Notes under the pieces: model-generated
Seen by the model: only the letters and a program-made list of their open reading frames with translations
Databases searched by the model: none
What the model was told of the DNA's origin: nothing
Program-made: the position numbers and the translations under genes
Shown here: one piece after another, positions 1 to 64,000 of the stretch
Layout: the number at the start of each line of letters is the position of its first letter
Position numbering within the stretch: the first letter of the stretch is position 1
Assembly: GCF_030814655.1 (NCBI RefSeq)
Contig: NZ_JAUSVK010000001.1
Location: 5,091,001-5,155,000, forward strand
Direction of reading: 5' to 3'
DNA from: Labrys monachus
GTDB taxonomy: Bacteria > Pseudomonadota > Alphaproteobacteria > Rhizobiales > Labraceae
Length of the DNA: 64,000 nucleotides

Positions 1-300
1 AATATGTGGTCAAAAATACTGCAGCGTACTTGGCGTCCATTGCCGTCCTATATGCGGTATCACCGCAGGCAACCTCCGCATGATTGAGTTGGCGGGTTGC
101 CGCAATTGCCTGCGGTGATCTCGTGAGGCTCGCTGCGAAAGCGTCGCCGCACCGAGGCTGCCGGCTCCGGCACGCCGCCATGCTGAACCTTTCGACGAAC
201 GCGGCGACAGCCATGGCCGGATCGCGCGAGGCGTCTTGGGAGGGACGGCAAATGTCCGACATCGACAGACAGGACGCGACGGCGAGAGCGGCCGGCCGGC
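1..300. other. Left-edge stretch without a convincing gene
   Basis: I see no credible coding region here. The open frames on both strands are short, lack family features and read like shadows of GC-rich DNA. The first 60 bases are noticeably more AT-rich than the rest. The only structured element is the inverted repeat listed separately. The end of the Lrp-type gene follows immediately, so this may be its 3' flank and the flank of a gene outside the window. Confidence 0.5.
59..119. repeat. Perfect 14-bp inverted repeat
   Basis: ATCACCGCAGGCAA at 59-72 is exactly matched by TTGCCTGCGGTGAT at 106-119, with 33 bases between the arms. A second, overlapping pairing is possible between GGCAACC (68-74) and GGTTGCC (95-101). 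No T-run follows, so it is not an intrinsic terminator. It could be a REP-like palindrome, a regulator site or a cruciform. The function is unknown. Confidence 0.6.
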
Positions 301-762
301 TCAGACGCTGCTGAGCAGAAGGCTGGTCTCGCTGTTCGCCACCCCGTCGATCATGCGGACCTCGCGCAGGACCCGGTCGAATTCGGACAGGTTCGCCGCG
401 CGGATATCGGCGACGAGGTCCCAATTGCCGTTGGTGGTGTGCAGGGTGTGGATTTCGGGGATGCCCCGCAGCTTGCGGATGACCTGCGTCGTCGATTTGC
501 CGACGACCTCGACCATCATCACGGCGCGGACGGTATCGACGTCGTAATCCTCCCTCACGCGCGCCGTGAAGCCGAGAAGCGTGCCGGTCTCCATCAGGCG
601 ATCGAGTCGGTTCTGCGCCGTTCCGCGCGCGATGCCGAGCGCCGCCGAGAGCTTGGACAGGGAAGCGCGGCCGTCGGTGCGCAGCTGGGCGATGATGCGG
701 CGGTCCAGATCGTCGGGCGTGTATTTGGCGATGGCCGTGCCCCCGGTTACAGCTCTGAGCAT
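301..762 (-). CDS. Lrp/AsnC-family transcriptional regulator
   Basis: This 153-residue protein has the normal size and layout of Lrp/AsnC regulators. An N-terminal winged helix (LDRRIIAQL, then LSKLSAALGIARGTAQNRLD at about residues 17-50) is followed by a RAM ligand-binding domain that ends in the typical ETSLLLSSV tail. Lrp proteins form octamers and sense amino acids. The gene is divergent from ornithine cyclodeaminase, which suggests local control of the arginine/ornithine genes; the effector is not visible. An upstream TTG nine bases earlier is possible, but the ATG is preferred. Confidence 0.9.
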   Translation of the reverse strand: MLRAVTGGTAIAKYTPDDLDRRIIAQLRTDGRASLSKLSAALGIARGTAQNRLDRLMETGTLLGFTARVREDYDVDTVRAVMMVEVVGKSTTQVIRKLRGIPEIHTLHTTNGNWDLVADIRAANLSEFDRVLREVRMIDGVANSETSLLLSSV

Positions 763-794
763 ATCGTACAATCCCGCTGATCATATTGCTCGAT
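756..794. promoter_or_regulatory. Imperfect dyad between the lrp-type gene and ornithine cyclodeaminase
   Basis: GAGCATAT (757-764) faces ATATTGCTC (784-792) as a near-inverted pair about 28 bases apart, in an AT-richer patch containing two GATCAT/GATCATC motifs. It overlaps the start of the Lrp-type gene and lies upstream of the ornithine cyclodeaminase start. This position would suit autoregulation and activation by the Lrp-type protein. The assignment rests on position and symmetry only. Confidence 0.35.
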
Positions 795-884
795 CATCTG
801 CCGGAAATAACACAGGTTTGCGATTTCGACCAACGTCCGCGACCGCTAGCCTCCTGCATCTCCGCTCCGTGCAGGAACCAGCCG

Positions 885-1946
885 ATGCTTTCACCGCTTC
901 CGTCCGCCAGGGCCATGGTGCCCTTCGTCAGCGTCGGGAACATGATGCGCCTCGTCCATCATCTCGGCGTCGAAACCGTGCTGGCGGAACTCACCGATGC
1001 CGTCGAGGCCGACTTCCGGCGGTGGGAGAGCTTCGACAAGACCCCGCGCGTGGCCAGCCATTCGCGCACCGGCGTCATCGAACTGATGCCGACTTCCGAC
1101 GGCACCATCTACGGCTTCAAATATGTCAACGGCCATCCGCGCAACATCGCGGCGGGGCTGCAGACCGTCACCGCCTTCGGCCTGCTCGCCGAGGTGGCGA
1201 CCGGCTATCCCGTCCTGCTGTCGGAGATGACGATATTGACCGCGCTCAGGACGGCGGCGACCTCGGCGATGGCCGCGCGGCACCTCGCGCCGAGGGGCAC
1301 GCGCATCATGGCGATGATCGGCAACGGCGCCCAGGCCGAATTCCAGGCGCTGGCGATGAAGGCGGTATGCGGCATCGACACCGTCCGCCTCTACGACGTC
1401 GATCCGGATGCGACGCGCAAGACCATGCGCAACCTCGCCGGCTCCGGCCTGCGGACGTTCGCCTGCGCCTCGGCCCAGGACGCCATCGAAGGGGCCGGCA
1501 TCATCACCACCTGCACGGCCGACAAGCAGTTCGCGACCATCCTCACCGACAACATGGTCGGCCCCGGCGTCCACATCAACGCGATCGGGGGCGACTGCCC
1601 GGGCAAGACCGAGCTGCACCGCGACGTCCTGCGCCGCTCCGACGTCTTCGTCGAATATCCGCCGCAGACCCGCATCGAGGGCGAGATCCAGCAGATGGCG
1701 CCGGACTTTCCGGTGACCGAGCTCTGGCAGGTCGTCACCGGCGCGGCGCCGGGGCGCCGCGATCCCCGGCAGATCACCCTGTTCGACAGCGTCGGCTTCG
1801 CCGTCGAGGACTTCTCCGCCCTGCGCTATGTGCGCGAGCGGCTTGCCGGCACGGATTTCTACGAGACTCTCGACATGATCGCCGATCCCGACGATCCGCG
1901 CGATCTGTTCGGCATGCTGCAGCGCGCGAAGGCGGCGACGCGATGA
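885..1946 (+). CDS. Ornithine cyclodeaminase (mu-crystallin family)
   Basis: Predicted to convert L-ornithine to L-proline and ammonia with NAD. The protein is 353 residues, the usual length. It shows the substrate-site lysine in YGFKYVNGHP (K79), the Rossmann motif MIGNGAQAEF (about 145-153) and the catalytic aspartate in AIGGDCPGK (D237), all typical of bacterial ornithine cyclodeaminases rather than of alanine dehydrogenase relatives. An in-frame upstream extension starting at 786 lacks family similarity, so the ATG at 885 is used. The stop overlaps the next start as ATGA, indicating translational coupling with the citrulline hydrolase-like gene. Confidence 0.9.
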   Translation: MLSPLPSARAMVPFVSVGNMMRLVHHLGVETVLAELTDAVEADFRRWESFDKTPRVASHSRTGVIELMPTSDGTIYGFKYVNGHPRNIAAGLQTVTAFGLLAEVATGYPVLLSEMTILTALRTAATSAMAARHLAPRGTRIMAMIGNGAQAEFQALAMKAVCGIDTVRLYDVDPDATRKTMRNLAGSGLRTFACASAQDAIEGAGIITTCTADKQFATILTDNMVGPGVHINAIGGDCPGKTELHRDVLRRSDVFVEYPPQTRIEGEIQQMAPDFPVTELWQVVTGAAPGRRDPRQITLFDSVGFAVEDFSALRYVRERLAGTDFYETLDMIADPDDPRDLFGMLQRAKAATR

Positions 1947-2878
1947 TGCCGAAGAGTTCGACCTATTCGATCCAGGCGCCGGCCGCCGTCGTGATGGTGC
2001 GGCCGCACCATTTCACCGTGAACACCGAGACCGCGGCCGACAACCGCTTCCAGACCGGCCAGGAACCAAGCGAGGATCTGGCGCGGCGGGCCTATGACGA
2101 GATCACCCGGGCGGCCGAGACGCTGGAGCGCCACGGCGTCGCCGTGCATCTGTTCGAGGATACCGGGGAGCAGACGCCCGATTCCGTCTTCCCCAACAAC
2201 TGGTTCTCGACCCATGCCGGCGGCCATGTGGCGCTCTATCCGATGAAGGCTCCCAGCCGCCGGCGCGAACGGCGCGGCGACGTCATCGACATGCTGAAGG
2301 CCCGCTACCGGGTGCAGGACGTGATCGACTATTCCGGCCTCGAACCCGACGGCCTCTTCCTCGAAGGCACCGGCGCCATGGTCCTCGACCATATCGACCG
2401 GGTCGCCTATGCCGTGCGCTCCGACCGCACCGACCCGATCGCGCTCGAACGCTTCTCGACGCATTTCAATTTCGAGCCGATGGTGTTCGACGCCCGCGAC
2501 GCGGACGGCATTGCCGTCTACCACACCAATGTCCTGATGTGCGTCGCCACCGATTTCGCCCTGATCGGCCTGGACATGCTGACCGACGCGACGCGGCGCC
2601 AGGAGATCGTCGCCAGGCTGGAGCGCTCGGGCCGCCGCGTCGTCGCCCTCACCACCGACCAGATCGCGCGCTTCGCCGGCAACGCGCTGGAGCTGCAGGG
2701 CCGGCAGGGGCGCATCCTCGCGCTGTCGACGACCGCCCTCGCCGCGCTCGAGCGCGAGCAGATCGCCGCGATCGAAGACAGCGCCATGCTCCTCGCTCTC
2801 GACATACCCACCATCGAGCGGGCGGGCGGCTCGGTCCGCTGCACCCTCGCCGGCATCCATCTGACGCCGCGCGGGTGA
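1943..2878 (+). CDS. ctlX: CtlX-like citrulline hydrolase (amidinotransferase/deiminase fold)
   Basis: This 311-residue member of the guanidino-group modifying superfamily resembles CtlX, which hydrolyses citrulline to ornithine. Family marks are PNNWFSTH (85-91), LEGTGAMVLDH (140-150), the catalytic His of YHTNV (H194) and the catalytic Cys of GGSVRC (C300). Coupling to ornithine cyclodeaminase gives a plausible route from citrulline to ornithine to proline. The long open frame extending upstream through the previous gene is a GC-rich read-through; the true start is the ATG overlapping the upstream stop. The symbol is by resemblance; dimethylargininase activity is an alternative. Confidence 0.8.
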   Translation: MMPKSSTYSIQAPAAVVMVRPHHFTVNTETAADNRFQTGQEPSEDLARRAYDEITRAAETLERHGVAVHLFEDTGEQTPDSVFPNNWFSTHAGGHVALYPMKAPSRRRERRGDVIDMLKARYRVQDVIDYSGLEPDGLFLEGTGAMVLDHIDRVAYAVRSDRTDPIALERFSTHFNFEPMVFDARDADGIAVYHTNVLMCVATDFALIGLDMLTDATRRQEIVARLERSGRRVVALTTDQIARFAGNALELQGRQGRILALSTTALAALEREQIAAIEDSAMLLALDIPTIERAGGSVRCTLAGIHLTPRG

Positions 2879-2975
2879 AGGGCGGTCTGGACCCTGCCGG
2901 GGATGGACCCGATAGTGCGTCTCCCGTTATACGAATGAGGCTCTTGCGGGTGGGACCGCCAATCCAGGGGCGATC

Positions 2976-3926
2976 ATGGCCGATCTACGCAATCTGCCCC
3001 TGCCGACGCTGAGGACGTTCGAGGCGGCCGCGCGGCATCAGAGCCTCTCCAAGGCCGCGGCGGAGCTCAACCTGACGGACAGCGCCGTCAGCCACCAGCT
3101 GCGCCGGCTGGAGGAGGCGCTCGGCTACGACCTTTTCGGCAAGGCCGGCCGCGGCGTGGTGCTGACGGAAGCCGGGCGCGCCTTCGCCAAGACCGTCGCC
3201 GCCGCGCTGCAGGAGATCCTGGCGGCGGCGATCCGCCTGTCGGAAGCCGATCAGGTCGGCGGACGGCTCGACATCGCCTGCCCGCCGATGTTCGCCAGCG
3301 CATGGCTGGCCAAGCATCTGAAGGATTTCTGCCGGGATCACCCGACCGTCGAATGCCATATCCGTCTGGTCGAGAACCAGCGGGCAGCCGAACTCGGCGA
3401 CGCCGATATCGCCATCGCTTTCGGCCCGGGCGGATGGGCGGACCGCTGGTCGGCGCTGCTCGCCCATGTCGAGATAACCCCCGTCTGCAGCCCGACGCTG
3501 TTCCAGAGCATCGGGCGGACGATCGCCACGCCCGCCGATCTCGCGCATAGCATTCTCCTGCATTGGGACGACGGCTCGGAATGGAGGCGCTGGCTGTCGG
3601 AAGCAGGCTCGGCCGATGTCGGCCAGAAGGCGCGCCACCTCTATTGCAGCGACCTCGGCATGGCGATCGACCTCGCCATTGACGGCGCCGGCGTCGCGCT
3701 CGTCAGCGACACCCTGTCGTCCACCGACATCCGCAAGGGTCTGCTCCTGCGTCCCTTCGCCTTTTCCATCGACGCCTTCGGCGGCTGGCACGTCCTGTGC
3801 AGCCATGCCGGCCTCGGCCGGGCCAGCGCGCGCCAGTTCCTGCGCTGGCTGCTCGCCGCCTTCGGCCGGGATGACGCATGGGCCTCGATCCCCGACCTGC
3901 ACCACCCGCGCGGCCCGGCTTCCTGA
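2976..3926 (+). CDS. LysR-family regulator, GcvA-like
   Basis: The 316-residue protein has an N-terminal winged helix whose sequence (LPTLRTFEAAARH, then SAVSHQLRRLEEALG) is characteristic of the GcvA-type branch of LysR regulators. The effector domain occupies about residues 90-300. It lies between the ornithine/citrulline genes and the amino acid importer, all transcribed rightward, so it probably controls one or both. The effector is unknown. The dyad just downstream of it, ahead of the importer, is a candidate target. Confidence 0.88.
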   Translation: MADLRNLPLPTLRTFEAAARHQSLSKAAAELNLTDSAVSHQLRRLEEALGYDLFGKAGRGVVLTEAGRAFAKTVAAALQEILAAAIRLSEADQVGGRLDIACPPMFASAWLAKHLKDFCRDHPTVECHIRLVENQRAAELGDADIAIAFGPGGWADRWSALLAHVEITPVCSPTLFQSIGRTIATPADLAHSILLHWDDGSEWRRWLSEAGSADVGQKARHLYCSDLGMAIDLAIDGAGVALVSDTLSSTDIRKGLLLRPFAFSIDAFGGWHVLCSHAGLGRASARQFLRWLLAAFGRDDAWASIPDLHHPRGPAS

Positions 3927-3971
3927 CCGGAACGGCCGCGCCGTCGTGCCGGCCGGTCGCAGGGGTCAAAA

Positions 3972-4028
3972 GATGAAATTCCGTCATCTGTCGGATGAGG
4001 AATCATCATTTGAGCAAAAATCCGTCAT
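3972..4028. promoter_or_regulatory. Long imperfect dyad and repeated TCCGTCAT upstream of the importer operon
   Basis: Bases 3972-4007 fold as GATG, ATTCC, TCATC, a five-base loop, then GATGA, GGAAT, CATC: 14 pairs interrupted by two small bulges. TCCGTCAT occurs at 3980-3987 and again at 4021-4028, 41 bases apart, close to four helical turns. It lies about 100-160 bases ahead of the importer ATPase start in an otherwise featureless gap. It is best read as a regulator-binding array, perhaps for the adjacent LysR protein; an RNA hairpin is also possible. Confidence 0.4.
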
Positions 4029-4129
4029 GCCTGTAGATGGCGAACAAATAGGCATCCGGCCGAGGGCCTGCGCTTCGCCGCAAGCCCTCGGGACGAAACA
4101 GGGCCGAGCGGCCGGAACAAGGGAATGGC

Positions 4130-4900
4130 ATGCTGAAGCTCGCCGTCAGCGGCATTCATAAATCCTACAGCGGCCAGGAGGTCCTGAAGGGCGTCTCGAT
4201 CGAGGCCGCGGCAGGCGACGTGATCAGCATCATCGGCGCCAGCGGATCGGGCAAGAGCACCCTCCTGCGCTGCATCAATTTCCTCGAACGCCCCAGCGCC
4301 GGCCGGGTGGCGGTCGACGGCGAGGTGCTGGCGACGGTCAAGGACCGCGACGGCATGCTCAGGGCGAGCGATCGGGCGCAATTGCAGCGGATGCGCAGCA
4401 AGCTCGCCATGGTGTTCCAGAATTTCTGCCTCTGGTCGCACATGTCGGTTCTCTCCAATGTCATCGAGGCGCCGATCAGCGTCCTCGGCGTGCGCAAGCC
4501 CGAGGCGATCGAGCGGGCGAAGGCCAACCTGGCGAAAGTCGGCCTGGGCTTCGACGTTCTCGCCAAATATCCGGCGCATCTTTCCGGCGGCCAGCAGCAG
4601 CGCGTGGCGATCGCCCGGGCGCTGAGCATGAATCCCGACGTCATGCTCTTCGACGAGCCGACATCCGCCCTCGACCCCGAACTGGTGAGCGAAGTCCTCA
4701 AGGTGATGCAGGCGCTCGCCGAGGAGGGGAGGACGATGATCGTCGTCACCCATGAGATGGGCTTCGCGCGGCAGGCGTCGAGCCGCGTCGTCTTCCTCCA
4801 TCAGGGGCTGGTCGAGGAGGAAGGCGAGCCGGGAACGATCTTCACCCAGGCCCGCAGCACCCGGCTGCGCCAGTTTCTCGCCGGACGGCTGAAGCACTGA
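4130..4900 (+). CDS. Polar amino acid ABC transporter ATPase (HisP/ArtP type)
   Basis: This 256-residue cytoplasmic ATPase powers import. Walker A is GASGSGKST (36-44), the signature LSGGQQQRV lies at about 151-159, and Walker [13 protein letters not shown] follows. The sequence is closest in style to HisP/GlnQ ATPases, including the inserted segment with [15 protein letters not shown] typical of the histidine/arginine branch. It is the first gene of an ATPase, binding protein, permease, permease operon. Together with the arginine-degrading genes on both sides, the substrate is most likely arginine, ornithine, citrulline or a related cation. Confidence 0.9.
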
Positions 4901-4952
4901 GCCGCCGCCCCGCGCAACCAAAAGCAAGCAACGCCAACCAGAAAGGAAGACC

Positions 4953-5717
4953 ATGAGAACGATACTGATCTCGCTCGCCGCCGCGCTGGCGCTCGCCGGG
5001 GCTGCGAGCGCGGCCGAGGCGGCCGACAGGGTTTCGATCGCCACCGATGCGACCTTTCCGCCCTTCGAATCCGTCGATTCCAGCGGCAAGCTCGTCGGCT
5101 ACGACATCGAGCTCATGCAGGCGGTCTGCGATGCGGCCAAGCTCGACTGCAACATCTTCGGCGCGGCGTGGGACGGCATGATCCCCGGCCTGATCGCGGG
5201 CAAATACGACGCCCTGATCTCCCAGCTCACGGTGACCGAGAAGAGGCGCAAGGTCATCGCCTTCAGCGACATCTACGAGCATCCGGTCTTCCGCTTCGTC
5301 GCCAGGAAGGGGACGTCCTTCGACTTCGCGTCCGGCGGGCTCAAGGGCAAGACCATCGCCGTCCAGACCGGCACGCCGATGGACGCCTATGTCACCGCCC
5401 ACTTCCCGGAGGCGACGATCAAGCGCTACGATTCGGGCAGCGCGCCCTATCTCGAGCTCGCCGCCGGCCGCGCCGATCTCCACATCAGCTACCAGGCGCA
5501 GATCGTCAACAGCTTCCTCAAGGGCGATGCCGGCAAGGATTTCGCCCTCGTCGGGCCGGAACTCACCGGCAAGGACGCCAAGGAATTCGGCGAAGGCGTC
5601 GCCATCGCCGTCGGCAAGAAGAACACCAAGCTGCTCGACGACATCAACAGGGGTCTGGCCGCCGTTCGCGCGAGCGGCAAGCTCGACGCGCTCAACGCCA
5701 AATATCTGGGCCAATAA
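4953..5717 (+). CDS. Periplasmic polar amino acid-binding protein (ArtJ/HisJ type)
   Basis: The 254-residue protein begins with a cleavable signal peptide of about 24 residues (small, hydrophobic, ending near AEAAD). It continues with the family-3 solute-binding fold: ATFPPFES, the YDIELMQAVC segment, and the SQLTVTEKRR and QTGTPMDAY motifs. It captures the substrate in the periplasm for the two permeases that follow. The gap to the first permease is only a few bases, supporting one operon. The exact ligand cannot be read, but context favours basic or guanidino amino acids. Confidence 0.9.
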   Translation: MRTILISLAAALALAGAASAAEAADRVSIATDATFPPFESVDSSGKLVGYDIELMQAVCDAAKLDCNIFGAAWDGMIPGLIAGKYDALISQLTVTEKRRKVIAFSDIYEHPVFRFVARKGTSFDFASGGLKGKTIAVQTGTPMDAYVTAHFPEATIKRYDSGSAPYLELAAGRADLHISYQAQIVNSFLKGDAGKDFALVGPELTGKDAKEFGEGVAIAVGKKNTKLLDDINRGLAAVRASGKLDALNAKYLGQ

Positions 5718-5723
5718 GCGGCG

Positions 5724-6413
5724 ATGACCTTAGCCTATGTCGCCACGATCCTCGCAGCAGGGCCCACCACCCTGCTGCTCGCCCTTTCGTCGCTGCTCGT
5801 GGCGATCGTGCTCGGCTTCGCGGCGGCCTTCGCCAAGCTCTCGCGCAGCCCCGTGCTGCGCGGAGCCGCCGGCCTCTATACGTTCGTCATCCGCGGCATC
5901 CCCGACCTCGTCGTCATGCTGCTGGTCTATTACAGCCTGCCGGCGCTCCTAAACCAATTCGCCGATGCGCTGGGCTTCGACATCCGGTTCGAGTTCTCGC
6001 CGGTCGTCGCCGGCGTCGCGACGCTCGGCCTGATCTTCGGCGCCTATATGACGGAAACCTTCAAGTCGGCGCTCCAGAACATTCCGAAGGGCCAGATCGA
6101 AGCCGCGATGGCCTATGGCCTGAGCCGCCGCCGCCTGTTCCTGCGCATCGTGCTGCCTCAGCTCGTCCGGCTCGCGCTGCCGGGCTTCACCAACAATTGG
6201 CTGGTGCTGGCGAAGGCGACCGCGCTCGTCTCGCTGATCGGCCTCCAGGACGTGATGTTCCGCGCCAAGGGCGCCGCCGAGGCGACGGCGATGCCGTTCA
6301 CCTTCTATCTCGTCGCCGCCGGCTTCTATCTGGCCGTCACCCTCGCCTCGATGGCGCTCCTCGTCCATGCGGCGCGGCGCTTCGAGCTCGGCACGAAGGC
6401 GTTCGAGCCATGA
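5724..6413 (+). CDS. Polar amino acid ABC transporter permease (HisQ/ArtQ type)
   Basis: This 229-residue inner-membrane protein has several hydrophobic helices and the coupling-helix EAA loop QIEAAMAYGLSRRRLF near residues 130-145. RGIPDLVVMLLVYY is the usual RG(I/T)P motif of HisM/HisQ permeases. It pairs with the next permease to form the channel. Its stop overlaps the next start (ATGA), so the two are translated together. Confidence 0.9.
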   Translation: MTLAYVATILAAGPTTLLLALSSLLVAIVLGFAAAFAKLSRSPVLRGAAGLYTFVIRGIPDLVVMLLVYYSLPALLNQFADALGFDIRFEFSPVVAGVATLGLIFGAYMTETFKSALQNIPKGQIEAAMAYGLSRRRLFLRIVLPQLVRLALPGFTNNWLVLAKATALVSLIGLQDVMFRAKGAAEATAMPFTFYLVAAGFYLAVTLASMALLVHAARRFELGTKAFEP

Positions 6414-7102
6414 ATTGGGACGTGATCGCCGACAATCTCGGCGCCTATGCGCAGGGCGCGCGGCTGACGCTGCTGCTCACCGGCGCCTCGCTCCTCGTCT
6501 CGTTCTTCCTGGCCATGCCCCTGGCCTTCGCCCGCAACAGCCGCACGCCGCTTCTGCGCAACGCCGTGCTGGCCTACACCCTCGTCTTCCGCGGCACGCC
6601 GCTGCTGGTCCAGATCTACCTCATCTATTTCGGCCTCTCGCAGTTCGAGCTCGTCCGCGCGAGCATCTTCTGGCCATGGCTGTCGAGCCCGATGGTGTGC
6701 GTGCTCGCCGCCTTCGTCCTCAACTCCACCGCCTACACCACCGAGATCTTCGCCGGCGGCCTGCGCCATATCCCGGCCGGGGAGATCGAGGCCATGCACG
6801 CCTACGGCATGTCGGCCTGGACGCGGGCGAGGCGCATCCTGATCCCTTCGATGCTGACGCGCTCCCTGCCGCTCTACGGCAACGAGATGATCATGATGCT
6901 GCACGCCACCTCGCTGGCGAGCACGGTGACGCTGGTCGAGATCACCAGCGTCGCCCGCCAGATCACGCTGGACGACTACATCCAGTTCGAGCCCTACGTG
7001 ACGGCTGCCGCGATCTATCTCGCCATGACCTTCGTGCTCGTCAGCGCCTTCCAGCTGGTCCAGCGGCGCTGGGCCGGCTACCTCCAGGAGCGGATGGGCT
7101 GA
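6410..7102 (+). CDS. Polar amino acid ABC transporter permease (HisM/ArtM type)
   Basis: This is a 230-residue membrane permease. It has FRGTPLLVQIYLIYFGL, a family mark for the second permease of histidine/arginine systems, and the EAA loop GEIEAMHAYGMSAWTRAR. The start chosen is the ATG that overlaps the upstream permease stop; a much longer open frame reading back through two genes is an artefact of GC richness. It completes a four-gene importer with all subunits present. Confidence 0.9.
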   Translation: MNWDVIADNLGAYAQGARLTLLLTGASLLVSFFLAMPLAFARNSRTPLLRNAVLAYTLVFRGTPLLVQIYLIYFGLSQFELVRASIFWPWLSSPMVCVLAAFVLNSTAYTTEIFAGGLRHIPAGEIEAMHAYGMSAWTRARRILIPSMLTRSLPLYGNEMIMMLHATSLASTVTLVEITSVARQITLDDYIQFEPYVTAAAIYLAMTFVLVSAFQLVQRRWAGYLQERMG

Positions 7103-7162
7103 CCATGGACCGCCGATCCCGCCTCCCCCTCGCCATCCCTCTCTCGCCACCTCCTCGTCAGC

Positions 7163-7186
7163 CGCCCGGCCTTTCGGTGCCGGGCG
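7163..7186 (+). other. Small hairpin just upstream of the ureohydrolase gene
   Basis: CGCCCGGC and GCCGGGCG form an 8-bp perfect stem with an 8-base loop, 13 bases before the start codon and adjacent to the GAAGGA ribosome-binding site. No T-run follows, so it is not a standard terminator. It may limit read-through from the importer operon or tune translation; that is inference. Confidence 0.4.
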
Positions 7187-7199
7187 AAGGAAAGATGCC

Positions 7200-8183
7200 A
7201 TGAACGAAAAACCCAATCTCGGTGCGCTCTTCGGCGCGGCCGCGGACACCCGCACCTTTCTCGGCCTCGCGGCCTGCCCCGACCTGGACGCCCTGTCGGC
7301 GCCGATCGCCCTCATCGGCGCGCCCTGCGCCACGCCTTACGCCTCGGTCGGCGCCTATTGCCGCCACGCGCCGGACGCGCTGCGGCGAGCGACGGCGTCG
7401 TTGACCGCCAATATCGACCGGCATGATTTCGACAATGCCGGCCCGGTATTCCCGGTGCCCGATCTGAGGGCGGTCGACTGCGGCAACCTGCCTTTCGACG
7501 AGGCCGACCCGGCCGGCAATCGCGACGCCATCCGCGGCGCGGTGGCGAAGGTCCTCCAGCGCGGCGCGGTGCCGGTGCTGCTCGGCGGCGACGATTCCAT
7601 CCCGATCCCGATGATCGAGGCACTGGGAGCGGCAGGAGACGGCTACAAATACACCATCCTGCAGATCGACGCGCATATCGACTGGCGCGAGATCCATATG
7701 GGCGAACGGCTGGGCCTGTCCTCGACCATGCGGCGCGCCTCCGAAATGCCCCATGTCGAACGCATCATCCAGGTCGGCGCCCGGGGCATCGGATCGGCGG
7801 CGACCACGGATTACGAGGACGCCGTCGCATGGGGCGTCCGGTTCGTGACGGCCTATGACCTGCACAGGACGGGCGTCGACGCCGTGCTCGGCCTCATCCC
7901 CGAAGGCAGCCGCATCGTGCTCTGCATCGACGCGGACGCCCTCGATCCCGCACTCGTGCCCGGCGTGATCGGCCGCGCACCGGGCGGCCTCAGCTATTAC
8001 CAGGTGGTCGATCTCATCCGAGGGGCGGCGCGGCGCGGCAGCATCGCGGCCATGGATTTCGTCGAATTCATGCCCGAACGCGACGTCGACGACATCGGCG
8101 CCTTCACGCTCGCCCGGCTGATCACCACGGCGCTCGGCGTCCTTGCCCGCCAGGCCGCCGAGCGGACAACGATCCCCGCGTGA
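7200..8183 (+). CDS. Agmatinase/arginase-family ureohydrolase
   Basis: The 327-residue protein has the ureohydrolase fold and the two-manganese site: DAHID (157-161) and DADALDP (244-250). The first motif, normally GGDHS, reads GGDDS (129-133), so the usual metal-binding histidine is an aspartate here. Members release urea from guanidino compounds such as agmatine, guanidinobutyrate or arginine. Next to a basic amino acid importer and ornithine cyclodeaminase, it would feed the same pathway. The substrate is uncertain: agmatine or guanidinobutyrate-like acids are as likely as arginine. Confidence 0.85.
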   Translation: MNEKPNLGALFGAAADTRTFLGLAACPDLDALSAPIALIGAPCATPYASVGAYCRHAPDALRRATASLTANIDRHDFDNAGPVFPVPDLRAVDCGNLPFDEADPAGNRDAIRGAVAKVLQRGAVPVLLGGDDSIPIPMIEALGAAGDGYKYTILQIDAHIDWREIHMGERLGLSSTMRRASEMPHVERIIQVGARGIGSAATTDYEDAVAWGVRFVTAYDLHRTGVDAVLGLIPEGSRIVLCIDADALDPALVPGVIGRAPGGLSYYQVVDLIRGAARRGSIAAMDFVEFMPERDVDDIGAFTLARLITTALGVLARQAAERTTIPA

Positions 8184-8238
8184 GACGATGCGTCTCTCGT
8201 CCTGATCGTCCCGCCGGCGCCGTCGCGTCGCAAGCGCT

Positions 8239-8871
8239 TCAGCCCGGCGCCGTCCCCGAGGGGCTCGCGCCGTGGCGCAGCCCGTCGACGAGCAGATCCA
8301 CCATGCGCCGGGCGTGCTCGGGCCCCTGCCTGTAAGCGTGCATGCACAGGCTCGCGACCGCTCCCAGGAGGTCCTCCGCGGAAACATCGCTGCGAGCCTG
8401 GCCGGCGGCGGCCGCGGCTTCGAGCAGTCCCCGAAGCGCGGGTTCGAGCCGCTGCTGGAAATAGGCGGGCAAGGTCTCGAACACCGGGTTTCCCGAATGC
8501 AGGGCCGTGGCCAAGCCGCGCTTGGTCCCGATGAAGGCCGCATATCGGCGCATCCATCGCGCCAGCGCCTCGCCCGGCCCGTAAGCGGACGCCAGCGCCG
8601 GCGCGGCATCGGCGCAGGCATCGACTTCATGGCGGAAGACGGCGACGACAAGGTCCGAACGCTGCGGAAAATGCCGATAGACGGTGCCGATGCCGACGCC
8701 GGCCTTCTCCGCGATTTCCCGCACCGGCGCATCCACGCCGGAGACCGCGAACACCGCCAGCGCCGCTTCCAGCAGCGCGTCGGTGTTGCGTTGCGCATCG
8801 GCTCGCACGCGCCGGGGCTTCGCGTCCTCGTGGACGGCGTCATCGCCCTGCCCGGCCGCCTCCGTGCTCAT
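8239..8871 (-). CDS. TetR-family transcriptional regulator
   Basis: This 210-residue regulator has an N-terminal TetR helix-turn-helix (VREIAEKAGVGIGTVYRHFPQRSDLV, about residues 50-75) and a C-terminal ligand domain of the SbtR type (YAAFIGTKRGLATAL). An ATG nine bases upstream is also in frame, but its GGAG motif would abut the codon, so the later start with better spacing is chosen. It converges on the ureohydrolase gene and reads away from the sugar operon. No target is obvious. Confidence 0.85.
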   Translation of the reverse strand: MSTEAAGQGDDAVHEDAKPRRVRADAQRNTDALLEAALAVFAVSGVDAPVREIAEKAGVGIGTVYRHFPQRSDLVVAVFRHEVDACADAAPALASAYGPGEALARWMRRYAAFIGTKRGLATALHSGNPVFETLPAYFQQRLEPALRGLLEAAAAAGQARSDVSAEDLLGAVASLCMHAYRQGPEHARRMVDLLVDGLRHGASPSGTAPG

Positions 8872-9346
8872 TCCCGACATCTCCGCCCGCCAAACGGAAC
8901 ATGGCTCCCCGAAATCCGGGGGGACGTTCCCTGACCATTTAACCCGGCATGGCGGCGTTGGCCACGAATATGCACGGGAGAGCGGCCGGAACGCGGCGGT
9001 TCTCCATCGGCCGGCGAGGTTCAGGACGCCCTGCCCGGCGCCTCCCCGCCCTTCGACAGCATCCCATCATCCTCGCTCCGTTCCTCCAGTGAGAGCCGTT
9101 CACGTCGCCGCATCAAACGAGAAAATGATCGTACCGTGATCCAAATTGCACGCCATTCCCGCCCAGCTTTGGAATGACAGCCCTACCATGTCGAATTTCG
9201 CTCGATCGCGCCGCTACAAATGTGTTGACCGGTGCATTATTTCTCATCTAGCGTGTCCGTAAATCAGGGCTGCAGCGCACCGGTTCGGTATCGCCGCAGC
9301 GACGGTCTGGCGACCGGACCGAAACGACCGATGGGAGAGAGCTGCG
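8872..9346. other. Divergent intergenic region with a candidate sugar-operon promoter
   Basis: About 475 bases between the TetR gene and the sugar ABC operon. Near the TetR start, GGAAC and GTTCC flank a C-run/G-run pair (about 8900-8934), an imperfect dyad that could be the TetR site. Toward the operon, TTGACC (9225-9230) is followed after 17 bases by CTAGCG, a weak alphaproteobacterial-type promoter, leaving a leader of roughly 90 bases. No open frame in the gap looks real. Confidence 0.4.
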
Positions 9347-10855
<1,509 letters not shown>

Positions 10856-10885
10856 GCGCAAAGAAAAAGCCCCGGAATCAACGAT

Positions 10886-11908
10886 ATGGCAAATATAGAC
10901 GATCGCTCGACTTCTTCGCCCGCCAAAGCGGCGCGGCCCGTCTCCGCGGGGTGGCGCAGGCGCCTGCAGCAATATGGCATCATCGTCGCCTTCGTGGTGC
11001 TCTGCATCGCGCTCAGTGTGGCGTCGCCCTACTTCCTGGCGACGCAGAACCTGCTGAACGTGCTGCGCCAGTCGTCGATCAACGGCATTCTCGCGATGGG
11101 GATGACCTTCGTCATCCTGACCCGCGGCATCGATCTTTCGGTCGGCTCCCTCGTCGGGCTCGCGGGCGTGGTCGGGGCGAGCTTCGTCACCACATCGTCG
11201 GTCGCCGGCCTGCCCGGAGCTCCCTATGTGGCGATCGTGGGCATCCTGGCGGCCATCGTCGTCGGCCTTCTCGCCGGTGCCGTATCCGGAACCGTCGTCT
11301 CGCGCTTCAAGGTGCCCTCCTTCGTCGTCACGCTCGGCATGCTCTCTTCCGCGCGCGGGCTCGCCATGCTCTACACCGGCGGTCGCCCGATCCCGAGCCT
11401 CACCCCGTCCTTCCGCTGGATCGGCACGGGCGAGGTTCTCGGCGTTCCCACGCCGATCATCCTCCTGCTCGTCATCTACGCCATCTGCTGGTGGGTGCTC
11501 GGCAAGACGCGCTACGGCCGTTACGTCTACGCCATCGGCGGCAACCCGCGCGCCGCGGCGACGTCCGGCATCAACGTGCCGTGGATCCGGTTCTCGGTCT
11601 ATGCGGTGTCGGGCGCGCTGGCGGGCATCGCCGGCGTCCTCCTGGCCGCCCGCACCGGCGCAGGCCTGACCCAGGCCGGCCTGTCCTACGAACTCGATGC
11701 CATCGCCGCGGTCGTGATCGGCGGCACCAGTCTCTCCGGCGGCATAGGCACCGTCACCGGATCGCTCTTCGGCACGCTCATCATCGCGGTGATGAACAAC
11801 GGGCTCGACCTGCTCGGCGTCGACTCGAACTACCAGCAGATCATCAAGGGTCTGATGATCGTGGTTGCCGTGCTGCTGGATACGTCCCGCAGGAAGGAGG
11901 CCGAGTGA
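10886..11908 (+). CDS. Sugar ABC transporter permease (RbsC type)
   Basis: This 340-residue inner-membrane protein has about eight to ten hydrophobic stretches and the RbsC-family motif GMTFVILTRGIDLSVGS around residues 72-88. The later segments AVVIGGTSLSGGIGTV and ALLIAVMNNGLDLLGV-like helices are also typical (the actual text reads TLIIAVMNNGLDLLGV). It forms the channel with the preceding ATPase. A gap of about 30 bases separates the two genes, consistent with a single transcript. Confidence 0.92.
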   Translation: MANIDDRSTSSPAKAARPVSAGWRRRLQQYGIIVAFVVLCIALSVASPYFLATQNLLNVLRQSSINGILAMGMTFVILTRGIDLSVGSLVGLAGVVGASFVTTSSVAGLPGAPYVAIVGILAAIVVGLLAGAVSGTVVSRFKVPSFVVTLGMLSSARGLAMLYTGGRPIPSLTPSFRWIGTGEVLGVPTPIILLLVIYAICWWVLGKTRYGRYVYAIGGNPRAAATSGINVPWIRFSVYAVSGALAGIAGVLLAARTGAGLTQAGLSYELDAIAAVVIGGTSLSGGIGTVTGSLFGTLIIAVMNNGLDLLGVDSNYQQIIKGLMIVVAVLLDTSRRKEAE

Positions 11909-11973
11909 GCCCCCAAGGATCAGCCGGGTCCAAGAAAGTTCAACGTTCAAAATTCAATGGAGGAGAGACTACA

Positions 11974-12972
11974 ATGAAGCGCTTCGTCATAGGCGCCGTG
12001 AGCGCGCTCGCGCTGATGGCCTCGGGAATGGCCGCCGAGGCCAAGCCCATCCGGGTCGGCGTGACCCTGTACGGCCTCAAGGCCGAGTTCATGCAGCTCT
12101 GGGCTGCCGCGGTCAAGGAAAGCCCGGCCGTCAAGAACGGCATGGTGGAGGTCACCGTGCTCGACGGCCGCTACGATCCGCTGGTGCAGCAGGACCAGTT
12201 CTCGACGATGATCAGCCAGCATTACGATGCGATCATCTTCGCGCCGATCGATGCCGATGCCGGCGCGACCGCCGTCAAGATGGCGCATGATGCCGGTATT
12301 CCCGTCGTCGGCACCAACACCAGGGCCAACACGGACCTTCTCGCGTCCTATGTCGGCTCGGACGATACGCTGTCCGGCTACATGGAAGCCAAGTCGGTGC
12401 TCGACAAGATCGGATGCAAGGGCAACGTCGTCATCATCGACGGACCGATCGGCATCTCCGCGCAGATCCAGCGCAGCGAAGGCAACAAGAAGGCTCTCGC
12501 CGAGTGCCCCGCCGGACAGGTGAAGGTCCTCGCCGAAAAGACCGCGAACTGGTCGCGAGCGGAAGCCCAGTCCGTCATGGAAGACTGGCTGACCCGCTTC
12601 CCGGGCCAGATCCAGGGCGTGATCGGCCAGAACGACGAGATGGCCCTCGGTGCCATCGAGGCGATCAAGAGCCAGGGCATGAACACCTCGGACTTCGCCA
12701 TCGCCGGCATCGACGGCATCACCGACGGCCTTCTCGCCGTGAAGGCCGGCGAGATGACCTCGATCCTGCAGGATGCGCGGGCGCAGGCGCAGGGATCGCT
12801 CGACGTCGCGGCCAAGCTCGCGGATCCCAGCTATCAGCCGCAATCCGACATCTGGCAGCAATATCCGGAGATGAAGTGGGGCGACGGCAAGGAAAAGACC
12901 TATAATGTGCCGTGGACCAAGGTGACGACCGACAACGTCGACAAGCTTCTGTCCTTCCGCCAGAAGAAATAG
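11974..12972 (+). CDS. Periplasmic sugar-binding protein (RbsB type)
   Basis: The 332-residue protein has a signal peptide of about 23 residues cut near AAEAKP, then a periplasmic-binding-protein type 1 (ribose-binding-like) fold with APIDADAGATAVKMAHDAGI and GQNDEMALGAIEAIKS. An AGGAGAG ribosome-binding site precedes the ATG. It delivers sugar to the RbsA/RbsC-like pair. A strong hairpin follows the gene, as is common after binding-protein genes that must be made in excess. Confidence 0.9.
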   Translation: MKRFVIGAVSALALMASGMAAEAKPIRVGVTLYGLKAEFMQLWAAAVKESPAVKNGMVEVTVLDGRYDPLVQQDQFSTMISQHYDAIIFAPIDADAGATAVKMAHDAGIPVVGTNTRANTDLLASYVGSDDTLSGYMEAKSVLDKIGCKGNVVIIDGPIGISAQIQRSEGNKKALAECPAGQVKVLAEKTANWSRAEAQSVMEDWLTRFPGQIQGVIGQNDEMALGAIEAIKSQGMNTSDFAIAGIDGITDGLLAVKAGEMTSILQDARAQAQGSLDVAAKLADPSYQPQSDIWQQYPEMKWGDGKEKTYNVPWTKVTTDNVDKLLSFRQKK

Positions 12973-12984
12973 ACCCGCCGACAC

Positions 12985-13010
12985 GGACGGGGGCCGTTCG
13001 GGCCCCGTCC
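12985..13010 (+). terminator. Hairpin after the binding-protein gene
   Basis: GGACGGGGGCC, loop GTTC and GGGCCCCGTCC pair with one internal mismatch, followed by a pyrimidine-rich but not pure T tract (TTCCTCTCTTCC). It is either a partial terminator or a 3' mRNA stabiliser that raises binding-protein output relative to the downstream kinase. The next gene begins 37 bases later in the same direction, so read-through is expected. Confidence 0.6.
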
Positions 13011-13047
13011 TTCCTCTCTTCCCGTTCATGAACTACGAGAAAGTGCC

Positions 13048-14013
13048 ATGATCGTTGTTTTCGGGTCGGTCGCCGTCGATCTCGTGGTCAATGTGCCGCA
13101 TATCCCCCGCCCGGGGGAGAGCCTGCAGGCGCCCTGCTATACGCCCGTCGCCGGCTCAAAGGGGGGCAATCAGGCGCTTGCAGCCGCACGCTCCGGGGCC
13201 CGCGTCGTGCATGTCGCCAGTGTCGGCCGCGACGGCTATGCCGAGGCCGCCACCGCCGCGCTTCGTGCCGAAGGGGTCGACCTGTCGCATATCGCCCTGT
13301 CGGACAAGGCGACGGGGATCTGCTTGGTGGCCGTCGCGGCGGATGGCGAGAACACGGTCATCGCCGCGGCCGGGGCCAATCTCGACACCAGCGTCTCGCA
13401 GCTCGAAGCGGTGGCGTTCGGCTCCGGGGACACGCTCGTCCTGCAGATGGAAGTGCCGCTCCAGGACAATGTCGCCGCCGTGCGCCTCGCCAAGGCACGC
13501 GGGGCGCGGGTCATCCTGAACGTCGCGCCGGCGGGACCGGTGGACGGCGCCACGCTGTCGGCTCTCCACTTCCTCATCGTCAACGAGCACGAGGCCATGG
13601 TCGTGGCCAAGGCTCTCGGCCTCGCCGCAACCGAGCCCGAAGAGGCCGCCAGGGCGATCCATGACCGCTGCGGCTGCAGCACGATCGTCACGCTCGGCCC
13701 GCGGGGAGCCGTCGCCTATCACCGGGGATCGGCTGTTCCCGTCGCCGCGCCCGAGGTCGCCGTGCTCGACACCACCGGTGCCGGCGACAGCTTCACCGGC
13801 GCCTTCGCCGCCGCCCTGGACGCGGGCGAGGACCTGACGACGGCGCTCCGGCGCGCCGTCGCCGGCGGGTCCCTCGCTTGCACCGTGCACGGGGCCCAGA
13901 CCTCGATTCCGCGCCTGGATGCCATTCTCGCCGCCATGCGCCATCCGGACCAGCCCGCCATCGACGACGTCGGCTCGACCATCGGTGCAACGACATCTTC
14001 ACGGGGTGACTAG
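13048..14013 (+). CDS. Ribokinase-like sugar kinase (PfkB family)
   Basis: This is a 321-residue cytoplasmic kinase. It has the PfkB N-terminal motif GSKGGNQALAAARSGA (about 37-52) and the C-terminal motif TGAGDSFTGAF, where D247 is the expected catalytic base and GAGD (244-247) the anion hole. It would phosphorylate the sugar brought in by the preceding transporter. The sequence is closest in style to ribokinase, but 2-keto or deoxy sugar kinases share these motifs. Only three bases separate its stop from the SorC regulator gene. Confidence 0.88.
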   Translation: MIVVFGSVAVDLVVNVPHIPRPGESLQAPCYTPVAGSKGGNQALAAARSGARVVHVASVGRDGYAEAATAALRAEGVDLSHIALSDKATGICLVAVAADGENTVIAAAGANLDTSVSQLEAVAFGSGDTLVLQMEVPLQDNVAAVRLAKARGARVILNVAPAGPVDGATLSALHFLIVNEHEAMVVAKALGLAATEPEEAARAIHDRCGCSTIVTLGPRGAVAYHRGSAVPVAAPEVAVLDTTGAGDSFTGAFAAALDAGEDLTTALRRAVAGGSLACTVHGAQTSIPRLDAILAAMRHPDQPAIDDVGSTIGATTSSRGD

Positions 14014-14016
14014 GGT

Positions 14017-15069
14017 ATGGGCAATCCGATACACGATCCTGACATCGACCAAATGACAGAGATCGCGGCGCTCTACTACCTTCAGGAAGTCACGCAGGAC
14101 GAATTGGCCCGGCGCTACAACACGTCGCGATCGCGCGTGAGCCGCATCCTCAAGCGGGCGCGTGAAATGGGCGTCGTCGAGATCAACGTCCGCAGCAACG
14201 TGAACCTGTCCTGGCAGTTCGAGCGCGAGTTTCAGCAGCGCTTCGGACTGAACCGGCTTCTCGCCGCCGTCGACCAGCCCACGCAGGATGCGCAGCGAAG
14301 CGTCGTGGCATCGCTGGTGGCCGCCTATCTCGACAGCGTCCTGAGGGACGGGATGACGGTGGCGGTCGGCATGGGCCGGAACCTGGCGGCGATCGCCGAC
14401 GCGCCGGGCAGCCCGTCGCCGCGCAACGTCACCTTCGCCTCGTCGATCGGCGGTGCGCTGAGGGGCGGCGAGACCATCAATTCGGACCACATCGCGCGCC
14501 ATCTGGCGGCCCGCTTCGGCGGCCGCAGCCAGACGCTCTATGCGCCGGCCGTGGTCGCCACGCGCGAATTGCGGGAGGCGCTCGTCGAGAACGAGACCGT
14601 GAAGGAGACGCTCGACCGGGCTCGCCGCTCGGATATCGCGCTGATCGGCCTCGGCGACCTCTCCGAGGACAGCAACCTCATCCGGATGGGACTCTTCACG
14701 CCGCAGGAGATCACCATGGCTCGCGTCGCCGGCACCGTCGGAGACGTCATGGGACACGACTTCATCCGCATCGACGGCCAGCGGGCGGGCGGCATCATCG
14801 AAGGCAGGGTGATCGGCCTGACTCTGCCCGAGCTGGGGCCCATCCCCAATGTGGTTGCGGTGGCCTCCGAGCCGGGCAAGACGGCCGTGATCCTCGGCGC
14901 GTTGCGCACCGGCGTGATCAACACCCTCGCAACGAGCGTCGGCAATGCAGCCGCGATCATCGCCCTCGACGAGGCGGCTCCGATGAAGCCGGGAGCGGGC
15001 CCGCGGCAAGCGCGCGTTCCGCCGCATGGCGGCCATGCGCTCGACCCTTCGGAAAGCGGAGACCGGTGA
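14017..15069 (+). CDS. SorC-family sugar-responsive transcriptional regulator
   Basis: The 350-residue protein has an N-terminal helix-turn-helix (VTQDELARRYNTSRSRVSRI, about residues 25-44), then the SorC/DeoR-like sugar-phosphate sensor domain with GMTVAVGMGRNLAAIA and a GLGDLSEDSNLIRMG segment. SorC proteins sense a phosphorylated sugar. Its place directly after the kinase in the operon makes it the likely local regulator. Its end overlaps the next start as GTGA. Confidence 0.88.
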   Translation: MGNPIHDPDIDQMTEIAALYYLQEVTQDELARRYNTSRSRVSRILKRAREMGVVEINVRSNVNLSWQFEREFQQRFGLNRLLAAVDQPTQDAQRSVVASLVAAYLDSVLRDGMTVAVGMGRNLAAIADAPGSPSPRNVTFASSIGGALRGGETINSDHIARHLAARFGGRSQTLYAPAVVATRELREALVENETVKETLDRARRSDIALIGLGDLSEDSNLIRMGLFTPQEITMARVAGTVGDVMGHDFIRIDGQRAGGIIEGRVIGLTLPELGPIPNVVAVASEPGKTAVILGALRTGVINTLATSVGNAAAIIALDEAAPMKPGAGPRQARVPPHGGHALDPSESGDR

Positions 15070-16001
15070 CATCCGCCTCACGTCCGGGCAGCCAGGCCGG
15101 TCCGTCCCCGCGCGTCATCCGGATCGGCCGCGAGGAGGTGACCGAGCACCTCACCGGGCTGCAGGCTGCGGAATGCCCGTTCTGGGACGGTTCGGGCCAG
15201 GATCTGTGGCTCGTCGACATGGCGGCCCCGTCCCTCATCCGCCTGCACCCCGAAACCGGCGAGAAGACCGTCTGGCCGATGCCGGAGGCGATCGGCAGCT
15301 TCGCGCTGTGCGAGACCGACGGCAAGGCGATCGTGGCGCTCGCCGGCGGGCTGTTCATCCTGGATCTCGGCAGCGGGGCCCTCAGGCTGTTCGCCCGTCC
15401 CGAGCCGGAGGGCTCCGAAAACAGGCTGAACGACGGCAAGGCGAGCCCCGAAGGACGGTTCTGGGTCGGCGGGATGAATCTGTCGACGCCGCGTCGTGCC
15501 GCAGCCGGCCTGTTCAGAATCGACCCGGACGGCGCCTGGACCCGCGTCCTCGACGGGATCATCACCTCGAACGGCCTCGCCTGGTCGGCGGACGGACGGC
15601 GCATGTTTCATTCCGACAGCCGGGGGGAGACGCTGCGCTCCTTCGACTACGAGCCCGCGACCGGCGACATTTCCGGCGCGAGGACGCTGGCGCGGCTTTC
15701 CGACAGCGAGGGACGGCCCGACGGCGGCACCATCGACGCCGAGGGCTGTTACTGGAGCGCGGGCGCTTCTGCGAGCTGCCTCAACCGCTTTGCGGCCGAC
15801 GGCACGCTGGCCGAGCGCTACATCCTGCCGGTGGCGGCGCCGTCCATGCTCTGCTTCGGCGGGCCGGACTTCGACCGCATCTTCGTCACCAGCCTTTCGG
15901 TGGCCAAGGGCGGCGTGACGGAGACGGGACGCGTGATCTCGTTCCCCGCCCCGGTGCGCGGGCTCGCGGGACACCGGTTCCGGCTCGAAGCGCCCCCGTG
16001 A
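15066..16001 (+). CDS. SMP-30/gluconolactonase-family lactonase
   Basis: This 311-residue six-bladed propeller starts at a GTG that overlaps the SorC stop. Metal-site positions of the family are visible: the glutamate in AECPFWD (the usual AEGP motif with Cys for Gly), the asparagine in SNGLAWS and the aspartate in RPDGGTIDAEG. HSDSRGETL matches the YxxDS blade. Such enzymes hydrolyse sugar lactones made by sugar dehydrogenases. With the kinase and transporter it suggests a pathway that accepts both phosphorylated and oxidised sugar forms; the substrate is not known. Confidence 0.85.
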   Translation: MTSASRPGSQAGPSPRVIRIGREEVTEHLTGLQAAECPFWDGSGQDLWLVDMAAPSLIRLHPETGEKTVWPMPEAIGSFALCETDGKAIVALAGGLFILDLGSGALRLFARPEPEGSENRLNDGKASPEGRFWVGGMNLSTPRRAAAGLFRIDPDGAWTRVLDGIITSNGLAWSADGRRMFHSDSRGETLRSFDYEPATGDISGARTLARLSDSEGRPDGGTIDAEGCYWSAGASASCLNRFAADGTLAERYILPVAAPSMLCFGGPDFDRIFVTSLSVAKGGVTETGRVISFPAPVRGLAGHRFRLEAPP

Positions 16002-16176
16002 TGCGCATGCCCCCAAAGCGGTTCATGACATGGCGGTCCATGGAGGGCATGCAGATTCGGCTGGTAGCGCTCTCTTGGCTGGTGCCGACGGCATAGCGTC
16101 GCTGGAGAAAATGCAAGATCCCGATGGCATGGATGCGGCGCGGTCGCGCACGATCATCCCTGCCTATCTCACTGCG

Positions 16177-16944
16177 TCAGACCGCTTCCTTCAGCCGCTG
16201 ATGCAGGATCTTGCCGACGAAATCGCGCGTCCGGTCCGTTCGGGGCTGGGCAAAGATCTGCTGCGGCGTCCCGGTCTCAATGATGCGGCCCTGGTCCATC
16301 ATGGCGACGCGACTCGATACTTCCCGCACGAACGACATTTCATGCGACACGATGAGCATGGTCATGCCTTCTCGGGCGAGAGTGCGGATGATGTCGAGAA
16401 CCTCCGTGACCAGTTCCGGGTCCAGAGCAGACGTCACTTCGTCGAGAAGCAGGATCGCCGGATGAAGCGCCAGGGCCCTGGCGATCGCCACGCGCTGCTG
16501 CTGGCCGCCGGAGAGCTCGTCGGGATAGGCATGGATCCGGCCGGCGAGGCCGACCTTTTCCAGAAGGGCCCGCGCTTCCGCCTCGACCTCCTTGGCCGGC
16601 CGCTTCTTGATCTTGACGGGCGTGACCATGACGTTGCGCAGGACGTCCATGTTCTGGAAGAGGTTGTACTGCTGAAAGACGATGGCCGTGCGGTCGCGCA
16701 ATGTGCGCAAATCCTCCTTCGAGCGATAGTTCACGTCGACGCCTCCGATCCTGACCGCTCCGGCGCTCGGCGGCGTCAATCCCATCAGCACGCGAAGCAA
16801 AGTGCTCTTGCCCGATCCGGAGGATCCGATGAGGCTGACGACTTCGCCCTTCTCGATGGAGAGGTCGATTCCCTCGAGGACCTTGACGGTGCCATAGGCG
16901 CAAGCAAGCCCGTTGATGACGACATACGACATGTTTTGCTCCAA
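16177..16944 (-). CDS. Polar amino acid ABC transporter ATPase (GlnQ type)
   Basis: The 255-residue ATPase has Walker A GSSGSGKST (40-48), [19 protein letters not shown] and LLDEVTSALDPE. Use of V in DEVTSALDPE instead of P is a frequent variant in this family. A start four codons later (MSYVV) is equally possible. It is the last gene of a leftward block of binding protein, permease, permease and ATPase, immediately downstream of the flavin monooxygenase genes. Confidence 0.9.
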   Translation of the reverse strand: MEQNMSYVVINGLACAYGTVKVLEGIDLSIEKGEVVSLIGSSGSGKSTLLRVLMGLTPPSAGAVRIGGVDVNYRSKEDLRTLRDRTAIVFQQYNLFQNMDVLRNVMVTPVKIKKRPAKEVEAEARALLEKVGLAGRIHAYPDELSGGQQQRVAIARALALHPAILLLDEVTSALDPELVTEVLDIIRTLAREGMTMLIVSHEMSFVREVSSRVAMMDQGRIIETGTPQQIFAQPRTDRTRDFVGKILHQRLKEAV

Positions 16945-17026
16945 TTCGTCGGGATCGGCAGCGCGGCACGGACAGGGGCGTCCGCAGCGAGCACGGCGCA
17001 GCGGTGCCGGTAGGGGGATGCCGATT

Positions 17027-17740
17027 TCACGCGGCTCCCGGCTCCGGGAGGGCTGGCCGGTGGCCCCGTCCGGACAGGCGCCGCTCCAGATAAGCGCCGA
17101 ACCGGCCGAGGGGATAGGACATCAGATAATATCCGACCAGCACGACGCCGTAGACCAGCAGCGAGGAATAGCCCCGGGTCACCAGAACCTTGCCGGCAAA
17201 GGTCAGCTCGATCACGCCCAGCTGCGAGGCGAGCGCGGTATCCTTCACCAGGGAGACCATGAAGGCGACGGCCGCGGGTAGGACGACGCGCCACGCCTGC
17301 GGCACGATGACCGAAAAGAGGATCCGCGCCGCCGAGAAGTTCATGGCCTCCGCCGCTTCGATCTGCAGACGCGGCACGGAACTGAAGCCGGCCCGGAAAA
17401 CCTCGGCGAGATAGGCCGACGCGATGATGCAGACCGCGACCAGCGCGATGACGAACAAAGGCAGGTTGTATCCCGCTCCCTGCGAGATGAAGAACACCAG
17501 GAACAGCGTGACGATGAAGGGAATGCGCCTGAAAAGCTCGGCGAAGAGGATGAGAACGAGCCGGACCGGCAGCAGCCATGCCGCGCGTGTGCGCCGCATG
17601 GCCGCGACGACGAAGCCCGCCGCGAGGCCGACCACGCAACCTGCCACGGTCAGGGCCAAGGTGACGCCTGCCGAGGTGAGCAGAAAGACGATGTTATAAT
17701 AGGTGAACAGACGTGGCAGTTCGGCAAGCAAGGCGGCCAT
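17027..17740 (-). CDS. Polar amino acid ABC transporter permease
   Basis: This 237-residue membrane protein has about five hydrophobic segments, RRIPFIVTLFLVFF and the EAA loop QIEAAEAMNFSAARILF. An open frame begins 36 bases earlier, but that would overlap the upstream permease by 34 bases. The chosen ATG begins two bases after that permease stop, which fits normal coupling. It pairs with the neighbouring permease to form a heterodimeric channel. Confidence 0.88.
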   Translation of the reverse strand: MAALLAELPRLFTYYNIVFLLTSAGVTLALTVAGCVVGLAAGFVVAAMRRTRAAWLLPVRLVLILFAELFRRIPFIVTLFLVFFISQGAGYNLPLFVIALVAVCIIASAYLAEVFRAGFSSVPRLQIEAAEAMNFSAARILFSVIVPQAWRVVLPAAVAFMVSLVKDTALASQLGVIELTFAGKVLVTRGYSSLLVYGVVLVGYYLMSYPLGRFGAYLERRLSGRGHRPALPEPGAA

Positions 17741-17742
17741 GG

Positions 17743-18432
17743 TCAAAAAATCCTCGCTCTGACGCGAAAGCACCACAAGCCGACCAAATAGAGCGTGACA
17801 CTCGCGACCACGGTCAGCATGACATAGATGCCTCCGGCGATCAGGAAGACTTCTATGGTCCTGAATGTGCTTGCACCGATATCGATCGCGGTTCCCGTGA
17901 GTTCGGACACGCCGAACAGTCCGGCGATCGAGCTGCCGAGCACCAGCCAGATGAACATGTTGGACAGGGGCGCATAGATCGTGCGCGCGATATGCGGGAG
18001 AATGACATACCAGAAGCTCTGGAGGCCGCTCATGCCCAGGGCTTCGGCGGCCTCCATTTCGTTGCGTCGAACCGAAATGACGCCGGCCCGCATGATCTCG
18101 GTCAGATAGGCACCGGCATTCAAGGTCAGGCCGATGATCGATGCCGTCAGCGGCGACATCATGATTCCGTAGTCGGGAAGCGCGTAGAAGAGCACGAAGA
18201 TCTGGATCAGGGACGGCGTGTTGGTGAAGAACCCGACATAGATCCGTACGACCAGCACGACGGCCTTGTTTCCGTAGACCTTCCCCATCGCACCGGCGAT
18301 GCCGAGAAGGCAGCCGCCCCAGAACGCAGCGAAGGCGATTTCGAGCGTGGTCAGCGAGGCGCGCATCAGCTCCGGAGAATGCTTGAGGACCTCGCCGAAT
18401 TGGAAAGTGTAGTTCACGGGGTCGGTCCTCAA
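17743..18432 (-). CDS. Polar amino acid ABC transporter permease
   Basis: The 229-residue inner-membrane permease has the usual TNTPSLIQIFVLFYALP motif and the EAA loop NEMEAAEALGMSGLQSFW. It lies between the binding protein and the second permease with very tight spacing. Together with these and the ATPase it makes a complete second importer beside the monooxygenase genes. Confidence 0.9.
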   Translation of the reverse strand: MRTDPVNYTFQFGEVLKHSPELMRASLTTLEIAFAAFWGGCLLGIAGAMGKVYGNKAVVLVVRIYVGFFTNTPSLIQIFVLFYALPDYGIMMSPLTASIIGLTLNAGAYLTEIMRAGVISVRRNEMEAAEALGMSGLQSFWYVILPHIARTIYAPLSNMFIWLVLGSSIAGLFGVSELTGTAIDIGASTFRTIEVFLIAGGIYVMLTVVASVTLYLVGLWCFRVRARIF

Positions 18433-18469
18433 GACGAAGGGCGGTGCCGAGCGAACGACGGCCGAGGCC

Positions 18470-19300
18470 TCAGAAATAGGGATTTGGCACGATCTTCACC
18501 GTCATCGGCGCCTTGAACCACTTCTCCCAGGTATCTTCGACGAAGCCGCCGGTGTGCAGGTCGTAAAGGACGATGTTGAGATAGCGGACCAGGGCGTCGT
18601 TGTTCTGGGCGACCCCGATACCGTCATAGTGGGTATTGATGACCTCGGGAATCACGCGCCACTTCACGTCCGGATAGTTCTTGGTGAACGCCATGTAGAA
18701 GTCGATATTTTCCACCAGCGCATCGGCCCGCCCCTGGGCGATGGAACGTGTCACGTCCGCCATGGTGTCGACGAGGAGGATCTTGGCCTTGGGCAGGTTT
18801 TCCTTGAGGAAATCGACGGTCCACACGCCGCGGATCAGGACGAGGGTGTATTTCTCGTCGTTCAATTCCTTCCACGATTTCGCCTGGACCTTGTCCGTCG
18901 TCAGCACGGCCATGGATTCGGTGTGCAGCGGCACGGTGTAGGCGATGAGCTTTGCGCGCTCCGGCGTGCGGGTGAGTCCGCCCAGCGAGATATCGATCCG
19001 GTCGCTCACCAGGAACGGCACGCGCTGGGCGATTTCCGTCATGACGAAGTCGGGCTTGACGCCCAGCGTATCGGCGATCTTCTTGCCGACATCGACGTCG
19101 AAACCCTCGATCTCGTTGGTTTCGCCCAATGCGGACTGCGGCGGGGAGTTCGGCAGGACGCCGATCCGGATCGTCCCGCTCTTGATGATCTCGTCCAGAG
19201 ACCGGGCGTCGACCGAGGCGACGCCGGAACCAGCGATGACGGCAACGAAGGTCGCAGCCGCGACGAACGTTGCCCGGATGCTTCGTATGAATGACGGCAT
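18470..19300 (-). CDS. Periplasmic binding protein, family 3 (polar amino acid type)
   Basis: This 276-residue protein has a signal peptide of roughly 32 residues ending near VDARS, then the family-3 solute-binding fold: GTIRIGVLPNSPPQS, IEGFDVDVGKKIAD and SLGGLTRTPERAKLI. The ATG used is preceded by AGGGGATAGGA; an earlier in-frame ATG 42 bases upstream would put a charged tail before the signal peptide and is less likely. It is the first gene of the second importer. The ligand may be a degradation intermediate or relative of the monooxygenase substrate. Confidence 0.88.
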   Translation of the reverse strand: MPSFIRSIRATFVAAATFVAVIAGSGVASVDARSLDEIIKSGTIRIGVLPNSPPQSALGETNEIEGFDVDVGKKIADTLGVKPDFVMTEIAQRVPFLVSDRIDISLGGLTRTPERAKLIAYTVPLHTESMAVLTTDKVQAKSWKELNDEKYTLVLIRGVWTVDFLKENLPKAKILLVDTMADVTRSIAQGRADALVENIDFYMAFTKNYPDVKWRVIPEVINTHYDGIGVAQNNDALVRYLNIVLYDLHTGGFVEDTWEKWFKAPMTVKIVPNPYF

Positions 19301-19509
19301 AGTCCTATCCCCTTTGTGTATGGTGCAGTCCATCGCACGCAAATCTGGTCCTTGCGCACCTTATCGACCCATGCGGATGGCGGCGTTCGCCTGCCTTGTC
19401 GATCCGGACGGGTGATTTCATTCCCGGCGCAGGCTACCCCCGGCGCCGGGATCGACTTTCATAGGCCCGTCGCGGGAGAATCCATGGCCGCCTTCATGCC
19501 GCCTCCCTC

Positions 19510-20598
19510 TCATTGCGCGGCATGTGGCACGCGAGCGACCTCGCCCAGCGACGCGACAGGCCCCAATTCCCGTTCGATCAGCGGCACCACCTCGGCGCGG
19601 AAGCGCTGCAGGGAACGGCTGGCCCGCTCCAGGGGCATGCATCCGAACTGGAAATTGCAGGCATAGTGGCTCGGATTGAGACGCCTTATGTCTTCCACCA
19701 TCCTTGCCGCGACGTGATGCGGATCGCCGACGATCGTATTGCGGGCGTAGTCCTCTATCGTCCCCTCTCCCGCAAAGGGCTCATCCCGGATCAGGGTGCC
19801 GTCCATCGGCAGTTCGCCGACACGCAGGTGATGGGCCATGCGGCCCACATAGCGGGCACGCTCGCCGGCCTCCAGCGCCTCCGCCTTGCTGTCGGTGATA
19901 TTGATATACTGCATGATGGCGAGCGGCTTGGTCGCGGGGTCGCAGCCGGCCACCCGCCAATTCTGGTTCAGCGCGTCGGCCATTTTGTACAGGACGGGAG
20001 AGCCGAGCGTGCTTGCGGCGATCCAGGACACTGCGTCGGTGTCCTTGAAGCGCCGGAGAATGGGAACCTGCGACGAGACGAAATAGACCGGCGGCATCGG
20101 CTGCTGCATCGGCCGCACGGCGAATGTCGTCTTGGGCACCGAGATATATTTGCCGTGATGCTCGACAACGCCCTGCGTCAGGGCCATCTCGACGACATCC
20201 CAATATTCCAGGAAGATCTCGACTTTTTCTTCGATGGGAACACCGAAGCGTGTGAACTCGAACTGCTGATATCCCGTTCCGATGCCGACGACAGCCCGTC
20301 CGTCGGACTGGATGTCCAGCATGGCGATCTCCTGCGCCACGCGCAGGGGGTTGTAGAGCGGAAGCACGATGACGCCGGCGCCGAGCTTGATGCGCCGCGT
20401 CCAGCCGGCGGCGTGGGCGGCCATCATCAGGGGAGACGGCGACATCGAATAATTGGCGAAATGATGCTCGGCGAACCAGGCGATGTCGAAACCGGCTTCC
20501 TCCGCCTGCTCGACCATTTGCCGCGTATCCGCCATGACGCCCCGGGCGCCGTCCGGATGGTCCCGCAGCGTCATCAGACTGAAGAGGCCGAATTTCAT
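19510..20598 (-). CDS. Luciferase-like (LLM class) flavin-dependent monooxygenase
   Basis: This is a 362-residue TIM-barrel oxygenase that uses reduced FMN. Family features are the start MKFGLFSLMTLRDHP, AEEAGFDIAWFAEHHF, LGAGVIVLPLYNPLRVAQEIAMLD and GIGTGYQQFEF. It is placed just after a flavin reductase, the classical two-component arrangement in which the reductase supplies FMNH2. Substrates of this family range from aldehydes to sulfonates, amines and heterocycles. The amino acid-type importers on both sides suggest a small polar, possibly nitrogen-containing compound. Confidence 0.9.
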   Translation of the reverse strand: MKFGLFSLMTLRDHPDGARGVMADTRQMVEQAEEAGFDIAWFAEHHFANYSMSPSPLMMAAHAAGWTRRIKLGAGVIVLPLYNPLRVAQEIAMLDIQSDGRAVVGIGTGYQQFEFTRFGVPIEEKVEIFLEYWDVVEMALTQGVVEHHGKYISVPKTTFAVRPMQQPMPPVYFVSSQVPILRRFKDTDAVSWIAASTLGSPVLYKMADALNQNWRVAGCDPATKPLAIMQYINITDSKAEALEAGERARYVGRMAHHLRVGELPMDGTLIRDEPFAGEGTIEDYARNTIVGDPHHVAARMVEDIRRLNPSHYACNFQFGCMPLERASRSLQRFRAEVVPLIERELGPVASLGEVARVPHAAQ

Positions 20599-20728
20599 TC
20601 CAGTAATCCTTTTTGGTTCACCCGGCGCCGAGGCCCGGAAAAGATGATCGGCTCGCGCGTCCCGTGCGCCGCCCGACCGAACAGGGCGGCAATCCGCCTG
20701 CGCTCCGCGGCACCTGGAGCGGGACGCT

Positions 20729-21238
20729 TCAGGCGCCGACGCCCTGTGCGGAGAGGCTGCGCGAGGTCATGTATGTTCCGTCCTGATAGATCAGAGGTTG
20801 AAAGGCGGGAGAGAAGTGGCCGCGCTCGACGCGCCCGATGATGATCCTGTGCGTTCCGTAGGGGATGACGCCGTCGACGAGGCAGAAGATGCTGGCCTGG
20901 GCGTCGGCGAGGAATGGAATGCCCGCTTCGTCCGCCTGCCATGATCCTTCGGCGAACCGCGCTTCTCCCTTCGCCTTGCCGCCGAACAGCCTGGAGATCC
21001 CAGCCTGGTTGCTCTGCAGCAGATTGATGCAGAAGGCGCCCTCCTGCAGGAGCGGGGTGAGCAGCGACGCCCGGGCGTTGATGCAGACGAGAAGCGACGC
21101 CGGCTCCATGCAGAGCGCGGTGACGGCGGTCGCCGTCATGCCGTGGCGAACGCCGCCCCTCGCGCAAGTGATGACGCTGACGGTCGTCGCGAAGCGCCGC
21201 ATGGAATGGCGGAAGATGTCCTCGATGCTGGTATCCAT
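20729..21238 (-). CDS. Flavin reductase (HpaC/NtaB-like)
   Basis: This 169-residue split-barrel flavin reductase is of the DIM6/NTAB type. The N-terminal FRHSMRRFATTVSVIT and GMTATAVTALCMEPASLLVCIN segments are the flavin-site signature, and FCLVDGVIPYGTHRIIIGRV the C-terminal one. It would reduce FMN with NAD(P)H for the luciferase-like monooxygenase encoded next. It is the first gene after a perfect GntR-type operator that overlaps its promoter, so this two-gene unit appears to be repressed until substrate is present. Confidence 0.9.
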   Translation of the reverse strand: MDTSIEDIFRHSMRRFATTVSVITCARGGVRHGMTATAVTALCMEPASLLVCINARASLLTPLLQEGAFCINLLQSNQAGISRLFGGKAKGEARFAEGSWQADEAGIPFLADAQASIFCLVDGVIPYGTHRIIIGRVERGHFSPAFQPLIYQDGTYMTSRSLSAQGVGA

Positions 21239-21270
21239 CGGCCCTTCCCGATCGCTCCAATGCCGTTATG

Positions 21271-21296
21271 ATTGTAGATTATCTACAATCCGTCAA
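21271..21296 (-). promoter_or_regulatory. Promoter with perfect GntR-type operator, ahead of the flavin reductase gene
   Basis: The palindrome ATTGTAGATTATCTACAAT (21271-21289) is a perfect 9-1-9 dyad. On the leftward strand, a -35 box TTGACG (21296-21291) lies one base before it, so the operator fills the spacer and the -10 region. This geometry suits a repressor. The same module, -35 included, recurs at 24814-24839, and a degenerate copy lies at 24904, beside a FadR-type GntR gene. Confidence 0.75.
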
Positions 21297-21337
21297 GACA
21301 AAATCGCGCTGTTCGAGACTGCGCGCTCCGCCGGCGC

Positions 21338-22105
21338 TCAGCTCCAGCCGCCGTCGACCACGAAGCTCTGCGCCGTGCACATCCGACTGTCCGCCGCCGC
21401 CAGCCACAAAGCCATGCGAGCGATGTCAGCCGGCGTCACCCGGCTCTTGAGGCATTGGCGCTGCGCCAGTTCCTCCTCCACCTCCGGCGTAACCCACAAG
21501 TCGATCTGGCGCTGCGTCATCACCCATCCGGGAACCAGCGTGTTGACGCTGATGTCGTGCGCGCCCAAGTCCCGGGCGAGCCCTCTCGTCAGGCCCTCGA
21601 TGCCCGCCTTGGCGGCCACATAGATCGGCATGCCGCCGAGCCCCACCCGCCAGCTGAACGAGCCGACATTGACGATCGAGCCGCCGCCCTTGCGGATCAT
21701 GCCCGGCGTAACGGCCTGCGCGCAGAAGAAGAGATGCCTCAGATTGAGGGCGATGCGCTCGTCCCAATAGGCGACGGACACGGTTTCGATGTCATGGCGC
21801 TCGTCGTGCGCCGCATTGTTGATCAGGACGTCGACATCGCCATGCGCTGCGGCGAACCCGGCGATCGCCCCCTGGGTTGCCTCGATGTCGCGAAGGTCGG
21901 CATGAAGGAAGTGGGGGGCGTTGCCGCCCGCAGCGACGATCCTGGCGACCAGCGATTCCGCCGCTTGGATGTTGCGATCGATGAAGCCGACGCGGGCGCC
22001 TGCCGCGCAGAAATGCTCCACATGCGCTTCTCCGATGCCGGATGCCCCGCCGGTAATCAGCACGACCTTGCTCGCGAGGCTGGGATAGGTGGCAAATATC
22101 GTCAT
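21338..22105 (-). CDS. Short-chain dehydrogenase/reductase
   Basis: The 255-residue Rossmann-fold oxidoreductase has the glycine motif TGGASGIGEAHVEHF near residue 15, NNAAHDE, and a catalytic pattern with Ser in VNVGSFSW and Tyr/Lys in YVAAKAG. The Tyr-x-x-x-Lys dyad is intact. The ATG chosen opens directly into MTIFATYPSLASKVVLIT; an upstream extension has no family similarity. It lies between the single-permease importer and the flavin reductase and probably oxidises or reduces a product of the monooxygenase pathway. Confidence 0.88.
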   Translation of the reverse strand: MTIFATYPSLASKVVLITGGASGIGEAHVEHFCAAGARVGFIDRNIQAAESLVARIVAAGGNAPHFLHADLRDIEATQGAIAGFAAAHGDVDVLINNAAHDERHDIETVSVAYWDERIALNLRHLFFCAQAVTPGMIRKGGGSIVNVGSFSWRVGLGGMPIYVAAKAGIEGLTRGLARDLGAHDISVNTLVPGWVMTQRQIDLWVTPEVEEELAQRQCLKSRVTPADIARMALWLAAADSRMCTAQSFVVDGGWS

Positions 22106-22163
22106 GAAAGGCTCCGCGGCGGACTGGTAAGGTGGAATGGAAGGCGCCGGACCTTGTCGACGG

Positions 22164-22829
22164 TCAGCGCTGCTGCTTGCTTTGCAAGTATTTCTCCAGC
22201 CAATGGGCAAGCATCGTGACCGGGTAGGCGATGACGAAATACATCGCGGCGGCGGTCGTCAGCACTTCGAAGGGCCGGTATGTGTTGGTCGCGATCAGGC
22301 GCGCCTGATACATGAGATCGAGGATCCCCAGAGTGGACACCAGGGAGCTTTCCTTGAACAGGCTGACGCTGAGGCTGACGAACACCGGAATCATTGCCCG
22401 CATGGCCTGCGGCAGCGTTATATGGAGAAGGGTCTGCATGCCGCTGAGATCGAGCACATAGGCCGATTCCCGCTGCTCCCTGGGAACGCTCTGCAGGCCG
22501 GAGCGATAGGTTTCGCCGTAAAACGTCGCCGCGTTGAGCGAAAGCGCGGCAACGGCCGAGGGGACGTCGGCGATCTGCAGTCCCGTCACGATGGGAAGCG
22601 CATAATAGACCCAGACGAGCTGGATCAACACCGGCGTTCCCCGGAAGAATTCGACATAGCCGGTGGCGAGGACACGGACGGGCCAGAAGGACGACATCCG
22701 GCACAAGGCGACGGGCACGCCGAGCGCAAATCCCAAGGCGACGCTCGCGATCGTGATCTCGATCGTCAGGATCAGCCCCTGGACGAGTTCGGGTATGTAG
22801 GGGACAACAGCGTTCCACTGCCAATCCAC
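22164..22829 (-). CDS. Polar amino acid ABC transporter permease (single-permease system)
   Basis: This 221-residue membrane protein has about five hydrophobic helices, EFFRGTPVLIQLVWVYYALP and the EAA-like loop QRESAYVLDLSGMQTLL. It is the only permease in this three-gene importer, so a homodimeric channel, as in some glutamine-type systems, is expected. It is separated from its ATPase by the repeat element, but the direction of transcription is the same. Confidence 0.88.
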   Translation of the reverse strand: MDWQWNAVVPYIPELVQGLILTIEITIASVALGFALGVPVALCRMSSFWPVRVLATGYVEFFRGTPVLIQLVWVYYALPIVTGLQIADVPSAVAALSLNAATFYGETYRSGLQSVPREQRESAYVLDLSGMQTLLHITLPQAMRAMIPVFVSLSVSLFKESSLVSTLGILDLMYQARLIATNTYRPFEVLTTAAAMYFVIAYPVTMLAHWLEKYLQSKQQR

Positions 22830-22904
22830 TGTCGCACCTCTCGATTCATTGCGGTTTCAGGTCTGCGCACGGGTTGCAGCCCGGCCGCGTCGCGTATGGC
22901 CCTT

Positions 22905-23010
22905 CCAGAGCAAATTGCGATTTCATCGCATCGCAATTTCTCCATAACTTATTGTTTTGACGTATTTTTATTGATCAAGAAGTCGATCGGCTCTTCTGGA
23001 AAACGCTCTA
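22905..23010. repeat. Rhizobiales-type intergenic palindromic repeat
   Basis: Read leftward, the element begins CTAGAGCGTTTTCC, carries AATACGTCAAAACAATAAG in its centre and ends GCTCTGG, so its ends are near-inverted (TAGAGC and GCTCTGG). It contains a perfect 10-bp hairpin, AAATTGCGAT (22912-22921) with ATCGCAATTT (22930-22939). From memory this closely matches the short dispersed intergenic repeats common in Rhizobium, Mesorhizobium and Brucella genomes. Its right end supplies the stop codon of the ATPase gene. Confidence 0.7.
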
Positions 23011-23772
23011 GGCGCGCAGGCGGTTGGTGAAGTTGCGGATGCGGACATCGCCGCCGCCTGCGAAGAAGGAAGCCGTGTCACCGTCAAAACGCTTGCGCCC
23101 GTTCTCCATGAAGACGACGCGATCCGCGACTTCCTTGACGAAGTCCATCTCATGGCTGGCGACGATCATGGTCATGCCGCGGCGGGCGAGATCCCGCATC
23201 GCATCGAGCACTTCGGCCGTCCGCTCGGGATCGAGGGCGGAGGTGACTTCGTCGAAGAGCATGATCTCCGGATCCATCATCAAGGCCCTGGCGATCGCGA
23301 CCCGCTGGCGCTGCCCTCCGGACAGGGCATAGGGATAGCTCTCGAGCTTGTCGGACAGCCCCATTTGCGCGAGCAGTTCCCGCGCCCTTTCCTGGGCTTG
23401 CGGCCGGGACAGGCGCCCGGTCAGCACCGGCGACAGCGTGAGATTGCGCCGCACCGTCATGTGGCCATAGAGGCTATAGCCTTGAAAAACCATGCCGATG
23501 CGGCGCTTTATGCGATGCCAGCGCGCGATCCGGGCGCGATCGAAGAGCTCGAACCCGCGAGGCTGGCGCTCGAATGCCTCGCCGTCGATGAGAATCTTCC
23601 CCTCGTCCGGATCGATGAGCCTTACGATGCTGCGCAGGACCGAGGTCTTTCCCGAGCCGCTTGGACCGACGAGGGCGATCACCTGTCCGCGCTCGACGGC
23701 CAGGTCGAACCCATCCAGAACCTTGAAAGTGCCGTATGAGACCGACAGCCCCGAAAGGACGACGAGAGACAT
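23008..23772 (-). CDS. Polar amino acid ABC transporter ATPase
   Basis: The 254-residue ATPase has Walker A GPSGSGKTS (36-44), [19 protein letters not shown] and LFDEVTSALDPE. It is in the GlnQ/HisP group. The TAG stop lies inside the terminal TAGAGC of the intergenic repeat, so insertion of that element may have set the present C-terminus (NFTNRLRA). It follows the binding-protein gene and precedes the single permease. Confidence 0.9.
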   Translation of the reverse strand: MSLVVLSGLSVSYGTFKVLDGFDLAVERGQVIALVGPSGSGKTSVLRSIVRLIDPDEGKILIDGEAFERQPRGFELFDRARIARWHRIKRRIGMVFQGYSLYGHMTVRRNLTLSPVLTGRLSRPQAQERARELLAQMGLSDKLESYPYALSGGQRQRVAIARALMMDPEIMLFDEVTSALDPERTAEVLDAMRDLARRGMTMIVASHEMDFVKEVADRVVFMENGRKRFDGDTASFFAGGGDVRIRNFTNRLRA

Positions 23773-23806
23773 CGCTTGGCCTCCAGACCTCGAGCGCCAA
23801 GCGCCG

Positions 23807-24640
23807 TCACTTCATGTAGGATTGCGTGAAGGCCTCGACCTCCCCGTTGTTCAAGAGGTCGGTGATCTCGACGTTGAAGGCGGCGATATCGGTAAAGCAG
23901 GCATCCTTGCGCATCGAGAAGGCGGAACCGGCGACGCTCAGGGCCGGATTGGGCTCCACCACTTTCGTATTGTCCGGATGCAGGGTGTGGTAGTTGCGGT
24001 TGCCCAGCACGTCGAGGAACATCGCGTCCGCCCGCTTGCTCTGGAATGCCAGGATGACCTCGTCGTTGGTCGGAAGCCTGACGATCTTGAAATTGTCGAG
24101 ATGGTTCTTGGCCGCGTAGTCGGTCAGGGCCTTTTCCTGCACGGTGCCGGCCGTCGTCGCGATCTTCATTCCGGCCTTGTTCATGTCTTCGAGGCTCGCG
24201 ACCGGCGCATCGTTGCGGACGACCGCCGTGGCATGATCGGTGAAGTAGGACTCGGTGAAGACGACGGCCAGAGCGCGGGTCGGTGTCGGCGTCGTGGAGA
24301 CGCCGATGTCGTATCGCGATGCGACCAGGCCGGCGATCATGTTGTCCCAGGTGGTGTCGACATAGCGCGGCTCGATGTGCATCGTCGCCGCCCACGCGTT
24401 GAGAATGTCGACCGCGATGCCGCTCCACTTGCCGGTCTTGGGATCCTTGAACGTATGGGGCGAACCGGTCGCGATGCCGAGCGTGACGAAGCCCTGATGC
24501 TGCCACTTGTCGATCATGCAGTTTCCGGGCGCTGATTGGGCGTGCGCGGGCCGGGCGAGGCCAGGTGCAAACGCCATGGCGCCGGCCAGCACGACAGCGC
24601 CTGCCAACCTTCGGGTGGCCGCGGTCAATCGGTATTTCAT
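23807..24640 (-). CDS. Periplasmic binding protein, family 3
   Basis: This 277-residue protein has a long signal peptide with a charged start (MKYRLTAATRRLAG) and cleavage near AHAQS. It then shows the family-3 fold with GFVTLGIATGSPHTFKD, GIAVDILNAWAATM and VSTTPTPTRALAV. An upstream in-frame extension of 52 residues is discarded because it precedes an obvious signal sequence. The promoter with the GntR-type operator lies about 175 bases upstream. It probably recognises the inducing substrate or a close relative. Confidence 0.88.
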   Translation of the reverse strand: MKYRLTAATRRLAGAVVLAGAMAFAPGLARPAHAQSAPGNCMIDKWQHQGFVTLGIATGSPHTFKDPKTGKWSGIAVDILNAWAATMHIEPRYVDTTWDNMIAGLVASRYDIGVSTTPTPTRALAVVFTESYFTDHATAVVRNDAPVASLEDMNKAGMKIATTAGTVQEKALTDYAAKNHLDNFKIVRLPTNDEVILAFQSKRADAMFLDVLGNRNYHTLHPDNTKVVEPNPALSVAGSAFSMRKDACFTDIAAFNVEITDLLNNGEVEAFTQSYMK

Positions 24641-25049
24641 GTCTGACTTCCCCTCGTTTGTTGGCGCCTCGTCCGGACGCTTCCGTCTCGTCGTCACATG
24701 CCGATGCCGGCCTTCGCTCCGAAGAAAAGCGAACGTCGCCTGCGAACGGAGGCTGGCAAGCCTCCCAAATCCGGAAGCCGGCCGCCTCGCGACCATTCCG
24801 AGACAGCGAACAGATTGTAGATAATCTCCAATCTGTCAAGCCGCTATTTGCGGTGTGGCCCGCGTGCGCGCTGGCCTGGCCCGGTGGCGAGCGGCGGGGA
24901 TCGATTGTAGATAGTCTTCAACCAATCGTCGGGGATCGTTGAAAGTCGGGTCTGAACCACGTAGAGCTTGGCGACCCTGACGGCGGGTAGGTTTCGGACT
25001 GGTCGGCGAAGCGCACCAGCCATTGGTCGTGTCTTGATGGAGGATAGAG
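24641..25049. promoter_or_regulatory. Divergent control region with two GntR-type operators
   Basis: This 409-base gap separates the leftward importer from the rightward GntR gene. ATTGTAGAT/ATCTCCAAT at 24814-24832 matches the perfect operator at 21271 with one arm mismatch. It is again followed on the leftward strand by a -35 box (TTGACA, 24839-24834) at identical spacing. A third, weaker copy (ATTGTAGAT at 24904-24912, poor second arm) lies nearer the GntR gene and may serve autoregulation. No open frame in the gap looks genuine. Confidence 0.7.
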
Positions 25050-25751
25050 GTGCCGAAAGTGGGGGGAGCCCTGGCAAAGCTGACGCCGATTCCGGCCATG
25101 GAAAGTGCCGATCGCGCAGCCGATCAGATACGAGAGGCGATCGTCACGGGTTCCCTGAAGCCGGGAGAACGATTGGTCGAAAAGCAGCTGACGGACCAGC
25201 TCGGCATATCGAGACATCCCGTCCGGGAAGCTCTGCGCATCCTGAGCCGCGAAGGATTCGTGGAGATGCGCCTCAACCGAGGAGCCGTCGTCACCAGCCT
25301 CAGGGCAGAAAGTATTCTCGAGGTCTACGAGATCCGTTCGGCCCTCGGCGAGATTGCGCTCCGTCATCTATTGGGACCGGGCGGAGGCATCAGTTCCAAA
25401 GATCTAAAGCATCTGAAGAAATTGGCCAACAACGCGATCCTGTATTCCCAGCGGGACAGCCAGGAGGACAGCGTGCGGAATGACCTCGAATTCCAATACG
25501 CCATCATCGAGGCGGCGAATCTCCCCCGCACGGCGCGGTATTTCTTGGAACTCACCGCCGAGGTCCAGAGATTCAACAATGTGCTGAAAATCGTCTATTC
25601 GGATCGGGAAGGCGATGCCAGGAACTACGTCATGGCATTGTTCATGGCGATCAGCGAGGGGGCCCTGGAGCGGGCACAGAAGATCTGGACCGCGAAATTC
25701 GCCACCGCGGTCGAAAGATACCTCGCTCTCCTGCCCCAGCTGGAATCCTAA
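25050..25751 (+). CDS. GntR-family regulator, FadR/FCD type
   Basis: The 233-residue protein begins at a GTG preceded by GGAGG six bases away. The winged helix (ADQIREAIVTGSLKPGERL, then LGISRHPVREALRILSREGFV) is followed by a C-terminal all-helical FCD domain (LEVYEIRSALGEIALRHL). FCD regulators bind TNGTNNNACNA-like palindromes and respond to organic acids or amino acids. The palindromes in front of the importer and flavin reductase genes are of that type, making this the likely repressor of the block to its left. Confidence 0.9.
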   Translation: MPKVGGALAKLTPIPAMESADRAADQIREAIVTGSLKPGERLVEKQLTDQLGISRHPVREALRILSREGFVEMRLNRGAVVTSLRAESILEVYEIRSALGEIALRHLLGPGGGISSKDLKHLKKLANNAILYSQRDSQEDSVRNDLEFQYAIIEAANLPRTARYFLELTAEVQRFNNVLKIVYSDREGDARNYVMALFMAISEGALERAQKIWTAKFATAVERYLALLPQLES

Positions 25752-26461
25752 TATGCGGCGCCAACGATCGACCTCTCGTCGATCCCGAGCTGTGCTTCCA
25801 GCCAGGCCCACCCTTTCGGCGTGACCTGAACGGCGCGCGACGATTTCGAACGCCGCAGCCAATCCCTGGCGCAGAACAGGGTCATGAACTCGGCCCCGAG
25901 AGGGCCGGCAAGATGATGTTCGCGCTCTGTCCAGTCGAGGCATTGCCGGGCGAAACCGCGCCGGCCGCGCTTCAGCTTTGCCACATCCAATCCCACGGCT
26001 CCGAACCATTCGACGCCGTCCGACGGGACCTCGAAGCGCTTGCCCGCAGCAGCGATGAGGAAGCCCCGTTCCTGCAAGGCGCTCGTCAGGGCGACACCGA
26101 CGCGGCCGGCCAGATGGTCGTAGCAGCAGCGCGCGAACCGAAGGCTCTGCGCCTCGCGACCGAGTGGCTTTCGGCGCACCGTTCCCGCCGGCCCCATCGA
26201 GGCGAGGCATTCCAGCGCGAGAGCGACGTGAGAGCCGCCCAGACGATAATAACGGTGTCGTCCTTGCGCCTCGACGGCGAGAAGTCCGCCGGCGAGGAGC
26301 TTGGCCAAATGCGAGCTGGCCGTCTGTGCGGTCACGCCGGCCGCGAAGGCCAGTTCGCCGGCGGGCCGAGCTCGCCCATCGAGCAGGCTCGTGAGGATGG
26401 CGGCGCGGGTCGGATCGGCGATCAGGAAAGCGGCGGAAGCGATATTCGGTTGCTCACTCAT
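25748..26461 (-). CDS. ArsR-family winged-helix regulator with extended C-terminus
   Basis: This 237-residue protein is about twice the length of minimal ArsR repressors. The N-terminal part is the ArsR helix-turn-helix (PTRAAILTSLLDGRARPAGELA, then VTAQTASSHLAKLLAGGLL). The C-terminal half carries RFARCCYDHLAGRVGV, seen in a subgroup of ArsR-like regulators that control small oxidoreductase or SnoaL-type genes. The cysteine pair could bind metal or sense redox, but that is not shown. Its stop overlaps the GntR stop tail-to-tail in CTAA. It is divergent from the SnoaL-like gene across a perfect dyad. Confidence 0.85.
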   Translation of the reverse strand: MSEQPNIASAAFLIADPTRAAILTSLLDGRARPAGELAFAAGVTAQTASSHLAKLLAGGLLAVEAQGRHRYYRLGGSHVALALECLASMGPAGTVRRKPLGREAQSLRFARCCYDHLAGRVGVALTSALQERGFLIAAAGKRFEVPSDGVEWFGAVGLDVAKLKRGRRGFARQCLDWTEREHHLAGPLGAEFMTLFCARDWLRRSKSSRAVQVTPKGWAWLEAQLGIDERSIVGAAY

Positions 26462-26508
26462 GGTTCGGTTTCCGGCTGGACGCGGCGATGGTAGCAGCGG
26501 ATCTGCTC

Positions 26509-26536
26509 GAATGCTTCGATACGCGTCGAAGCATTC
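26509..26536. promoter_or_regulatory. Perfect 11-bp inverted repeat, likely ArsR-type operator
   Basis: GAATGCTTCGA (26509-26519) and TCGAAGCATTC (26526-26536) are exact reverse complements around a 6-base centre. The 28-bp dyad lies between the divergent ArsR-like and SnoaL-like genes, 48 and 54 bases from their starts. ArsR-family operators are typically AT-leaning inverted repeats of this scale, so the neighbouring regulator is the natural candidate. Confidence 0.7.
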
Positions 26537-26589
26537 CGCTGCGGGCTGACGGTAAGGTGACGGCTGTCCGATGCACGCGAGGATCGACC

Positions 26590-27021
26590 ATGGCCGAAAA
26601 CACCGACGCCGAAATCCGCCACGTCTATGAACGGTGGCACGAGACGATCCTGGGCCGCGATCTCGAGGGCCTGATGGCGCTCTATGCCGACGACGCCGTT
26701 CTGGAGAGCCCCTTGATCCTGGCGACCCTGAAGGACAGGAGCGAGGGGATCTTGAGGGGCAAGGCCGAAATCGAGCCCTTTTTCGAGGCGGGATTTCGCA
26801 CGCTGCCGGGCGGCCTCGGCCGGTGGTATCGAACGGGAACGTTCTTCTCCAACGGTCGGCAACTGATCTGGGAGTATCCCCGCCAGACGCCTGAGGACGA
26901 TCAGGTCGACCTCGTCGAAGCCATGGACATCGCCAACGGACTCATCGCCCATCATCGCGTCTATTGGGGATGGGTCGGCTTCAGGGCGCTCGCGGACGCC
27001 CCGAACAAACCGGCGTCATGA
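26590..27021 (+). CDS. SnoaL-like / nuclear transport factor 2-family protein
   Basis: The 143-residue protein has the cone-shaped NTF2 fold signature: IRHVYERWHETILGRDLEGLMALYADDAVLESP, split into helix and strand, then a central pocket and GLIAHHRVYWGWVGF at the end. Members include ketosteroid isomerase-like enzymes and many of unknown role. The start is the ATG after the dyad; the upstream open frame reads through the operator. Probably regulated by the adjacent ArsR-like protein. No substrate can be assigned. Confidence 0.75.
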   Translation: MAENTDAEIRHVYERWHETILGRDLEGLMALYADDAVLESPLILATLKDRSEGILRGKAEIEPFFEAGFRTLPGGLGRWYRTGTFFSNGRQLIWEYPRQTPEDDQVDLVEAMDIANGLIAHHRVYWGWVGFRALADAPNKPAS

Positions 27022-27088
27022 ATGAATTGGATGTGTGCACGGGAAAAAGGCGAGCGGCAAGGCGTGCCGGATATAGCAGACATGCCGT

Positions 27089-27811
27089 CTATTCGTGGGC
27101 CTTGGCGGCGGAGGGCGGGCTCTCTCGGGCCCGTCCGTCCTCGAGTTCGAGCATCGTATCGAAATATTTCATCCAGCGCGTGTCGTGGGTCACGACGCAG
27201 AGCGCCACGTTGCGGCTGTCCGCCAGCGCCCTGAAGACCTTCATCACCATCTCCGCCCGCGTGCCGTCCAGCGCGGCGGTGGGTTCGTCGGCGAGGATGA
27301 CGGTAGGATCGTTGGCGAGAGCCCTGGCGATCGAAACGCGCTGCTGCTCGCCGCCGGACAGCTGCGAGGGATAGTTGGTGCCGCGATGCCCCATGCCCAG
27401 CGCACCGAGCAGCTCGGCGGCGCGTTTCTGCGCCTGCCTGCGGCCGACATCGTTGATCTGCATGGCGATCGCCACGTTCTCGGCGGCCGTCAGATAGGGA
27501 ATCAGGTTCGCCTTCTGAAACACGAAGCCGAGATGGGTGCGCCTGAAAGCCCGCAAATCGTTGAGCTTCGCACCGGGACGCGAAATCACCTTGCCGTCGA
27601 ACAGAACCTCCCCCGCGGTCGGCGTCTCCAGCAGGCCGGCGATCATCAGGAGCGTCGTCTTCCCCGAGCCGCTGGGCCCGACGATGCCGGTGACGGCACC
27701 GGGCTTCAGGATCAGCGACCCCGAAGCCAGCGCAGTGACCGGCGTTCCGCCGCTGTCATAGATCTTGCTGACATTGCGGACCTCCAAGGTGGCCAGGCGG
27801 CGCGGCGACAT
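27089..27811 (-). CDS. ABC exporter ATPase (LolD/MacB/DevA type)
   Basis: The 240-residue ATPase has Walker A GPSGSGKTT (45-53), LSGGEQQRVSIARALANDP and ILADEPTAALD, the form used with FtsX-type permeases. Its start overlaps the permease stop by one base. It is the last gene of the run from polyketide synthase through membrane fusion protein and permease. It would drive mechanotransmission-type export of a lipid or lipid-linked product through the envelope. The order fusion protein, permease, ATPase equals that of devBCA. Confidence 0.9.
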   Translation of the reverse strand: MSPRRLATLEVRNVSKIYDSGGTPVTALASGSLILKPGAVTGIVGPSGSGKTTLLMIAGLLETPTAGEVLFDGKVISRPGAKLNDLRAFRRTHLGFVFQKANLIPYLTAAENVAIAMQINDVGRRQAQKRAAELLGALGMGHRGTNYPSQLSGGEQQRVSIARALANDPTVILADEPTAALDGTRAEMVMKVFRALADSRNVALCVVTHDTRWMKYFDTMLELEDGRARESPPSAAKAHE

Positions 27812-28962
27812 CAGGCCAGTACCTCCTGGGCGCGGACGGCAAGGGCGCGGCGGATGGCGAACCAGCTGGCGGCGAGACTGAGGGCCATGAGCACCAGGGA
27901 CAGCACGCCGAGGTCGGATGCCGTGATCAGCACGGTTCTGGGGAATCTCGGATAGATCGTGAACGAGATCGCGATGGCCAGGATGAGGCCGCAAAAGCCG
28001 ATCAGCGCGGCTTGCTGCGCGATCATGCCGACGATCACCCGGTCACGCGCCCCGATCAGCTTCAACAGCGATATCTGCGCGACCTTCTCGATCGTCATCG
28101 TATAGATGGTCATCGCGATGACGGCGCAGCAGATGAGCAGGATCATCGTGGTGAAGGCGAGGATCTGGACGCGCAGCTTGCCGAGGCGGCCGTTGAGCAG
28201 GATCTCCTCCTCGTCCTGCTTGGTCAGCACTTCCACATCGCCCCAGCGCTTGATCGAATCGCGCACGACGTCCTTGTCGGCACCCGGCAGGGTCTCGACG
28301 ATGACCGCGGCGATACTGCCGGTGTCGTTGCCCAGGCCCATGCGGTCCCTGCCCTCCTTGGCCGCCCGGTTGAGCAGGATCGCCTCGCTGGGCAGGAGCT
28401 GGTTGATGACCTGCGCATCGGCGATGGTGACGAACAGCAGGCCGTCGCCGCTCATGTCGACCTGCCCGGTCGACACGCCGACGATGGTGTAGGTGTCCTT
28501 GCCGAGCCGGATCTCGTCGCCGACCGCGAAGCCCAGGGTCTTGTCGGCGATGGCCTCATAGCGGTTCGACTGGAAGTAGCGGCCGGCGATCAGCGGGATC
28601 CAGCTGCCGCGGTCGCTCGGAAAATCCACGCCGGTGATCGACATGCGCAAGGGAAGGCCGTCGAATTCGAACTGCTGGTTGTACTGGATGAAGCGCCGCG
28701 TCGCCGCCACGCCCGACACGCCGGCGACACGGCGGTCGAGATTGGCGGGAACGGCGGAGGATTCGGCGAAAGGACCGGACTTGCCGCCCTCGACGACCCA
28801 GAGGTCGGCGCCGACGCCGTCGATGACGACGAGCGCTTCGTAGACGATGCCGCGATACATGCCCAGCATGCCGATCGTCGATGCCATGAGCAGGCCGACG
28901 CCGAACACGGTGAGGACGAACCTCAGCATGTTGTGGCGGATATCTTTGACCGCGAGGTTCAC
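27811..28962 (-). CDS. FtsX-family ABC exporter permease (DevC type)
   Basis: This 383-residue protein has one N-terminal transmembrane helix (near residues 12-35), a large periplasmic domain of about 220 residues (GADLWVVEGGKSGPFAESS onward), and three C-terminal helices with the FtsX coupling stretch EKVAQISLLKLIGARDR. This four-helix layout is that of MacB/LolC/DevC permeases. The GTG start overlaps the fusion-protein stop as GTGA. An upstream open frame is a GC-rich extension. It partners the fusion protein and ATPase beside it. Confidence 0.88.
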   Translation of the reverse strand: MNLAVKDIRHNMLRFVLTVFGVGLLMASTIGMLGMYRGIVYEALVVIDGVGADLWVVEGGKSGPFAESSAVPANLDRRVAGVSGVAATRRFIQYNQQFEFDGLPLRMSITGVDFPSDRGSWIPLIAGRYFQSNRYEAIADKTLGFAVGDEIRLGKDTYTIVGVSTGQVDMSGDGLLFVTIADAQVINQLLPSEAILLNRAAKEGRDRMGLGNDTGSIAAVIVETLPGADKDVVRDSIKRWGDVEVLTKQDEEEILLNGRLGKLRVQILAFTTMILLICCAVIAMTIYTMTIEKVAQISLLKLIGARDRVIVGMIAQQAALIGFCGLILAIAISFTIYPRFPRTVLITASDLGVLSLVLMALSLAASWFAIRRALAVRAQEVLA

Positions 28963-30095
28963 TTGCCCGCCGTCCGGATGGCGACGGACTGGTACTGGAA
29001 CCGGCCGGCCGGGTTCAGCACGACATCGCCGGCGTTCAGGCCGCGCGTGATCTCGATATCGGTGCCGCTGGCATAACCCAGCGAAACCGGCGACCAATAG
29101 GCCCGCCCGTCATGCGCGACCCACAAGCCGACGCGTCCTTCGCTCCTGGCCAGGAAGCGTTGCGGAACGGCGATGCCGGGCGACGGCGATCCGGCTTCGA
29201 TGACGACGTTCGCGCGTTGCCCCACCGCCCAGCTCGCCGGCACTTCGTCCAGTTTCAGATCGACCGTGAACTCGCGCGTCTCCTGGTCGACCTGCCGGCC
29301 GATCCGCAGGATCGAAGCGGGATAAGGCCGCTGCGGATTGGAGGAGAACGCCACCCTGGCGACCTGTCCGGGGTGGAGCGAGGCCATCGCGGATTCGTCG
29401 AATCGCGCAAACACCAGCAGCGATTTGGGGTCGACGATCTGCATGAGCTCGACGCCGGGCGACAGCAGATCGCCCACCGTGCGGCTGCGGGACACCACCA
29501 CGCCGTCGATGGGGGAGCGGATGGTGGTTTCGGCGAGGCGGCTGCGCAATCGCTCGACATCGGCGGCCGCGGCCGCGGCCTGGGCCTTGGCGCGTTCCAC
29601 GGTGACGCCCGCCCGCAGCACCTGGGAGGCCGCCTGCTTCTGGGCGCTCTCGACGGCGTCGAATTCGGATTTGGAAACCGTCTGCTTGCCGAGCAGCGCC
29701 TTCCTGCGGTTGAGGTCCGCCATCGCGGTCGCGGCCGCGATGGCTAGCCGGTCGCCCTCCAGCTGCGACTCCTGCACCGTCTCCTCCGCAGCACGGCTGG
29801 TGGCGACCGCGGAGGCGAGCTGGTATTCGAGCTCGGTCGAGTTGAGCGTGGCCAGGATGTCGCCGGCCTTCACCACATCGTTCTGGTCGACGCGCACCTC
29901 GGCCAGGAACGCCTGGATGCGCGCCGTCACCACGACCTGGTTGTTCGATCCCAGCAGGCCGGGACCGGCGATCTCGCGCACGACCGGGCGCTGCTGGACG
30001 ACATAGGCTTCGACGTCGGCGGGCCAGACATACCAGCCGGAAAAGAGGCCGGCCGCCGCCAGAACGACAAGAAAGAGAAAGATGTAGCGAACCAC
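28959..30095 (-). CDS. Periplasmic membrane fusion protein (HlyD/DevB/MacA type)
   Basis: The 378-residue protein is anchored by one N-terminal helix (residues 4-23). A biotinyl-lipoyl segment and an alpha-helical hairpin rich in Ala, Glu and Gln follow (about 90-190), then the second lipoyl half RSPIDGVVVSRSRTVGDLLSPG and a beta-barrel domain. It would link the FtsX-type permease to an outer-membrane channel, which is not encoded nearby. It starts 55 bases after the polyketide synthase stop, so it is probably on the same transcript. Confidence 0.9.
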   Translation of the reverse strand: MVRYIFLFLVVLAAAGLFSGWYVWPADVEAYVVQQRPVVREIAGPGLLGSNNQVVVTARIQAFLAEVRVDQNDVVKAGDILATLNSTELEYQLASAVATSRAAEETVQESQLEGDRLAIAAATAMADLNRRKALLGKQTVSKSEFDAVESAQKQAASQVLRAGVTVERAKAQAAAAAADVERLRSRLAETTIRSPIDGVVVSRSRTVGDLLSPGVELMQIVDPKSLLVFARFDESAMASLHPGQVARVAFSSNPQRPYPASILRIGRQVDQETREFTVDLKLDEVPASWAVGQRANVVIEAGSPSPGIAVPQRFLARSEGRVGLWVAHDGRAYWSPVSLGYASGTDIEITRGLNAGDVVLNPAGRFQYQSVAIRTAGK

Positions 30096-30150
30096 GTACT
30101 CTTACCCGCGCCGGCGTGGGCCGGCTCCCCAATTCCGGCATCGACCCACG

Positions 30151-33100
30151 TCAAACCGCCGCCTGTTCGTCCGCATCTGCTTTCGATTGTCCCGCCAGGA
30201 GCCGCTCGACGATTTCATGCAGGATGTCGCGCGCCTCCGCTTCGTCATAGCCGCGCGTATCGTATATGAAAAACAGCCCCAGGCCATTCTCCGTCGGATA
30301 GGTTCGCACATCCAGCTCGTAGAGCGTCGGCCTTTCTCGCCGCATGTCGGGCAGCGGCGTCACCTTCACCATGCCGAGATCGAGTTCGCCGCTGGCATGG
30401 GCCCTCTGCAGCGGAGCCGACTGGGTGGCCTGCGTCCACCGTTCCACCGTCTGGTTGCCGGCGAGGAAGAGGGCGGTGTAGGAGCCCTTGGCCACGACGT
30501 CGTCATGGAAGGCGCCGACGAAGTTCGAGTCCATGAAGGGCCCGAACTGGATGGCCTCGTCGACCCCTTCTCCCAGGGAGACGGCCAGCGCTTCGATCGT
30601 GTCGAACCGGGCCAGATAGGCCCGGACGGGCACGTCCGAGGCGACGAAGTTGACGTAGTTCTCCAGCCGCCGGTCATGGCGCAAGGCCGCTGGGACCTGC
30701 AGGATCATGTCGTCGACGCCGCCGCGCGCACCGACCGTCTGGGCGAACGCCGCGATGATCATGGCCGTTTCCGTGGTGCCGGCAATTCTGGCCCGCCTGC
30801 GCAGTTCATCCCGCTCATCGGTCGGTATCGTGATCGTCAGCAGGCCGCCGGCGCTGCCGTCGAAGAAATTCACGTTCGTCGGCAATCCCTTCGCCTTGCG
30901 CCCGAGATTGGGAATCGGCGGCAGGGGCTCGGCGAAGACCTTGTGCAGGAATTCCTCGCGCCGCTCGAACGAACCGGGCTTTCCGACATGGTCGAAATCC
31001 CGGATGAAGCGGTCGATGTCCATCTCCACCGGGTTGAGCGGCAGGCCAAGATAGGCCTTGACGGTCTCCTCGACGATGAGGCCGAGGGAATAGCCGTCGA
31101 TGACGAGATGATGCGCCTTGGCGACGATGATGTCGCTCTCCGTGCCGAACCGGATGACGGTGGTGCGGAACATCGGCGCGTCGATGTCGATATGTTCCTG
31201 CGCGAGCTCGCTCGCCCGTTCCAGCGCGGCCGCTTCGTCGGCGACTTCTTCGACCTTGAGGAACTGCGTCGGCGCCCTCTCCAGATAGGCGCCGTAGCCG
31301 CCCGCCTTGCGGAAGAAGCGGGTGCGCATCACTTCGTGCCGCGCCATGACCGTCTCGAGGGCCCGCCTGAGGCGGTCGACGTCCATCTGCGGCCGAATCT
31401 TGAACTCCTTGCTCACGAGGCCGGTGCCGAGCGCATAGGCATTCGCGTCCGGATGATCCTGCAGGTACAGCACCCCCAATTGCGTGCTGGTCACCGGGAT
31501 CTCTCTTTCGACGTTGGGCAGGCCGTCGAGGGGAGAGCGCTCGACCTCCGCCCCCGCCGGCTGCTGGCCGGACCATTCGCGGACGGTCCAGCGAACGCTG
31601 CCGGGCACGAGCGGGCCGGGCGTTTCCAGCAGCCCCGCAAGCTCGCCGAGAAAGTCCTCGAACAGGAGCTGCGCCGTCGCTTCCGTCACCACGTCGCTGT
31701 CCACGGCCAGCCGGCACAGGACACCCGCGTCGTCGACTGCGACGGCGAGCTGGATCTCGTGCGCAGACACCGCGACCGCGTCGAGGGGATCGTCGGGCGT
31801 GCCGGGCGCCGTGATCTCGCCGCTGCCGATGAAGGCGAAGCCGAACTGGCGCAGCGCCACATGGCGAATGCGCAAGCTCTCCTCGAACGCCTGTTCCAGG
31901 GAGGAGGTATCGACGGCACGGTGCGCGCGGCCGTTGGCGTCGGCGCGCCCGATCCGCCTGACCAGATCCTCGCCGGCTTGATCGACAGCGCGCAGCACGA
32001 TCGGATACGAGCCGTCCAGAGGGCCGATCAGGCCGGCCGGCGCGCCGTTCCCGCGCTCGGTGAACCATTTGTCGACGACGATCGATCCGAGGGCGAAGCG
32101 GCCGGCCAGGGCCTTGGCGTAAGCGGCCAGGAAGCGCTCGCTCGACAGCCCCGGCGTCCCCGCGAAGGAAGCGGCGGGAATGATGCTCTGCATGATGGCG
32201 ATATCGCCGCGGTTCGACCCCATGCCGGTGGGAGATGCGGCACGACGACGCCCCGGGATCGGCGCGATGGCTGGTGCGTGATGCAGGATCTCCTTCCAAT
32301 AGGAGAGGTCGCGGCGGTGCTCGGCCGATCCGGGCTCGGGATACGCCCCGCGGACATAGGCGCCGAAACCGCCGCCCGTCTCGACGGCGTCTTCATCCTC
32401 CCGCGCCAGCCCTGCGAGCAGGAGATGCACCGACAAGGCGTCGGCCGCCGCCCGATGGGCGCGCACCTGCAGGTCGTGGCTGCCGTCCTGGCGCGCGCAT
32501 AGGCCGACCCGCCACAACGGACCGGGCAGCGTCACCATGGCCAGGCGTGTGCCCGGCAGGAGCACTTCGAGGGCGGGATCGCCGTCGAAGCCGATCTCGA
32601 CCGCCCCGGACGCCGAGACCGCGCCCGTCATCCGCAGGGCGTCGTTGCTCGCGACCAGACGGGCCAGCCTTGCCGCCAGCGCGGCGAGCGAGGTGCCGGG
32701 CGCGACGTTCGTCTCGCCGAAGACCTGGTTGTCGGCCATGGCGACGGCCGAGGACATCGGCCGGGTGTCGAGCATGATGGCGTGGACCTGGCGGCCGAGC
32801 GGCCGGAAGCTCTCCTGCGCCACGCCGCCGGCCGCACTCGTCCGCGCCGCGGACGCCTGCACCGCAGCCGCCTTGAGCTTGGCCTCGAATGCCGAGGCGA
32901 CGAGGCGCGAGAGCCCCGCGATCGTCGGCGACTGCAGGAACTTGGCGACGGGTATGTCGACCTCGACCTGCGCCTCGACGCGGTTCTTCAGCTCGAACGA
33001 CGACAGGGAATCCAGCCCGAGCTCGCTGAGCTTGCGGTCGTCCGCCAGGGCGCTCGCCTCGACCTTCAGGACCTTGGCGACTTCGCGCCGGATCATGTCG

Positions 33101-36100
33101 GCGAGCAGGTCGTTCCACGCCTCGCGCGGAGCGGCCGCCAGCTCGGCCTGGATACGGGAGCGTCCCCCGCTTCTTTCGCCCAGCAGCTGCGAGATCCTCG
33201 GATTGGCCGCGGCTCCCGGATTCGTGCGTGCAATGGCCGCCCAGTCGATATTGGCAAAGCCGAGATTTTCCGACCGGGCGCGCAACAGGATCGCCAAAGC
33301 CGCAGCCGCCTCGGAATCCTGCACCGGCTTGATGCCGACGCTGTCGAGATAATTGGTCATCGCCTCCGACCGGGCGACGAATCCGCTGCCGGCAATCATG
33401 CCCCAGGCGATGGAGGACGCGGCCATGCTGCGGCCCCGGCGATAGGTGGCGATCGCATTCAGGACCGAATTGGCGGCGGTGTAATTGGCCTGCCCCGACG
33501 AGCCGATCACCTGGGCGATCGACGAGAAATTCACGAAGAATTCCAGGGGTATGCCATGCGCGACCACGGCGGCGTGCAGGTTCCATCCGCCCGCGATCTT
33601 CGGCCGCAGCACGCGGTCGATCTTGTCGGCGTCGAGCTGCGAGACGAAGGCGTCCTCGATCACGGCCGCGCCGTGCACGATGCCGCGCAGCGGGTGCATG
33701 CCCCCGCCATGTTCGGCGACCAGCCTGTCGACGGCCGCGGCGTCGGTCACGTCGAGCGCGGCGCGAACGACGCGGGTGCCCCGCTGCTCCATGGCCTCGA
33801 TGGCGACCGCCGCCTGGGCGTCGGGCTCGCCGCTTCGATTGGCCAGGATGAGGGTTCCCGCCCCGCTTTGGCTGAGCCAGTCGGCGATGGCGACGCCGAA
33901 GCCCTTGAGCCCGCCGGTCACCAGATAGGAGGCCTCGGCGGAAACGGCGAAGTCCGAGCCGAGATCGAGTTCGATGTCCAGCGAGGGCTCGTCGAAGGTG
34001 ACGATGACCTTGCCGATATGCTGGGCGCGAGACAGCATGCGCATGGCTTCCGCCGCCCGCGAGGCCGGAAAGCGCGTCGCCTCCAGCGGCTTGTAGGCGC
34101 CGGAAGCAACCTTCCCTGCCACTTCCGCCAGCAATTGCCTGAAGAGCTTCGGCCGCTCCACGGGAAGCGTCGAGAGATCGATGACCGAATAGGCGTTGTT
34201 GCGATAGAGCGAGCGCAGCCCGATCGGCTTGTCGTCGGCGAGATCGCGCTTGCCGATCTCGACCATGCGGCCGAAGGGCGCCAGGCATTCGAGGCTCTTG
34301 TCGATGCCATGGCCCGACAATGCGTTCAGCACGACGTCCACGCCGTGGCCGCGCGTCAGGGCGCGTACCTCGTCGGCGAAGTCGAGGGCGCGGGAGTTCA
34401 TCGCCACGTCCACGCCCAATGTCTTGAGGAAGGCGCGTTTGGCGTCGCTGCCGGCCGTCCCGAAGACCTTTGCGCCGACATCACGCGCGACCTGAATGGC
34501 GGCGAGGCCGACACCGCCCGACGCCAGATGGATGAGGGCGGTCTCGTCCTCGGCCAGCCTGCCGACATGGGTGAGGGCATAGTGCGCGGTCAGGAAGGCG
34601 GTCGGCAGGGTCGCGGCGTCGATCAGGTCGATACCGTCCGGCACGCGCATGACGACATCCGCGCCGATCTTGGCGAAGCGCCTGAGATAGCCCTTGCCGA
34701 TGCCCATGATGCGATCGCCGGGCTTGAGGTCGGTCACCTCATGGCCGACCTCGCGGACGGTGCCGGCGAATTCCAGGCCGAGATTGCGCCAATACGCCTC
34801 GTCATTCTCCAGTTCGTCCGGCAGGATGCTCGTCGCCGCCATGATGTCGCGGAAGTTCAGGCCGACCGCCGCGACCTCGACCATCACCTCGTCGGCCGCA
34901 AGAACCGGATCGGCGATTTCACGCAGCACGATGTTGTCGATGGTGCCGGGCGCCGTCATGGTGACGGCGAAGTTGGAGGGATCGCGCCGGGTCTCCAATG
35001 TCCGCCGCGACGGCGCCAGTTCCTGCAATGCCAGCCTTTCCAGGCGAGGCACGTAACGATCGGCGCCGCGCAGGACGAATTCCGTTTCCGCTGTATCCTC
35101 CAGGACAGCATCCGAGACCGAGCTTCCCGATTGCAGGGCGGCGCCGTCGGCGTCGACGAGGCGAAGGCTCAGGCCCTTGCATTCGTTGGCTATGGTGCGG
35201 GCGACGCCGATCAGGGCGCTCTCGCCCAGGCCGGAAAGGCTCATCGGCCCGTCGCCTTCCACCACCCGGCTTCCCGAGGTGACGACGACCAGTTCCGGAC
35301 GGGGATCGGGCAGGGCCTGCAGGCGGTCGAAGACCTTCGCCAGGGTGATCAGTTGATGGACGACCGGGGTGATCGCCGCCATCAGCTCTTCGCCGCCGGT
35401 TCCCTCGGTGGGCGTCCCGCCGGCCGCCGCACTGAAGAGGATGCCTCCGCTCTGCTCGGACTTGGCCGTGAACGCGCGGACGATGGCGAGAGCTTCATCG
35501 GTGTCGAGGGTCAGGAACGGCGCGGCATCGGCGATCTCCACCGTCGCGCCGCGCCTGACGAGTTCGGCGAGGGTCGCTTCGAGGCGCTGCGTTCCATCGC
35601 CCACCACCAGCCAGTGCGCACACCGCACGGACGGCGCGGGGGGCTTTGGCTCCTGCTTCTGGAAATGCTCCTCGAACACGCTGGCGCCCGAGCCGGCGGC
35701 ATGCTTCGTGCGGCCGCCCCCGATCTTGCCGAGCGCCTTCGTCTGCAGATTGTCGATGACGATCAGCGGCTTTCCTTCCGGAGAGAACACGCTGAACTGC
35801 ATCGAGTCCTGGTCCAGGCCGGGCTGGATGCCGACGATCACCTCGGCCGTCAGCGGGGCTCCCAGCTGGATCTTGCGGGCGCCTGTCGGCAGGCGCAGCT
35901 GATACTGGGTCTTGTCCTCGTTCGCGGGCGGGAGCGGCTCCCCTGGCGTCCATGAGCCGTCCAGATGCGAAGCAAGGCCGATGCCTGCCTGCAGCACGGC
36001 GTCCAGCAATCCGGGGAAGGCGAAATAATGCTTGGCGGGTTCCGGCTCCCGGCTCGACAGCCTGGCGATCAGGCGGTGGCCGTCGATGTGGAGCGCATTC

Positions 36101-39100
36101 AGCGACTGGAAGGTCGGGCCGTATTCGAGGCCGTGCCGTTCCGCCAGGCGATAGAATTCCGTCTTGTCGGTCAGGGACGGCCAATCGTGGAGAATGTCGT
36201 CCGACGCCGGTGCGAGATCATATTTGTGGCTGAAACCATAGGCTTCGGCACGCGTCCGCCAGCCGTCTTCCGAACCGCGGTGGAGCGTCGAGATGCGCAG
36301 GCGGCTGCCGACCGGGTCGAACGTCGTCGTGAAGATGATGACGTCGTCTTCGGCGATCGACAGGGCTTCGTAAAGCTTGAAATCGCGCAATTCCACGGAT
36401 TCGGAGCCGAAATACTCGCGCAGCGCGGCACCCATGGCTTCGATATAGCCGACGGCCGGAAATAGGCAGTCGCCGCTGACGCGATGGTCGGCCAGATATT
36501 TGAAGCCCCGGAGGGAGATCTCGTTCGTCCAGGACGGACCGGCCGTGAAATCACGCCGTCCGAGCAGGGGATGGCGGGGCGCATCGAAAAGGAAGCTCTT
36601 GGTTTCCTCGGAGAGGCTGAGCAGATGCTGGTTGTTCCAGGGCAGCTTGGGGGCGGCGACGTGGCCGCCTGGCGCCTTCGGCCGCTCGAACTCGACGCCG
36701 CTGACATACAGCCTGCCCTCGGCCCGTGCCAGCGTCCAGAAATCGTCCGCGGTGCGATCCAGCGAGTTCGCCGCGACGACGTCAGCGCCGCGTTCCTGCG
36801 AGATGCCCCGGATGAGCGGCGTCAGCGTGCGGTGCGGACCGACTTCCAGGAAGGTGTTGATGCCGAAATCGAGGGTAAAATCCAGGGCCTTGGTGAAGCT
36901 GACGGGCTGGCGCAGATTGTCCCACCAATAGGCAGCGTCGAACTTCGTTTCGAAGATGCCGGTGACGGTGGAGACGATCGGCAGGCTGCCGCCCTTCCAG
37001 GCCACCGGACCGAGTTCGCCGAGGAACCACTCCTTGCAGTCTTCCAGATGGGCGCTGTGCCATCCGAAATCCATGGTCATGCGGCGGGCCATCGCGTCGG
37101 GATAGGCTTCCGCGACCTTGGCCAGCACCTCGACGACGCCGTTCTCCATGCCCGAGATGGTCTGCGCGATCGGGCCGTTATAGGCCGCGATGACCACGCT
37201 GTCGTCGCCCGGCAGGAAGGGAGCGAGCTGCTGGACCGTCAGGCCGATCGTGGCCATCGCGCCGCGCCGCGTGCTCTTGAGCGGGATGAGCCCGCGCGTG
37301 GCGATGATGCGGGCCGCCGTCTCGATATCGATGATACCCGAAACATAGGTCGCCGCGACCTCGCCGAAACTATGGCCGATCAGGAGTTCCGGGCGGACGC
37401 CCATCTTCTTCCAGCGCTCGTAGAGCGAGATCTGCGTGGCGAAGATGGAGGCCTGGGTGACATCGGCGTCGTTGATGCGGGTCTTCGTCTCGTCCCGCAG
37501 CATCTCCTCGACGGTCGACCACCCGACCATCGGCCGGAGCACCTCGTCGAACATGTCGGCCGTCCGGCGGAACGCGGCGTCCTCCTTGAGGAGGCGGCGT
37601 GCCATGGCCCACCATTGACCGCCCTGGCCGGAGAACGCCACGGCGAGACGCCGATTGGAGGCCCGGCCGGTGATGATGGTCGGCCCGGTGGCATTCTGAT
37701 CGAGGCTGCCTTTCGCCAGGGCGCGCAGCTGGGCCTGGACCGCCGAGCGCTCCGGCTCGACGACCAGCGCGGCGCGCTGGGCGAAATTGTCGCGCGCGCT
37801 GCGCATATGGGTGGCGAGGTCCTCGACGGAGGTGTCCTGCAGGGACCCGCCGTCCTCCAAGGCGTCCGCAAGGCTGCCGGCCCAAAGCTCCAAGGCCGCC
37901 GTGCTGCCGGCCGAGACCGGAAGGGCGATCGGATGGCCGACCTCTGCCGATCTCGGCATCCGGACCGCCGCAGCGGCGCGCCCCTGCCATTCTTCGACGA
38001 CGATCGAGGCATTGGTGCCGCCGAAACCGAAAGAGTTGACCACTGCCAGGACGGGCCGCCCGCGATGATCAATCGGGACCGGCTTCGTCGCGACGGTCAT
38101 GTTGAGCGCGTCGAAGGGGATATTGGGGTTCGGCCGCTCGAAATTCCGGTTGGGCAGCACGACGCCGTGCCCGACGGTCAGCAGGGTCTTGATGAACCCC
38201 GCGATGCCGGACGCCGATTCGAGATGGCCGAGATTGGGCTTGAACGATCCGACATGGATCGGCCCCGGCCGGGAGCTCGTACCGAACACACGGCCGATGG
38301 CCGTCGCCTCGATGGGGTCGCCGATCGGCGTGCCGGTACCATGCGCCTCGACATAGTCGACATCCGAGGGATCGACGGAAGCGCCGTCCATGAGCGCCTC
38401 CAGCATCGCCTGCTGCGCCACACCGCTCGGAGCCGTCAGCGTCGGCGTATAGCCGTCCTGGTTGACCATCGAATGGCGGATCACCCCATAGATGCGGTCA
38501 CCATCCGCGATGGCGCGGTCGAGCAGCTTGAGCAGGACGAGCCCGCAGCCTTCGCCGCGGATGAAGCCGTCGGCCCTTTCGTCGAACGTATAGATGCCAC
38601 CCGTCGGCGAGAGCATGTTGGCGCTGGAGAAGGCGACGAACGGGCCCGGATCGAGCATGCAGTTGACGCCGCCGGCCAAGGCCATGTCGCAAGTGCCCAT
38701 GCTCATGTGGCGCACGGCCTGGTCGAGGGCGACGAGCGCCGACGAGCATGCGGTATCGACCGCGATGCTCGGCCCTCTCAGATTGAATCGGTGCGATATC
38801 CGATTGGCCGCGATCGAGAACGCAGAGCCCGTGCCGGCGAAGATATCGCCGCCGCTCGTGCGCCCCCGGCGCAGGTTCTGCGCAAAATCATTGGTGGATA
38901 TGCCGATGAACACTCCCGTGCGGACCCGCTGCAGATCGGCCAGGGTGCGGTCGGCGTCCTGGACGGCCTCGTAGGCCACCTGCAGCGCCAGGCGCTGCTG
39001 CGGGTCCATCGATGTCACCTCCCGAGGCGACATGTCGAAGAAACTCGGGTCGAATCCGAAGACATCGTTGCCGAGAAAGCCGCCCCAGCGCGAGCGCATC

Positions 39101-39321
39101 TTTCCCGGCGCGTCAGGATCCGCATCGTAGAAGGCGTCGATGTTCCAGCGATCGGCCGGAATATCGACGATGCCGCATTTCTTCTCCAGAAGAAAATTCC
39201 AGTACGACTCAGCGTCATGGATCGCGCCGGGAAACCGACAACCTATCCCGATGACCGCTACAGCCTGCCGAGTGGACTCGACGATATTTTCAGCAATCTG
39301 GCCGCCACGATGGATATTCAT
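30151..39321 (-). CDS. Reducing type I polyketide synthase with tandem C-terminal condensation domains
   Basis: This 3056-residue megasynthase has the following domains by motif. Ketosynthase is at about 18-445 (active Cys192 in DTACSSA, His327, His366). Acyltransferase is at 558-870 (GHSFGE, Ser651, and FGWHSAH where malonyl types have HAFH). Dehydratase is at 915-1195 (HRVSGDCLFP, His946; LLDAVLQ, Asp1107). A structural ketoreductase half is at about 1230-1430. Enoylreductase is at 1453-1775 (GLNFRDIM; ASGGVGLAAIQ). Ketoreductase is at 1797-1980 (TGGLKGFG; NFSS; Tyr1947 in QANYTAAN). Acyl carrier is at 2070-2145 (LGLDSL, Ser2105). The last 870 residues are two condensation-type domains. The first (about 2180-2575) has HRAAADA where HHxxxDG is expected; the second (about 2605-3045) has intact HHLVIDG (2737-2743). 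No thioesterase or methyltransferase is seen. Iterative synthesis of a reduced acyl chain with condensation-type ester or amide release is the likely role. It lies in line with a phosphopantetheinyl transferase upstream and an exporter downstream. Confidence 0.93.
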   Translation of the reverse strand: MNIHRGGQIAENIVESTRQAVAVIGIGCRFPGAIHDAESYWNFLLEKKCGIVDIPADRWNIDAFYDADPDAPGKMRSRWGGFLGNDVFGFDPSFFDMSPREVTSMDPQQRLALQVAYEAVQDADRTLADLQRVRTGVFIGISTNDFAQNLRRGRTSGGDIFAGTGSAFSIAANRISHRFNLRGPSIAVDTACSSALVALDQAVRHMSMGTCDMALAGGVNCMLDPGPFVAFSSANMLSPTGGIYTFDERADGFIRGEGCGLVLLKLLDRAIADGDRIYGVIRHSMVNQDGYTPTLTAPSGVAQQAMLEALMDGASVDPSDVDYVEAHGTGTPIGDPIEATAIGRVFGTSSRPGPIHVGSFKPNLGHLESASGIAGFIKTLLTVGHGVVLPNRNFERPNPNIPFDALNMTVATKPVPIDHRGRPVLAVVNSFGFGGTNASIVVEEWQGRAAAAVRMPRSAEVGHPIALPVSAGSTAALELWAGSLADALEDGGSLQDTSVEDLATHMRSARDNFAQRAALVVEPERSAVQAQLRALAKGSLDQNATGPTIITGRASNRRLAVAFSGQGGQWWAMARRLLKEDAAFRRTADMFDEVLRPMVGWSTVEEMLRDETKTRINDADVTQASIFATQISLYERWKKMGVRPELLIGHSFGEVAATYVSGIIDIETAARIIATRGLIPLKSTRRGAMATIGLTVQQLAPFLPGDDSVVIAAYNGPIAQTISGMENGVVEVLAKVAEAYPDAMARRMTMDFGWHSAHLEDCKEWFLGELGPVAWKGGSLPIVSTVTGIFETKFDAAYWWDNLRQPVSFTKALDFTLDFGINTFLEVGPHRTLTPLIRGISQERGADVVAANSLDRTADDFWTLARAEGRLYVSGVEFERPKAPGGHVAAPKLPWNNQHLLSLSEETKSFLFDAPRHPLLGRRDFTAGPSWTNEISLRGFKYLADHRVSGDCLFPAVGYIEAMGAALREYFGSESVELRDFKLYEALSIAEDDVIIFTTTFDPVGSRLRISTLHRGSEDGWRTRAEAYGFSHKYDLAPASDDILHDWPSLTDKTEFYRLAERHGLEYGPTFQSLNALHIDGHRLIARLSSREPEPAKHYFAFPGLLDAVLQAGIGLASHLDGSWTPGEPLPPANEDKTQYQLRLPTGARKIQLGAPLTAEVIVGIQPGLDQDSMQFSVFSPEGKPLIVIDNLQTKALGKIGGGRTKHAAGSGASVFEEHFQKQEPKPPAPSVRCAHWLVVGDGTQRLEATLAELVRRGATVEIADAAPFLTLDTDEALAIVRAFTAKSEQSGGILFSAAAGGTPTEGTGGEELMAAITPVVHQLITLAKVFDRLQALPDPRPELVVVTSGSRVVEGDGPMSLSGLGESALIGVARTIANECKGLSLRLVDADGAALQSGSSVSDAVLEDTAETEFVLRGADRYVPRLERLALQELAPSRRTLETRRDPSNFAVTMTAPGTIDNIVLREIADPVLAADEVMVEVAAVGLNFRDIMAATSILPDELENDEAYWRNLGLEFAGTVREVGHEVTDLKPGDRIMGIGKGYLRRFAKIGADVVMRVPDGIDLIDAATLPTAFLTAHYALTHVGRLAEDETALIHLASGGVGLAAIQVARDVGAKVFGTAGSDAKRAFLKTLGVDVAMNSRALDFADEVRALTRGHGVDVVLNALSGHGIDKSLECLAPFGRMVEIGKRDLADDKPIGLRSLYRNNAYSVIDLSTLPVERPKLFRQLLAEVAGKVASGAYKPLEATRFPASRAAEAMRMLSRAQHIGKVIVTFDEPSLDIELDLGSDFAVSAEASYLVTGGLKGFGVAIADWLSQSGAGTLILANRSGEPDAQAAVAIEAMEQRGTRVVRAALDVTDAAAVDRLVAEHGGGMHPLRGIVHGAAVIEDAFVSQLDADKIDRVLRPKIAGGWNLHAAVVAHGIPLEFFVNFSSIAQVIGSSGQANYTAANSVLNAIATYRRGRSMAASSIAWGMIAGSGFVARSEAMTNYLDSVGIKPVQDSEAAAALAILLRARSENLGFANIDWAAIARTNPGAAANPRISQLLGERSGGRSRIQAELAAAPREAWNDLLADMIRREVAKVLKVEASALADDRKLSELGLDSLSSFELKNRVEAQVEVDIPVAKFLQSPTIAGLSRLVASAFEAKLKAAAVQASAARTSAAGGVAQESFRPLGRQVHAIMLDTRPMSSAVAMADNQVFGETNVAPGTSLAALAARLARLVASNDALRMTGAVSASGAVEIGFDGDPALEVLLPGTRLAMVTLPGPLWRVGLCARQDGSHDLQVRAHRAAADALSVHLLLAGLAREDEDAVETGGGFGAYVRGAYPEPGSAEHRRDLSYWKEILHHAPAIAPIPGRRRAASPTGMGSNRGDIAIMQSIIPAASFAGTPGLSSERFLAAYAKALAGRFALGSIVVDKWFTERGNGAPAGLIGPLDGSYPIVLRAVDQAGEDLVRRIGRADANGRAHRAVDTSSLEQAFEESLRIRHVALRQFGFAFIGSGEITAPGTPDDPLDAVAVSAHEIQLAVAVDDAGVLCRLAVDSDVVTEATAQLLFEDFLGELAGLLETPGPLVPGSVRWTVREWSGQQPAGAEVERSPLDGLPNVEREIPVTSTQLGVLYLQDHPDANAYALGTGLVSKEFKIRPQMDVDRLRRALETVMARHEVMRTRFFRKAGGYGAYLERAPTQFLKVEEVADEAAALERASELAQEHIDIDAPMFRTTVIRFGTESDIIVAKAHHLVIDGYSLGLIVEETVKAYLGLPLNPVEMDIDRFIRDFDHVGKPGSFERREEFLHKVFAEPLPPIPNLGRKAKGLPTNVNFFDGSAGGLLTITIPTDERDELRRRARIAGTTETAMIIAAFAQTVGARGGVDDMILQVPAALRHDRRLENYVNFVASDVPVRAYLARFDTIEALAVSLGEGVDEAIQFGPFMDSNFVGAFHDDVVAKGSYTALFLAGNQTVERWTQATQSAPLQRAHASGELDLGMVKVTPLPDMRRERPTLYELDVRTYPTENGLGLFFIYDTRGYDEAEARDILHEIVERLLAGQSKADADEQAAV

Positions 39322-39805
39322 GCATCCGCCCCCGCAGATCTACAGCCGCAGCCCGCTCCAGGCGGCAGCTCATCTCAAACATTTCAGAGTTTATCGAATG
39401 CCAGCTTTCGACAAAAATCATACGAAAGCAACTAAATTCAGCATCGAAGGCAATTCCGATTTTTGATTCTCTATCGCGGGGCTTTTTCTTCCCTGCCGCC
39501 CCGCCACCGAAGACACGAAGGATCTGCGCCACATAGATAGGGCCGTAAGCCTAGACGTTCCTTGACATATTTTTATGAATGGACGTGCAAGCGATGTGAA
39601 ACACCGGGTACAGGCGATGTAACCCATACCGGCGGGGCTGTCGGGCCTGGTATTCTGGTAACCTTTCGCTACGGCATGTGGAGGATAGCGCGGCCGTGGT
39701 CGGGCAGAGCTTGAGCTCAGGCTCCGGAAAGGCTGCCTGCCGTCACCTGCGTGTCGCTTCAGAACGGTTCCGAGGCCGCCGACGTTCTTGCCGGAAACTG
39801 TTCGC
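39322..39805. promoter_or_regulatory. Long AT-richer control region upstream of the polyketide synthase
   Basis: This 484-base gap contains no credible gene. It has more A and T than its surroundings. On the leftward strand, ACATCGCCTG (39620-39611) and ACATCGCTTG (39597-39588) form a direct repeat with a 23-base period. An AT-rich stretch follows (CATAAAAATATGTCAAGG, about 39579-39562). This looks like a dimeric activator site next to a weak promoter with a leader of roughly 230 bases. A 7-bp inverted repeat GCGGGGC/GCCCCGC lies at 39476-39504 in that leader. Confidence 0.45.
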
Positions 39806-40507
39806 TCAGGCCCCGGCGAGCAGGTCCGCAGGAGATACCGGGCGCCACTCGACGACGGCGTCGGCCGCGCCATACCAGGCAAGCGCCAGGAAATGCGCAT
39901 CATCCGCAGCACGTTGGTGAAAGCACCATTTGCCGCTGTCACCCAGCGCCGGATCGCAGAACGATACGCGCAAGGGCTCGAAGAAGAAGGAAAAATCGGT
40001 GAGCTGCTGCGTCAGCCCTCGCCCGCTCGCCTTGACGAAGGCCTCCTTCAGCGTCCAGAGGCGACAGAACCCGCGCGGCCTCTCCGCTGCCGGCAGGTCC
40101 TGCAGCCAGCGCCGTTCGGAAGCGGAAAATACGCTCGGCGCGATCTCGAACGGAGGCGCGAGGCGCACCTGCTCGACGTCGACACCGACCTCCAATGTCT
40201 TTGCGACGGCGCAGCAGACCAGGCCGGGACAATGGGAGATGTTGAAGTGCAGATCCGGCACGGACCGCACCCGCGGCTTTCCCCAGGGACCCGGATCGAA
40301 GCGCCAATCGGCGGGCCGCCGCGGCTCCGCCATCGACAGGGCCAATCGCTTCAGCGCATGGGCCGCGATGTAGCTGCGCCGATGGATCTCGAAGGCGAAC
40401 CGCGCAGCAGACGCCCGTTCGGCGTCGTCCAGCAGATCGAGCAGCCGCCCTTGCACGAGCTCCAGCCCGGGATCGATCCTCGCCGTGCAGACCAGGATTG
40501 TCTTCAC
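39806..40507 (-). CDS. Sfp-type 4'-phosphopantetheinyl transferase
   Basis: This 233-residue enzyme loads the phosphopantetheine arm of coenzyme A onto carrier proteins. Visible family motifs are FNISHC (88-93), GVDVE (108-112, magnesium ligands) and WTLKEAFVKA (151-160). A GTG preceded by AGGGAG is taken as the start; the longer open frame upstream overlaps the YbaK-type gene and lacks similarity. It lies upstream of the polyketide synthase on the same strand and is the obvious activator of its carrier domain (Ser2105). Confidence 0.88.
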   Translation of the reverse strand: MKTILVCTARIDPGLELVQGRLLDLLDDAERASAARFAFEIHRRSYIAAHALKRLALSMAEPRRPADWRFDPGPWGKPRVRSVPDLHFNISHCPGLVCCAVAKTLEVGVDVEQVRLAPPFEIAPSVFSASERRWLQDLPAAERPRGFCRLWTLKEAFVKASGRGLTQQLTDFSFFFEPLRVSFCDPALGDSGKWCFHQRAADDAHFLALAWYGAADAVVEWRPVSPADLLAGA

Positions 40508-40689
40508 CTTGCTCCCTGCCGGATGCCGCCGATCGGAGACATGTCCGAAAACCGTCCGGCCGCGGCGGCCCGCGTCCTCGAATGGACGGCCAGCAAGCGC
40601 AAAGCATCGTGCGAATGTCAATTCCCGGCGGGCATCCGGTCCCGGCCTCGCCGGCTCGGTTGGCGCATCGGCCCGGCCCACGCCACGCG

Positions 40690-41148
40690 CTACCCCTCGC
40701 AGACGTCCACCCACGCCGCTCCCACCAACGCCGCCAGGCGAAGGGGATCGATGCGCATGGCGGTGTGCGTCGAACCGCCCGCCGGCACCACGATGTCGAA
40801 AGCCTTCAGGCCGACATCGCAATAGATCGGCAGGGGAGTGGCAAGCCCGAACGGGCAGACGCCGCCGACCGGATGCCCGGTTATGGCCACGGTCTCCTCG
40901 GCGGGGAGCATCCTCGCCTTACCGCCGAGCGCGGCCTTGATCTTCTTGTTGTCCAGGCGGGAATCGCCGCATGCGACCAGCAGGAGCCTGCAGTCGCCGA
41001 CCCTCAGCGACAATGTCTTGGCAATCTGCGCCGGCTTGATGTTCCAGGCCGCCGAGAGCGTCGCCGTCTCGCTGTTCCGATCCAGTTCGACAATCGCGAT
41101 ATCCGGTGCCTTTTCGGCCAGGAAGGCTCGAACCGATTCGACGCTCAT
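40690..41148 (-). CDS. YbaK/EbsC-family aminoacyl-tRNA deacylase-like protein
   Basis: The 152-residue single-domain protein is of the prolyl-tRNA-editing (INS) superfamily. The conserved lysine lies in AQIAKTLSLRV, and GHPVGGVCPFGL is the family signature. Such proteins hydrolyse mischarged Cys-tRNA or Ala-tRNA. It is upstream of the phosphopantetheinyl transferase on the same strand with a gap of about 180 bases, so co-transcription is possible, but a link to polyketide synthesis is not implied. Confidence 0.88.
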   Translation of the reverse strand: MSVESVRAFLAEKAPDIAIVELDRNSETATLSAAWNIKPAQIAKTLSLRVGDCRLLLVACGDSRLDNKKIKAALGGKARMLPAEETVAITGHPVGGVCPFGLATPLPIYCDVGLKAFDIVVPAGGSTHTAMRIDPLRLAALVGAAWVDVCEG

Positions 41149-41472
41149 GCCTGCTCACTCCCCACCATCCGATTGCACACAGGGGCGATCCATCGAGGAC
41201 GCTCGTCGCTCGCCATGGCGAGCGGACCGCCCGCCGAATTCCTTCCGGGAAAGCGACGTTATTTCGAAGCGGCAGCGGCCGTCTTGAACGATCGTGCGGG
41301 CGGCCGGCCGCGATCCCTTCGATCGGCCGATCCGGATCTCCCGATGCCGCCTCGCGACGACGGGGACGGGCTGCCGGGACGTACGTTTCAGCCTTGCATG
41401 TCACGTGAATTTCGTTCTCTGCACTTGCGTAATACGCCGTTCCCTCTAAGTTTCCGCACATCAAAGGACAGG
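41149..41472. promoter_or_regulatory. Divergent intergenic region ahead of the XRE/cupin regulator
   Basis: This 324-base gap separates the YbaK-type and XRE/cupin genes. Near the right end, TTGCGT (41425-41430) and TAAGTT (41447-41452) form a possible promoter with a 16-base spacer, about 20 bases from the start codon. CTTGCATG (41393-41400), shared with the region upstream of the peptide-binding gene, lies just ahead. The left half is GC-rich and shows no further structure that I can identify. Confidence 0.35.
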
Positions 41473-42066
41473 ATGCGTATGGCAAAGACCAAAGACGCCG
41501 ATGCGGTGCAGCTACATGTCGGCGTGCGTATCAGGCATGCTCGGGTGCTCAAAGGCATGCGCATGAAGGACCTTGCCGAGAAGGTCGGCTATGACGAAAG
41601 CATGATTTCCAAGATCGAGTCCGGCAAGGTCATGCCGTCGCTGCCGATGTTGAACAAGATCGTGACGGCCCTCGATCGTGACCTCGCCTCGTTCTTCGGG
41701 CTCGAGATCGACGAACACAAGCTGGTGCAGACGAGCGCCGACAGGGTGCTGGTGGCGGGGGACGCGCTACGCGGCGGCAAGGGCGTCAACTATGAGCGCA
41801 TCGTACCGCTCGCAGCCGGGAACTTGCTGGAGGCCAATATTCATGTCGTGCAGCCCGGCGGCGAGAAGACCGACGACATCACCCATCACGGCGAGGCGAC
41901 AGGCTATCTCATCGAAGGCGAGATCGAGCTGACCATCGACGGCACCGTCTATACGATGAGGAAGGGCGACACCTTCTTCTTCAAGGCCTATCTCAAGAAC
42001 AGCTACCGCAACAACGGCTCGGAGGTCGCCCGCATCGTCTGGGTCAACACGCCTCAGATCCATTGA
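41473..42066 (+). CDS. XRE-family regulator with cupin effector domain
   Basis: The 197-residue protein has an N-terminal lambda-repressor-type helix-turn-helix (VRIRHARVLKGMRMKDLAEK, then YDESMISKIESGKVMPSLPML, about residues 18-60) and a C-terminal cupin barrel (GEATGYLIEGEIELTIDGT; GDTFFFKAY). This is the PuuR-like regulator layout, common for polyamine, amino acid or peptide catabolism. A second ATG two codons downstream is possible; AAGGA lies just upstream. It converges on the peptide importer and probably regulates it and the amidase. Confidence 0.88.
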   Translation: MRMAKTKDADAVQLHVGVRIRHARVLKGMRMKDLAEKVGYDESMISKIESGKVMPSLPMLNKIVTALDRDLASFFGLEIDEHKLVQTSADRVLVAGDALRGGKGVNYERIVPLAAGNLLEANIHVVQPGGEKTDDITHHGEATGYLIEGEIELTIDGTVYTMRKGDTFFFKAYLKNSYRNNGSEVARIVWVNTPQIH

Positions 42067-42077
42067 GACCGCCGGCG

Positions 42078-43043
42078 TCAATCCGCTCGCAAGCCTGACG
42101 ATGGCGCCGCAGCCGTCGTTTCCTCGGCCCGGTGGCAGGCGACCCGGCGTCCGGACGGCATGTCGCGCAGGGCCGGCCGCTCCGCGAGGCAGCGTTCGAT
42201 CGCCAGCGGACAGCGCGAATGGAAGAGGCAGGCATTCCCGGGCGGGGAGATCGGGCTCAGCGGCTCGCCCTGGAGCGCGGCGCCTGCCGGCTTCCCCGGG
42301 CTGGCGGCGATGAGCGCGCGGGTATAGGGGTGGGCGGGTCTCTCGAGCAGATCGGCAACCGGTCCATATTCGGCGACGCGTCCGAGATAGAGGACCATCA
42401 CCCTGTTGCACATGAGGCGTATGACCTCGAGGTCGTGCGACACGAAGATCAGCGCCAGGTCCTTCTCCCGCCTGAGAGCATCGATCAGCTTCAGGACCGC
42501 CGCCTGGACGGAGACGTCGAGAGCCGCCGTCGGCTCGTCGAGAATGAGCAGGCTGGGCTCCGACATCAGCGCCCGGGCGATCCCGACCCGCGCCTGCTGG
42601 CCGCCGGAAAGCTGGTGCGGCCTTCGATCGAGCAATTCGCGCGCCAATCCCGCCTCGGCGGCTTTCGCGGCGATGCGGGCGGCGTCGACATTCCCGGTCC
42701 CCGCACCGATGGCGATGTTCCGGGCGGCGTTGAAGGCCGGATTGAGTGCATCGCCGGCGTTCTGGAACACCAGGCCGATCTTGCGCCTGGCGGGGTCGCC
42801 GGCGAACCGGCGGGGCGGGATCGGCCCGATGTCGCGGCCCTCGAAACGGATCGCGCCGCTGTCCGCGTCGACGAGCTTGGAAACCAGCCGGGCGATGGTG
42901 GATTTGCCGCTGCCGCTTTCGCCGACCAGCCCGAGGCTTTCGCCGGCATCGACTTCGAAACTCACATCGTCGACGGCATGGAGCATGCGCCGGCCGCCCA
43001 CGGGGAATTTCTTGCTCAGTTGTTCGACTTCGAGAAGGGGCAT
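42078..43043 (-). CDS. Peptide/nickel ABC transporter ATPase (DppF/OppF type)
   Basis: This is a 321-residue ATPase. Walker A is GESGSGKST (41-49), with LSGGQQARVGIARALMSEP and ILDEPTAALDVSVQ. The C-terminal cysteine cluster (GNACLFHSRCPLAIERCL), which carries an iron-sulfur or metal site in OppD/OppF proteins, is present. The start overlaps the stop of the partner ATPase. It completes the five-subunit importer with the divergent binding protein. Confidence 0.9.
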   Translation of the reverse strand: MPLLEVEQLSKKFPVGGRRMLHAVDDVSFEVDAGESLGLVGESGSGKSTIARLVSKLVDADSGAIRFEGRDIGPIPPRRFAGDPARRKIGLVFQNAGDALNPAFNAARNIAIGAGTGNVDAARIAAKAAEAGLARELLDRRPHQLSGGQQARVGIARALMSEPSLLILDEPTAALDVSVQAAVLKLIDALRREKDLALIFVSHDLEVIRLMCNRVMVLYLGRVAEYGPVADLLERPAHPYTRALIAASPGKPAGAALQGEPLSPISPPGNACLFHSRCPLAIERCLAERPALRDMPSGRRVACHRAEETTAAAPSSGLRAD

Positions 43044-43999
43044 CAGAGCGGGTTCCAGCACGCCGTTTGGTGGGAGGCGCCGGCAAGGCTCGGGCGATCG
43101 AGGCGGCACCGTGCGAGGACGCGCTCGCACCGGCCGGCGAAACGGCAGGCGGCGACCTCTTCGGCAAGGTTCGGAAAGCTGCCGGGGATGCCCGCAAGCT
43201 CGCCCACGGTGCGGGCGGCCGCGGGCGTGGCCCCGATAAGCGCCTGCGTGTAGGGGTGGGACGGTCGGTGGAGGAGCGTCGCCGCCGCGCCCTCCTCCAC
43301 CACCTGGCCGGCATGCATCACGATCACGCGTTCGGCGCGTTGCATCGCCAAAGCGAGATCGTGGGTGATCAGGATGCAGGCCATGCGGCGGGTCCTCGCT
43401 TGCGCCAGGATCAGGTCGAGGATGGCGGCCTGCGTCGTGGTATCGAGCCCCGTCGTCGGCTCGTCGGCGATCAGCAGGGCGGGGTTGCCGGCCATCGCGA
43501 TGGCGAGCATCACGCGCTGGCACATCCCGCCCGACAGCTCCCCGGGATAGGCATGCCAGCGGCGCTCGGCGTCGGGGATCCGGACGGCCTTGAGGGCCTC
43601 GATCGCAGCCTGGCGCAGAGCCTTGCCCCGCAGCTGCCGATGCTCGGCGAGCACGTCGGCGATCTGCCGCCCGACCTTGCGGACCGGATTGAGCGCCGCC
43701 CGCGCATTCTGGAAGACGATGCCGATCTCACGTCCCCGCAGATCCCGCCAGCCCGGAGCGCACCGGTCGCGCAGGTCGATGCCGCCGAAGGTGAAGGTCG
43801 AGGCCTCGATCCGCGCGGCGCCGGTCAGGATGCCGGCGATCGCATGGGCGAGGAGCGATTTCCCCGATCCGCTTTCCCCGACCAAAGCGAGGATCTCGCC
43901 CTTACCGATCGACAGCCTGACGCCGTCGACGGTGGCGTTTCCCGCCGGATTGCCGGGGAATGTGATGGAGAAGCCGTCGAGGGCCAGGAGCGTCGACAT
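43043..43999 (-). CDS. Peptide/nickel ABC transporter ATPase (DppD/OppD type)
   Basis: The 318-residue ATPase has Walker A GESGSGKSL (41-49), signature LSGGMCQRVMLAIAM and LIADEPTTGLDTTTQ. The C-terminal extension with CRFAGRCERVLARC is typical of OppD. The start is two bases after the permease stop. It forms a heterodimer with the next ATPase to drive uptake. Confidence 0.9.
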   Translation of the reverse strand: MSTLLALDGFSITFPGNPAGNATVDGVRLSIGKGEILALVGESGSGKSLLAHAIAGILTGAARIEASTFTFGGIDLRDRCAPGWRDLRGREIGIVFQNARAALNPVRKVGRQIADVLAEHRQLRGKALRQAAIEALKAVRIPDAERRWHAYPGELSGGMCQRVMLAIAMAGNPALLIADEPTTGLDTTTQAAILDLILAQARTRRMACILITHDLALAMQRAERVIVMHAGQVVEEGAAATLLHRPSHPYTQALIGATPAAARTVGELAGIPGSFPNLAEEVAACRFAGRCERVLARCRLDRPSLAGASHQTACWNPL

Positions 44000-44001
44000 G
44001 C

Positions 44002-44850
44002 CTATGCCCTCCGCGGATCGAAATGGTCGCGCAGCGCGTCGCCGATCAGGGAGAATCCCAGCACGGCGAGCATCAATGTCACGCCCGGGAAGGCAAAGAC
44101 CCACCATTCTCCCGAAATCATGTAGGACGCGCCGTCGGCGACCATGATGCCCCATTCGGGCTGCGGCGGCCGGATGCCGAGCCCGATGAAGGACAGGCCC
44201 GCCGCGTTGAGGATCGCCCAGCCCATGTTGAGCGAGGACTGGACCATGAGCGGCGGCAGCAGGTTCGGAAGGATGTGGCCGACCACGATCGTCACCGGCC
44301 CGATGCCGGCAAGCCGCGCGGCTTCGACGTAGCCGGCGCTGCGGCGCCGATTGACCTCGGTGCGCACCTGGCGTGCATAGAAGGGCAGGTTGACGACGGC
44401 GGTGGCGAGCACGACGCTCGACATCGAGTTGCCGAGCGCGGCGGCGATGCCGACCGCCAGCACGAAGAGCGGGAAGGCCATGATGGTATCGAGCAGGCGG
44501 GACATCAGGGCATCCGCCCAGCCGCCGGCCCAGCCGGCGAACGCCCCGATGGCGGTGCCGACCGCCAACGACGAGGCGACGGCGAGAAGCGCGGTCAGGA
44601 GGTCGATCTGCGTGGCGGCCAGCACCCGCGAGAAGATGTCCCTTCCGACCTGATCGATGCCGAACCAGTGGGACAGCGAGGGCGGGGCGAGCGCCACGGA
44701 CGCGTCGATGCGCAAGGGGTCGTAGGGGGCGATCGCCGGACCGGCGGCGGCCAGAAAGAGAAAGATGCATGCGACCGCGATCGCGAGCCGTATCCGCGGG
44801 CGCGGCTTCGCCTGCGATCCGGGCTTGAGTACAACGAGCTCAGCCATCAA
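44002..44850 (-). CDS. Peptide/nickel ABC transporter permease (DppC type)
   Basis: This 282-residue membrane protein has an N-terminal helix (IRLAIAVACIFLFLAAAGPAI), then the DppC-type segment FGIDQVGRDIFSRVLAATQIDL and the EAA loop YVEAARLAGIGPVTIVVGHILPN. It overlaps the preceding permease by 11 bases, a normal arrangement for DppB/DppC pairs. Confidence 0.9.
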   Translation of the reverse strand: MMAELVVLKPGSQAKPRPRIRLAIAVACIFLFLAAAGPAIAPYDPLRIDASVALAPPSLSHWFGIDQVGRDIFSRVLAATQIDLLTALLAVASSLAVGTAIGAFAGWAGGWADALMSRLLDTIMAFPLFVLAVGIAAALGNSMSSVVLATAVVNLPFYARQVRTEVNRRRSAGYVEAARLAGIGPVTIVVGHILPNLLPPLMVQSSLNMGWAILNAAGLSFIGLGIRPPQPEWGIMVADGASYMISGEWWVFAFPGVTLMLAVLGFSLIGDALRDHFDPRRA

Positions 44851-45853
44851 ATCTTACCCGTGGATCGAGGAGAACGGCGACGATGTCGATGAGGAGGTTG
44901 ATGAGGACGTAGAGCGCCGCCATCAGCAGCACGAAGCCCTGGATGGGCGCGAAGTCCGAGGCCAGGACCGAGTCGATGGCGTAGGCGCCGATTCCCGGCC
45001 AGCCGAAGACCTTCTCGACCAGGACATTCGCACCGAGCATGAACGAGAAGACCATGCCGATGGTATTCAGGACCGGTACCAGGACGGAGCGGAAGGCATA
45101 GACCCAGAGCACCTTCCAGGGCGGCAGGCCGGCGGCCCTCGCGGTCCTCACGAAGTCGCTGCCGAGCACTTCGATCATGCCGGCCCTCGTCATGCGGGCG
45201 ATCGGTCCGATACCGAACAGGCCGAGCGTGACGACCGGCAGCACCAATTGCTTGAAGACCCCGACGAAGCCGTCGAAGTCGCCTTCGAGCAGCGTGTCGA
45301 TCAGCCAGAAGCCCGTGATGTCGTCGGGCGACGGATAGCCGATGTCGAGCCGGCCGAGCGGCGCCGGCGCCCATCCGAGCAAATAATAGAAGACGAAGAC
45401 GAGCAGCAGGCCGAGGAAGAAGGTCGGCATGGCCTGCCCCAGGGCGGACAGGAGGCCGCAGAGGTGGTCGACGACGCCCCCCGGCCTGACGGCAGCCCCG
45501 ACCCCGAGCGAGATCCCCGCCAGGCTCGCCAGCAGCAAGGCGGCGACCGTCAATTCGAGCGAGGCCGGAAGACGGGCGACGAGATCGTCCAGCACGGTCT
45601 GGCCCGAGGTCAGGGATTTGCCGAGATCGCCCCGCGCCAGCTGCAGGACGTAGCCGTAGAACTGCTCGGGCGCGCTTCGGGCGAGGCCGAGCTGCTGGCG
45701 CACCTGCTCGATGGATTGGGGCGTGGCGGCCGGGCCGGCAAAATAGGCGGCCGGATCGCCCGGCAGCATCCGGGTCAAAATGAAGGTGAGCAGCACCACG
45801 CCGGCCAGATTGGGCAATGCGCTCAGGAGGCGGCTGAGGATGAGGCGGGTCAT
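44840..45853 (-). CDS. Peptide/nickel ABC transporter permease (DppB type)
   Basis: The 337-residue membrane protein has the N-terminal signature MTRLILSRLLSALPNLAGVV, LPGDPAAYFAG, and an EAA-type loop DFVRTARAAGLPPWKVLW followed by NTIGMVFSFMLGANVLVEKVFGWPG, where the family hallmark is the final VFGWPG. It is the first gene of the leftward importer operon and faces the binding-protein gene across a 305-base divergent region. Confidence 0.9.
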   Translation of the reverse strand: MTRLILSRLLSALPNLAGVVLLTFILTRMLPGDPAAYFAGPAATPQSIEQVRQQLGLARSAPEQFYGYVLQLARGDLGKSLTSGQTVLDDLVARLPASLELTVAALLLASLAGISLGVGAAVRPGGVVDHLCGLLSALGQAMPTFFLGLLLVFVFYYLLGWAPAPLGRLDIGYPSPDDITGFWLIDTLLEGDFDGFVGVFKQLVLPVVTLGLFGIGPIARMTRAGMIEVLGSDFVRTARAAGLPPWKVLWVYAFRSVLVPVLNTIGMVFSFMLGANVLVEKVFGWPGIGAYAIDSVLASDFAPIQGFVLLMAALYVLINLLIDIVAVLLDPRVRFDG

Positions 45854-46158
45854 CGATCAAGAATCCGGATTCACTTGATTTTCATGCATGCAAGATGGGT
45901 GCCACATGAATTTTCACGGCTCGGAGCTATGCTCTCGGCCGGCCGCACGACGCGGAAGCCTAATTCGGTGGCGCCGGATACGAAAAACGGCATGGATGTG
46001 CATGATTTTTATGCATGTTCCGCTCGCCTTGTCGCCGAGCTTCGCTCCCATGCCGAATAATCAAGTTAGTGCGTGATTGGCATGTAGCTTGCATTAAAGT
46101 CACCTGCATATCGCTCGCACGCCCTCACCGCTTTCAGATTCGACCACAGGAGACGGAA
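45854..46158. promoter_or_regulatory. Divergent control region with a 15-base direct repeat
   Basis: TGATTTTCATGCATG (45877-45891) and TGATTTTTATGCATG (46003-46017) are direct repeats differing at one base, 126 bases apart; one lies near each divergent gene. Read on the other strand each contains CATGCATGAAAATCA or CATGCATAAAAATCA, and the first continues to CTTGCATG, which also occurs upstream of the XRE/cupin gene. These are good candidates for that regulator's sites, giving repression or activation of both arms of the importer. Confidence 0.5.
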
Positions 46159-47787
46159 TTGGTACGCCCCGCTCAAAAAGCAGCCGGCTTTCTCCGGCCC
46201 GCACTTCAGGCCACGCTGATCAGCCTCGCCGCTACGGCCGCCTTTCCGGCGCTGGCGAAGAGTCCCGACAACACCCTCGTCGTCGTGACCGAGGAGGGTC
46301 CCGCCACGCTGGACATCCATGGCGGCACCGCCAACGTCCCGACCCACGAGGTCTCCTGGAACGTCTATGACCGGCTGATCACGCATCCGAGAATCAAGCT
46401 GCCCGACGGCACCTTCTCCTACGATTACACGCGGTTCGCGCCGGAACTCGCGGAAAGCTGGGATCTCGCCGCCGACAACAGCAGCGTCACCTTCCATCTC
46501 CGCAAGGACGCCACATTTCACGACGGCAAGCCGGTCACCGCCAAGGACGTGAAATGGTCCCTCGATCGCGCCATCGCGGCCGGCGGCTTTCCCGCCATCC
46601 AGATGGGGGCGAGCCAGATGACCTCGCCCGACCAGTTCGTCGTCGTCGACGACTACACGATCAAGGTCGACTTCCCCAAGCCCAACAAGCTCGTCCTGGC
46701 CAATCTCGCCGTCCCGGTGGCCCAGATCGTGAATTCGGAGCTGGCCAGGCAGCACGCGACCGCGGCGGATCCGTGGGCCATGGCGTGGGTCGGAAAGAAC
46801 GACGCGGGTGGCGGCGCCTATGAGGTGGCGAAATGGAAGCCGGGCAGCGAGATCGACTTCAAGCGCTTCGACCAATGGAAGTCCGGGCCGCTTCCGGCCT
46901 TCGAGAAGATCGTCGAACGGCAGATCGCCTCGGCCGGCACGCGCCGGGCGCTGCTTGAAAAGGGCGATGCGGACCTTTCCTTCAACCTGCCGCCGAAGGA
47001 TTTCTCGGAACTCGTCAAGGAAGGCAGACTGAAGGTGATCGGCACGCCCGTCGACAGCGAGCTCCTCTATGTCGACATGAACGTGACGCAGAAGCCCTTC
47101 GACAACCCGAAGGTCCGCCAGGCCATCGCCTATGCGATCCCGTATGGCGACATCATGAGCAACGCGCTCTACGGCCGCGGCACCGTCATGTCGGGCGGGT
47201 CGAAGCAGGTGACGACGACCGCCTGGCCGCAGCCGTCGCCCTATGTGACCGATATCGGGAAGGCCAAGGCGCTGCTCGCGGAGGCAGGCTATCCGGACGG
47301 CTTCAAGACGACGATCTCCTACGACGTCAGCACCGCATCCACGCGCGAGCCGATCGCCCTGCTCATTCAGGACAGCCTCAAGAAGATCGGCGTCGATGTG
47401 AGCATCGAGAAGGTGCCGGGCGCCGACTGGTATACCAGGCTCGGCCAGAAGAAGATGCCGTTCCTCATCATGAGCTTCAAGGCATGGCTCAACTATCCCG
47501 ATTATTATTTCTACTGGACGTATGACGGCATCAACAATTCAGTCTTCAACGACATGAACTACGTCAACCCCGACATGGATGCCCTCATCGAGAAGGCTCG
47601 CTTCGAGACCGACAAGGCCGCCTATGACGCGGAGGTCAAGGGCTTCATCCAGAAGGCCTTCGACGACGTTCCGCGCATCCCGCTCGCCCAGGACTACCGC
47701 GACGTCGCCATGCAGCCGGCCATCGAAGGCTATACCTACTGGTTCCACCTGACCCTCGATTACCGCACGCTGTCTCGCAAGAAATAG
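46159..47787 (+). CDS. Periplasmic peptide-binding protein (family 5)
   Basis: This 542-residue protein begins at a TTG with AGGAG six bases upstream (46148-46152). That start gives a clean signal peptide (VRPAQKAAGFLRPALQATL, then a hydrophobic stretch ending in PALAKS). The family-5 binding fold follows, with FAPELAESWDLAADNSSV, KDVKWSLDRAI and VRQAIAYAIPYGDIM. An open frame extends upstream of the TTG but would bury the signal sequence. It serves the divergent DppB/C/D/F-type importer; a hairpin follows it before the amidase gene. Confidence 0.87.
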   Translation: MVRPAQKAAGFLRPALQATLISLAATAAFPALAKSPDNTLVVVTEEGPATLDIHGGTANVPTHEVSWNVYDRLITHPRIKLPDGTFSYDYTRFAPELAESWDLAADNSSVTFHLRKDATFHDGKPVTAKDVKWSLDRAIAAGGFPAIQMGASQMTSPDQFVVVDDYTIKVDFPKPNKLVLANLAVPVAQIVNSELARQHATAADPWAMAWVGKNDAGGGAYEVAKWKPGSEIDFKRFDQWKSGPLPAFEKIVERQIASAGTRRALLEKGDADLSFNLPPKDFSELVKEGRLKVIGTPVDSELLYVDMNVTQKPFDNPKVRQAIAYAIPYGDIMSNALYGRGTVMSGGSKQVTTTAWPQPSPYVTDIGKAKALLAEAGYPDGFKTTISYDVSTASTREPIALLIQDSLKKIGVDVSIEKVPGADWYTRLGQKKMPFLIMSFKAWLNYPDYYFYWTYDGINNSVFNDMNYVNPDMDALIEKARFETDKAAYDAEVKGFIQKAFDDVPRIPLAQDYRDVAMQPAIEGYTYWFHLTLDYRTLSRKK

Positions 47788-47791
47788 GACA

Positions 47792-47821
47792 AAGCCGCCG
47801 CGGCGCCGGCCGTGGCGGCTT
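47792..47821 (+). terminator. Strong hairpin between the peptide-binding and amidase genes
   Basis: Thirteen pairs (AAGCCGCCGCGGC with GCCGTGGCGGCTT, one G-U) close a GCCG loop. Only TCC follows, so it is more likely a partial terminator or mRNA stabiliser than a full stop. This is the same arrangement as after the sugar-binding gene at 12985: a binding protein gene, a GC hairpin, then a downstream enzyme gene. Confidence 0.55.
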
Positions 47822-47847
47822 CCTGATCTCATTCCCGCCGAGGCATC

Positions 47848-49287
47848 ATGCTGACCACAGCCGAACTTGCGTCGCTCGACGCACGGACGATCGCGACCGA
47901 CGTCGCCGCACGGCGTCGCTCACCCGTCGAGGTGACCGAAGCCTCGCTCGCGGCAATCGAGGCCCTCAATCCGAGATTCCATGCCTTCGTCACCATCGCC
48001 GCCGACGAGGCCCTGGCGACGGCGAGGGCGATGGAGACGGCGATCATGCAGGGTGAGCGGGCCGGGCCGCTCGCCGGCGTGCCCGTCCCGGTCAAGGATC
48101 TCGTGCTGACGCGCGGCATGCGAACCGCATTCGGCTCGCGGCTCTACGAGCACTTCATCCCCGACGCGGACGATATCGTCGTCGAACGGCTGCGGGCCGC
48201 CGGCGCGATCATCATCGGCAAGACCAATGTCTCGGAATTCGGCTTCGGCGGATTCGGGCACAATCCCCTGTTCCCGACCACGCGCAACCCGTGGAATCCG
48301 GCCCTGACATCGGGCGGTTCGAGCGCCGGGTCCGCCGTTGCCGTCGCAACCGGCATCGCGCCGATGGCCGTCGGCAGCGATGGCGGCGGCTCCGTCCGAT
48401 TGCCCGCGGCCTTCAACGGTCTCTTCGGCATGAAGGCGTCGATGGGCCGGGTGCCGCTCTGGCCCGGCTGCCGCGACGAGGGCTTGCCGGGCGTTTCCGG
48501 ATGGGAAACGATCGAGCATATCGGCCCCATCACCCGGACCGTGGCGGATGCCGCCCTGATGCTCTCGGTCATCGCCGGCCCCGATCCCCGGGACCGCCAT
48601 TCGATACCCGGCGGCGACGTCGACTGGGCATTGCCGGCGCCCGGCCGGCATCTCGGCCTGCGCATCGCCTATTGCGCCGATTGGGGCGGGCGGCCTCTCG
48701 ACCGCGAAGTCCGCGACATCTGCGCAAGAGCGGCACGGGCGTTCGCCGACGATCTCGGCTGCACGGTCGAAGAGAAGCCGCCGCCGTTCGGATGGGAGAT
48801 CGAAACGTTCCGGGCCGTCGTGGCGATGGATACCGACCTCGAAGGCCTGAGGAGGCTCCGGGCGGAACAGGGCAACCCGGCCCTGTCGGCCGGGCTCGCC
48901 CGCCTGCTGGGCGCGGCCTGGACGGCGGAGGCGTTCATCGCCGCCAATTTTCGCCGTAAGGCTGCGGCCAATGCCATGGCGCGCTTCATGGCCGGATATG
49001 ACCTGCTCCTCACGCCCACCGTATCGACCCTGCCCTTCCCGATCGATCGCGACGGTCCGGGCGAGATCGACGGAAGGCCGGTCGATGACGATGCGTGGAC
49101 GCCGACAGCCTTCCCCGCGAACCTGACCGGCCAGCCCGCCGCCAGCGTGCCGGCGGGCTGGTCCCGACAGGCCCTTCCCGTCGGGCTGCAGATCATGGGA
49201 CGTCACCTGGACGACGCAACGGTCCTGAAGGCCGCGGCTGCGTTCGAAGCGGTCAGGCCCTGGAAGGATATCCGGCCGCCGATCTGA
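47848..49287 (+). CDS. Amidase (amidase signature family)
   Basis: This 479-residue amide hydrolase shows the complete Ser-cisSer-Lys triad: K83 in PVPVKDLVL, Ser158 in TSGGSSAGSAVAVATG and Ser182 in GSDGGGSVRLPA. The family includes GatA, nicotinamidases and peptide or aryl-amide amidases. No GatB/GatC neighbours exist, so a catabolic role is likely. It follows the peptide-binding gene and may hydrolyse the imported amide. Confidence 0.9.
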   Translation: MLTTAELASLDARTIATDVAARRRSPVEVTEASLAAIEALNPRFHAFVTIAADEALATARAMETAIMQGERAGPLAGVPVPVKDLVLTRGMRTAFGSRLYEHFIPDADDIVVERLRAAGAIIIGKTNVSEFGFGGFGHNPLFPTTRNPWNPALTSGGSSAGSAVAVATGIAPMAVGSDGGGSVRLPAAFNGLFGMKASMGRVPLWPGCRDEGLPGVSGWETIEHIGPITRTVADAALMLSVIAGPDPRDRHSIPGGDVDWALPAPGRHLGLRIAYCADWGGRPLDREVRDICARAARAFADDLGCTVEEKPPPFGWEIETFRAVVAMDTDLEGLRRLRAEQGNPALSAGLARLLGAAWTAEAFIAANFRRKAAANAMARFMAGYDLLLTPTVSTLPFPIDRDGPGEIDGRPVDDDAWTPTAFPANLTGQPAASVPAGWSRQALPVGLQIMGRHLDDATVLKAAAAFEAVRPWKDIRPPI

Positions 49288-49368
49288 CCGGCCGGGACGA
49301 CCGCATGCTGCTGGGTCGCCGGTCTCGTCCCCTCCTGCCGCCGCCGAAATGTTCTCCGCACACCCCGC

Positions 49369-49414
49369 TTGCAAATCGGAACGACGTTCCGTATTAAATC
49401 GGAACATAGTTCCG
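49369..49414 (+). promoter_or_regulatory. Promoter with twin 15-bp palindromic operators
   Basis: A -35 box TTGCAA (49369-49374) and a -10 box TATTAA (49392-49397) are 17 bases apart. The spacer is exactly filled by CGGAACGACGTTCCG (49377-49391). A second copy, CGGAACATAGTTCCG (49400-49414), covers the expected start site. Both have the form CGGAAC-N3-GTTCCG with centres 23 bases apart. A dimeric repressor binding both would block polymerase. The leader to the aldo/keto reductase is about 130 bases. Confidence 0.75.
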
Positions 49415-49536
49415 CTTTGGCGTCACAGCAGCAGGGCCATGCGGCATCGGCCTATCGCTGCAATACTCTTGAAGGGACGCAGCAATTTTCCGGTCCATCC
49501 GTCGGATGGGCCCGAAAATTCTGCTGAGGAGAGACC

Positions 49537-50568
49537 ATGCAGTATCGCGCATTGGGCCGGACAGGCATCAAGGTCAGCCCCTATTGCCTGGGCGCCATGA
49601 TGTTCGGCGGGATCGGCAACCCGGATCACGACGAGTGCATCCGCATCATCCACAAGGCTCTGGACTTCGGCATCAACTTCATCGACACGGCCGACCGGTA
49701 CAGCGCCGGCGAGTCCGAAGAGATCGTCGGCAAGGCGCTCAAGGGGCGTCGCGACAAGATCGTGCTCGCGACCAAGATATCCGGGCCGATGGGCGAGGAT
49801 CCGAACCAGCAGGGTACGTCGCGGCGCTGGATCATGCAGGAAGTGGACAACTCGCTGCGCCGCCTGCAGACGGACTGCATCGACCTCTACCAGATCCATC
49901 GGCCGGCGCCGGACACCGACATCGAAGAGACCTTGTCGGCGCTCACCGATCTCATGCGTGCGGGCAAGGTTCGAGCGATCGGCTCCTCGACCTTCCCGGT
50001 GTCGGAGATCGTCGAAGCGCAGTGGTCCGCCGAGCGGCGCGGGCTCGCGCGTTTCCGGACCGAGCAGCCGCCCTACTCGATCCTCGATCGCGGCATCGAA
50101 TTCGACATGCTGCCCACCTGCGAGCGCTACGGCATGGGCGTCCTGGTCTGGAGCCCGCTGTCGAAGGGGATGCTCACCGGCCGCTACCGCAAGGGGCAGC
50201 CGCTGCCCGACAGCCTGCGCGTGAGATACATGCCCCGGCAGATGTCCGATGCGCGCAGCCTGGAGGCGGTCGAGCAGCTCATCCCGGTGGCGGAAGAGGC
50301 GGGCGTGTCGCTCACCCATATGGCGATGGCTTTCGTGATGGCCCACCCGGGCGTCACCTCGGCCATTCTCGGGCCGCGCACGATGCAGCATCTCGACGAT
50401 CTGCTCGCCGGCGCCGAGGTCCGCCTCGGCGACGACGTGCTGGACCGGATCGATGAGATCGTCCCGCCCGGAACCGATGCCGGATTGAACGAGGCCGCCT
50501 ATCGTCCGCCCGCGATCCTGAAGAGCGATCTGCGCCGTCGGCCAGCCGGCGCCCGCGCCGCGGCATGA
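49537..50568 (+). CDS. Aldo/keto reductase
   Basis: The 343-residue NADPH-dependent TIM-barrel reductase has the tetrad residues visible: Asp and Tyr in FIDTADRYSAGESEE, Lys in LATKIS and His in YQIHRPAPD. The C-terminal ILGPRTMQHLDDLL is the usual cofactor-binding stretch. GAGGAGAG precedes the ATG. It sits behind a promoter with two strong palindromes, so it is tightly regulated, perhaps by a small aldehyde or electrophile-sensing repressor that is not recognisable nearby. An SDR follows. Confidence 0.9.
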   Translation: MQYRALGRTGIKVSPYCLGAMMFGGIGNPDHDECIRIIHKALDFGINFIDTADRYSAGESEEIVGKALKGRRDKIVLATKISGPMGEDPNQQGTSRRWIMQEVDNSLRRLQTDCIDLYQIHRPAPDTDIEETLSALTDLMRAGKVRAIGSSTFPVSEIVEAQWSAERRGLARFRTEQPPYSILDRGIEFDMLPTCERYGMGVLVWSPLSKGMLTGRYRKGQPLPDSLRVRYMPRQMSDARSLEAVEQLIPVAEEAGVSLTHMAMAFVMAHPGVTSAILGPRTMQHLDDLLAGAEVRLGDDVLDRIDEIVPPGTDAGLNEAAYRPPAILKSDLRRRPAGARAAA

Positions 50569-50644
50569 TCCCGAAGGCCGGCGCCCGGAGCCACGCGAGT
50601 GGCGAGATTGCCGGGCGGACAATACCCATTCGAAGGAGATGACG

Positions 50645-51403
50645 ATGCAGGACAAACCCGTCGCCCTGGTCACCGGGGCCAATCAGGGGATCGGCCTCCA
50701 GATCGCGAAGGATCTCGTGGCCCATGGCTTCACCGTGCTGGTGGGGTCGCGCAATCTCGAGCGCGGCGTGGCTGCGGCCGGGGAGGTCGGCCCGGACGCC
50801 CATGCGCTCCAGCTCGACGTGACGGATGCGGCCTCGATCGCCGCAGCGGCGGAGCGGGTCCGCAGCGCGTTCGGGCGCCTCGACGTGCTCATCCAGAACG
50901 CGGCGATCTCGAACACCAGCAAGCGGCCCGGCCAGACCGTCGAGGACTATGCGAGGACGACGCGTCCGAGCAACGTGTCGCTCGATGAAATGCGCGCGGT
51001 GTGGGAGACCAACGTGTTCGGTGTCCTCGCCGTCTACCAGGCGATGCTGCCGCTGCTGCGCCAGACGCCGGGTGCCCGCATCGTCAACGTGTCGAGCGGC
51101 GTCGGCTCGCTGACGACGAATTCGGACCCCGCCTTCGCCTACCGCTCCATCTTCGGCCCGGTCTATCCCGCGTCCAAGACGGCGCTCAACGCCTTGACGG
51201 TCGCCATGGCGATCGAGCTGGAGCCGGAGGGGATCAGGGTCAACGCCGTCTCCCCGGGATTCACCCGGACGAACCTCAACGGCTATGCCGGCACCGAGAC
51301 CGTCGAGGAGGGGGCCCGCGAGGCGGTGCGCGTCGCGCTGCTGGGCAAGGACGGTCCGACGGGGACGTTCACGCGCTGGGAAAACAGCACGATTGCCTGG
51401 TGA
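50645..51403 (+). CDS. Short-chain dehydrogenase/reductase
   Basis: This is a 252-residue SDR. It has TGANQGIGLQIAKDL, QNAAISN, the catalytic Ser in VNVSSGVGSL and YPASK. AAGGAG lies seven bases before the chosen ATG; another ATG two codons earlier is less well spaced. The sequence resembles NADPH-dependent carbonyl reductases with a slightly long insertion before the catalytic Tyr. It is co-directional with the aldo/keto reductase and is likely part of the same response. Confidence 0.88.
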   Translation: MQDKPVALVTGANQGIGLQIAKDLVAHGFTVLVGSRNLERGVAAAGEVGPDAHALQLDVTDAASIAAAAERVRSAFGRLDVLIQNAAISNTSKRPGQTVEDYARTTRPSNVSLDEMRAVWETNVFGVLAVYQAMLPLLRQTPGARIVNVSSGVGSLTTNSDPAFAYRSIFGPVYPASKTALNALTVAMAIELEPEGIRVNAVSPGFTRTNLNGYAGTETVEEGAREAVRVALLGKDGPTGTFTRWENSTIAW

Positions 51404-51436
51404 TGCGGGACGTTCGCCCTGCGGCTTCTCCCAACG

Positions 51437-52372
51437 TCACCTCGGGGGATAGGCCGTCCGGCAGACCGACATCACCATGTTCCGCAGCCAGCGATGTGCC
51501 GGGTCGGCATCCATGCGGGGATGCCACATCGCCGATATCCTGAACGACGGCAGGGGAAGCGGAGGCTCGAAGCTCGCAAGACCGGACATGGCCGGGTGGT
51601 CGTTCGCCATGGCATTGCCGAGGCAGGATCGGGGTACGAGCGCAACGAGGTCCGATTGGCGGGCGATCCGCATCGCATCGGGATAGCCGGGTACGATGAC
51701 CATGACCGCCCGCCTGAGGCCGAGCGTCGCCAGGGCGCCGTCGATCGGCTCGACGACATCTCCCTCCCGCGATGCCACGACATGTCTGCAGGCGGCATAG
51801 CGCTCGGGCGTAACGCCTTCGCCGGCCAGAAGCGGATGCCCGACACGGGCCACGCCGACGCGTCTGTCATGGAACAGGAACTGGGTGCGTATCTCGGGCG
51901 CGGACGTCCCGAGCAGGCCGATTTCGAGATCGACCAGACCTTCGCGAAGCGGACGCGCGTCCTTGTCGGGCTTGGGCGCGAACCGCAGGCGGACGCCCGG
52001 CGCCGCTTGCGCCACGGCGGTGACGACCGGGCCTGACAGGAATTCCAGAAACGCCTCGCTGACGCGGATGGTGAACGTCATTTCGAGCGCTGCCGCGTCC
52101 ACCTGCGTGTTGTGCGGCCGGAGAACCGCGCGCGCCTCCCGGCTGAGTTCATGGACGCGATCGCGCAATTCGGCGGCGCGCGGCGTGGGCACGAGCCCGC
52201 GCCCGGCCCGCACCAGCAGGGGGTCTCCGATTGCCGACCGAAGCCGCGCGAGCGTCCGGCTCATGGCGGAGGCGCTCAAGCCGAGACGGCGGGCCGCGCC
52301 GGTGACGCTGCCTTCGGCGAGCAATATGTCCAGCGCGAGGAGGAGGTTCAGGTCCACATCCGAATTGTGCAT
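51437..52372 (-). CDS. LysR-family transcriptional regulator
   Basis: This 311-residue regulator has a winged helix (LLLALDILLAEGSVTGAARRL, then LSASAMSRTLARLRSAIG, with the PLLVRAGRGLVPTPRA wing) of the NodD/PcpR-like LysR branch, then an effector domain. It is divergent from the SDR and amidohydrolase genes at 52506-54222 and converges on the preceding SDR. It is the natural regulator of the rightward pair. Confidence 0.88.
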   Translation of the reverse strand: MHNSDVDLNLLLALDILLAEGSVTGAARRLGLSASAMSRTLARLRSAIGDPLLVRAGRGLVPTPRAAELRDRVHELSREARAVLRPHNTQVDAAALEMTFTIRVSEAFLEFLSGPVVTAVAQAAPGVRLRFAPKPDKDARPLREGLVDLEIGLLGTSAPEIRTQFLFHDRRVGVARVGHPLLAGEGVTPERYAACRHVVASREGDVVEPIDGALATLGLRRAVMVIVPGYPDAMRIARQSDLVALVPRSCLGNAMANDHPAMSGLASFEPPLPLPSFRISAMWHPRMDADPAHRWLRNMVMSVCRTAYPPR

Positions 52373-52381
52373 GGACCGACC

Positions 52382-52408
52382 CTATGCCATCCGCGCCGTC
52401 TGACATAG
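52382..52408. promoter_or_regulatory. Weak dyad between the LysR gene and the divergent SDR gene
   Basis: CTATG (52382-52386) and CATAG (52404-52408) form a short inverted repeat with 17 bases between, in the 133-base divergent gap. Spacing and position would suit a LysR-type site, but five-base arms could occur by chance. Confidence 0.25.
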
Positions 52409-52505
52409 CGTCTGATGCAAGGATATCTTGACCTCGATGCGTCTGGCGCCTTTCGCCCGGCCGGTCATAATCCCGAACACCCTAGCCCGCGAAAGAGATC
52501 GACCC

Positions 52506-53222
52506 ATGCCGGCAAGCGTTTCGACTGCACCCTCCCCTACAATCCTGCTCATCGGCGCATCCCGCGGTCTCGGCCACGCGATGGCTGCCGAATTCCTGAA
52601 CAAGGGATGGAACGTCCTCGGCACGGTCCGAGGCGGCGGAAGCCGAACCAGGCTGCACGACCTCGCGGACGACAATGAAGGCCGGGTCGAGATCGAGATC
52701 CTGGACATCTGCGAGCCCGATCAGGTCGCGGCGTTGCGCGACCGGCTGTCGGGCAGGATATTCGATATGCTGTTCGTCAATGCGGGCGTGACCAACAACC
52801 CGGCCGAAACGATCGCGGATGTGACGACCGACGAGTTCATAAGAATCATGGTCACCAATGCGCTGAGCCCGATGCGCGTCATCGAGAGCCTGGAGCGATA
52901 CGTCCCTGCGACGGGGCTGATCGGCGTGATGTCGTCCGGACAGGGCAGCATCGCCAACAACGAGACCGGCCAGCGCGAGGTCTACCGCGGCAGCAAGGCG
53001 GCCCTGAACATGTTCATGCGCAGTTTCGCCGCCCGTCACGCCGGAACATCGCGGGCCATGGCGATTATGGCCCCCGGCTGGGTCCGGACCGACATGGGGG
53101 GACCGGACGCAAGGCTGAGCATCGAGGAAAGCATCCCGAGTCTGGTGAACGTTCTCCTGTCGAAGCGGGAAAGGCCGGGCCTGGAATATCTCGATTATCT
53201 CGGCCGCACCGTGCCCTGGTGA
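52506..53222 (+). CDS. Short-chain dehydrogenase/reductase (C-factor-like)
   Basis: The 238-residue SDR has IGASRGLGHAMAAEF at the cofactor site, VNAGVTNN, and the catalytic Ser/Tyr/Lys in MSSGQGSIA and YRGSKAALN. It is in the C-factor/sepiapterin reductase-like group. Its stop is 13 bases before the amidohydrolase start, so they form an operon, probably controlled by the divergent LysR protein. Confidence 0.85.
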   Translation: MPASVSTAPSPTILLIGASRGLGHAMAAEFLNKGWNVLGTVRGGGSRTRLHDLADDNEGRVEIEILDICEPDQVAALRDRLSGRIFDMLFVNAGVTNNPAETIADVTTDEFIRIMVTNALSPMRVIESLERYVPATGLIGVMSSGQGSIANNETGQREVYRGSKAALNMFMRSFAARHAGTSRAMAIMAPGWVRTDMGGPDARLSIEESIPSLVNVLLSKRERPGLEYLDYLGRTVPW

Positions 53223-53235
53223 GAGCGTGATCGTG

Positions 53236-54222
53236 ATGAAGCTGATCGGTATCGAAGAGCATTTTCTCACGGCTGAGATTCGCGACGCCTGGCATGCGAT
53301 CGGCCTGGACGCGTCGGACCCGAGCGTCGCTTTTCATTCCGGCACGCTGGAGCGGCGTCTCCTCGACCTCGCCGAGCAACGCCTCGCCCTCATGGATGAG
53401 AGCGGGGTGGACGTTCAGGTCCTGTCTCTCACCACGCCGGCGCTCCACGACCTCGGACCGCAAGCCGTCGATCTGGCGCGGCGCGTCAACGATGCCGTCG
53501 CGGAGGCCGTCGCGAGACATCCCGATCGCTTCCAGGCGCTGGCGACGCTGCCGGTGGCGATGCCCGACGAAGCCGCGCTCGAACTCCAGCGCTGCATCAC
53601 GGCGCTCGGCTTCAAGGGGACGATGCTGTGCGGGCGGGTCGGCACCCGCAACCTGGACCATCCCGACCTCCTGCCCGTTTTGCGCAGCGCGGCTTGCCTG
53701 AATGCGCCGATCCTGCTTCATCCCCGGGTGCCGGAGATGGCGGTGAGAACGGCGTATTATTCGGGCTTCAGCCCGCAGGTCGACGCCGCCTTCGCCACCT
53801 ATGGGCTTGGCTGGCACTATGACGCGGGCGTGCAGTTTCTGCGTCTGGTCCTGGCCGGCACCTTCGACCGCATGCCGGGCCTTCAGGTGATCCTCGGCCA
53901 TTGGGGCGAACTGGTGCTGTTCTATGCCGAACGCCTCGCCGCGCTGGACCGGGTGGCCGGCCTCGCTCATCCCATCGCCACCTATCTGCGCAGGAACCTC
54001 TACGTCACGGCCAGCGGCATGTTCCTTCCCCACTATCTGGAACGGGCGCTGGCGACGGTCGGCGCCGATCGCCTGCTCTTTTCCACCGACTTCCCCTATC
54101 AATACCGGACCGGCCGCGACGCCCGGCGCTTCCTGGAGAATTGCGGCCTCGGCGAGGCGGCGAAAGCCGGCTTTGCCCATGGCAACTGGATGCGGCTGAT
54201 TTCCGACCAAATTCGCGCTTGA
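53236..54222 (+). CDS. Amidohydrolase of the ACMSD / gamma-resorcylate decarboxylase group
   Basis: The 328-residue metal-dependent TIM-barrel has the N-terminal metal motif IGIEEHF (Glu8, His9), His in ILLHPRVPEM, the GHWGE motif after strand 6 and the catalytic Asp of LFSTDFPYQY. This pattern matches decarboxylases and hydrolases that act on aromatic acids or their ring-cleavage products. Paired with an SDR, it suggests a small aromatic or cyclic acid pathway. A GTG nine bases upstream could also start it. Confidence 0.88.
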   Translation: MKLIGIEEHFLTAEIRDAWHAIGLDASDPSVAFHSGTLERRLLDLAEQRLALMDESGVDVQVLSLTTPALHDLGPQAVDLARRVNDAVAEAVARHPDRFQALATLPVAMPDEAALELQRCITALGFKGTMLCGRVGTRNLDHPDLLPVLRSAACLNAPILLHPRVPEMAVRTAYYSGFSPQVDAAFATYGLGWHYDAGVQFLRLVLAGTFDRMPGLQVILGHWGELVLFYAERLAALDRVAGLAHPIATYLRRNLYVTASGMFLPHYLERALATVGADRLLFSTDFPYQYRTGRDARRFLENCGLGEAAKAGFAHGNWMRLISDQIRA

Positions 54223-54252
54223 GCGCGTCGGCCTGCCCGATATCGCGCTCCC

Positions 54253-57200
54253 TCAGGCAAAGACGTCGGCGACGTAGCGGCTATACGCACGCTCCATCTT
54301 GTCGGCCCATGCCTCGGCCTCCTCGGCGCTGGCCTTGGTGGCTTCTCTGTAGATGCGCAAGAATGTCGCCCGGACATTGGGAGCCATATGCTCGCCGTCT
54401 CCACACACGAAGACCGTTGCGCCCTGCCGGAACAGGTCGGCGATCTCGTTTCGACGCTCCCATACCTGATGCTGCACATAGCAAACATCGCCGTCGGGGG
54501 CCTTTGAGAAAGCCGGATGGACCTCGACCACGCCGTTCCTCTGCCACGCGGCCATCTCGTCACGATAGAGATAGTCGACATCCGGATGCGTGACGCCGAA
54601 GAACAGCAATGCCGGACCGACGTCGCGCCCGGCCGCCTTCTGGATCGCCCGCTCCTGCAAGAAACCGTGGAACGGCGCAATCCCGCTGCCGGCGCAGACC
54701 AGGATGATCGGCGTGGAGGGATCTTCCGGCGGGTGGAAGGCCGCCTGGGAGGGACGTACCGCGACCGAGAGGCGGCTGCCGGATTCGAGGCCGGCGAGAT
54801 AGGTCGATGCCACGCCAAGATGGCGGCGCGCGCCGCTCAGGTGAGGTGCATCGAGGATCGAAATCGTCAGGGAGCACCGCGCCGGGTCGCGCAGCGGCGA
54901 GGAGGAAATGGAATATTGCCGCGCCCGCATGGGCGGGAGGGCTGCAAGAAAGGCGCCCAGCCCGAACTCGCAGGCCGGAAACCGCTCCAGCAGATCGAGA
55001 ACGCTCGCTCGTTGTGCCAGCACCTCCGTTTCATATCGCTCGGGCTGGGCGAGCGAATCGAGAGCCTTGCGATCCGGGGGGCAACGGGTCGCTTCCGCGA
55101 GTTGCCTGACCTGAACTCGGGTGGCGGGCTGAGCCAGTTCCACATAGGCGGACAGCACCTCGCCGATCGCGATCGGATAGTCGCCGGGCAGCGCGCTCGA
55201 TATCCCCGGCCCCTTGTGAATGACGACCTGCGTATCCGGCGCGAGGCTGAAGCGGCGCAGGGCGCGTGCGACGTCCTGGGAAGGATTGCGCGGCAGCACG
55301 GCAAGATAATCGCCGGCGCGGTAGGTCATGCCCTCGGGCAGCACGATCTCGATATGGCGCTTGGAGCGCGCCAGCGGCGAGGACATGTCGACCAGTTCAC
55401 GGTTCTCGACGATGCGGCCCTGGTCGAGATCGCTCAGGCGCAGCGACGCTTCCCGGCCGGAACGAATGATCTCGACGTCCAGGCCCGCTGCGGCCGGCGC
55501 CGCAGTCTCCTTGCCGAGCGCCCTCCCGAGGGCGGCCCACAGATCGGTCGACCAAGCCTCGAACCCGCCGAAGAAATCACCGCCGGCATCGGTTTCTCCG
55601 CGTGCCTTGACGCGGGTGGCGCCGGCCTTTTCCAAGGCGGCGTCCGTCCGCTTCGGGATCGCCTGATAGGTGCGAGCCCATTGGCGGTTGCCGCAGCCGA
55701 ACACCGCGAACCGCACACCCGCAAGCGCATCCGGCCCCAGACTCTCGATCCAGGCCAGGAAGCCCCGGGCATTATCGGGCGGCTGGCCTTCATAGGAGGC
55801 GGTGACGACAATGACAGCACCATCCTTGGGAAGGCGCTCGACATAGTCGTCCATCGGCGCAGCCTGCGCCGCATAGCCCTGGGCTGCGGCCTCGCCGGCA
55901 ATCCGCTCGGCGAAGGCCCGGCACGAGCCCGTGTTGCTGCCATAGAGCACCAGCAAGGGTGTGGTCGCCTCCGAGGAGTTCTGCGCGGGTGAGCGGGGTG
56001 CGAGCTTGCGCGGCGGTGCGGAAGGGGTGGCGGTGCGCGGCCTAACCGCGACGTCGCTGCGACGGCGCGCATGGATGCGGAACCCGTGCGGCTTCAGGGT
56101 GAGCGTCTCCGCCACCTCCAGCTTGTAGCCGGGATCGGCCTCGGTCAGATCGAAGCGCTGCAGGATCATCGAGAGGACCAGATGCGCCTCCTGCAGCGCA
56201 AAGCCGCGCCCGATGCAGGATCGCATGCCGTTGCCGAACGGCTTCCAGGCATTAGGAGGCAATGCCGCCGCGACGGCGGGATCGAAACGTTCGGGGCGAA
56301 ACGCCTCGGCATCCTCGCCCCACGCCTTGGGATCTCGATGCAGGATCGGCGTGAGCACGAACAGCGTGTCGTCGGGTGTGACCGGGTAGCGGCCCGCAAG
56401 CAGGGTGGGTGCCTTCGGCGCGACCGCGAAGGCGGGCGCCGTCGGCCAGAGCCGCAGGCTTTCCTGCAGGATCTGCTCGATATAGCGCAGCCTGGCCAGA
56501 TGTTCGATCCGGGGCGTCTCGTCGCCGAGCACCCCGTCGACCTGCATTCTCGCCTTCTGAAGAACCTCGGGATTGCGCAGGAGAAGATAGAGGGCGAACG
56601 ACAGGAGGCCGCTCGTTGTCTCGTGGCCGGCCACCAGGAATGTCAGCATCTGATAGCGGACATTTTCTTCCGACAGCCCTTCGCCGGTTTCCGGATCGCG
56701 GCCTTCGAGCATCAAGTTCAGCAGGTCATGGCGCGTCTTCCCCTCGGGATCGCGTTTGCGCTCGGCGATGAGGGTGTCGGCGACCCGATTCAGGAGGGTC
56801 CTATCGGCTTCGTAGCGGCGTGTCGTCTGGAGCATGAGCTTCGAGACGAGGTCGGGGCGGCGAGCCCGGGCGCCGGCCTCGTCGAGGGCACCCACCATCG
56901 CGTGTACGAAGGGGTGCATCTGGTCCTGATAGAAGCTGTTGAAACGATAGTCGAACGCGCACAGCGCGATGGTGTCGAGCGTGAGGCGGGTCATGTTGTC
57001 GGCGACGTCGATGGTGGCGTCCGGTCCGAACCGTTCCCATCGAAGCATCATCTGCCCGGCGATGTCCTCCATCTTGTCGAACATCGAGCGGATGCCGAGG
57101 GGACCGAAGGCCGGCATCAGCAGCCGGTGCGCCTTGGCCCAATTCGGTTCCTCATTATAGGCGGTGAAAAGGCCGTCTCCTCCGAGGTCGCGGAGCACTT

Positions 57201-57435
57201 GCAGAGGCCGGTGGACCTTCTTGGCAAAACGGCTCTCGTCGCAGACATCGTTCACGAATTCCTGCGAACCGAGAATGGTGACGGTCGTGCCGGCCACAGT
57301 GAGACGGAAAATAGATCCGTGAACCCTGGCAAGCCGCATCAGGCTCTGCACCGGCGCCTTGGCGTCGATGTCAGGCAGATTGCCGATGAGAGGCATCGGC
57401 CTGGGCTGGGGAATGGCGGTTGGCTGTTCGATCAT
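54253..57435 (-). CDS. Self-sufficient cytochrome P450/NADPH reductase fusion (CYP102 type)
   Basis: This 1060-residue cytoplasmic protein fuses three modules. The heme domain (1-460) has GDGLFTAYNEEPNWAKAH with Phe90 at the position of BM3 Phe87, AGHETTS (269-275), ESLR (325-328) and heme ligand Cys407 in FGNGMRSCIGR. The linker is proline/arginine-rich (about 461-492). The FMN domain has YGSNTGSCRAFAE (498-510), and the FAD/NADPH domain has RQYSISSSPL and a CAGSGIAPF loop. All cofactor motifs are intact and the length equals CYP102A1, so fatty acid or related hydroxylation is expected. A TetR gene lies upstream on the same strand, as in the bm3R1 system. Confidence 0.95.
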   Translation of the reverse strand: MIEQPTAIPQPRPMPLIGNLPDIDAKAPVQSLMRLARVHGSIFRLTVAGTTVTILGSQEFVNDVCDESRFAKKVHRPLQVLRDLGGDGLFTAYNEEPNWAKAHRLLMPAFGPLGIRSMFDKMEDIAGQMMLRWERFGPDATIDVADNMTRLTLDTIALCAFDYRFNSFYQDQMHPFVHAMVGALDEAGARARRPDLVSKLMLQTTRRYEADRTLLNRVADTLIAERKRDPEGKTRHDLLNLMLEGRDPETGEGLSEENVRYQMLTFLVAGHETTSGLLSFALYLLLRNPEVLQKARMQVDGVLGDETPRIEHLARLRYIEQILQESLRLWPTAPAFAVAPKAPTLLAGRYPVTPDDTLFVLTPILHRDPKAWGEDAEAFRPERFDPAVAAALPPNAWKPFGNGMRSCIGRGFALQEAHLVLSMILQRFDLTEADPGYKLEVAETLTLKPHGFRIHARRRSDVAVRPRTATPSAPPRKLAPRSPAQNSSEATTPLLVLYGSNTGSCRAFAERIAGEAAAQGYAAQAAPMDDYVERLPKDGAVIVVTASYEGQPPDNARGFLAWIESLGPDALAGVRFAVFGCGNRQWARTYQAIPKRTDAALEKAGATRVKARGETDAGGDFFGGFEAWSTDLWAALGRALGKETAAPAAAGLDVEIIRSGREASLRLSDLDQGRIVENRELVDMSSPLARSKRHIEIVLPEGMTYRAGDYLAVLPRNPSQDVARALRRFSLAPDTQVVIHKGPGISSALPGDYPIAIGEVLSAYVELAQPATRVQVRQLAEATRCPPDRKALDSLAQPERYETEVLAQRASVLDLLERFPACEFGLGAFLAALPPMRARQYSISSSPLRDPARCSLTISILDAPHLSGARRHLGVASTYLAGLESGSRLSVAVRPSQAAFHPPEDPSTPIILVCAGSGIAPFHGFLQERAIQKAAGRDVGPALLFFGVTHPDVDYLYRDEMAAWQRNGVVEVHPAFSKAPDGDVCYVQHQVWERRNEIADLFRQGATVFVCGDGEHMAPNVRATFLRIYREATKASAEEAEAWADKMERAYSRYVADVFA

Positions 57436-57457
57436 GAGGACCGTCCTTTCGCACCAA

Positions 57458-57712
57458 TTACTGCTGCGGGGCCCTGGACGCCGCCCGGGCTCTCAGGCCC
57501 GCATCGACGACGGCGCGGCATGGAGGGCTGAGCTGGTCGTGCTGAGATATGATGCAGCTCCTGATCCGATCCATGTTGGGGATGTCGGCGGCGCACAGGC
57601 GCATGGCATCGCCCTTACAGGCCTGCCGCTGCTGGGCCTCGGTCGGGATCGACTGTGCGAGTGCCGGCGTCACGGTCGCAGCCAGCAGGACAAGAGCAAG
57701 TCGCGTTTTCAT
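57458..57712 (-). CDS. Small secreted cysteine-containing protein
   Basis: This 84-residue protein has a signal peptide cut near ALAQS and four cysteines in the mature part (QACKGDAMRLC, then RIRSCIISQH and PPCRAVV), giving a C-x8-C ... C-x9/10-C spacing like the cysteine-rich repeat proteins of alphaproteobacteria. It sits 22 bases upstream of the P450 gene on the same strand and is probably co-transcribed. Its role is unknown. A periplasmic location would separate it from the cytoplasmic P450. Confidence 0.7.
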   Translation of the reverse strand: MKTRLALVLLAATVTPALAQSIPTEAQQRQACKGDAMRLCAADIPNMDRIRSCIISQHDQLSPPCRAVVDAGLRARAASRAPQQ

Positions 57713-57851
57713 CAGGGAACTCCCAAGCCGGTTTCGGAATCATCGGTTGCGGGCGCGGTCGGCCGGTTCCGTCATGCCCCTCCCCTGCATGCGGCGAGCG
57801 AAGCCGGAGGAATCGGGTGAGGAGGGACGTCGATCCGGTTGTCGGTGTCCG

Positions 57852-58541
57852 TCATGCGCGGCTCCGTTGCTGCGGTTGATCGGACGGATCGACAGGCGAA
57901 AGATGGAGAAGGGTGGCGACGACGGTCTCGATCATCCGGTCCCGCGCCGAGGCGATATCGATCTCCGGGGCCAGGCGGTTCAGCAGCGCGGGAAAGGCTG
58001 GCGGCTGGTTGAGGGCGGCCGTCACTAGCGCGAAGAACAGCGCCGGGTGGCTGCTGCGGATGATGCCCGCTTCGATCCCGGCCGCGAACAGCTCCCGGCT
58101 CGATTCATAGGCGGGCGTCAACAGAAGCGTGTTGAGCCGCTCGGCACGTTCGGGCATGTCGGTCGAACTGCGGGTGACGAAATCCCGGACATCGGGGTGT
58201 GCCGCATAGAATTCGCCGCCCCTCAAGATCGTCTCGCGCAACCGCTCGGCCAGAGCGCGGGACGGGTCCGTGGCGATGCGACGGATCGCCTCCATGACGG
58301 GCCGCGACTCCGAGACGATCGCATCGAGGCAGGCCTCCCAGAGCGCCGCCTTGTTGCCGAAATGAACGCGGACGAGGTTCGGGCTGACGTTCGCCTCCGC
58401 CGCGATGCTGCGCACATCGGCCGCGTCGAAGCCCTGGGAGGCGAAGGCGCGCCTTGCGGCAGCCAGCAGGGCCTCGCGGCCGGCCGGCATGTCCTTCGTT
58501 CGGCGGCCTCTCGGCCGGGGCCTCTGCGAGTTTTCACGCAT
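57852..58541 (-). CDS. TetR-family transcriptional regulator
   Basis: The 229-residue regulator has a basic N-terminal tail, then the TetR helix-turn-helix (ALLAAARRAFASQGFDAADV, then IAAEANVSPNLVRVHFGNKAALW) and a C-terminal ligand domain. A TTG 18 bases upstream could also start it. It is upstream of, and co-directional with, the small secreted protein and the P450 fusion, matching the gene order of repressor and CYP102 in Bacillus. It likely represses the P450 operon and responds to fatty acids or hydrophobic compounds. Confidence 0.88.
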   Translation of the reverse strand: MRENSQRPRPRGRRTKDMPAGREALLAAARRAFASQGFDAADVRSIAAEANVSPNLVRVHFGNKAALWEACLDAIVSESRPVMEAIRRIATDPSRALAERLRETILRGGEFYAAHPDVRDFVTRSSTDMPERAERLNTLLLTPAYESSRELFAAGIEAGIIRSSHPALFFALVTAALNQPPAFPALLNRLAPEIDIASARDRMIETVVATLLHLSPVDPSDQPQQRSRA

Positions 58542-58560
58542 GCGGCGATCCGCTTCCAAT

Positions 58561-58585
58561 ATATATGTTCACATGTACATTTATT
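58561..58585. promoter_or_regulatory. AT-rich promoter/operator candidate upstream of the TetR-P450 genes
   Basis: The sequence contains ATGTTCACATGTACAT (58565-58580), an imperfect dyad (six of eight positions) centred on ACATGT, inside a short AT-rich island directly upstream of the TetR start. This is the usual place for an autoregulatory TetR operator. No other symmetric site is obvious in the 20-80 bases upstream. Confidence 0.4.
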
Positions 58586-58837
58586 CCGACGATACGGTTT
58601 GGCAAGGCCTCCGATGCATTTTTGGCCGGATCCCTCCCTCAGCTCTTCGGCAGGCCGTCAAAACCGGCCGACGCCGGGCGAGGAAGATGGATTGCTCCTT
58701 GGGGGGATTCGTCGCGAAAAGAGGGATGCGCCGCGTTCCGCTTGCCTCGGTTCCGCCGTCGAACCAGCGGCTTCAAGCGATGTCGATGGGCGACGTCTGC
58801 CCGGTCGAACACGGGACGTCGCACTGCCGCGCCGATT

Positions 58838-59218
58838 TCATCCCATTCGCTCGACCCATTGCGCGCGCGAGGGCCCGGGCTCGAACGGATCGGCGAAATA
58901 TTGGGTCTCGCGGGCCACCTTACCGTCCACGAACTCCATGACGCTCACGCAATAGGATGGCCGACCGTCATAGGTGAGGATGAATTCCGTGATCCAGAGA
59001 TCCTTCGCGCCGACGATGCGGCGCACCGTGAAGCGCTTCGCGCTCGGCTGCGCGACGCGTGAGGCCTGGATGTTGTGCCGGCCCCTGATGCGTTCGCCCG
59101 ATTGCGGATATTCGAGCACGGCGTCCTCCCGGTAGATCTCGTGCTCGACATCGACATCATTGGTGTCCGAGGTGGCCCAGTGGCGATCCAGCGCCGCTCG
59201 AATCCCGTTCTCGTCCAT
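58838..59218 (-). CDS. SnoaL-like / NTF2-family protein
   Basis: This 126-residue protein has the NTF2-like fold pattern: an N-terminal helix with WATSDTNDVDVEHEIYREDAV, split by the usual pocket residues, EYPQSGERIRGRHNIQA, and a C-terminal KVARETQYFADPF strand. The phrase YREDAVLEYPQSGE is common in SnoaL-like proteins near redox genes. It stands alone, leftward, opposite the DNA glycosylase gene. No substrate can be assigned. Confidence 0.72.
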   Translation of the reverse strand: MDENGIRAALDRHWATSDTNDVDVEHEIYREDAVLEYPQSGERIRGRHNIQASRVAQPSAKRFTVRRIVGAKDLWITEFILTYDGRPSYCVSVMEFVDGKVARETQYFADPFEPGPSRAQWVERMG

Positions 59219-59472
59219 GCCGCCACTCCCGCTCCCGTCGTTGAGGCCGGGCTGCTCCGTGCCGGGGCACTCTGGCCGTCCATGCCGCCCCGATCACGAA
59301 CGCTCGGCAAGGGAAAATATGGCAGGCCGCCATTTTGCGGACCTGCGTCCCAGCCAGCCTTGTGTACTATGGCGGCTGGCGGGTCGTAAGATCCCGATGC
59401 CGTCGGCCCTTGTGGATTTGCCGGGGAGCACCGAAAGCTTCATCTGGGCTCTCTCTGGATCTGTGAAGCATC

Positions 59473-59997
59473 ATGGCCGACGCGCTCCCGGACATCCTCG
59501 CCGAACACCTCGCGGTGGTCTTCTGCGGGATCAATCCCGGAATGACCGCGGCCGCCGCGGGGCATCATTTTGCCGGCAGGAGCAACCGGTTCTGGCGCGT
59601 GATCCGCCTCGCCGGCTTCACTCCGGAGGAAATCCTTCCCGAGAACGATCGCACCATCCTGCAGCACGGATATGGGCTGACGACGGTGGTCGACCGCCCG
59701 ACGGCGCGGGCGGATCAATTGTCGGCACAGGACTTCATCGCGGCTGCTGCGCATTTCGAGCAGAAGATCGCGCATTATGCGCCGCGCTACGTCGGCTTTC
59801 TCGGCAAGGCCGCCTATTCCGTATTATCCGGTCAAAGAGAGATCGGCTGGGGGCCTCAGCCGACCGCCTTCGGCGGTGCCGCCGTTTGGGTCCTGCCCAA
59901 TCCCAGCGGACGAAACCGCGCCTTCTCTCTCGATCAACTGGTCGGCGCCTACCGCCAACTCTACCTGGCGGCAGCCCGGAGCCGCCTTCCGGCATAG
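59473..59997 (+). CDS. mug: G/U mismatch-specific DNA glycosylase (Mug/TDG family)
   Basis: The 174-residue uracil-DNA glycosylase-fold enzyme has GINPG (19-23) and NPSGRN (143-148), the two motifs of the Mug branch; in Mug the first motif carries the catalytic asparagine. It removes uracil or ethenocytosine from G mismatches in base excision repair. It is a single gene with its own upstream gap of about 250 bases and does not belong to the surrounding catabolic operons. Confidence 0.92.
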   Translation: MADALPDILAEHLAVVFCGINPGMTAAAAGHHFAGRSNRFWRVIRLAGFTPEEILPENDRTILQHGYGLTTVVDRPTARADQLSAQDFIAAAAHFEQKIAHYAPRYVGFLGKAAYSVLSGQREIGWGPQPTAFGGAAVWVLPNPSGRNRAFSLDQLVGAYRQLYLAAARSRLPA

Positions 59998-60084
59998 TCT
60001 CGCGATTGCCGCCGCCGGGCATCGGGATCATGTCGACAGGTCCGCCGCCACACCCCGACCGCCCGCCGGCGTCGGTCGCGGCCA

Positions 60085-60852
60085 TCACAGGACCTTCGTT
60101 TCTCCGCCGTCGATCCGCATCGCCGCGCCCGTAACCCATTGGCTGTCGGGCGCGAACAGGAAGGCGATGGCGTTGGCGATATCGTCGGGTTGCCCATAGC
60201 GGGCGATTCCGACCTCGGTGGCGAACCGCTCGGTCGCCGCATCGAGCGCCAGCGCGTGAGCGTCGGCATAGCCCTGCAGCATGGAGCGGCGCCGGTCCGT
60301 CATGACCGATCCCGGCAGGATCGTGTTGACCTGCACGCCATCCTTGATGCCGCGGTCCGCGAAAGCCTTTGCCAGCGCCAGGATCGCCGCATTGATGGTG
60401 CCGACGGCCGCCAGCGATGCCTTGGGCGCATAGGCAGAGGTCCCCGAGGTGATCGCGACCGAGCCGCGGGAGACCTTGAGCGCCTCCCAGGCGGCGATCG
60501 TCAGGCGCCGCGCCGAATGGAACTTCAAGGCCAGGCCATCGTCCCATTGCTCGTCGGTCAGCTCGAACAGGTCGAGCTGCGGCACGGCGCCGGCAATGCA
60601 GGCCAGCGCATCGATGCGGCCGAACCGGTCGAGCGTGGCCCGGACGACCGCCTCGCCGGCCTCCGGCTCGCGCAGGTCCCGTGCGAGGACCAAAGGCTCC
60701 GCTCCCACCGCTCGTACCGCGTCGGCGGTTACAGCCAGCGCTTCTGCGCTGCGTGCCACCACCACCACGGCACCGAAGTCTCGGGCCAGGCGGATGGCCG
60801 TTGCGCGTCCGATCCCTCGGCTCGCGCCCGTGACGATGGCGACGCGGCTCAT
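60085..60852 (-). CDS. Short-chain dehydrogenase/reductase
   Basis: This is a 255-residue SDR. It has TGASRGIGRATAIRL, the catalytic Ser in VAITSGTSAYAPKAS and a catalytic Tyr in SAYAPKAS, giving the YxxxK-type dyad with Lys four residues on. The start overlaps the upstream SnoaL-like stop as ATGA. It is the last gene of a leftward four-gene operon with CMD-like, alpha/beta hydrolase and SnoaL-like genes. Confidence 0.85.
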   Translation of the reverse strand: MSRVAIVTGASRGIGRATAIRLARDFGAVVVVARSAEALAVTADAVRAVGAEPLVLARDLREPEAGEAVVRATLDRFGRIDALACIAGAVPQLDLFELTDEQWDDGLALKFHSARRLTIAAWEALKVSRGSVAITSGTSAYAPKASLAAVGTINAAILALAKAFADRGIKDGVQVNTILPGSVMTDRRRSMLQGYADAHALALDAATERFATEVGIARYGQPDDIANAIAFLFAPDSQWVTGAAMRIDGGETKVL

Positions 60853-61235
60853 GACCGGCGCGCCTCGGCAACGGCCCGCGTATCGATATACTGGCGGAAG
60901 CGGGCGATCTTGCCGTCCCCGACAGTCCAGACGTGAGCATAGCGGGCGTCGGCTTTCTTGCCCGTCATGGCATGGACGCCGGTGAACTCGCCGAGCGACA
61001 CCACGGTGTCGCCTTCGGTGATGAACTCCGTCGGGACGAAAGCGAAGCTCGACCACTCCGCCATCAGCGGCTTGAACAGGTCCTCAGCCACGCGCTCGGG
61101 GCCGCGGCCGTTGACCTGATAGTGCCACATCGTGATCCACTCGATGTCGGGCGCCATCAGGCCCAAGGCTCCGCGAGCGTCGCCGGACGCGAGCTTGTCG
61201 TAGAAGCTGCGAATGATTTCGGTGGGCGTGTTCAT
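60849..61235 (-). CDS. SnoaL-like / NTF2-family protein
   Basis: The 128-residue NTF2-fold protein has EIIRSFYDKLASGDARGALGL, split across the first helix, MAPDIEWITMWHY, and a C-terminal DGKIARFRQYIDT strand. Members of this branch often act as isomerases or lyases or bind small hydrophobic ligands. A GAAGGAGA ribosome-binding site precedes the ATG. It is translationally coupled to the SDR downstream. Confidence 0.8.
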   Translation of the reverse strand: MNTPTEIIRSFYDKLASGDARGALGLMAPDIEWITMWHYQVNGRGPERVAEDLFKPLMAEWSSFAFVPTEFITEGDTVVSLGEFTGVHAMTGKKADARYAHVWTVGDGKIARFRQYIDTRAVAEARRS

Positions 61236-61323
61236 TGTCGGTCTCCTTCAGGGGTGATGGCGGGCGGGCGACCGCCCGGGGCAAACAGAGAAATCCGGGC
61301 GCCGCCGGCGCCCGGACAGGGCA

Positions 61324-62184
61324 TCAGCCGATATGCCTGGCGAGAAACGCGCGCATCGCCGCGCCGATCTCGTGCGCATGGGTCTCCAGCGCGAAGTGGC
61401 CGCTCTCGACGAAACGGATTTCGGCCGAGGGCACGTCCCGCTTGAACGCCTCCGCGCCGGGCGGAATGAAGAACGGGTCGTTCTTGCCCCACATGGCCAG
61501 GACAGGCGGCTGATGCCGGCGCAGATAGGCCTGGATCGTGTCGTAGAGCGCGACATTCGATTGGTAGTCGAGCAGGAGGTCGAGCTGGATCTCGTCATTG
61601 CCCGGCCGCGCCAGATAGAAGTCGTCGAGATTGCGCCCGTCGGGCGAGACCAGGCTGGGATCGGCGACGCCATGCGTGTACTGGAACAGCGTCGTCTGCG
61701 GCGTCAGGAAGCCGCGCAGCGCGTCGCGATTGGCCTGCGTCGGCGCCTTCCAGTAGGCCTGAACCGGCGCGAAGGCATCCGAGACGCCCTCAAGATAGGT
61801 GTTGCCGTTCTGGGTGACGATGGCGCTGATCCACTCGGGATGCTTCACTGCCAGGCGGAAGCCGACCGGCGCGCCATAGTCGAAGACGTAGAGCGCAAAC
61901 TTGCCGAGGCAGAGGACTTCGGTGAAACGGCCGACCACGTTGGCGATGTTCTCGAAGGTGTAGGCGAACCGGTCCCGCGCCGGCTGCTCGGTCATGCCGA
62001 AGCCCGGAAGGTCGGGCGCCACCACATGGTAGCGGTCGGCCAGCTGCGGGATCAGGTCGCGGAACATATGGCTTGCGCTGGGGAAGCCGTGAAGCAGAAG
62101 CACGACGGGTCGCGCGGGATCACCGGCCTCGCGGTAGAAGACTTCGAGGCCGTCGACATCGGCGGTCTTGAAATGAACGGACAT
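61324..62184 (-). CDS. Alpha/beta hydrolase with Asp nucleophile (epoxide hydrolase/haloalkane dehalogenase-like)
   Basis: This is a 286-residue hydrolase. The oxyanion segment is LHGFPSASHMF (31-41). The nucleophile is Asp102 in VFDYGAPVGFRLA, as in epoxide hydrolases and haloalkane dehalogenases, which use Asp rather than Ser. The other triad members are likely Asp236 (WGKNDPFF) and His263 (ESGHFALETH). It could hydrolyse an epoxide, halide or ester-like intermediate. AGGAGA precedes the start. Confidence 0.87.
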   Translation of the reverse strand: MSVHFKTADVDGLEVFYREAGDPARPVVLLLHGFPSASHMFRDLIPQLADRYHVVAPDLPGFGMTEQPARDRFAYTFENIANVVGRFTEVLCLGKFALYVFDYGAPVGFRLAVKHPEWISAIVTQNGNTYLEGVSDAFAPVQAYWKAPTQANRDALRGFLTPQTTLFQYTHGVADPSLVSPDGRNLDDFYLARPGNDEIQLDLLLDYQSNVALYDTIQAYLRRHQPPVLAMWGKNDPFFIPPGAEAFKRDVPSAEIRFVESGHFALETHAHEIGAAMRAFLARHIG

Positions 62185-62270
62185 GGCAGGTCTCCTGGGT
62201 TGAGGGCGTGGGAAAGGGTTCGCCGACGCGCGCAGACGCGCCTTCGTTGCTGTGCTTGAACTGCAGCGGA

Positions 62271-62819
62271 TCAGGCGGCTCTGCGGGCGCTTATGCGCGG
62301 GAAGTCGATGTCGGTCTTCAGCGCTTCGTTGATGATGTTTGCGAATACATTGATGGCGACGGTGGCGATGACCTCGACGATATCCGCGTCGGAGTAGCCG
62401 GCTCGCTTCATCGCCTCGACGTCCGCTTCGCCGACCTGCCCCCGTTCGCGGGCGAGCCTTGCGGCGAAGCGGACCGCCGCATCCGCCTTGATGTCATTCG
62501 ACGCGCCATTCCGATTGGCCGTGATCTCCGCGTCATCGAGTATCGCGGCCTTGCGGACGCGGTAGGTCTGCGCCGACAGGCAATAGTCGCTGCCGTTCGC
62601 CTCGGCGACGGCCAGCGCGACGCGCTCGCGGGTAAGCCGGTCCACGCCGCCCTTGTCGAGCGCATTGCAGAAGCCGAGAAAGGCCTCCAGCGCCGCAGGG
62701 CTGTTCGCGATGATGCGGTACATGTTCGGCACGGCGCCGAGCCGGCTCCTCACGCCGGCGAGCAGCGCCTGCGATTCGGCAGATACGTGCTCGACGGCGG
62801 GGACCGGAATTCGTGACAT
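62271..62819 (-). CDS. Carboxymuconolactone decarboxylase/AhpD-fold protein with altered redox motif
   Basis: The 182-residue all-helical protein of the CMD/peroxidase-related family. Where AhpD-like members have C-x-x-C-x-x-x-H, this one reads SDYCLSAQ (77-84): the first Cys is Ser, Cys80 remains and the His is Gln84. Thiol peroxidase activity is therefore unlikely. It heads the leftward operon, divergent from a LysR gene. The ATG after the GAAGG motif is used; an upstream in-frame ATG adds 22 residues without family similarity. Confidence 0.85.
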   Translation of the reverse strand: MSRIPVPAVEHVSAESQALLAGVRSRLGAVPNMYRIIANSPAALEAFLGFCNALDKGGVDRLTRERVALAVAEANGSDYCLSAQTYRVRKAAILDDAEITANRNGASNDIKADAAVRFAARLARERGQVGEADVEAMKRAGYSDADIVEVIATVAINVFANIINEALKTDIDFPRISARRAA

Positions 62820-62906
62820 GGGCCTTCGCTCCTGGTCGGCTGAGCCGCGATCGGCTGCTGCACAAAGGGATATTGCCTTCCGCAAAGCGGCAGTAGGCGT
62901 TATCGC

Positions 62907-62923
62907 TGGAAGTCAGACTTCCA
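62907..62923. promoter_or_regulatory. Perfect 17-bp palindrome upstream of the LysR gene
   Basis: TGGAAGTCAGACTTCCA is an exact 8-1-8 palindrome, 17 bases before the LysR start and about 85 bases upstream of the divergent operon. CATAAT directly follows it and may be the -10 box of the LysR gene. This position would give autorepression and activation of the divergent operon, the standard LysR arrangement. Confidence 0.65.
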
Positions 62924-62939
62924 TAATATGAGAGGCGGG

Positions 62940-63878
62940 ATGGATCGGTTTGAGGCGATGCGCACGCTGGTGGCCGCGGTCGACGGCGGCAGCCTCTCCG
63001 CCGCGTCGCGAACCTTGGCGGTGCCGCTGCCGACGGTGAGCCGCCGGGTGTCCGACCTCGAAGCCCATCTGGGATCGCAATTGGTGGTGCGCACCAGCCG
63101 CAGGCTCCTGCTGACCGAAGCCGGCGCGGCTTTCGTCGCATCGTCGCGTCGCGTGCTGGAGGAACTGGCCGAGGCGGAGCGGGCGGCGTCGGGAGAATAT
63201 CGCGCGCCGCGTGGCGAAGTCCTGGTTACGGCGCCAATCGCGTTCGGCGTGCTGAACGTGGCGCCGGTCGTTCACGACTTCCTTGCGGCCTATCCGGAGG
63301 TCACCGTGCGGCTCGTCCTGTCCGACGGGGTCATCGATCTCATCGAGAACCACATCGACGTCGCGGTGAGGATTGGACGGTTGCCGGACAGCGCTTTGCT
63401 CGCGCGGCGTGTCGGCGAGGTCCGATGGGTGGTATGCGCCAGCTCGGACTATCTCCGCCGGCGGGGCGAGCCGCGGGCGCTCGCCGACCTCCAAGGTCAT
63501 GACTTCATCGCGCTCGAAGGGCTGCAACGCTATCGCGACTGGAGTTTTGCGAGCGAAGGGACAATCCACCAGCTCGCGGTCACCCCCCGCTTTTCGGTCA
63601 ACACGGCGGAAGGGGTGATCGGCGGGGCCGTGGCCGGTCTCGGAATCGCGCGTGTGATGTCGTATCAGGCAGCGGCAGGCATCCGCGATGGAACGCTGGT
63701 GCCCCTCTTATCCGACTGGGCGCCGCCGCCCTTTCCCGTGCACCTCGTGCATGCCGCACAGCAGCAGCAGCCGCTGAAGCTGCGCGCCTTCCTGGATTTC
63801 GTCGCGCCACGGCTCCAGGAGAGACTGCGCATCATCGCGGAGCAGACGCCGCATGCCAATGCTGTACGGCGATCCTGA
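62940..63878 (+). CDS. LysR-family regulator (PecT/DmlR-like branch)
   Basis: This 312-residue regulator opens with MDRFEAMRTLVAAVDGGSLSAASRTLAVPLPTVSRRVSD in pieces typical of the DmlR/PA2206-like LysR branch, with RTSRRLLLTEAG as the wing and a C-terminal effector domain. The ATG at 62940 has GAGGCGG upstream; an ATG four codons earlier is possible. It is divergent from the CMD-like, hydrolase, SnoaL-like, SDR operon and is the likely regulator of it. Confidence 0.88.
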   Translation: MDRFEAMRTLVAAVDGGSLSAASRTLAVPLPTVSRRVSDLEAHLGSQLVVRTSRRLLLTEAGAAFVASSRRVLEELAEAERAASGEYRAPRGEVLVTAPIAFGVLNVAPVVHDFLAAYPEVTVRLVLSDGVIDLIENHIDVAVRIGRLPDSALLARRVGEVRWVVCASSDYLRRRGEPRALADLQGHDFIALEGLQRYRDWSFASEGTIHQLAVTPRFSVNTAEGVIGGAVAGLGIARVMSYQAAAGIRDGTLVPLLSDWAPPPFPVHLVHAAQQQQPLKLRAFLDFVAPRLQERLRIIAEQTPHANAVRRS

Positions 63879-63964
63879 ACGCTGTCTCGATACGGGAAGG
63901 TCCAACACCCTGGAGCAGCAAGAGGGGCGGCCGATCAGACAGCACCCAAACGAGCCCCAAACGC

Positions 63965-63991
63965 AAAAACGGCCCCGAAGGACCGTTTTTT
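63965..63991. terminator. Intrinsic terminator at the right edge
   Basis: AAAAACGGCCC, loop CGAA and GGACCGTTTTT form a ten-pair stem with one C-A mismatch, ending in six T residues. The A-run/T-run symmetry means it could work in both directions. It is about 90 bases after the LysR stop and may also serve a gene beyond the window. Confidence 0.75.
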
Positions 63992-64000
63992 GGCTTCAAC

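Follow-up and report, generated by a model that had tools for sequence, protein, structure and literature searches.

What purpose does a dead domain serve at the end of a megasynthase? The 64,000-nucleotide stretch of the Labrys monachus genome analyzed here (the window) encodes on its reverse strand, in a single stop-free frame (30151..39321), a type I polyketide synthase (PKS) of 3056 amino acids whose carrier protein is followed by two tandem condensation-fold (C-fold) domains, D1 and D2. Pfam places KS at residues 20-492, AT at 563-876, DH at 917-1199, ER at 1476-1774, KR at 1797-1977 and ACP (PP-binding) at 2077-2141, and the protein then ends ACP-D1-D2, with D1 at residues ~2173-2585 (31567..32805, reverse strand) and D2 at residues ~2605-3042 (30196..31509, reverse strand). 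These limits match those of a preliminary description of the locus to within about 10 residues, and the motif residues named there were found again, namely H2289-R2290 and D2294-A2295 in D1 (R2290 codon at 32452-32454, reverse strand), and H2737-H2738, D2742-G2743 and the latch-like stretch NFVASDVPVR in D2 (H2738 codon at 31108-31110, reverse strand). The thioesterase-free end is likewise borne out, as a Pfam scan of the whole protein shows none. The closest solved PKS is mycocerosic acid synthase (MAS; 9d2z, E 2.9e-265) and the best NCBIfam model is NF041183 (Pks2), which the protein matches with 1066 bits over residues 20-2126, below the MAS/Pks2 equivalog cut-off of 2400 bits.

Whether D1 is a condensation fold at all depends on how it is searched. 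At its curated cut-off, the Pfam Condensation model (PF00668) finds residues 2605-3042 alone (108 bits) and misses the window D1, which scores 14.6 bits against a cut-off of 30.6. Across the family, 12 of 14 D1 copies match the same model at E <=0.1 (best 4.6e-12), and a profile built from all 14 aligns along most of its length with solved domains of the C superfamily, including the epimerase (E) domain of PvdL (1.2e-15) and the X-domain of glycopeptide nonribosomal peptide synthetases (NRPSs; 1e-10). AlphaFold2 models D1 alone with a pLDDT of 87.6 and a pTM of 0.88, and the best 50 of 300 Foldseek matches of this model (E <=0.001) are, by title, entries for NRPSs or PKSs that have C-superfamily domains, counting CmnI, which we presume to contain one; among the matches listed, the release domain of the enacyloxin PKS (6cgo) ranks first and the X-domain third. 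By profile, predicted structure and structural search, D1 therefore has the two-lobed CAT-like fold of the C superfamily, about 420 residues long, so that the two condensation folds of the preliminary description stand, both complete, and a single-fold reading, although it is what Pfam alone gives for the window copy, is rejected. Modeled together, D1 and D2 reach a pLDDT of 82.2 and a pTM of 0.51, and their mutual placement is unsure because of this pTM. Two further assignments of D1 were tried and dropped: membership in the PapA5 family, as one of 14 D1 rows matched, weakly (0.012), and retention of the acidic residue in EGHGRE, a motif of E domains, for which the HMMER alignment gives no backing.

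The family as recognized here comprises 17 loci: the window, two from Mesorhizobium, six from Xanthobacter (one incomplete, L057), and G094, G008, G029, G201, G290, G486, G1136 and G917. All are alphaproteobacterial by kinship labels or record names and they span at least two orders. The L. monachus genome holds one match to the PKS tail; in four other species of the genus the tail search gave weak matches to other C domains in three and none in one, and a KR-ACP query had no match at 1e-40 in these four species. In evenly drawn samples, members were recognized in at least six of 397 genomes of the order, two of 385 of the class and three of 398 of the phylum, counts that are lower bounds, as scoring was confined to a few candidates in each genome and inspection to part of the matches. 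Single-sequence scans of the genome_contigs and viral_contigs collections found no relatives, and an alignment-based scan (A1) returned eight loci, which are the Mesorhizobium and Xanthobacter members. Further matches from the order and class that were placed in trees grouped with other C domains, G917 excepted, and one candidate member, G336, was rejected as a different kind of protein.

D1 is readable in 16 of these 17 loci, the exception being G290, in which the N-lobe is lost. The catalytic HHxxxDG motif is absent from the window D1, which reads HRAAADA, and the catalytic second histidine is missing from 15 of the 16 readable rows. Its place is taken by Arg in 11 (the window, two Mesorhizobium, six Xanthobacter, G094 and G008), by Phe in G486 and by Ala in G029, G1136 and G917, while G201 apparently retains it (KHLAID) in a shaky alignment with an adjacent gap; the motif Asp is kept in all 16. 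Within the 11 nearest relatives RA[AV]AD is invariant, preceded by His in 10 and by Gln in G094. The expectation that the arginine would be conserved among homologues is thus confirmed, as all 11 have it and none of them keeps HHxxxDG, and a local mutation confined to the window copy is rejected on the same count.

An inactive C fold that follows a carrier and carries HRxxxD is already known in the glycopeptide NRPS X-domain (4tx2), and the D1 profile aligns its HRxAAD onto HRIAADD of that structure. The X-domain motif is given as HRxxxDD in the relevant passage of PMC11546977; the window D1 shares HRxxxD and lacks the last D, and the reference X rows of our trees read HRILADD and HRIAADA. A Streptomyces chartreusis plasmid record (L118, 12001-13233) carries an X-type domain that reads HRIAADAQS, with Ala after Asp as in the window D1. 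According to PMC11546977, the X-domain recruits P450s, which gives a dead C fold a non-catalytic role. D1 differs in that a live C fold follows it and that no P450 was found among the Pfam-scanned open reading frames, which cover part of the window. A tree with D1 and the two X references as one clade is also rejected (p-AU 0.002), and with it the assignment of D1 as a true X-domain; the tree says that the HRxxxD of D1 arose separately, as far as sequence comparison can tell.

To place both domains, we built a tree of 71 rows, 40 of them reference C, E and X domains, in which D1 forms one clade (100/99), D2 together with a stand-alone protein from G917 forms another (100/99), and the two join apart from all references (99/95). 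The references are C folds that a script extracted from the loci retrieved in the searches, with E and X labels assigned by motif (one labeled C sits inside the E clade); 119 were reduced to 76 by similarity, and a further cut removed eight rows with long branches along with roughly half of those labeled C. A quick tree of 105 rows recovers the D1 and D2 clades again and joins them at 87 only, with one row labeled C inside the D1 clade, which is the D1 of G917. On these trees, whose references were picked without regard to PapA, wax ester synthase, starter and fungal C domains, tandem duplication is the favored origin of the pair.

A different origin has to be weighed against duplication. The preliminary description had regarded the tandem as unusual, and as a claim that two C folds after a carrier are unprecedented this does not hold: NRPS E-C didomains such as PvdL E2-C3 have them, as does the terminal E-CT pair of IvoA, although in these pairs, unlike here, the first fold is an epimerase. 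The PvdL and IvoA tandems come without a PKS module upstream. The IvoA pair is described in PMC11546977. D1-D2 could accordingly be an E-C didomain captured by a PKS, with D1 a former E domain devoid of epimerase activity and D2 derived from the C domain behind it. PvdL supplies the best solved match of both profiles, its E2 domain for D1 and its C domain for D2 (7.8e-41), the five best Foldseek matches of the tandem model are NRPS chains with an E-C pair, and a tree with D1 and E as one clade is compatible with the data (p-AU 0.304). The free tree, however, joins D1 with D2 to the exclusion of the reference C, E and X domains. The E motif is HHxxxDxxSW, and none of the 15 D1 rows that can be read at its end shows the SW (G201 has a gap there). 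A tree that groups D2 with after-E C domains is also rejected, weakly (p-AU 0.042, three references, two of them directly behind E). We regard such a capture as unlikely, though it carries real weight.

D2 presents the opposite picture to D1 in the window, where the catalytic motif is present as HHLVIDG. Of 14 fused D2 rows, 11 retain the second His, as does the stand-alone protein of G917, and 10 have the full HHxxxDG, Xanthobacter oligotrophicus having Tyr for the first His; the incomplete L057 copy, which is outside the tree, reads HHAIFDG. In three related loci the D2 has Glu at the catalytic His, with FEGVADG in G201 (L044), FELVADG in G290 (L043) and CEFISDG in G1136 (L109). This Glu type is, as read from the motifs, a second and reciprocal inactivation within the family, and release by D2 is for that reason not universal. 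The D2 of X. oligotrophicus (L056, 11273-12658) stands apart in another way, being 70% identical to that of X. autotrophicus DSM 432 (L058) with a dS of 0.48, compared with 90-100% identity and a dS of 0.14-0.24 for the other PKS domains measured in this pair; the D2 tree conflicts with the D1 tree, and the domain looks to have been exchanged as a cassette by recombination.

D2 does look like a releasing domain, as had been proposed. The closest known arrangement is that of the mycobacterial MAS/Pks2 and PapA5, in which a PKS with the same KS-AT-DH-ER-KR-ACP order hands its chain to PapA5, a separate acyltransferase, according to the passage of PMC12370991 on these enzymes; here, in contrast, the C fold lies in cis behind an extra, inactive one and the PKS scores 1066 bits against the equivalog cut-off of 2400. 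D2 may be an acyl release domain in the PapA5 role because the PKS is nearest to MAS, whose chains PapA5 transfers. PapA5 describes a role here and not family membership, as matches to its models and structure are absent or weak: the window D2 has no match to NCBIfam PapA5 models at E 0.01, two of 15 D2-type rows match NF006787 (best 1.7e-5), and the solved PapA5 structure matches the PKS tail weakly (1.7e-4). Nor does D2 belong to the wax ester synthase/DGAT family TIGR02946, against whose cut-off of 309.95 bits the window copy scores 15.2, with four of 15 D2-type rows matching at E 0.01 (best 2.3e-4). Release of a polyketide by a C fold is also known from enacyloxin. In that system the release domain is a stand-alone protein that contains one C fold.

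The rate at which D1 evolves bears on what it does. In Nei-Gojobori estimates over six pairs, some with a sequence in common and with rough values in parts of two because synonymous distances exceed 1, the dN/dS of D1 is 0.20-0.33 throughout, and that of D2 is 0.44 for X. oligotrophicus versus X. autotrophicus DSM 432 and 0.085-0.164 for the other five pairs. The corresponding ranges are 0.06-0.11 for KS, 0.06-0.23 for DH and 0.14-0.27 for the non-catalytic linker ahead of ER, and in all six pairs D1 evolves at 0.9-1.8 times the rate of this linker and exceeds KS or AT by a factor of 2.4-4.5. These values suggest that D1 is under purifying selection at a rate nearer to a structural region than to KS or AT, a soft argument because the range of the catalytic DH overlaps that of the linker. 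By dN/dS alone, a spacer or a slowly decaying D1 may fit as well, and a fast-evolving yet active D1 is possible.

A further reading would make D1 an enzyme with altered chemistry, using an HRxxxD active site for, e.g., a hydrolytic or editing step, which would explain why RA[AV]AD is fixed in the nearest relatives beyond what the fold alone demands. The Arg is nevertheless confined to one clade, and no single residue can be catalytic family-wide because the second-His place varies between clades (Phe in one locus, Ala in three); the excess over the KS and AT rates in every pair also speaks against it, and we consider this reading improbable. Simple decay, with D1 as functionless baggage, could account for its being faster than most other domains and for the loss of the N-lobe in G290, but agrees poorly with a dN/dS well below 1 in all six pairs, with a predicted full fold, with its spread over at least two alphaproteobacterial orders and with its retention in G029 and G917, whose PKSs have no D2 attached.

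Decay was also addressed from a different direction, because tail-based searches could not have revealed relatives that lack D1. A KR-ACP query run against 347 genomes of the order, a sample that overlaps largely with the 397 above, matched 81 genomes at 1e-40 and six at E <1e-80. These six (the window, G094, G008, G029, G290 and G201; E 3.3e-85 or better, 44-64% identity, the window itself aside) are all known members and all carry D1, that of G290 without its N-lobe. The next match follows after a gap, at 34% identity and E 9.5e-59, and no close relative devoid of D1 was found above this gap in the 347 genomes; the D1 count covers the top six, the other 75 genomes having matches of 29-40% identity, mostly in shorter frames. 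With D1 present in six of six close relatives found by a query blind to the tail, decay is very improbable.

D1 as a dimerization or spacing module, independent of any partner in trans, is harder to dismiss. VibF offers a precedent in its C1 domain, a C fold that is inactive and reportedly causes dimerization of the subunit, a structural role like that proposed here for D1. VibF is an NRPS siderophore enzyme that contains no PKS. A rate at or above that of the structural linker fits such a module. Type I PKSs of this kind, however, already dimerize through KS-AT-DH, so that an extra dimer contact would be unneeded, and the tandem model gives no reliable interdomain arrangement at its pTM of 0.51. 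We would put this explanation, like capture of an E-C pair, among the unlikely ones that still deserve attention.

The surroundings of the gene provide a further line of evidence. On the same strand, the order is a 4'-phosphopantetheinyl transferase of the ACPS superfamily upstream of the PKS (39806..40822, reverse strand; PF01648, 4.1e-19; start codon uncertain), the PKS, then, 55 bp beyond it, an HlyD-type membrane fusion protein (28959..30095, reverse strand; PF13437, 2.2e-20), a MacB_PCD/FtsX permease (27811..29097, reverse strand; PF12704 and PF02687), which overlaps the HlyD gene and whose start is probably placed too far upstream, and an exporter ABC ATPase (27089..27994, reverse strand; PF00005, 9.6e-34). 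All three parts of an HlyD/FtsX-MacB/ABC exporter, MacAB- or DevBCA-like, are thus present in one run, and in every one of the 10 complete HR-clade loci they adjoin the PKS, L057 ending too early. The phosphopantetheinyl transferase has tblastn matches in five other family loci (L041, L042, L045, L051 and L052). Elsewhere in the window, ABC importer genes (16177-24796; SBP_bac_3 binding proteins, BPD_transp_1 permeases and two ATPases) surround a luciferase-like monooxygenase, a flavin reductase and a short-chain dehydrogenase.

Outside the HR clade the neighborhoods vary. In G917 (L119, 3473-16761) the PKS ends with D1 and a stand-alone C protein of the D2 clade, with HHAISDG, begins 9 bp on, followed in the same run by a sulfotransferase, an MMPL permease and a LolA-like gene, an arrangement that we take to resemble mycobacterial sulfolipid gene logic. 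D2 is absent from G029, where an alpha/beta hydrolase lies 110 bp downstream of the PKS and ABC, FtsX and HlyD genes are present. G1136 has a sulfotransferase and an FtsX permease near the PKS, and neither HlyD nor FtsX of the window exporter had a match in the locus stretches examined for G201, G290 and G486.

The two folds, their motif states and conservation, the selection regime and the neighborhood are direct outcomes of computation, and the explanation that we prefer, at somewhat better than even confidence, joins an iterative reducing PKS of the MAS type, a releasing acyltransferase (D2), a non-catalytic C fold (D1) and an adjacent exporter. The PKS would act iteratively, as a fully reducing mycocerosic-acid-synthase-type enzyme, and build what is probably an acyl chain, carried by its ACP. 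D2 would play in cis the part that PapA5 plays in trans, passing the chain through H2738 to a hydroxyl or amino acceptor to form a putative ester or amide. D1, probably an old C-fold relative that has lost its catalytic His and would take no part in condensation, may have been kept beside the ACP for structural or docking purposes, to hold the ACP, D2 or a putative trans partner, and the HlyD/FtsX/ABC machine next door probably exports the product.

The strongest argument for this reading is a natural series in which D2 can be fused, encoded by a separate gene (G917), absent (G029) or inactivated (G201, G290, G1136), with D1 remaining part of the PKS in each case. The outcome of the KR-ACP query agrees with it as well. 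As D1 persists in loci that have no fused D2, its role cannot depend solely on a D2 in cis. The suggestion that D1 is a scaffold for D2 therefore survives in part: a rate like or slightly above that of the linker and retention in G029 and G917 indirectly favor a scaffold, judging from sequence, and service to D2 exclusively does not fit. An acceptor-binding gate for D2, the other role suggested there, stays hypothetical. Going further, D1 might represent a distinct class of non-catalytic C folds on lipid PKSs, for which we know of no name, that arrived independently at an X-like His-to-Arg change and docks beside the ACP, recruiting an acceptor enzyme or the exporter and so coupling synthesis, release and export; as a whole we hold this extension to be rather doubtful. 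Docking of an exporter by D1 is a fair though hypothetical idea in so far as contact between a PKS and a lipid transporter has been reported, for PpsE and MmpL7 (PMC1238737).

Open-access literature searches found no title or abstract describing a PKS with a dead-plus-live C-fold tail, a silence that is no proof of its being undescribed; the architecture is a new arrangement of known parts. In some Mesorhizobium and Xanthobacter it points to the making, and probably the export, of a lipid that is unfamiliar to us. Through the natural series, moreover, and in harmless soil organisms such as Xanthobacter, the question of what a dead megasynthase domain is for, which can usually not be tested, becomes directly testable.
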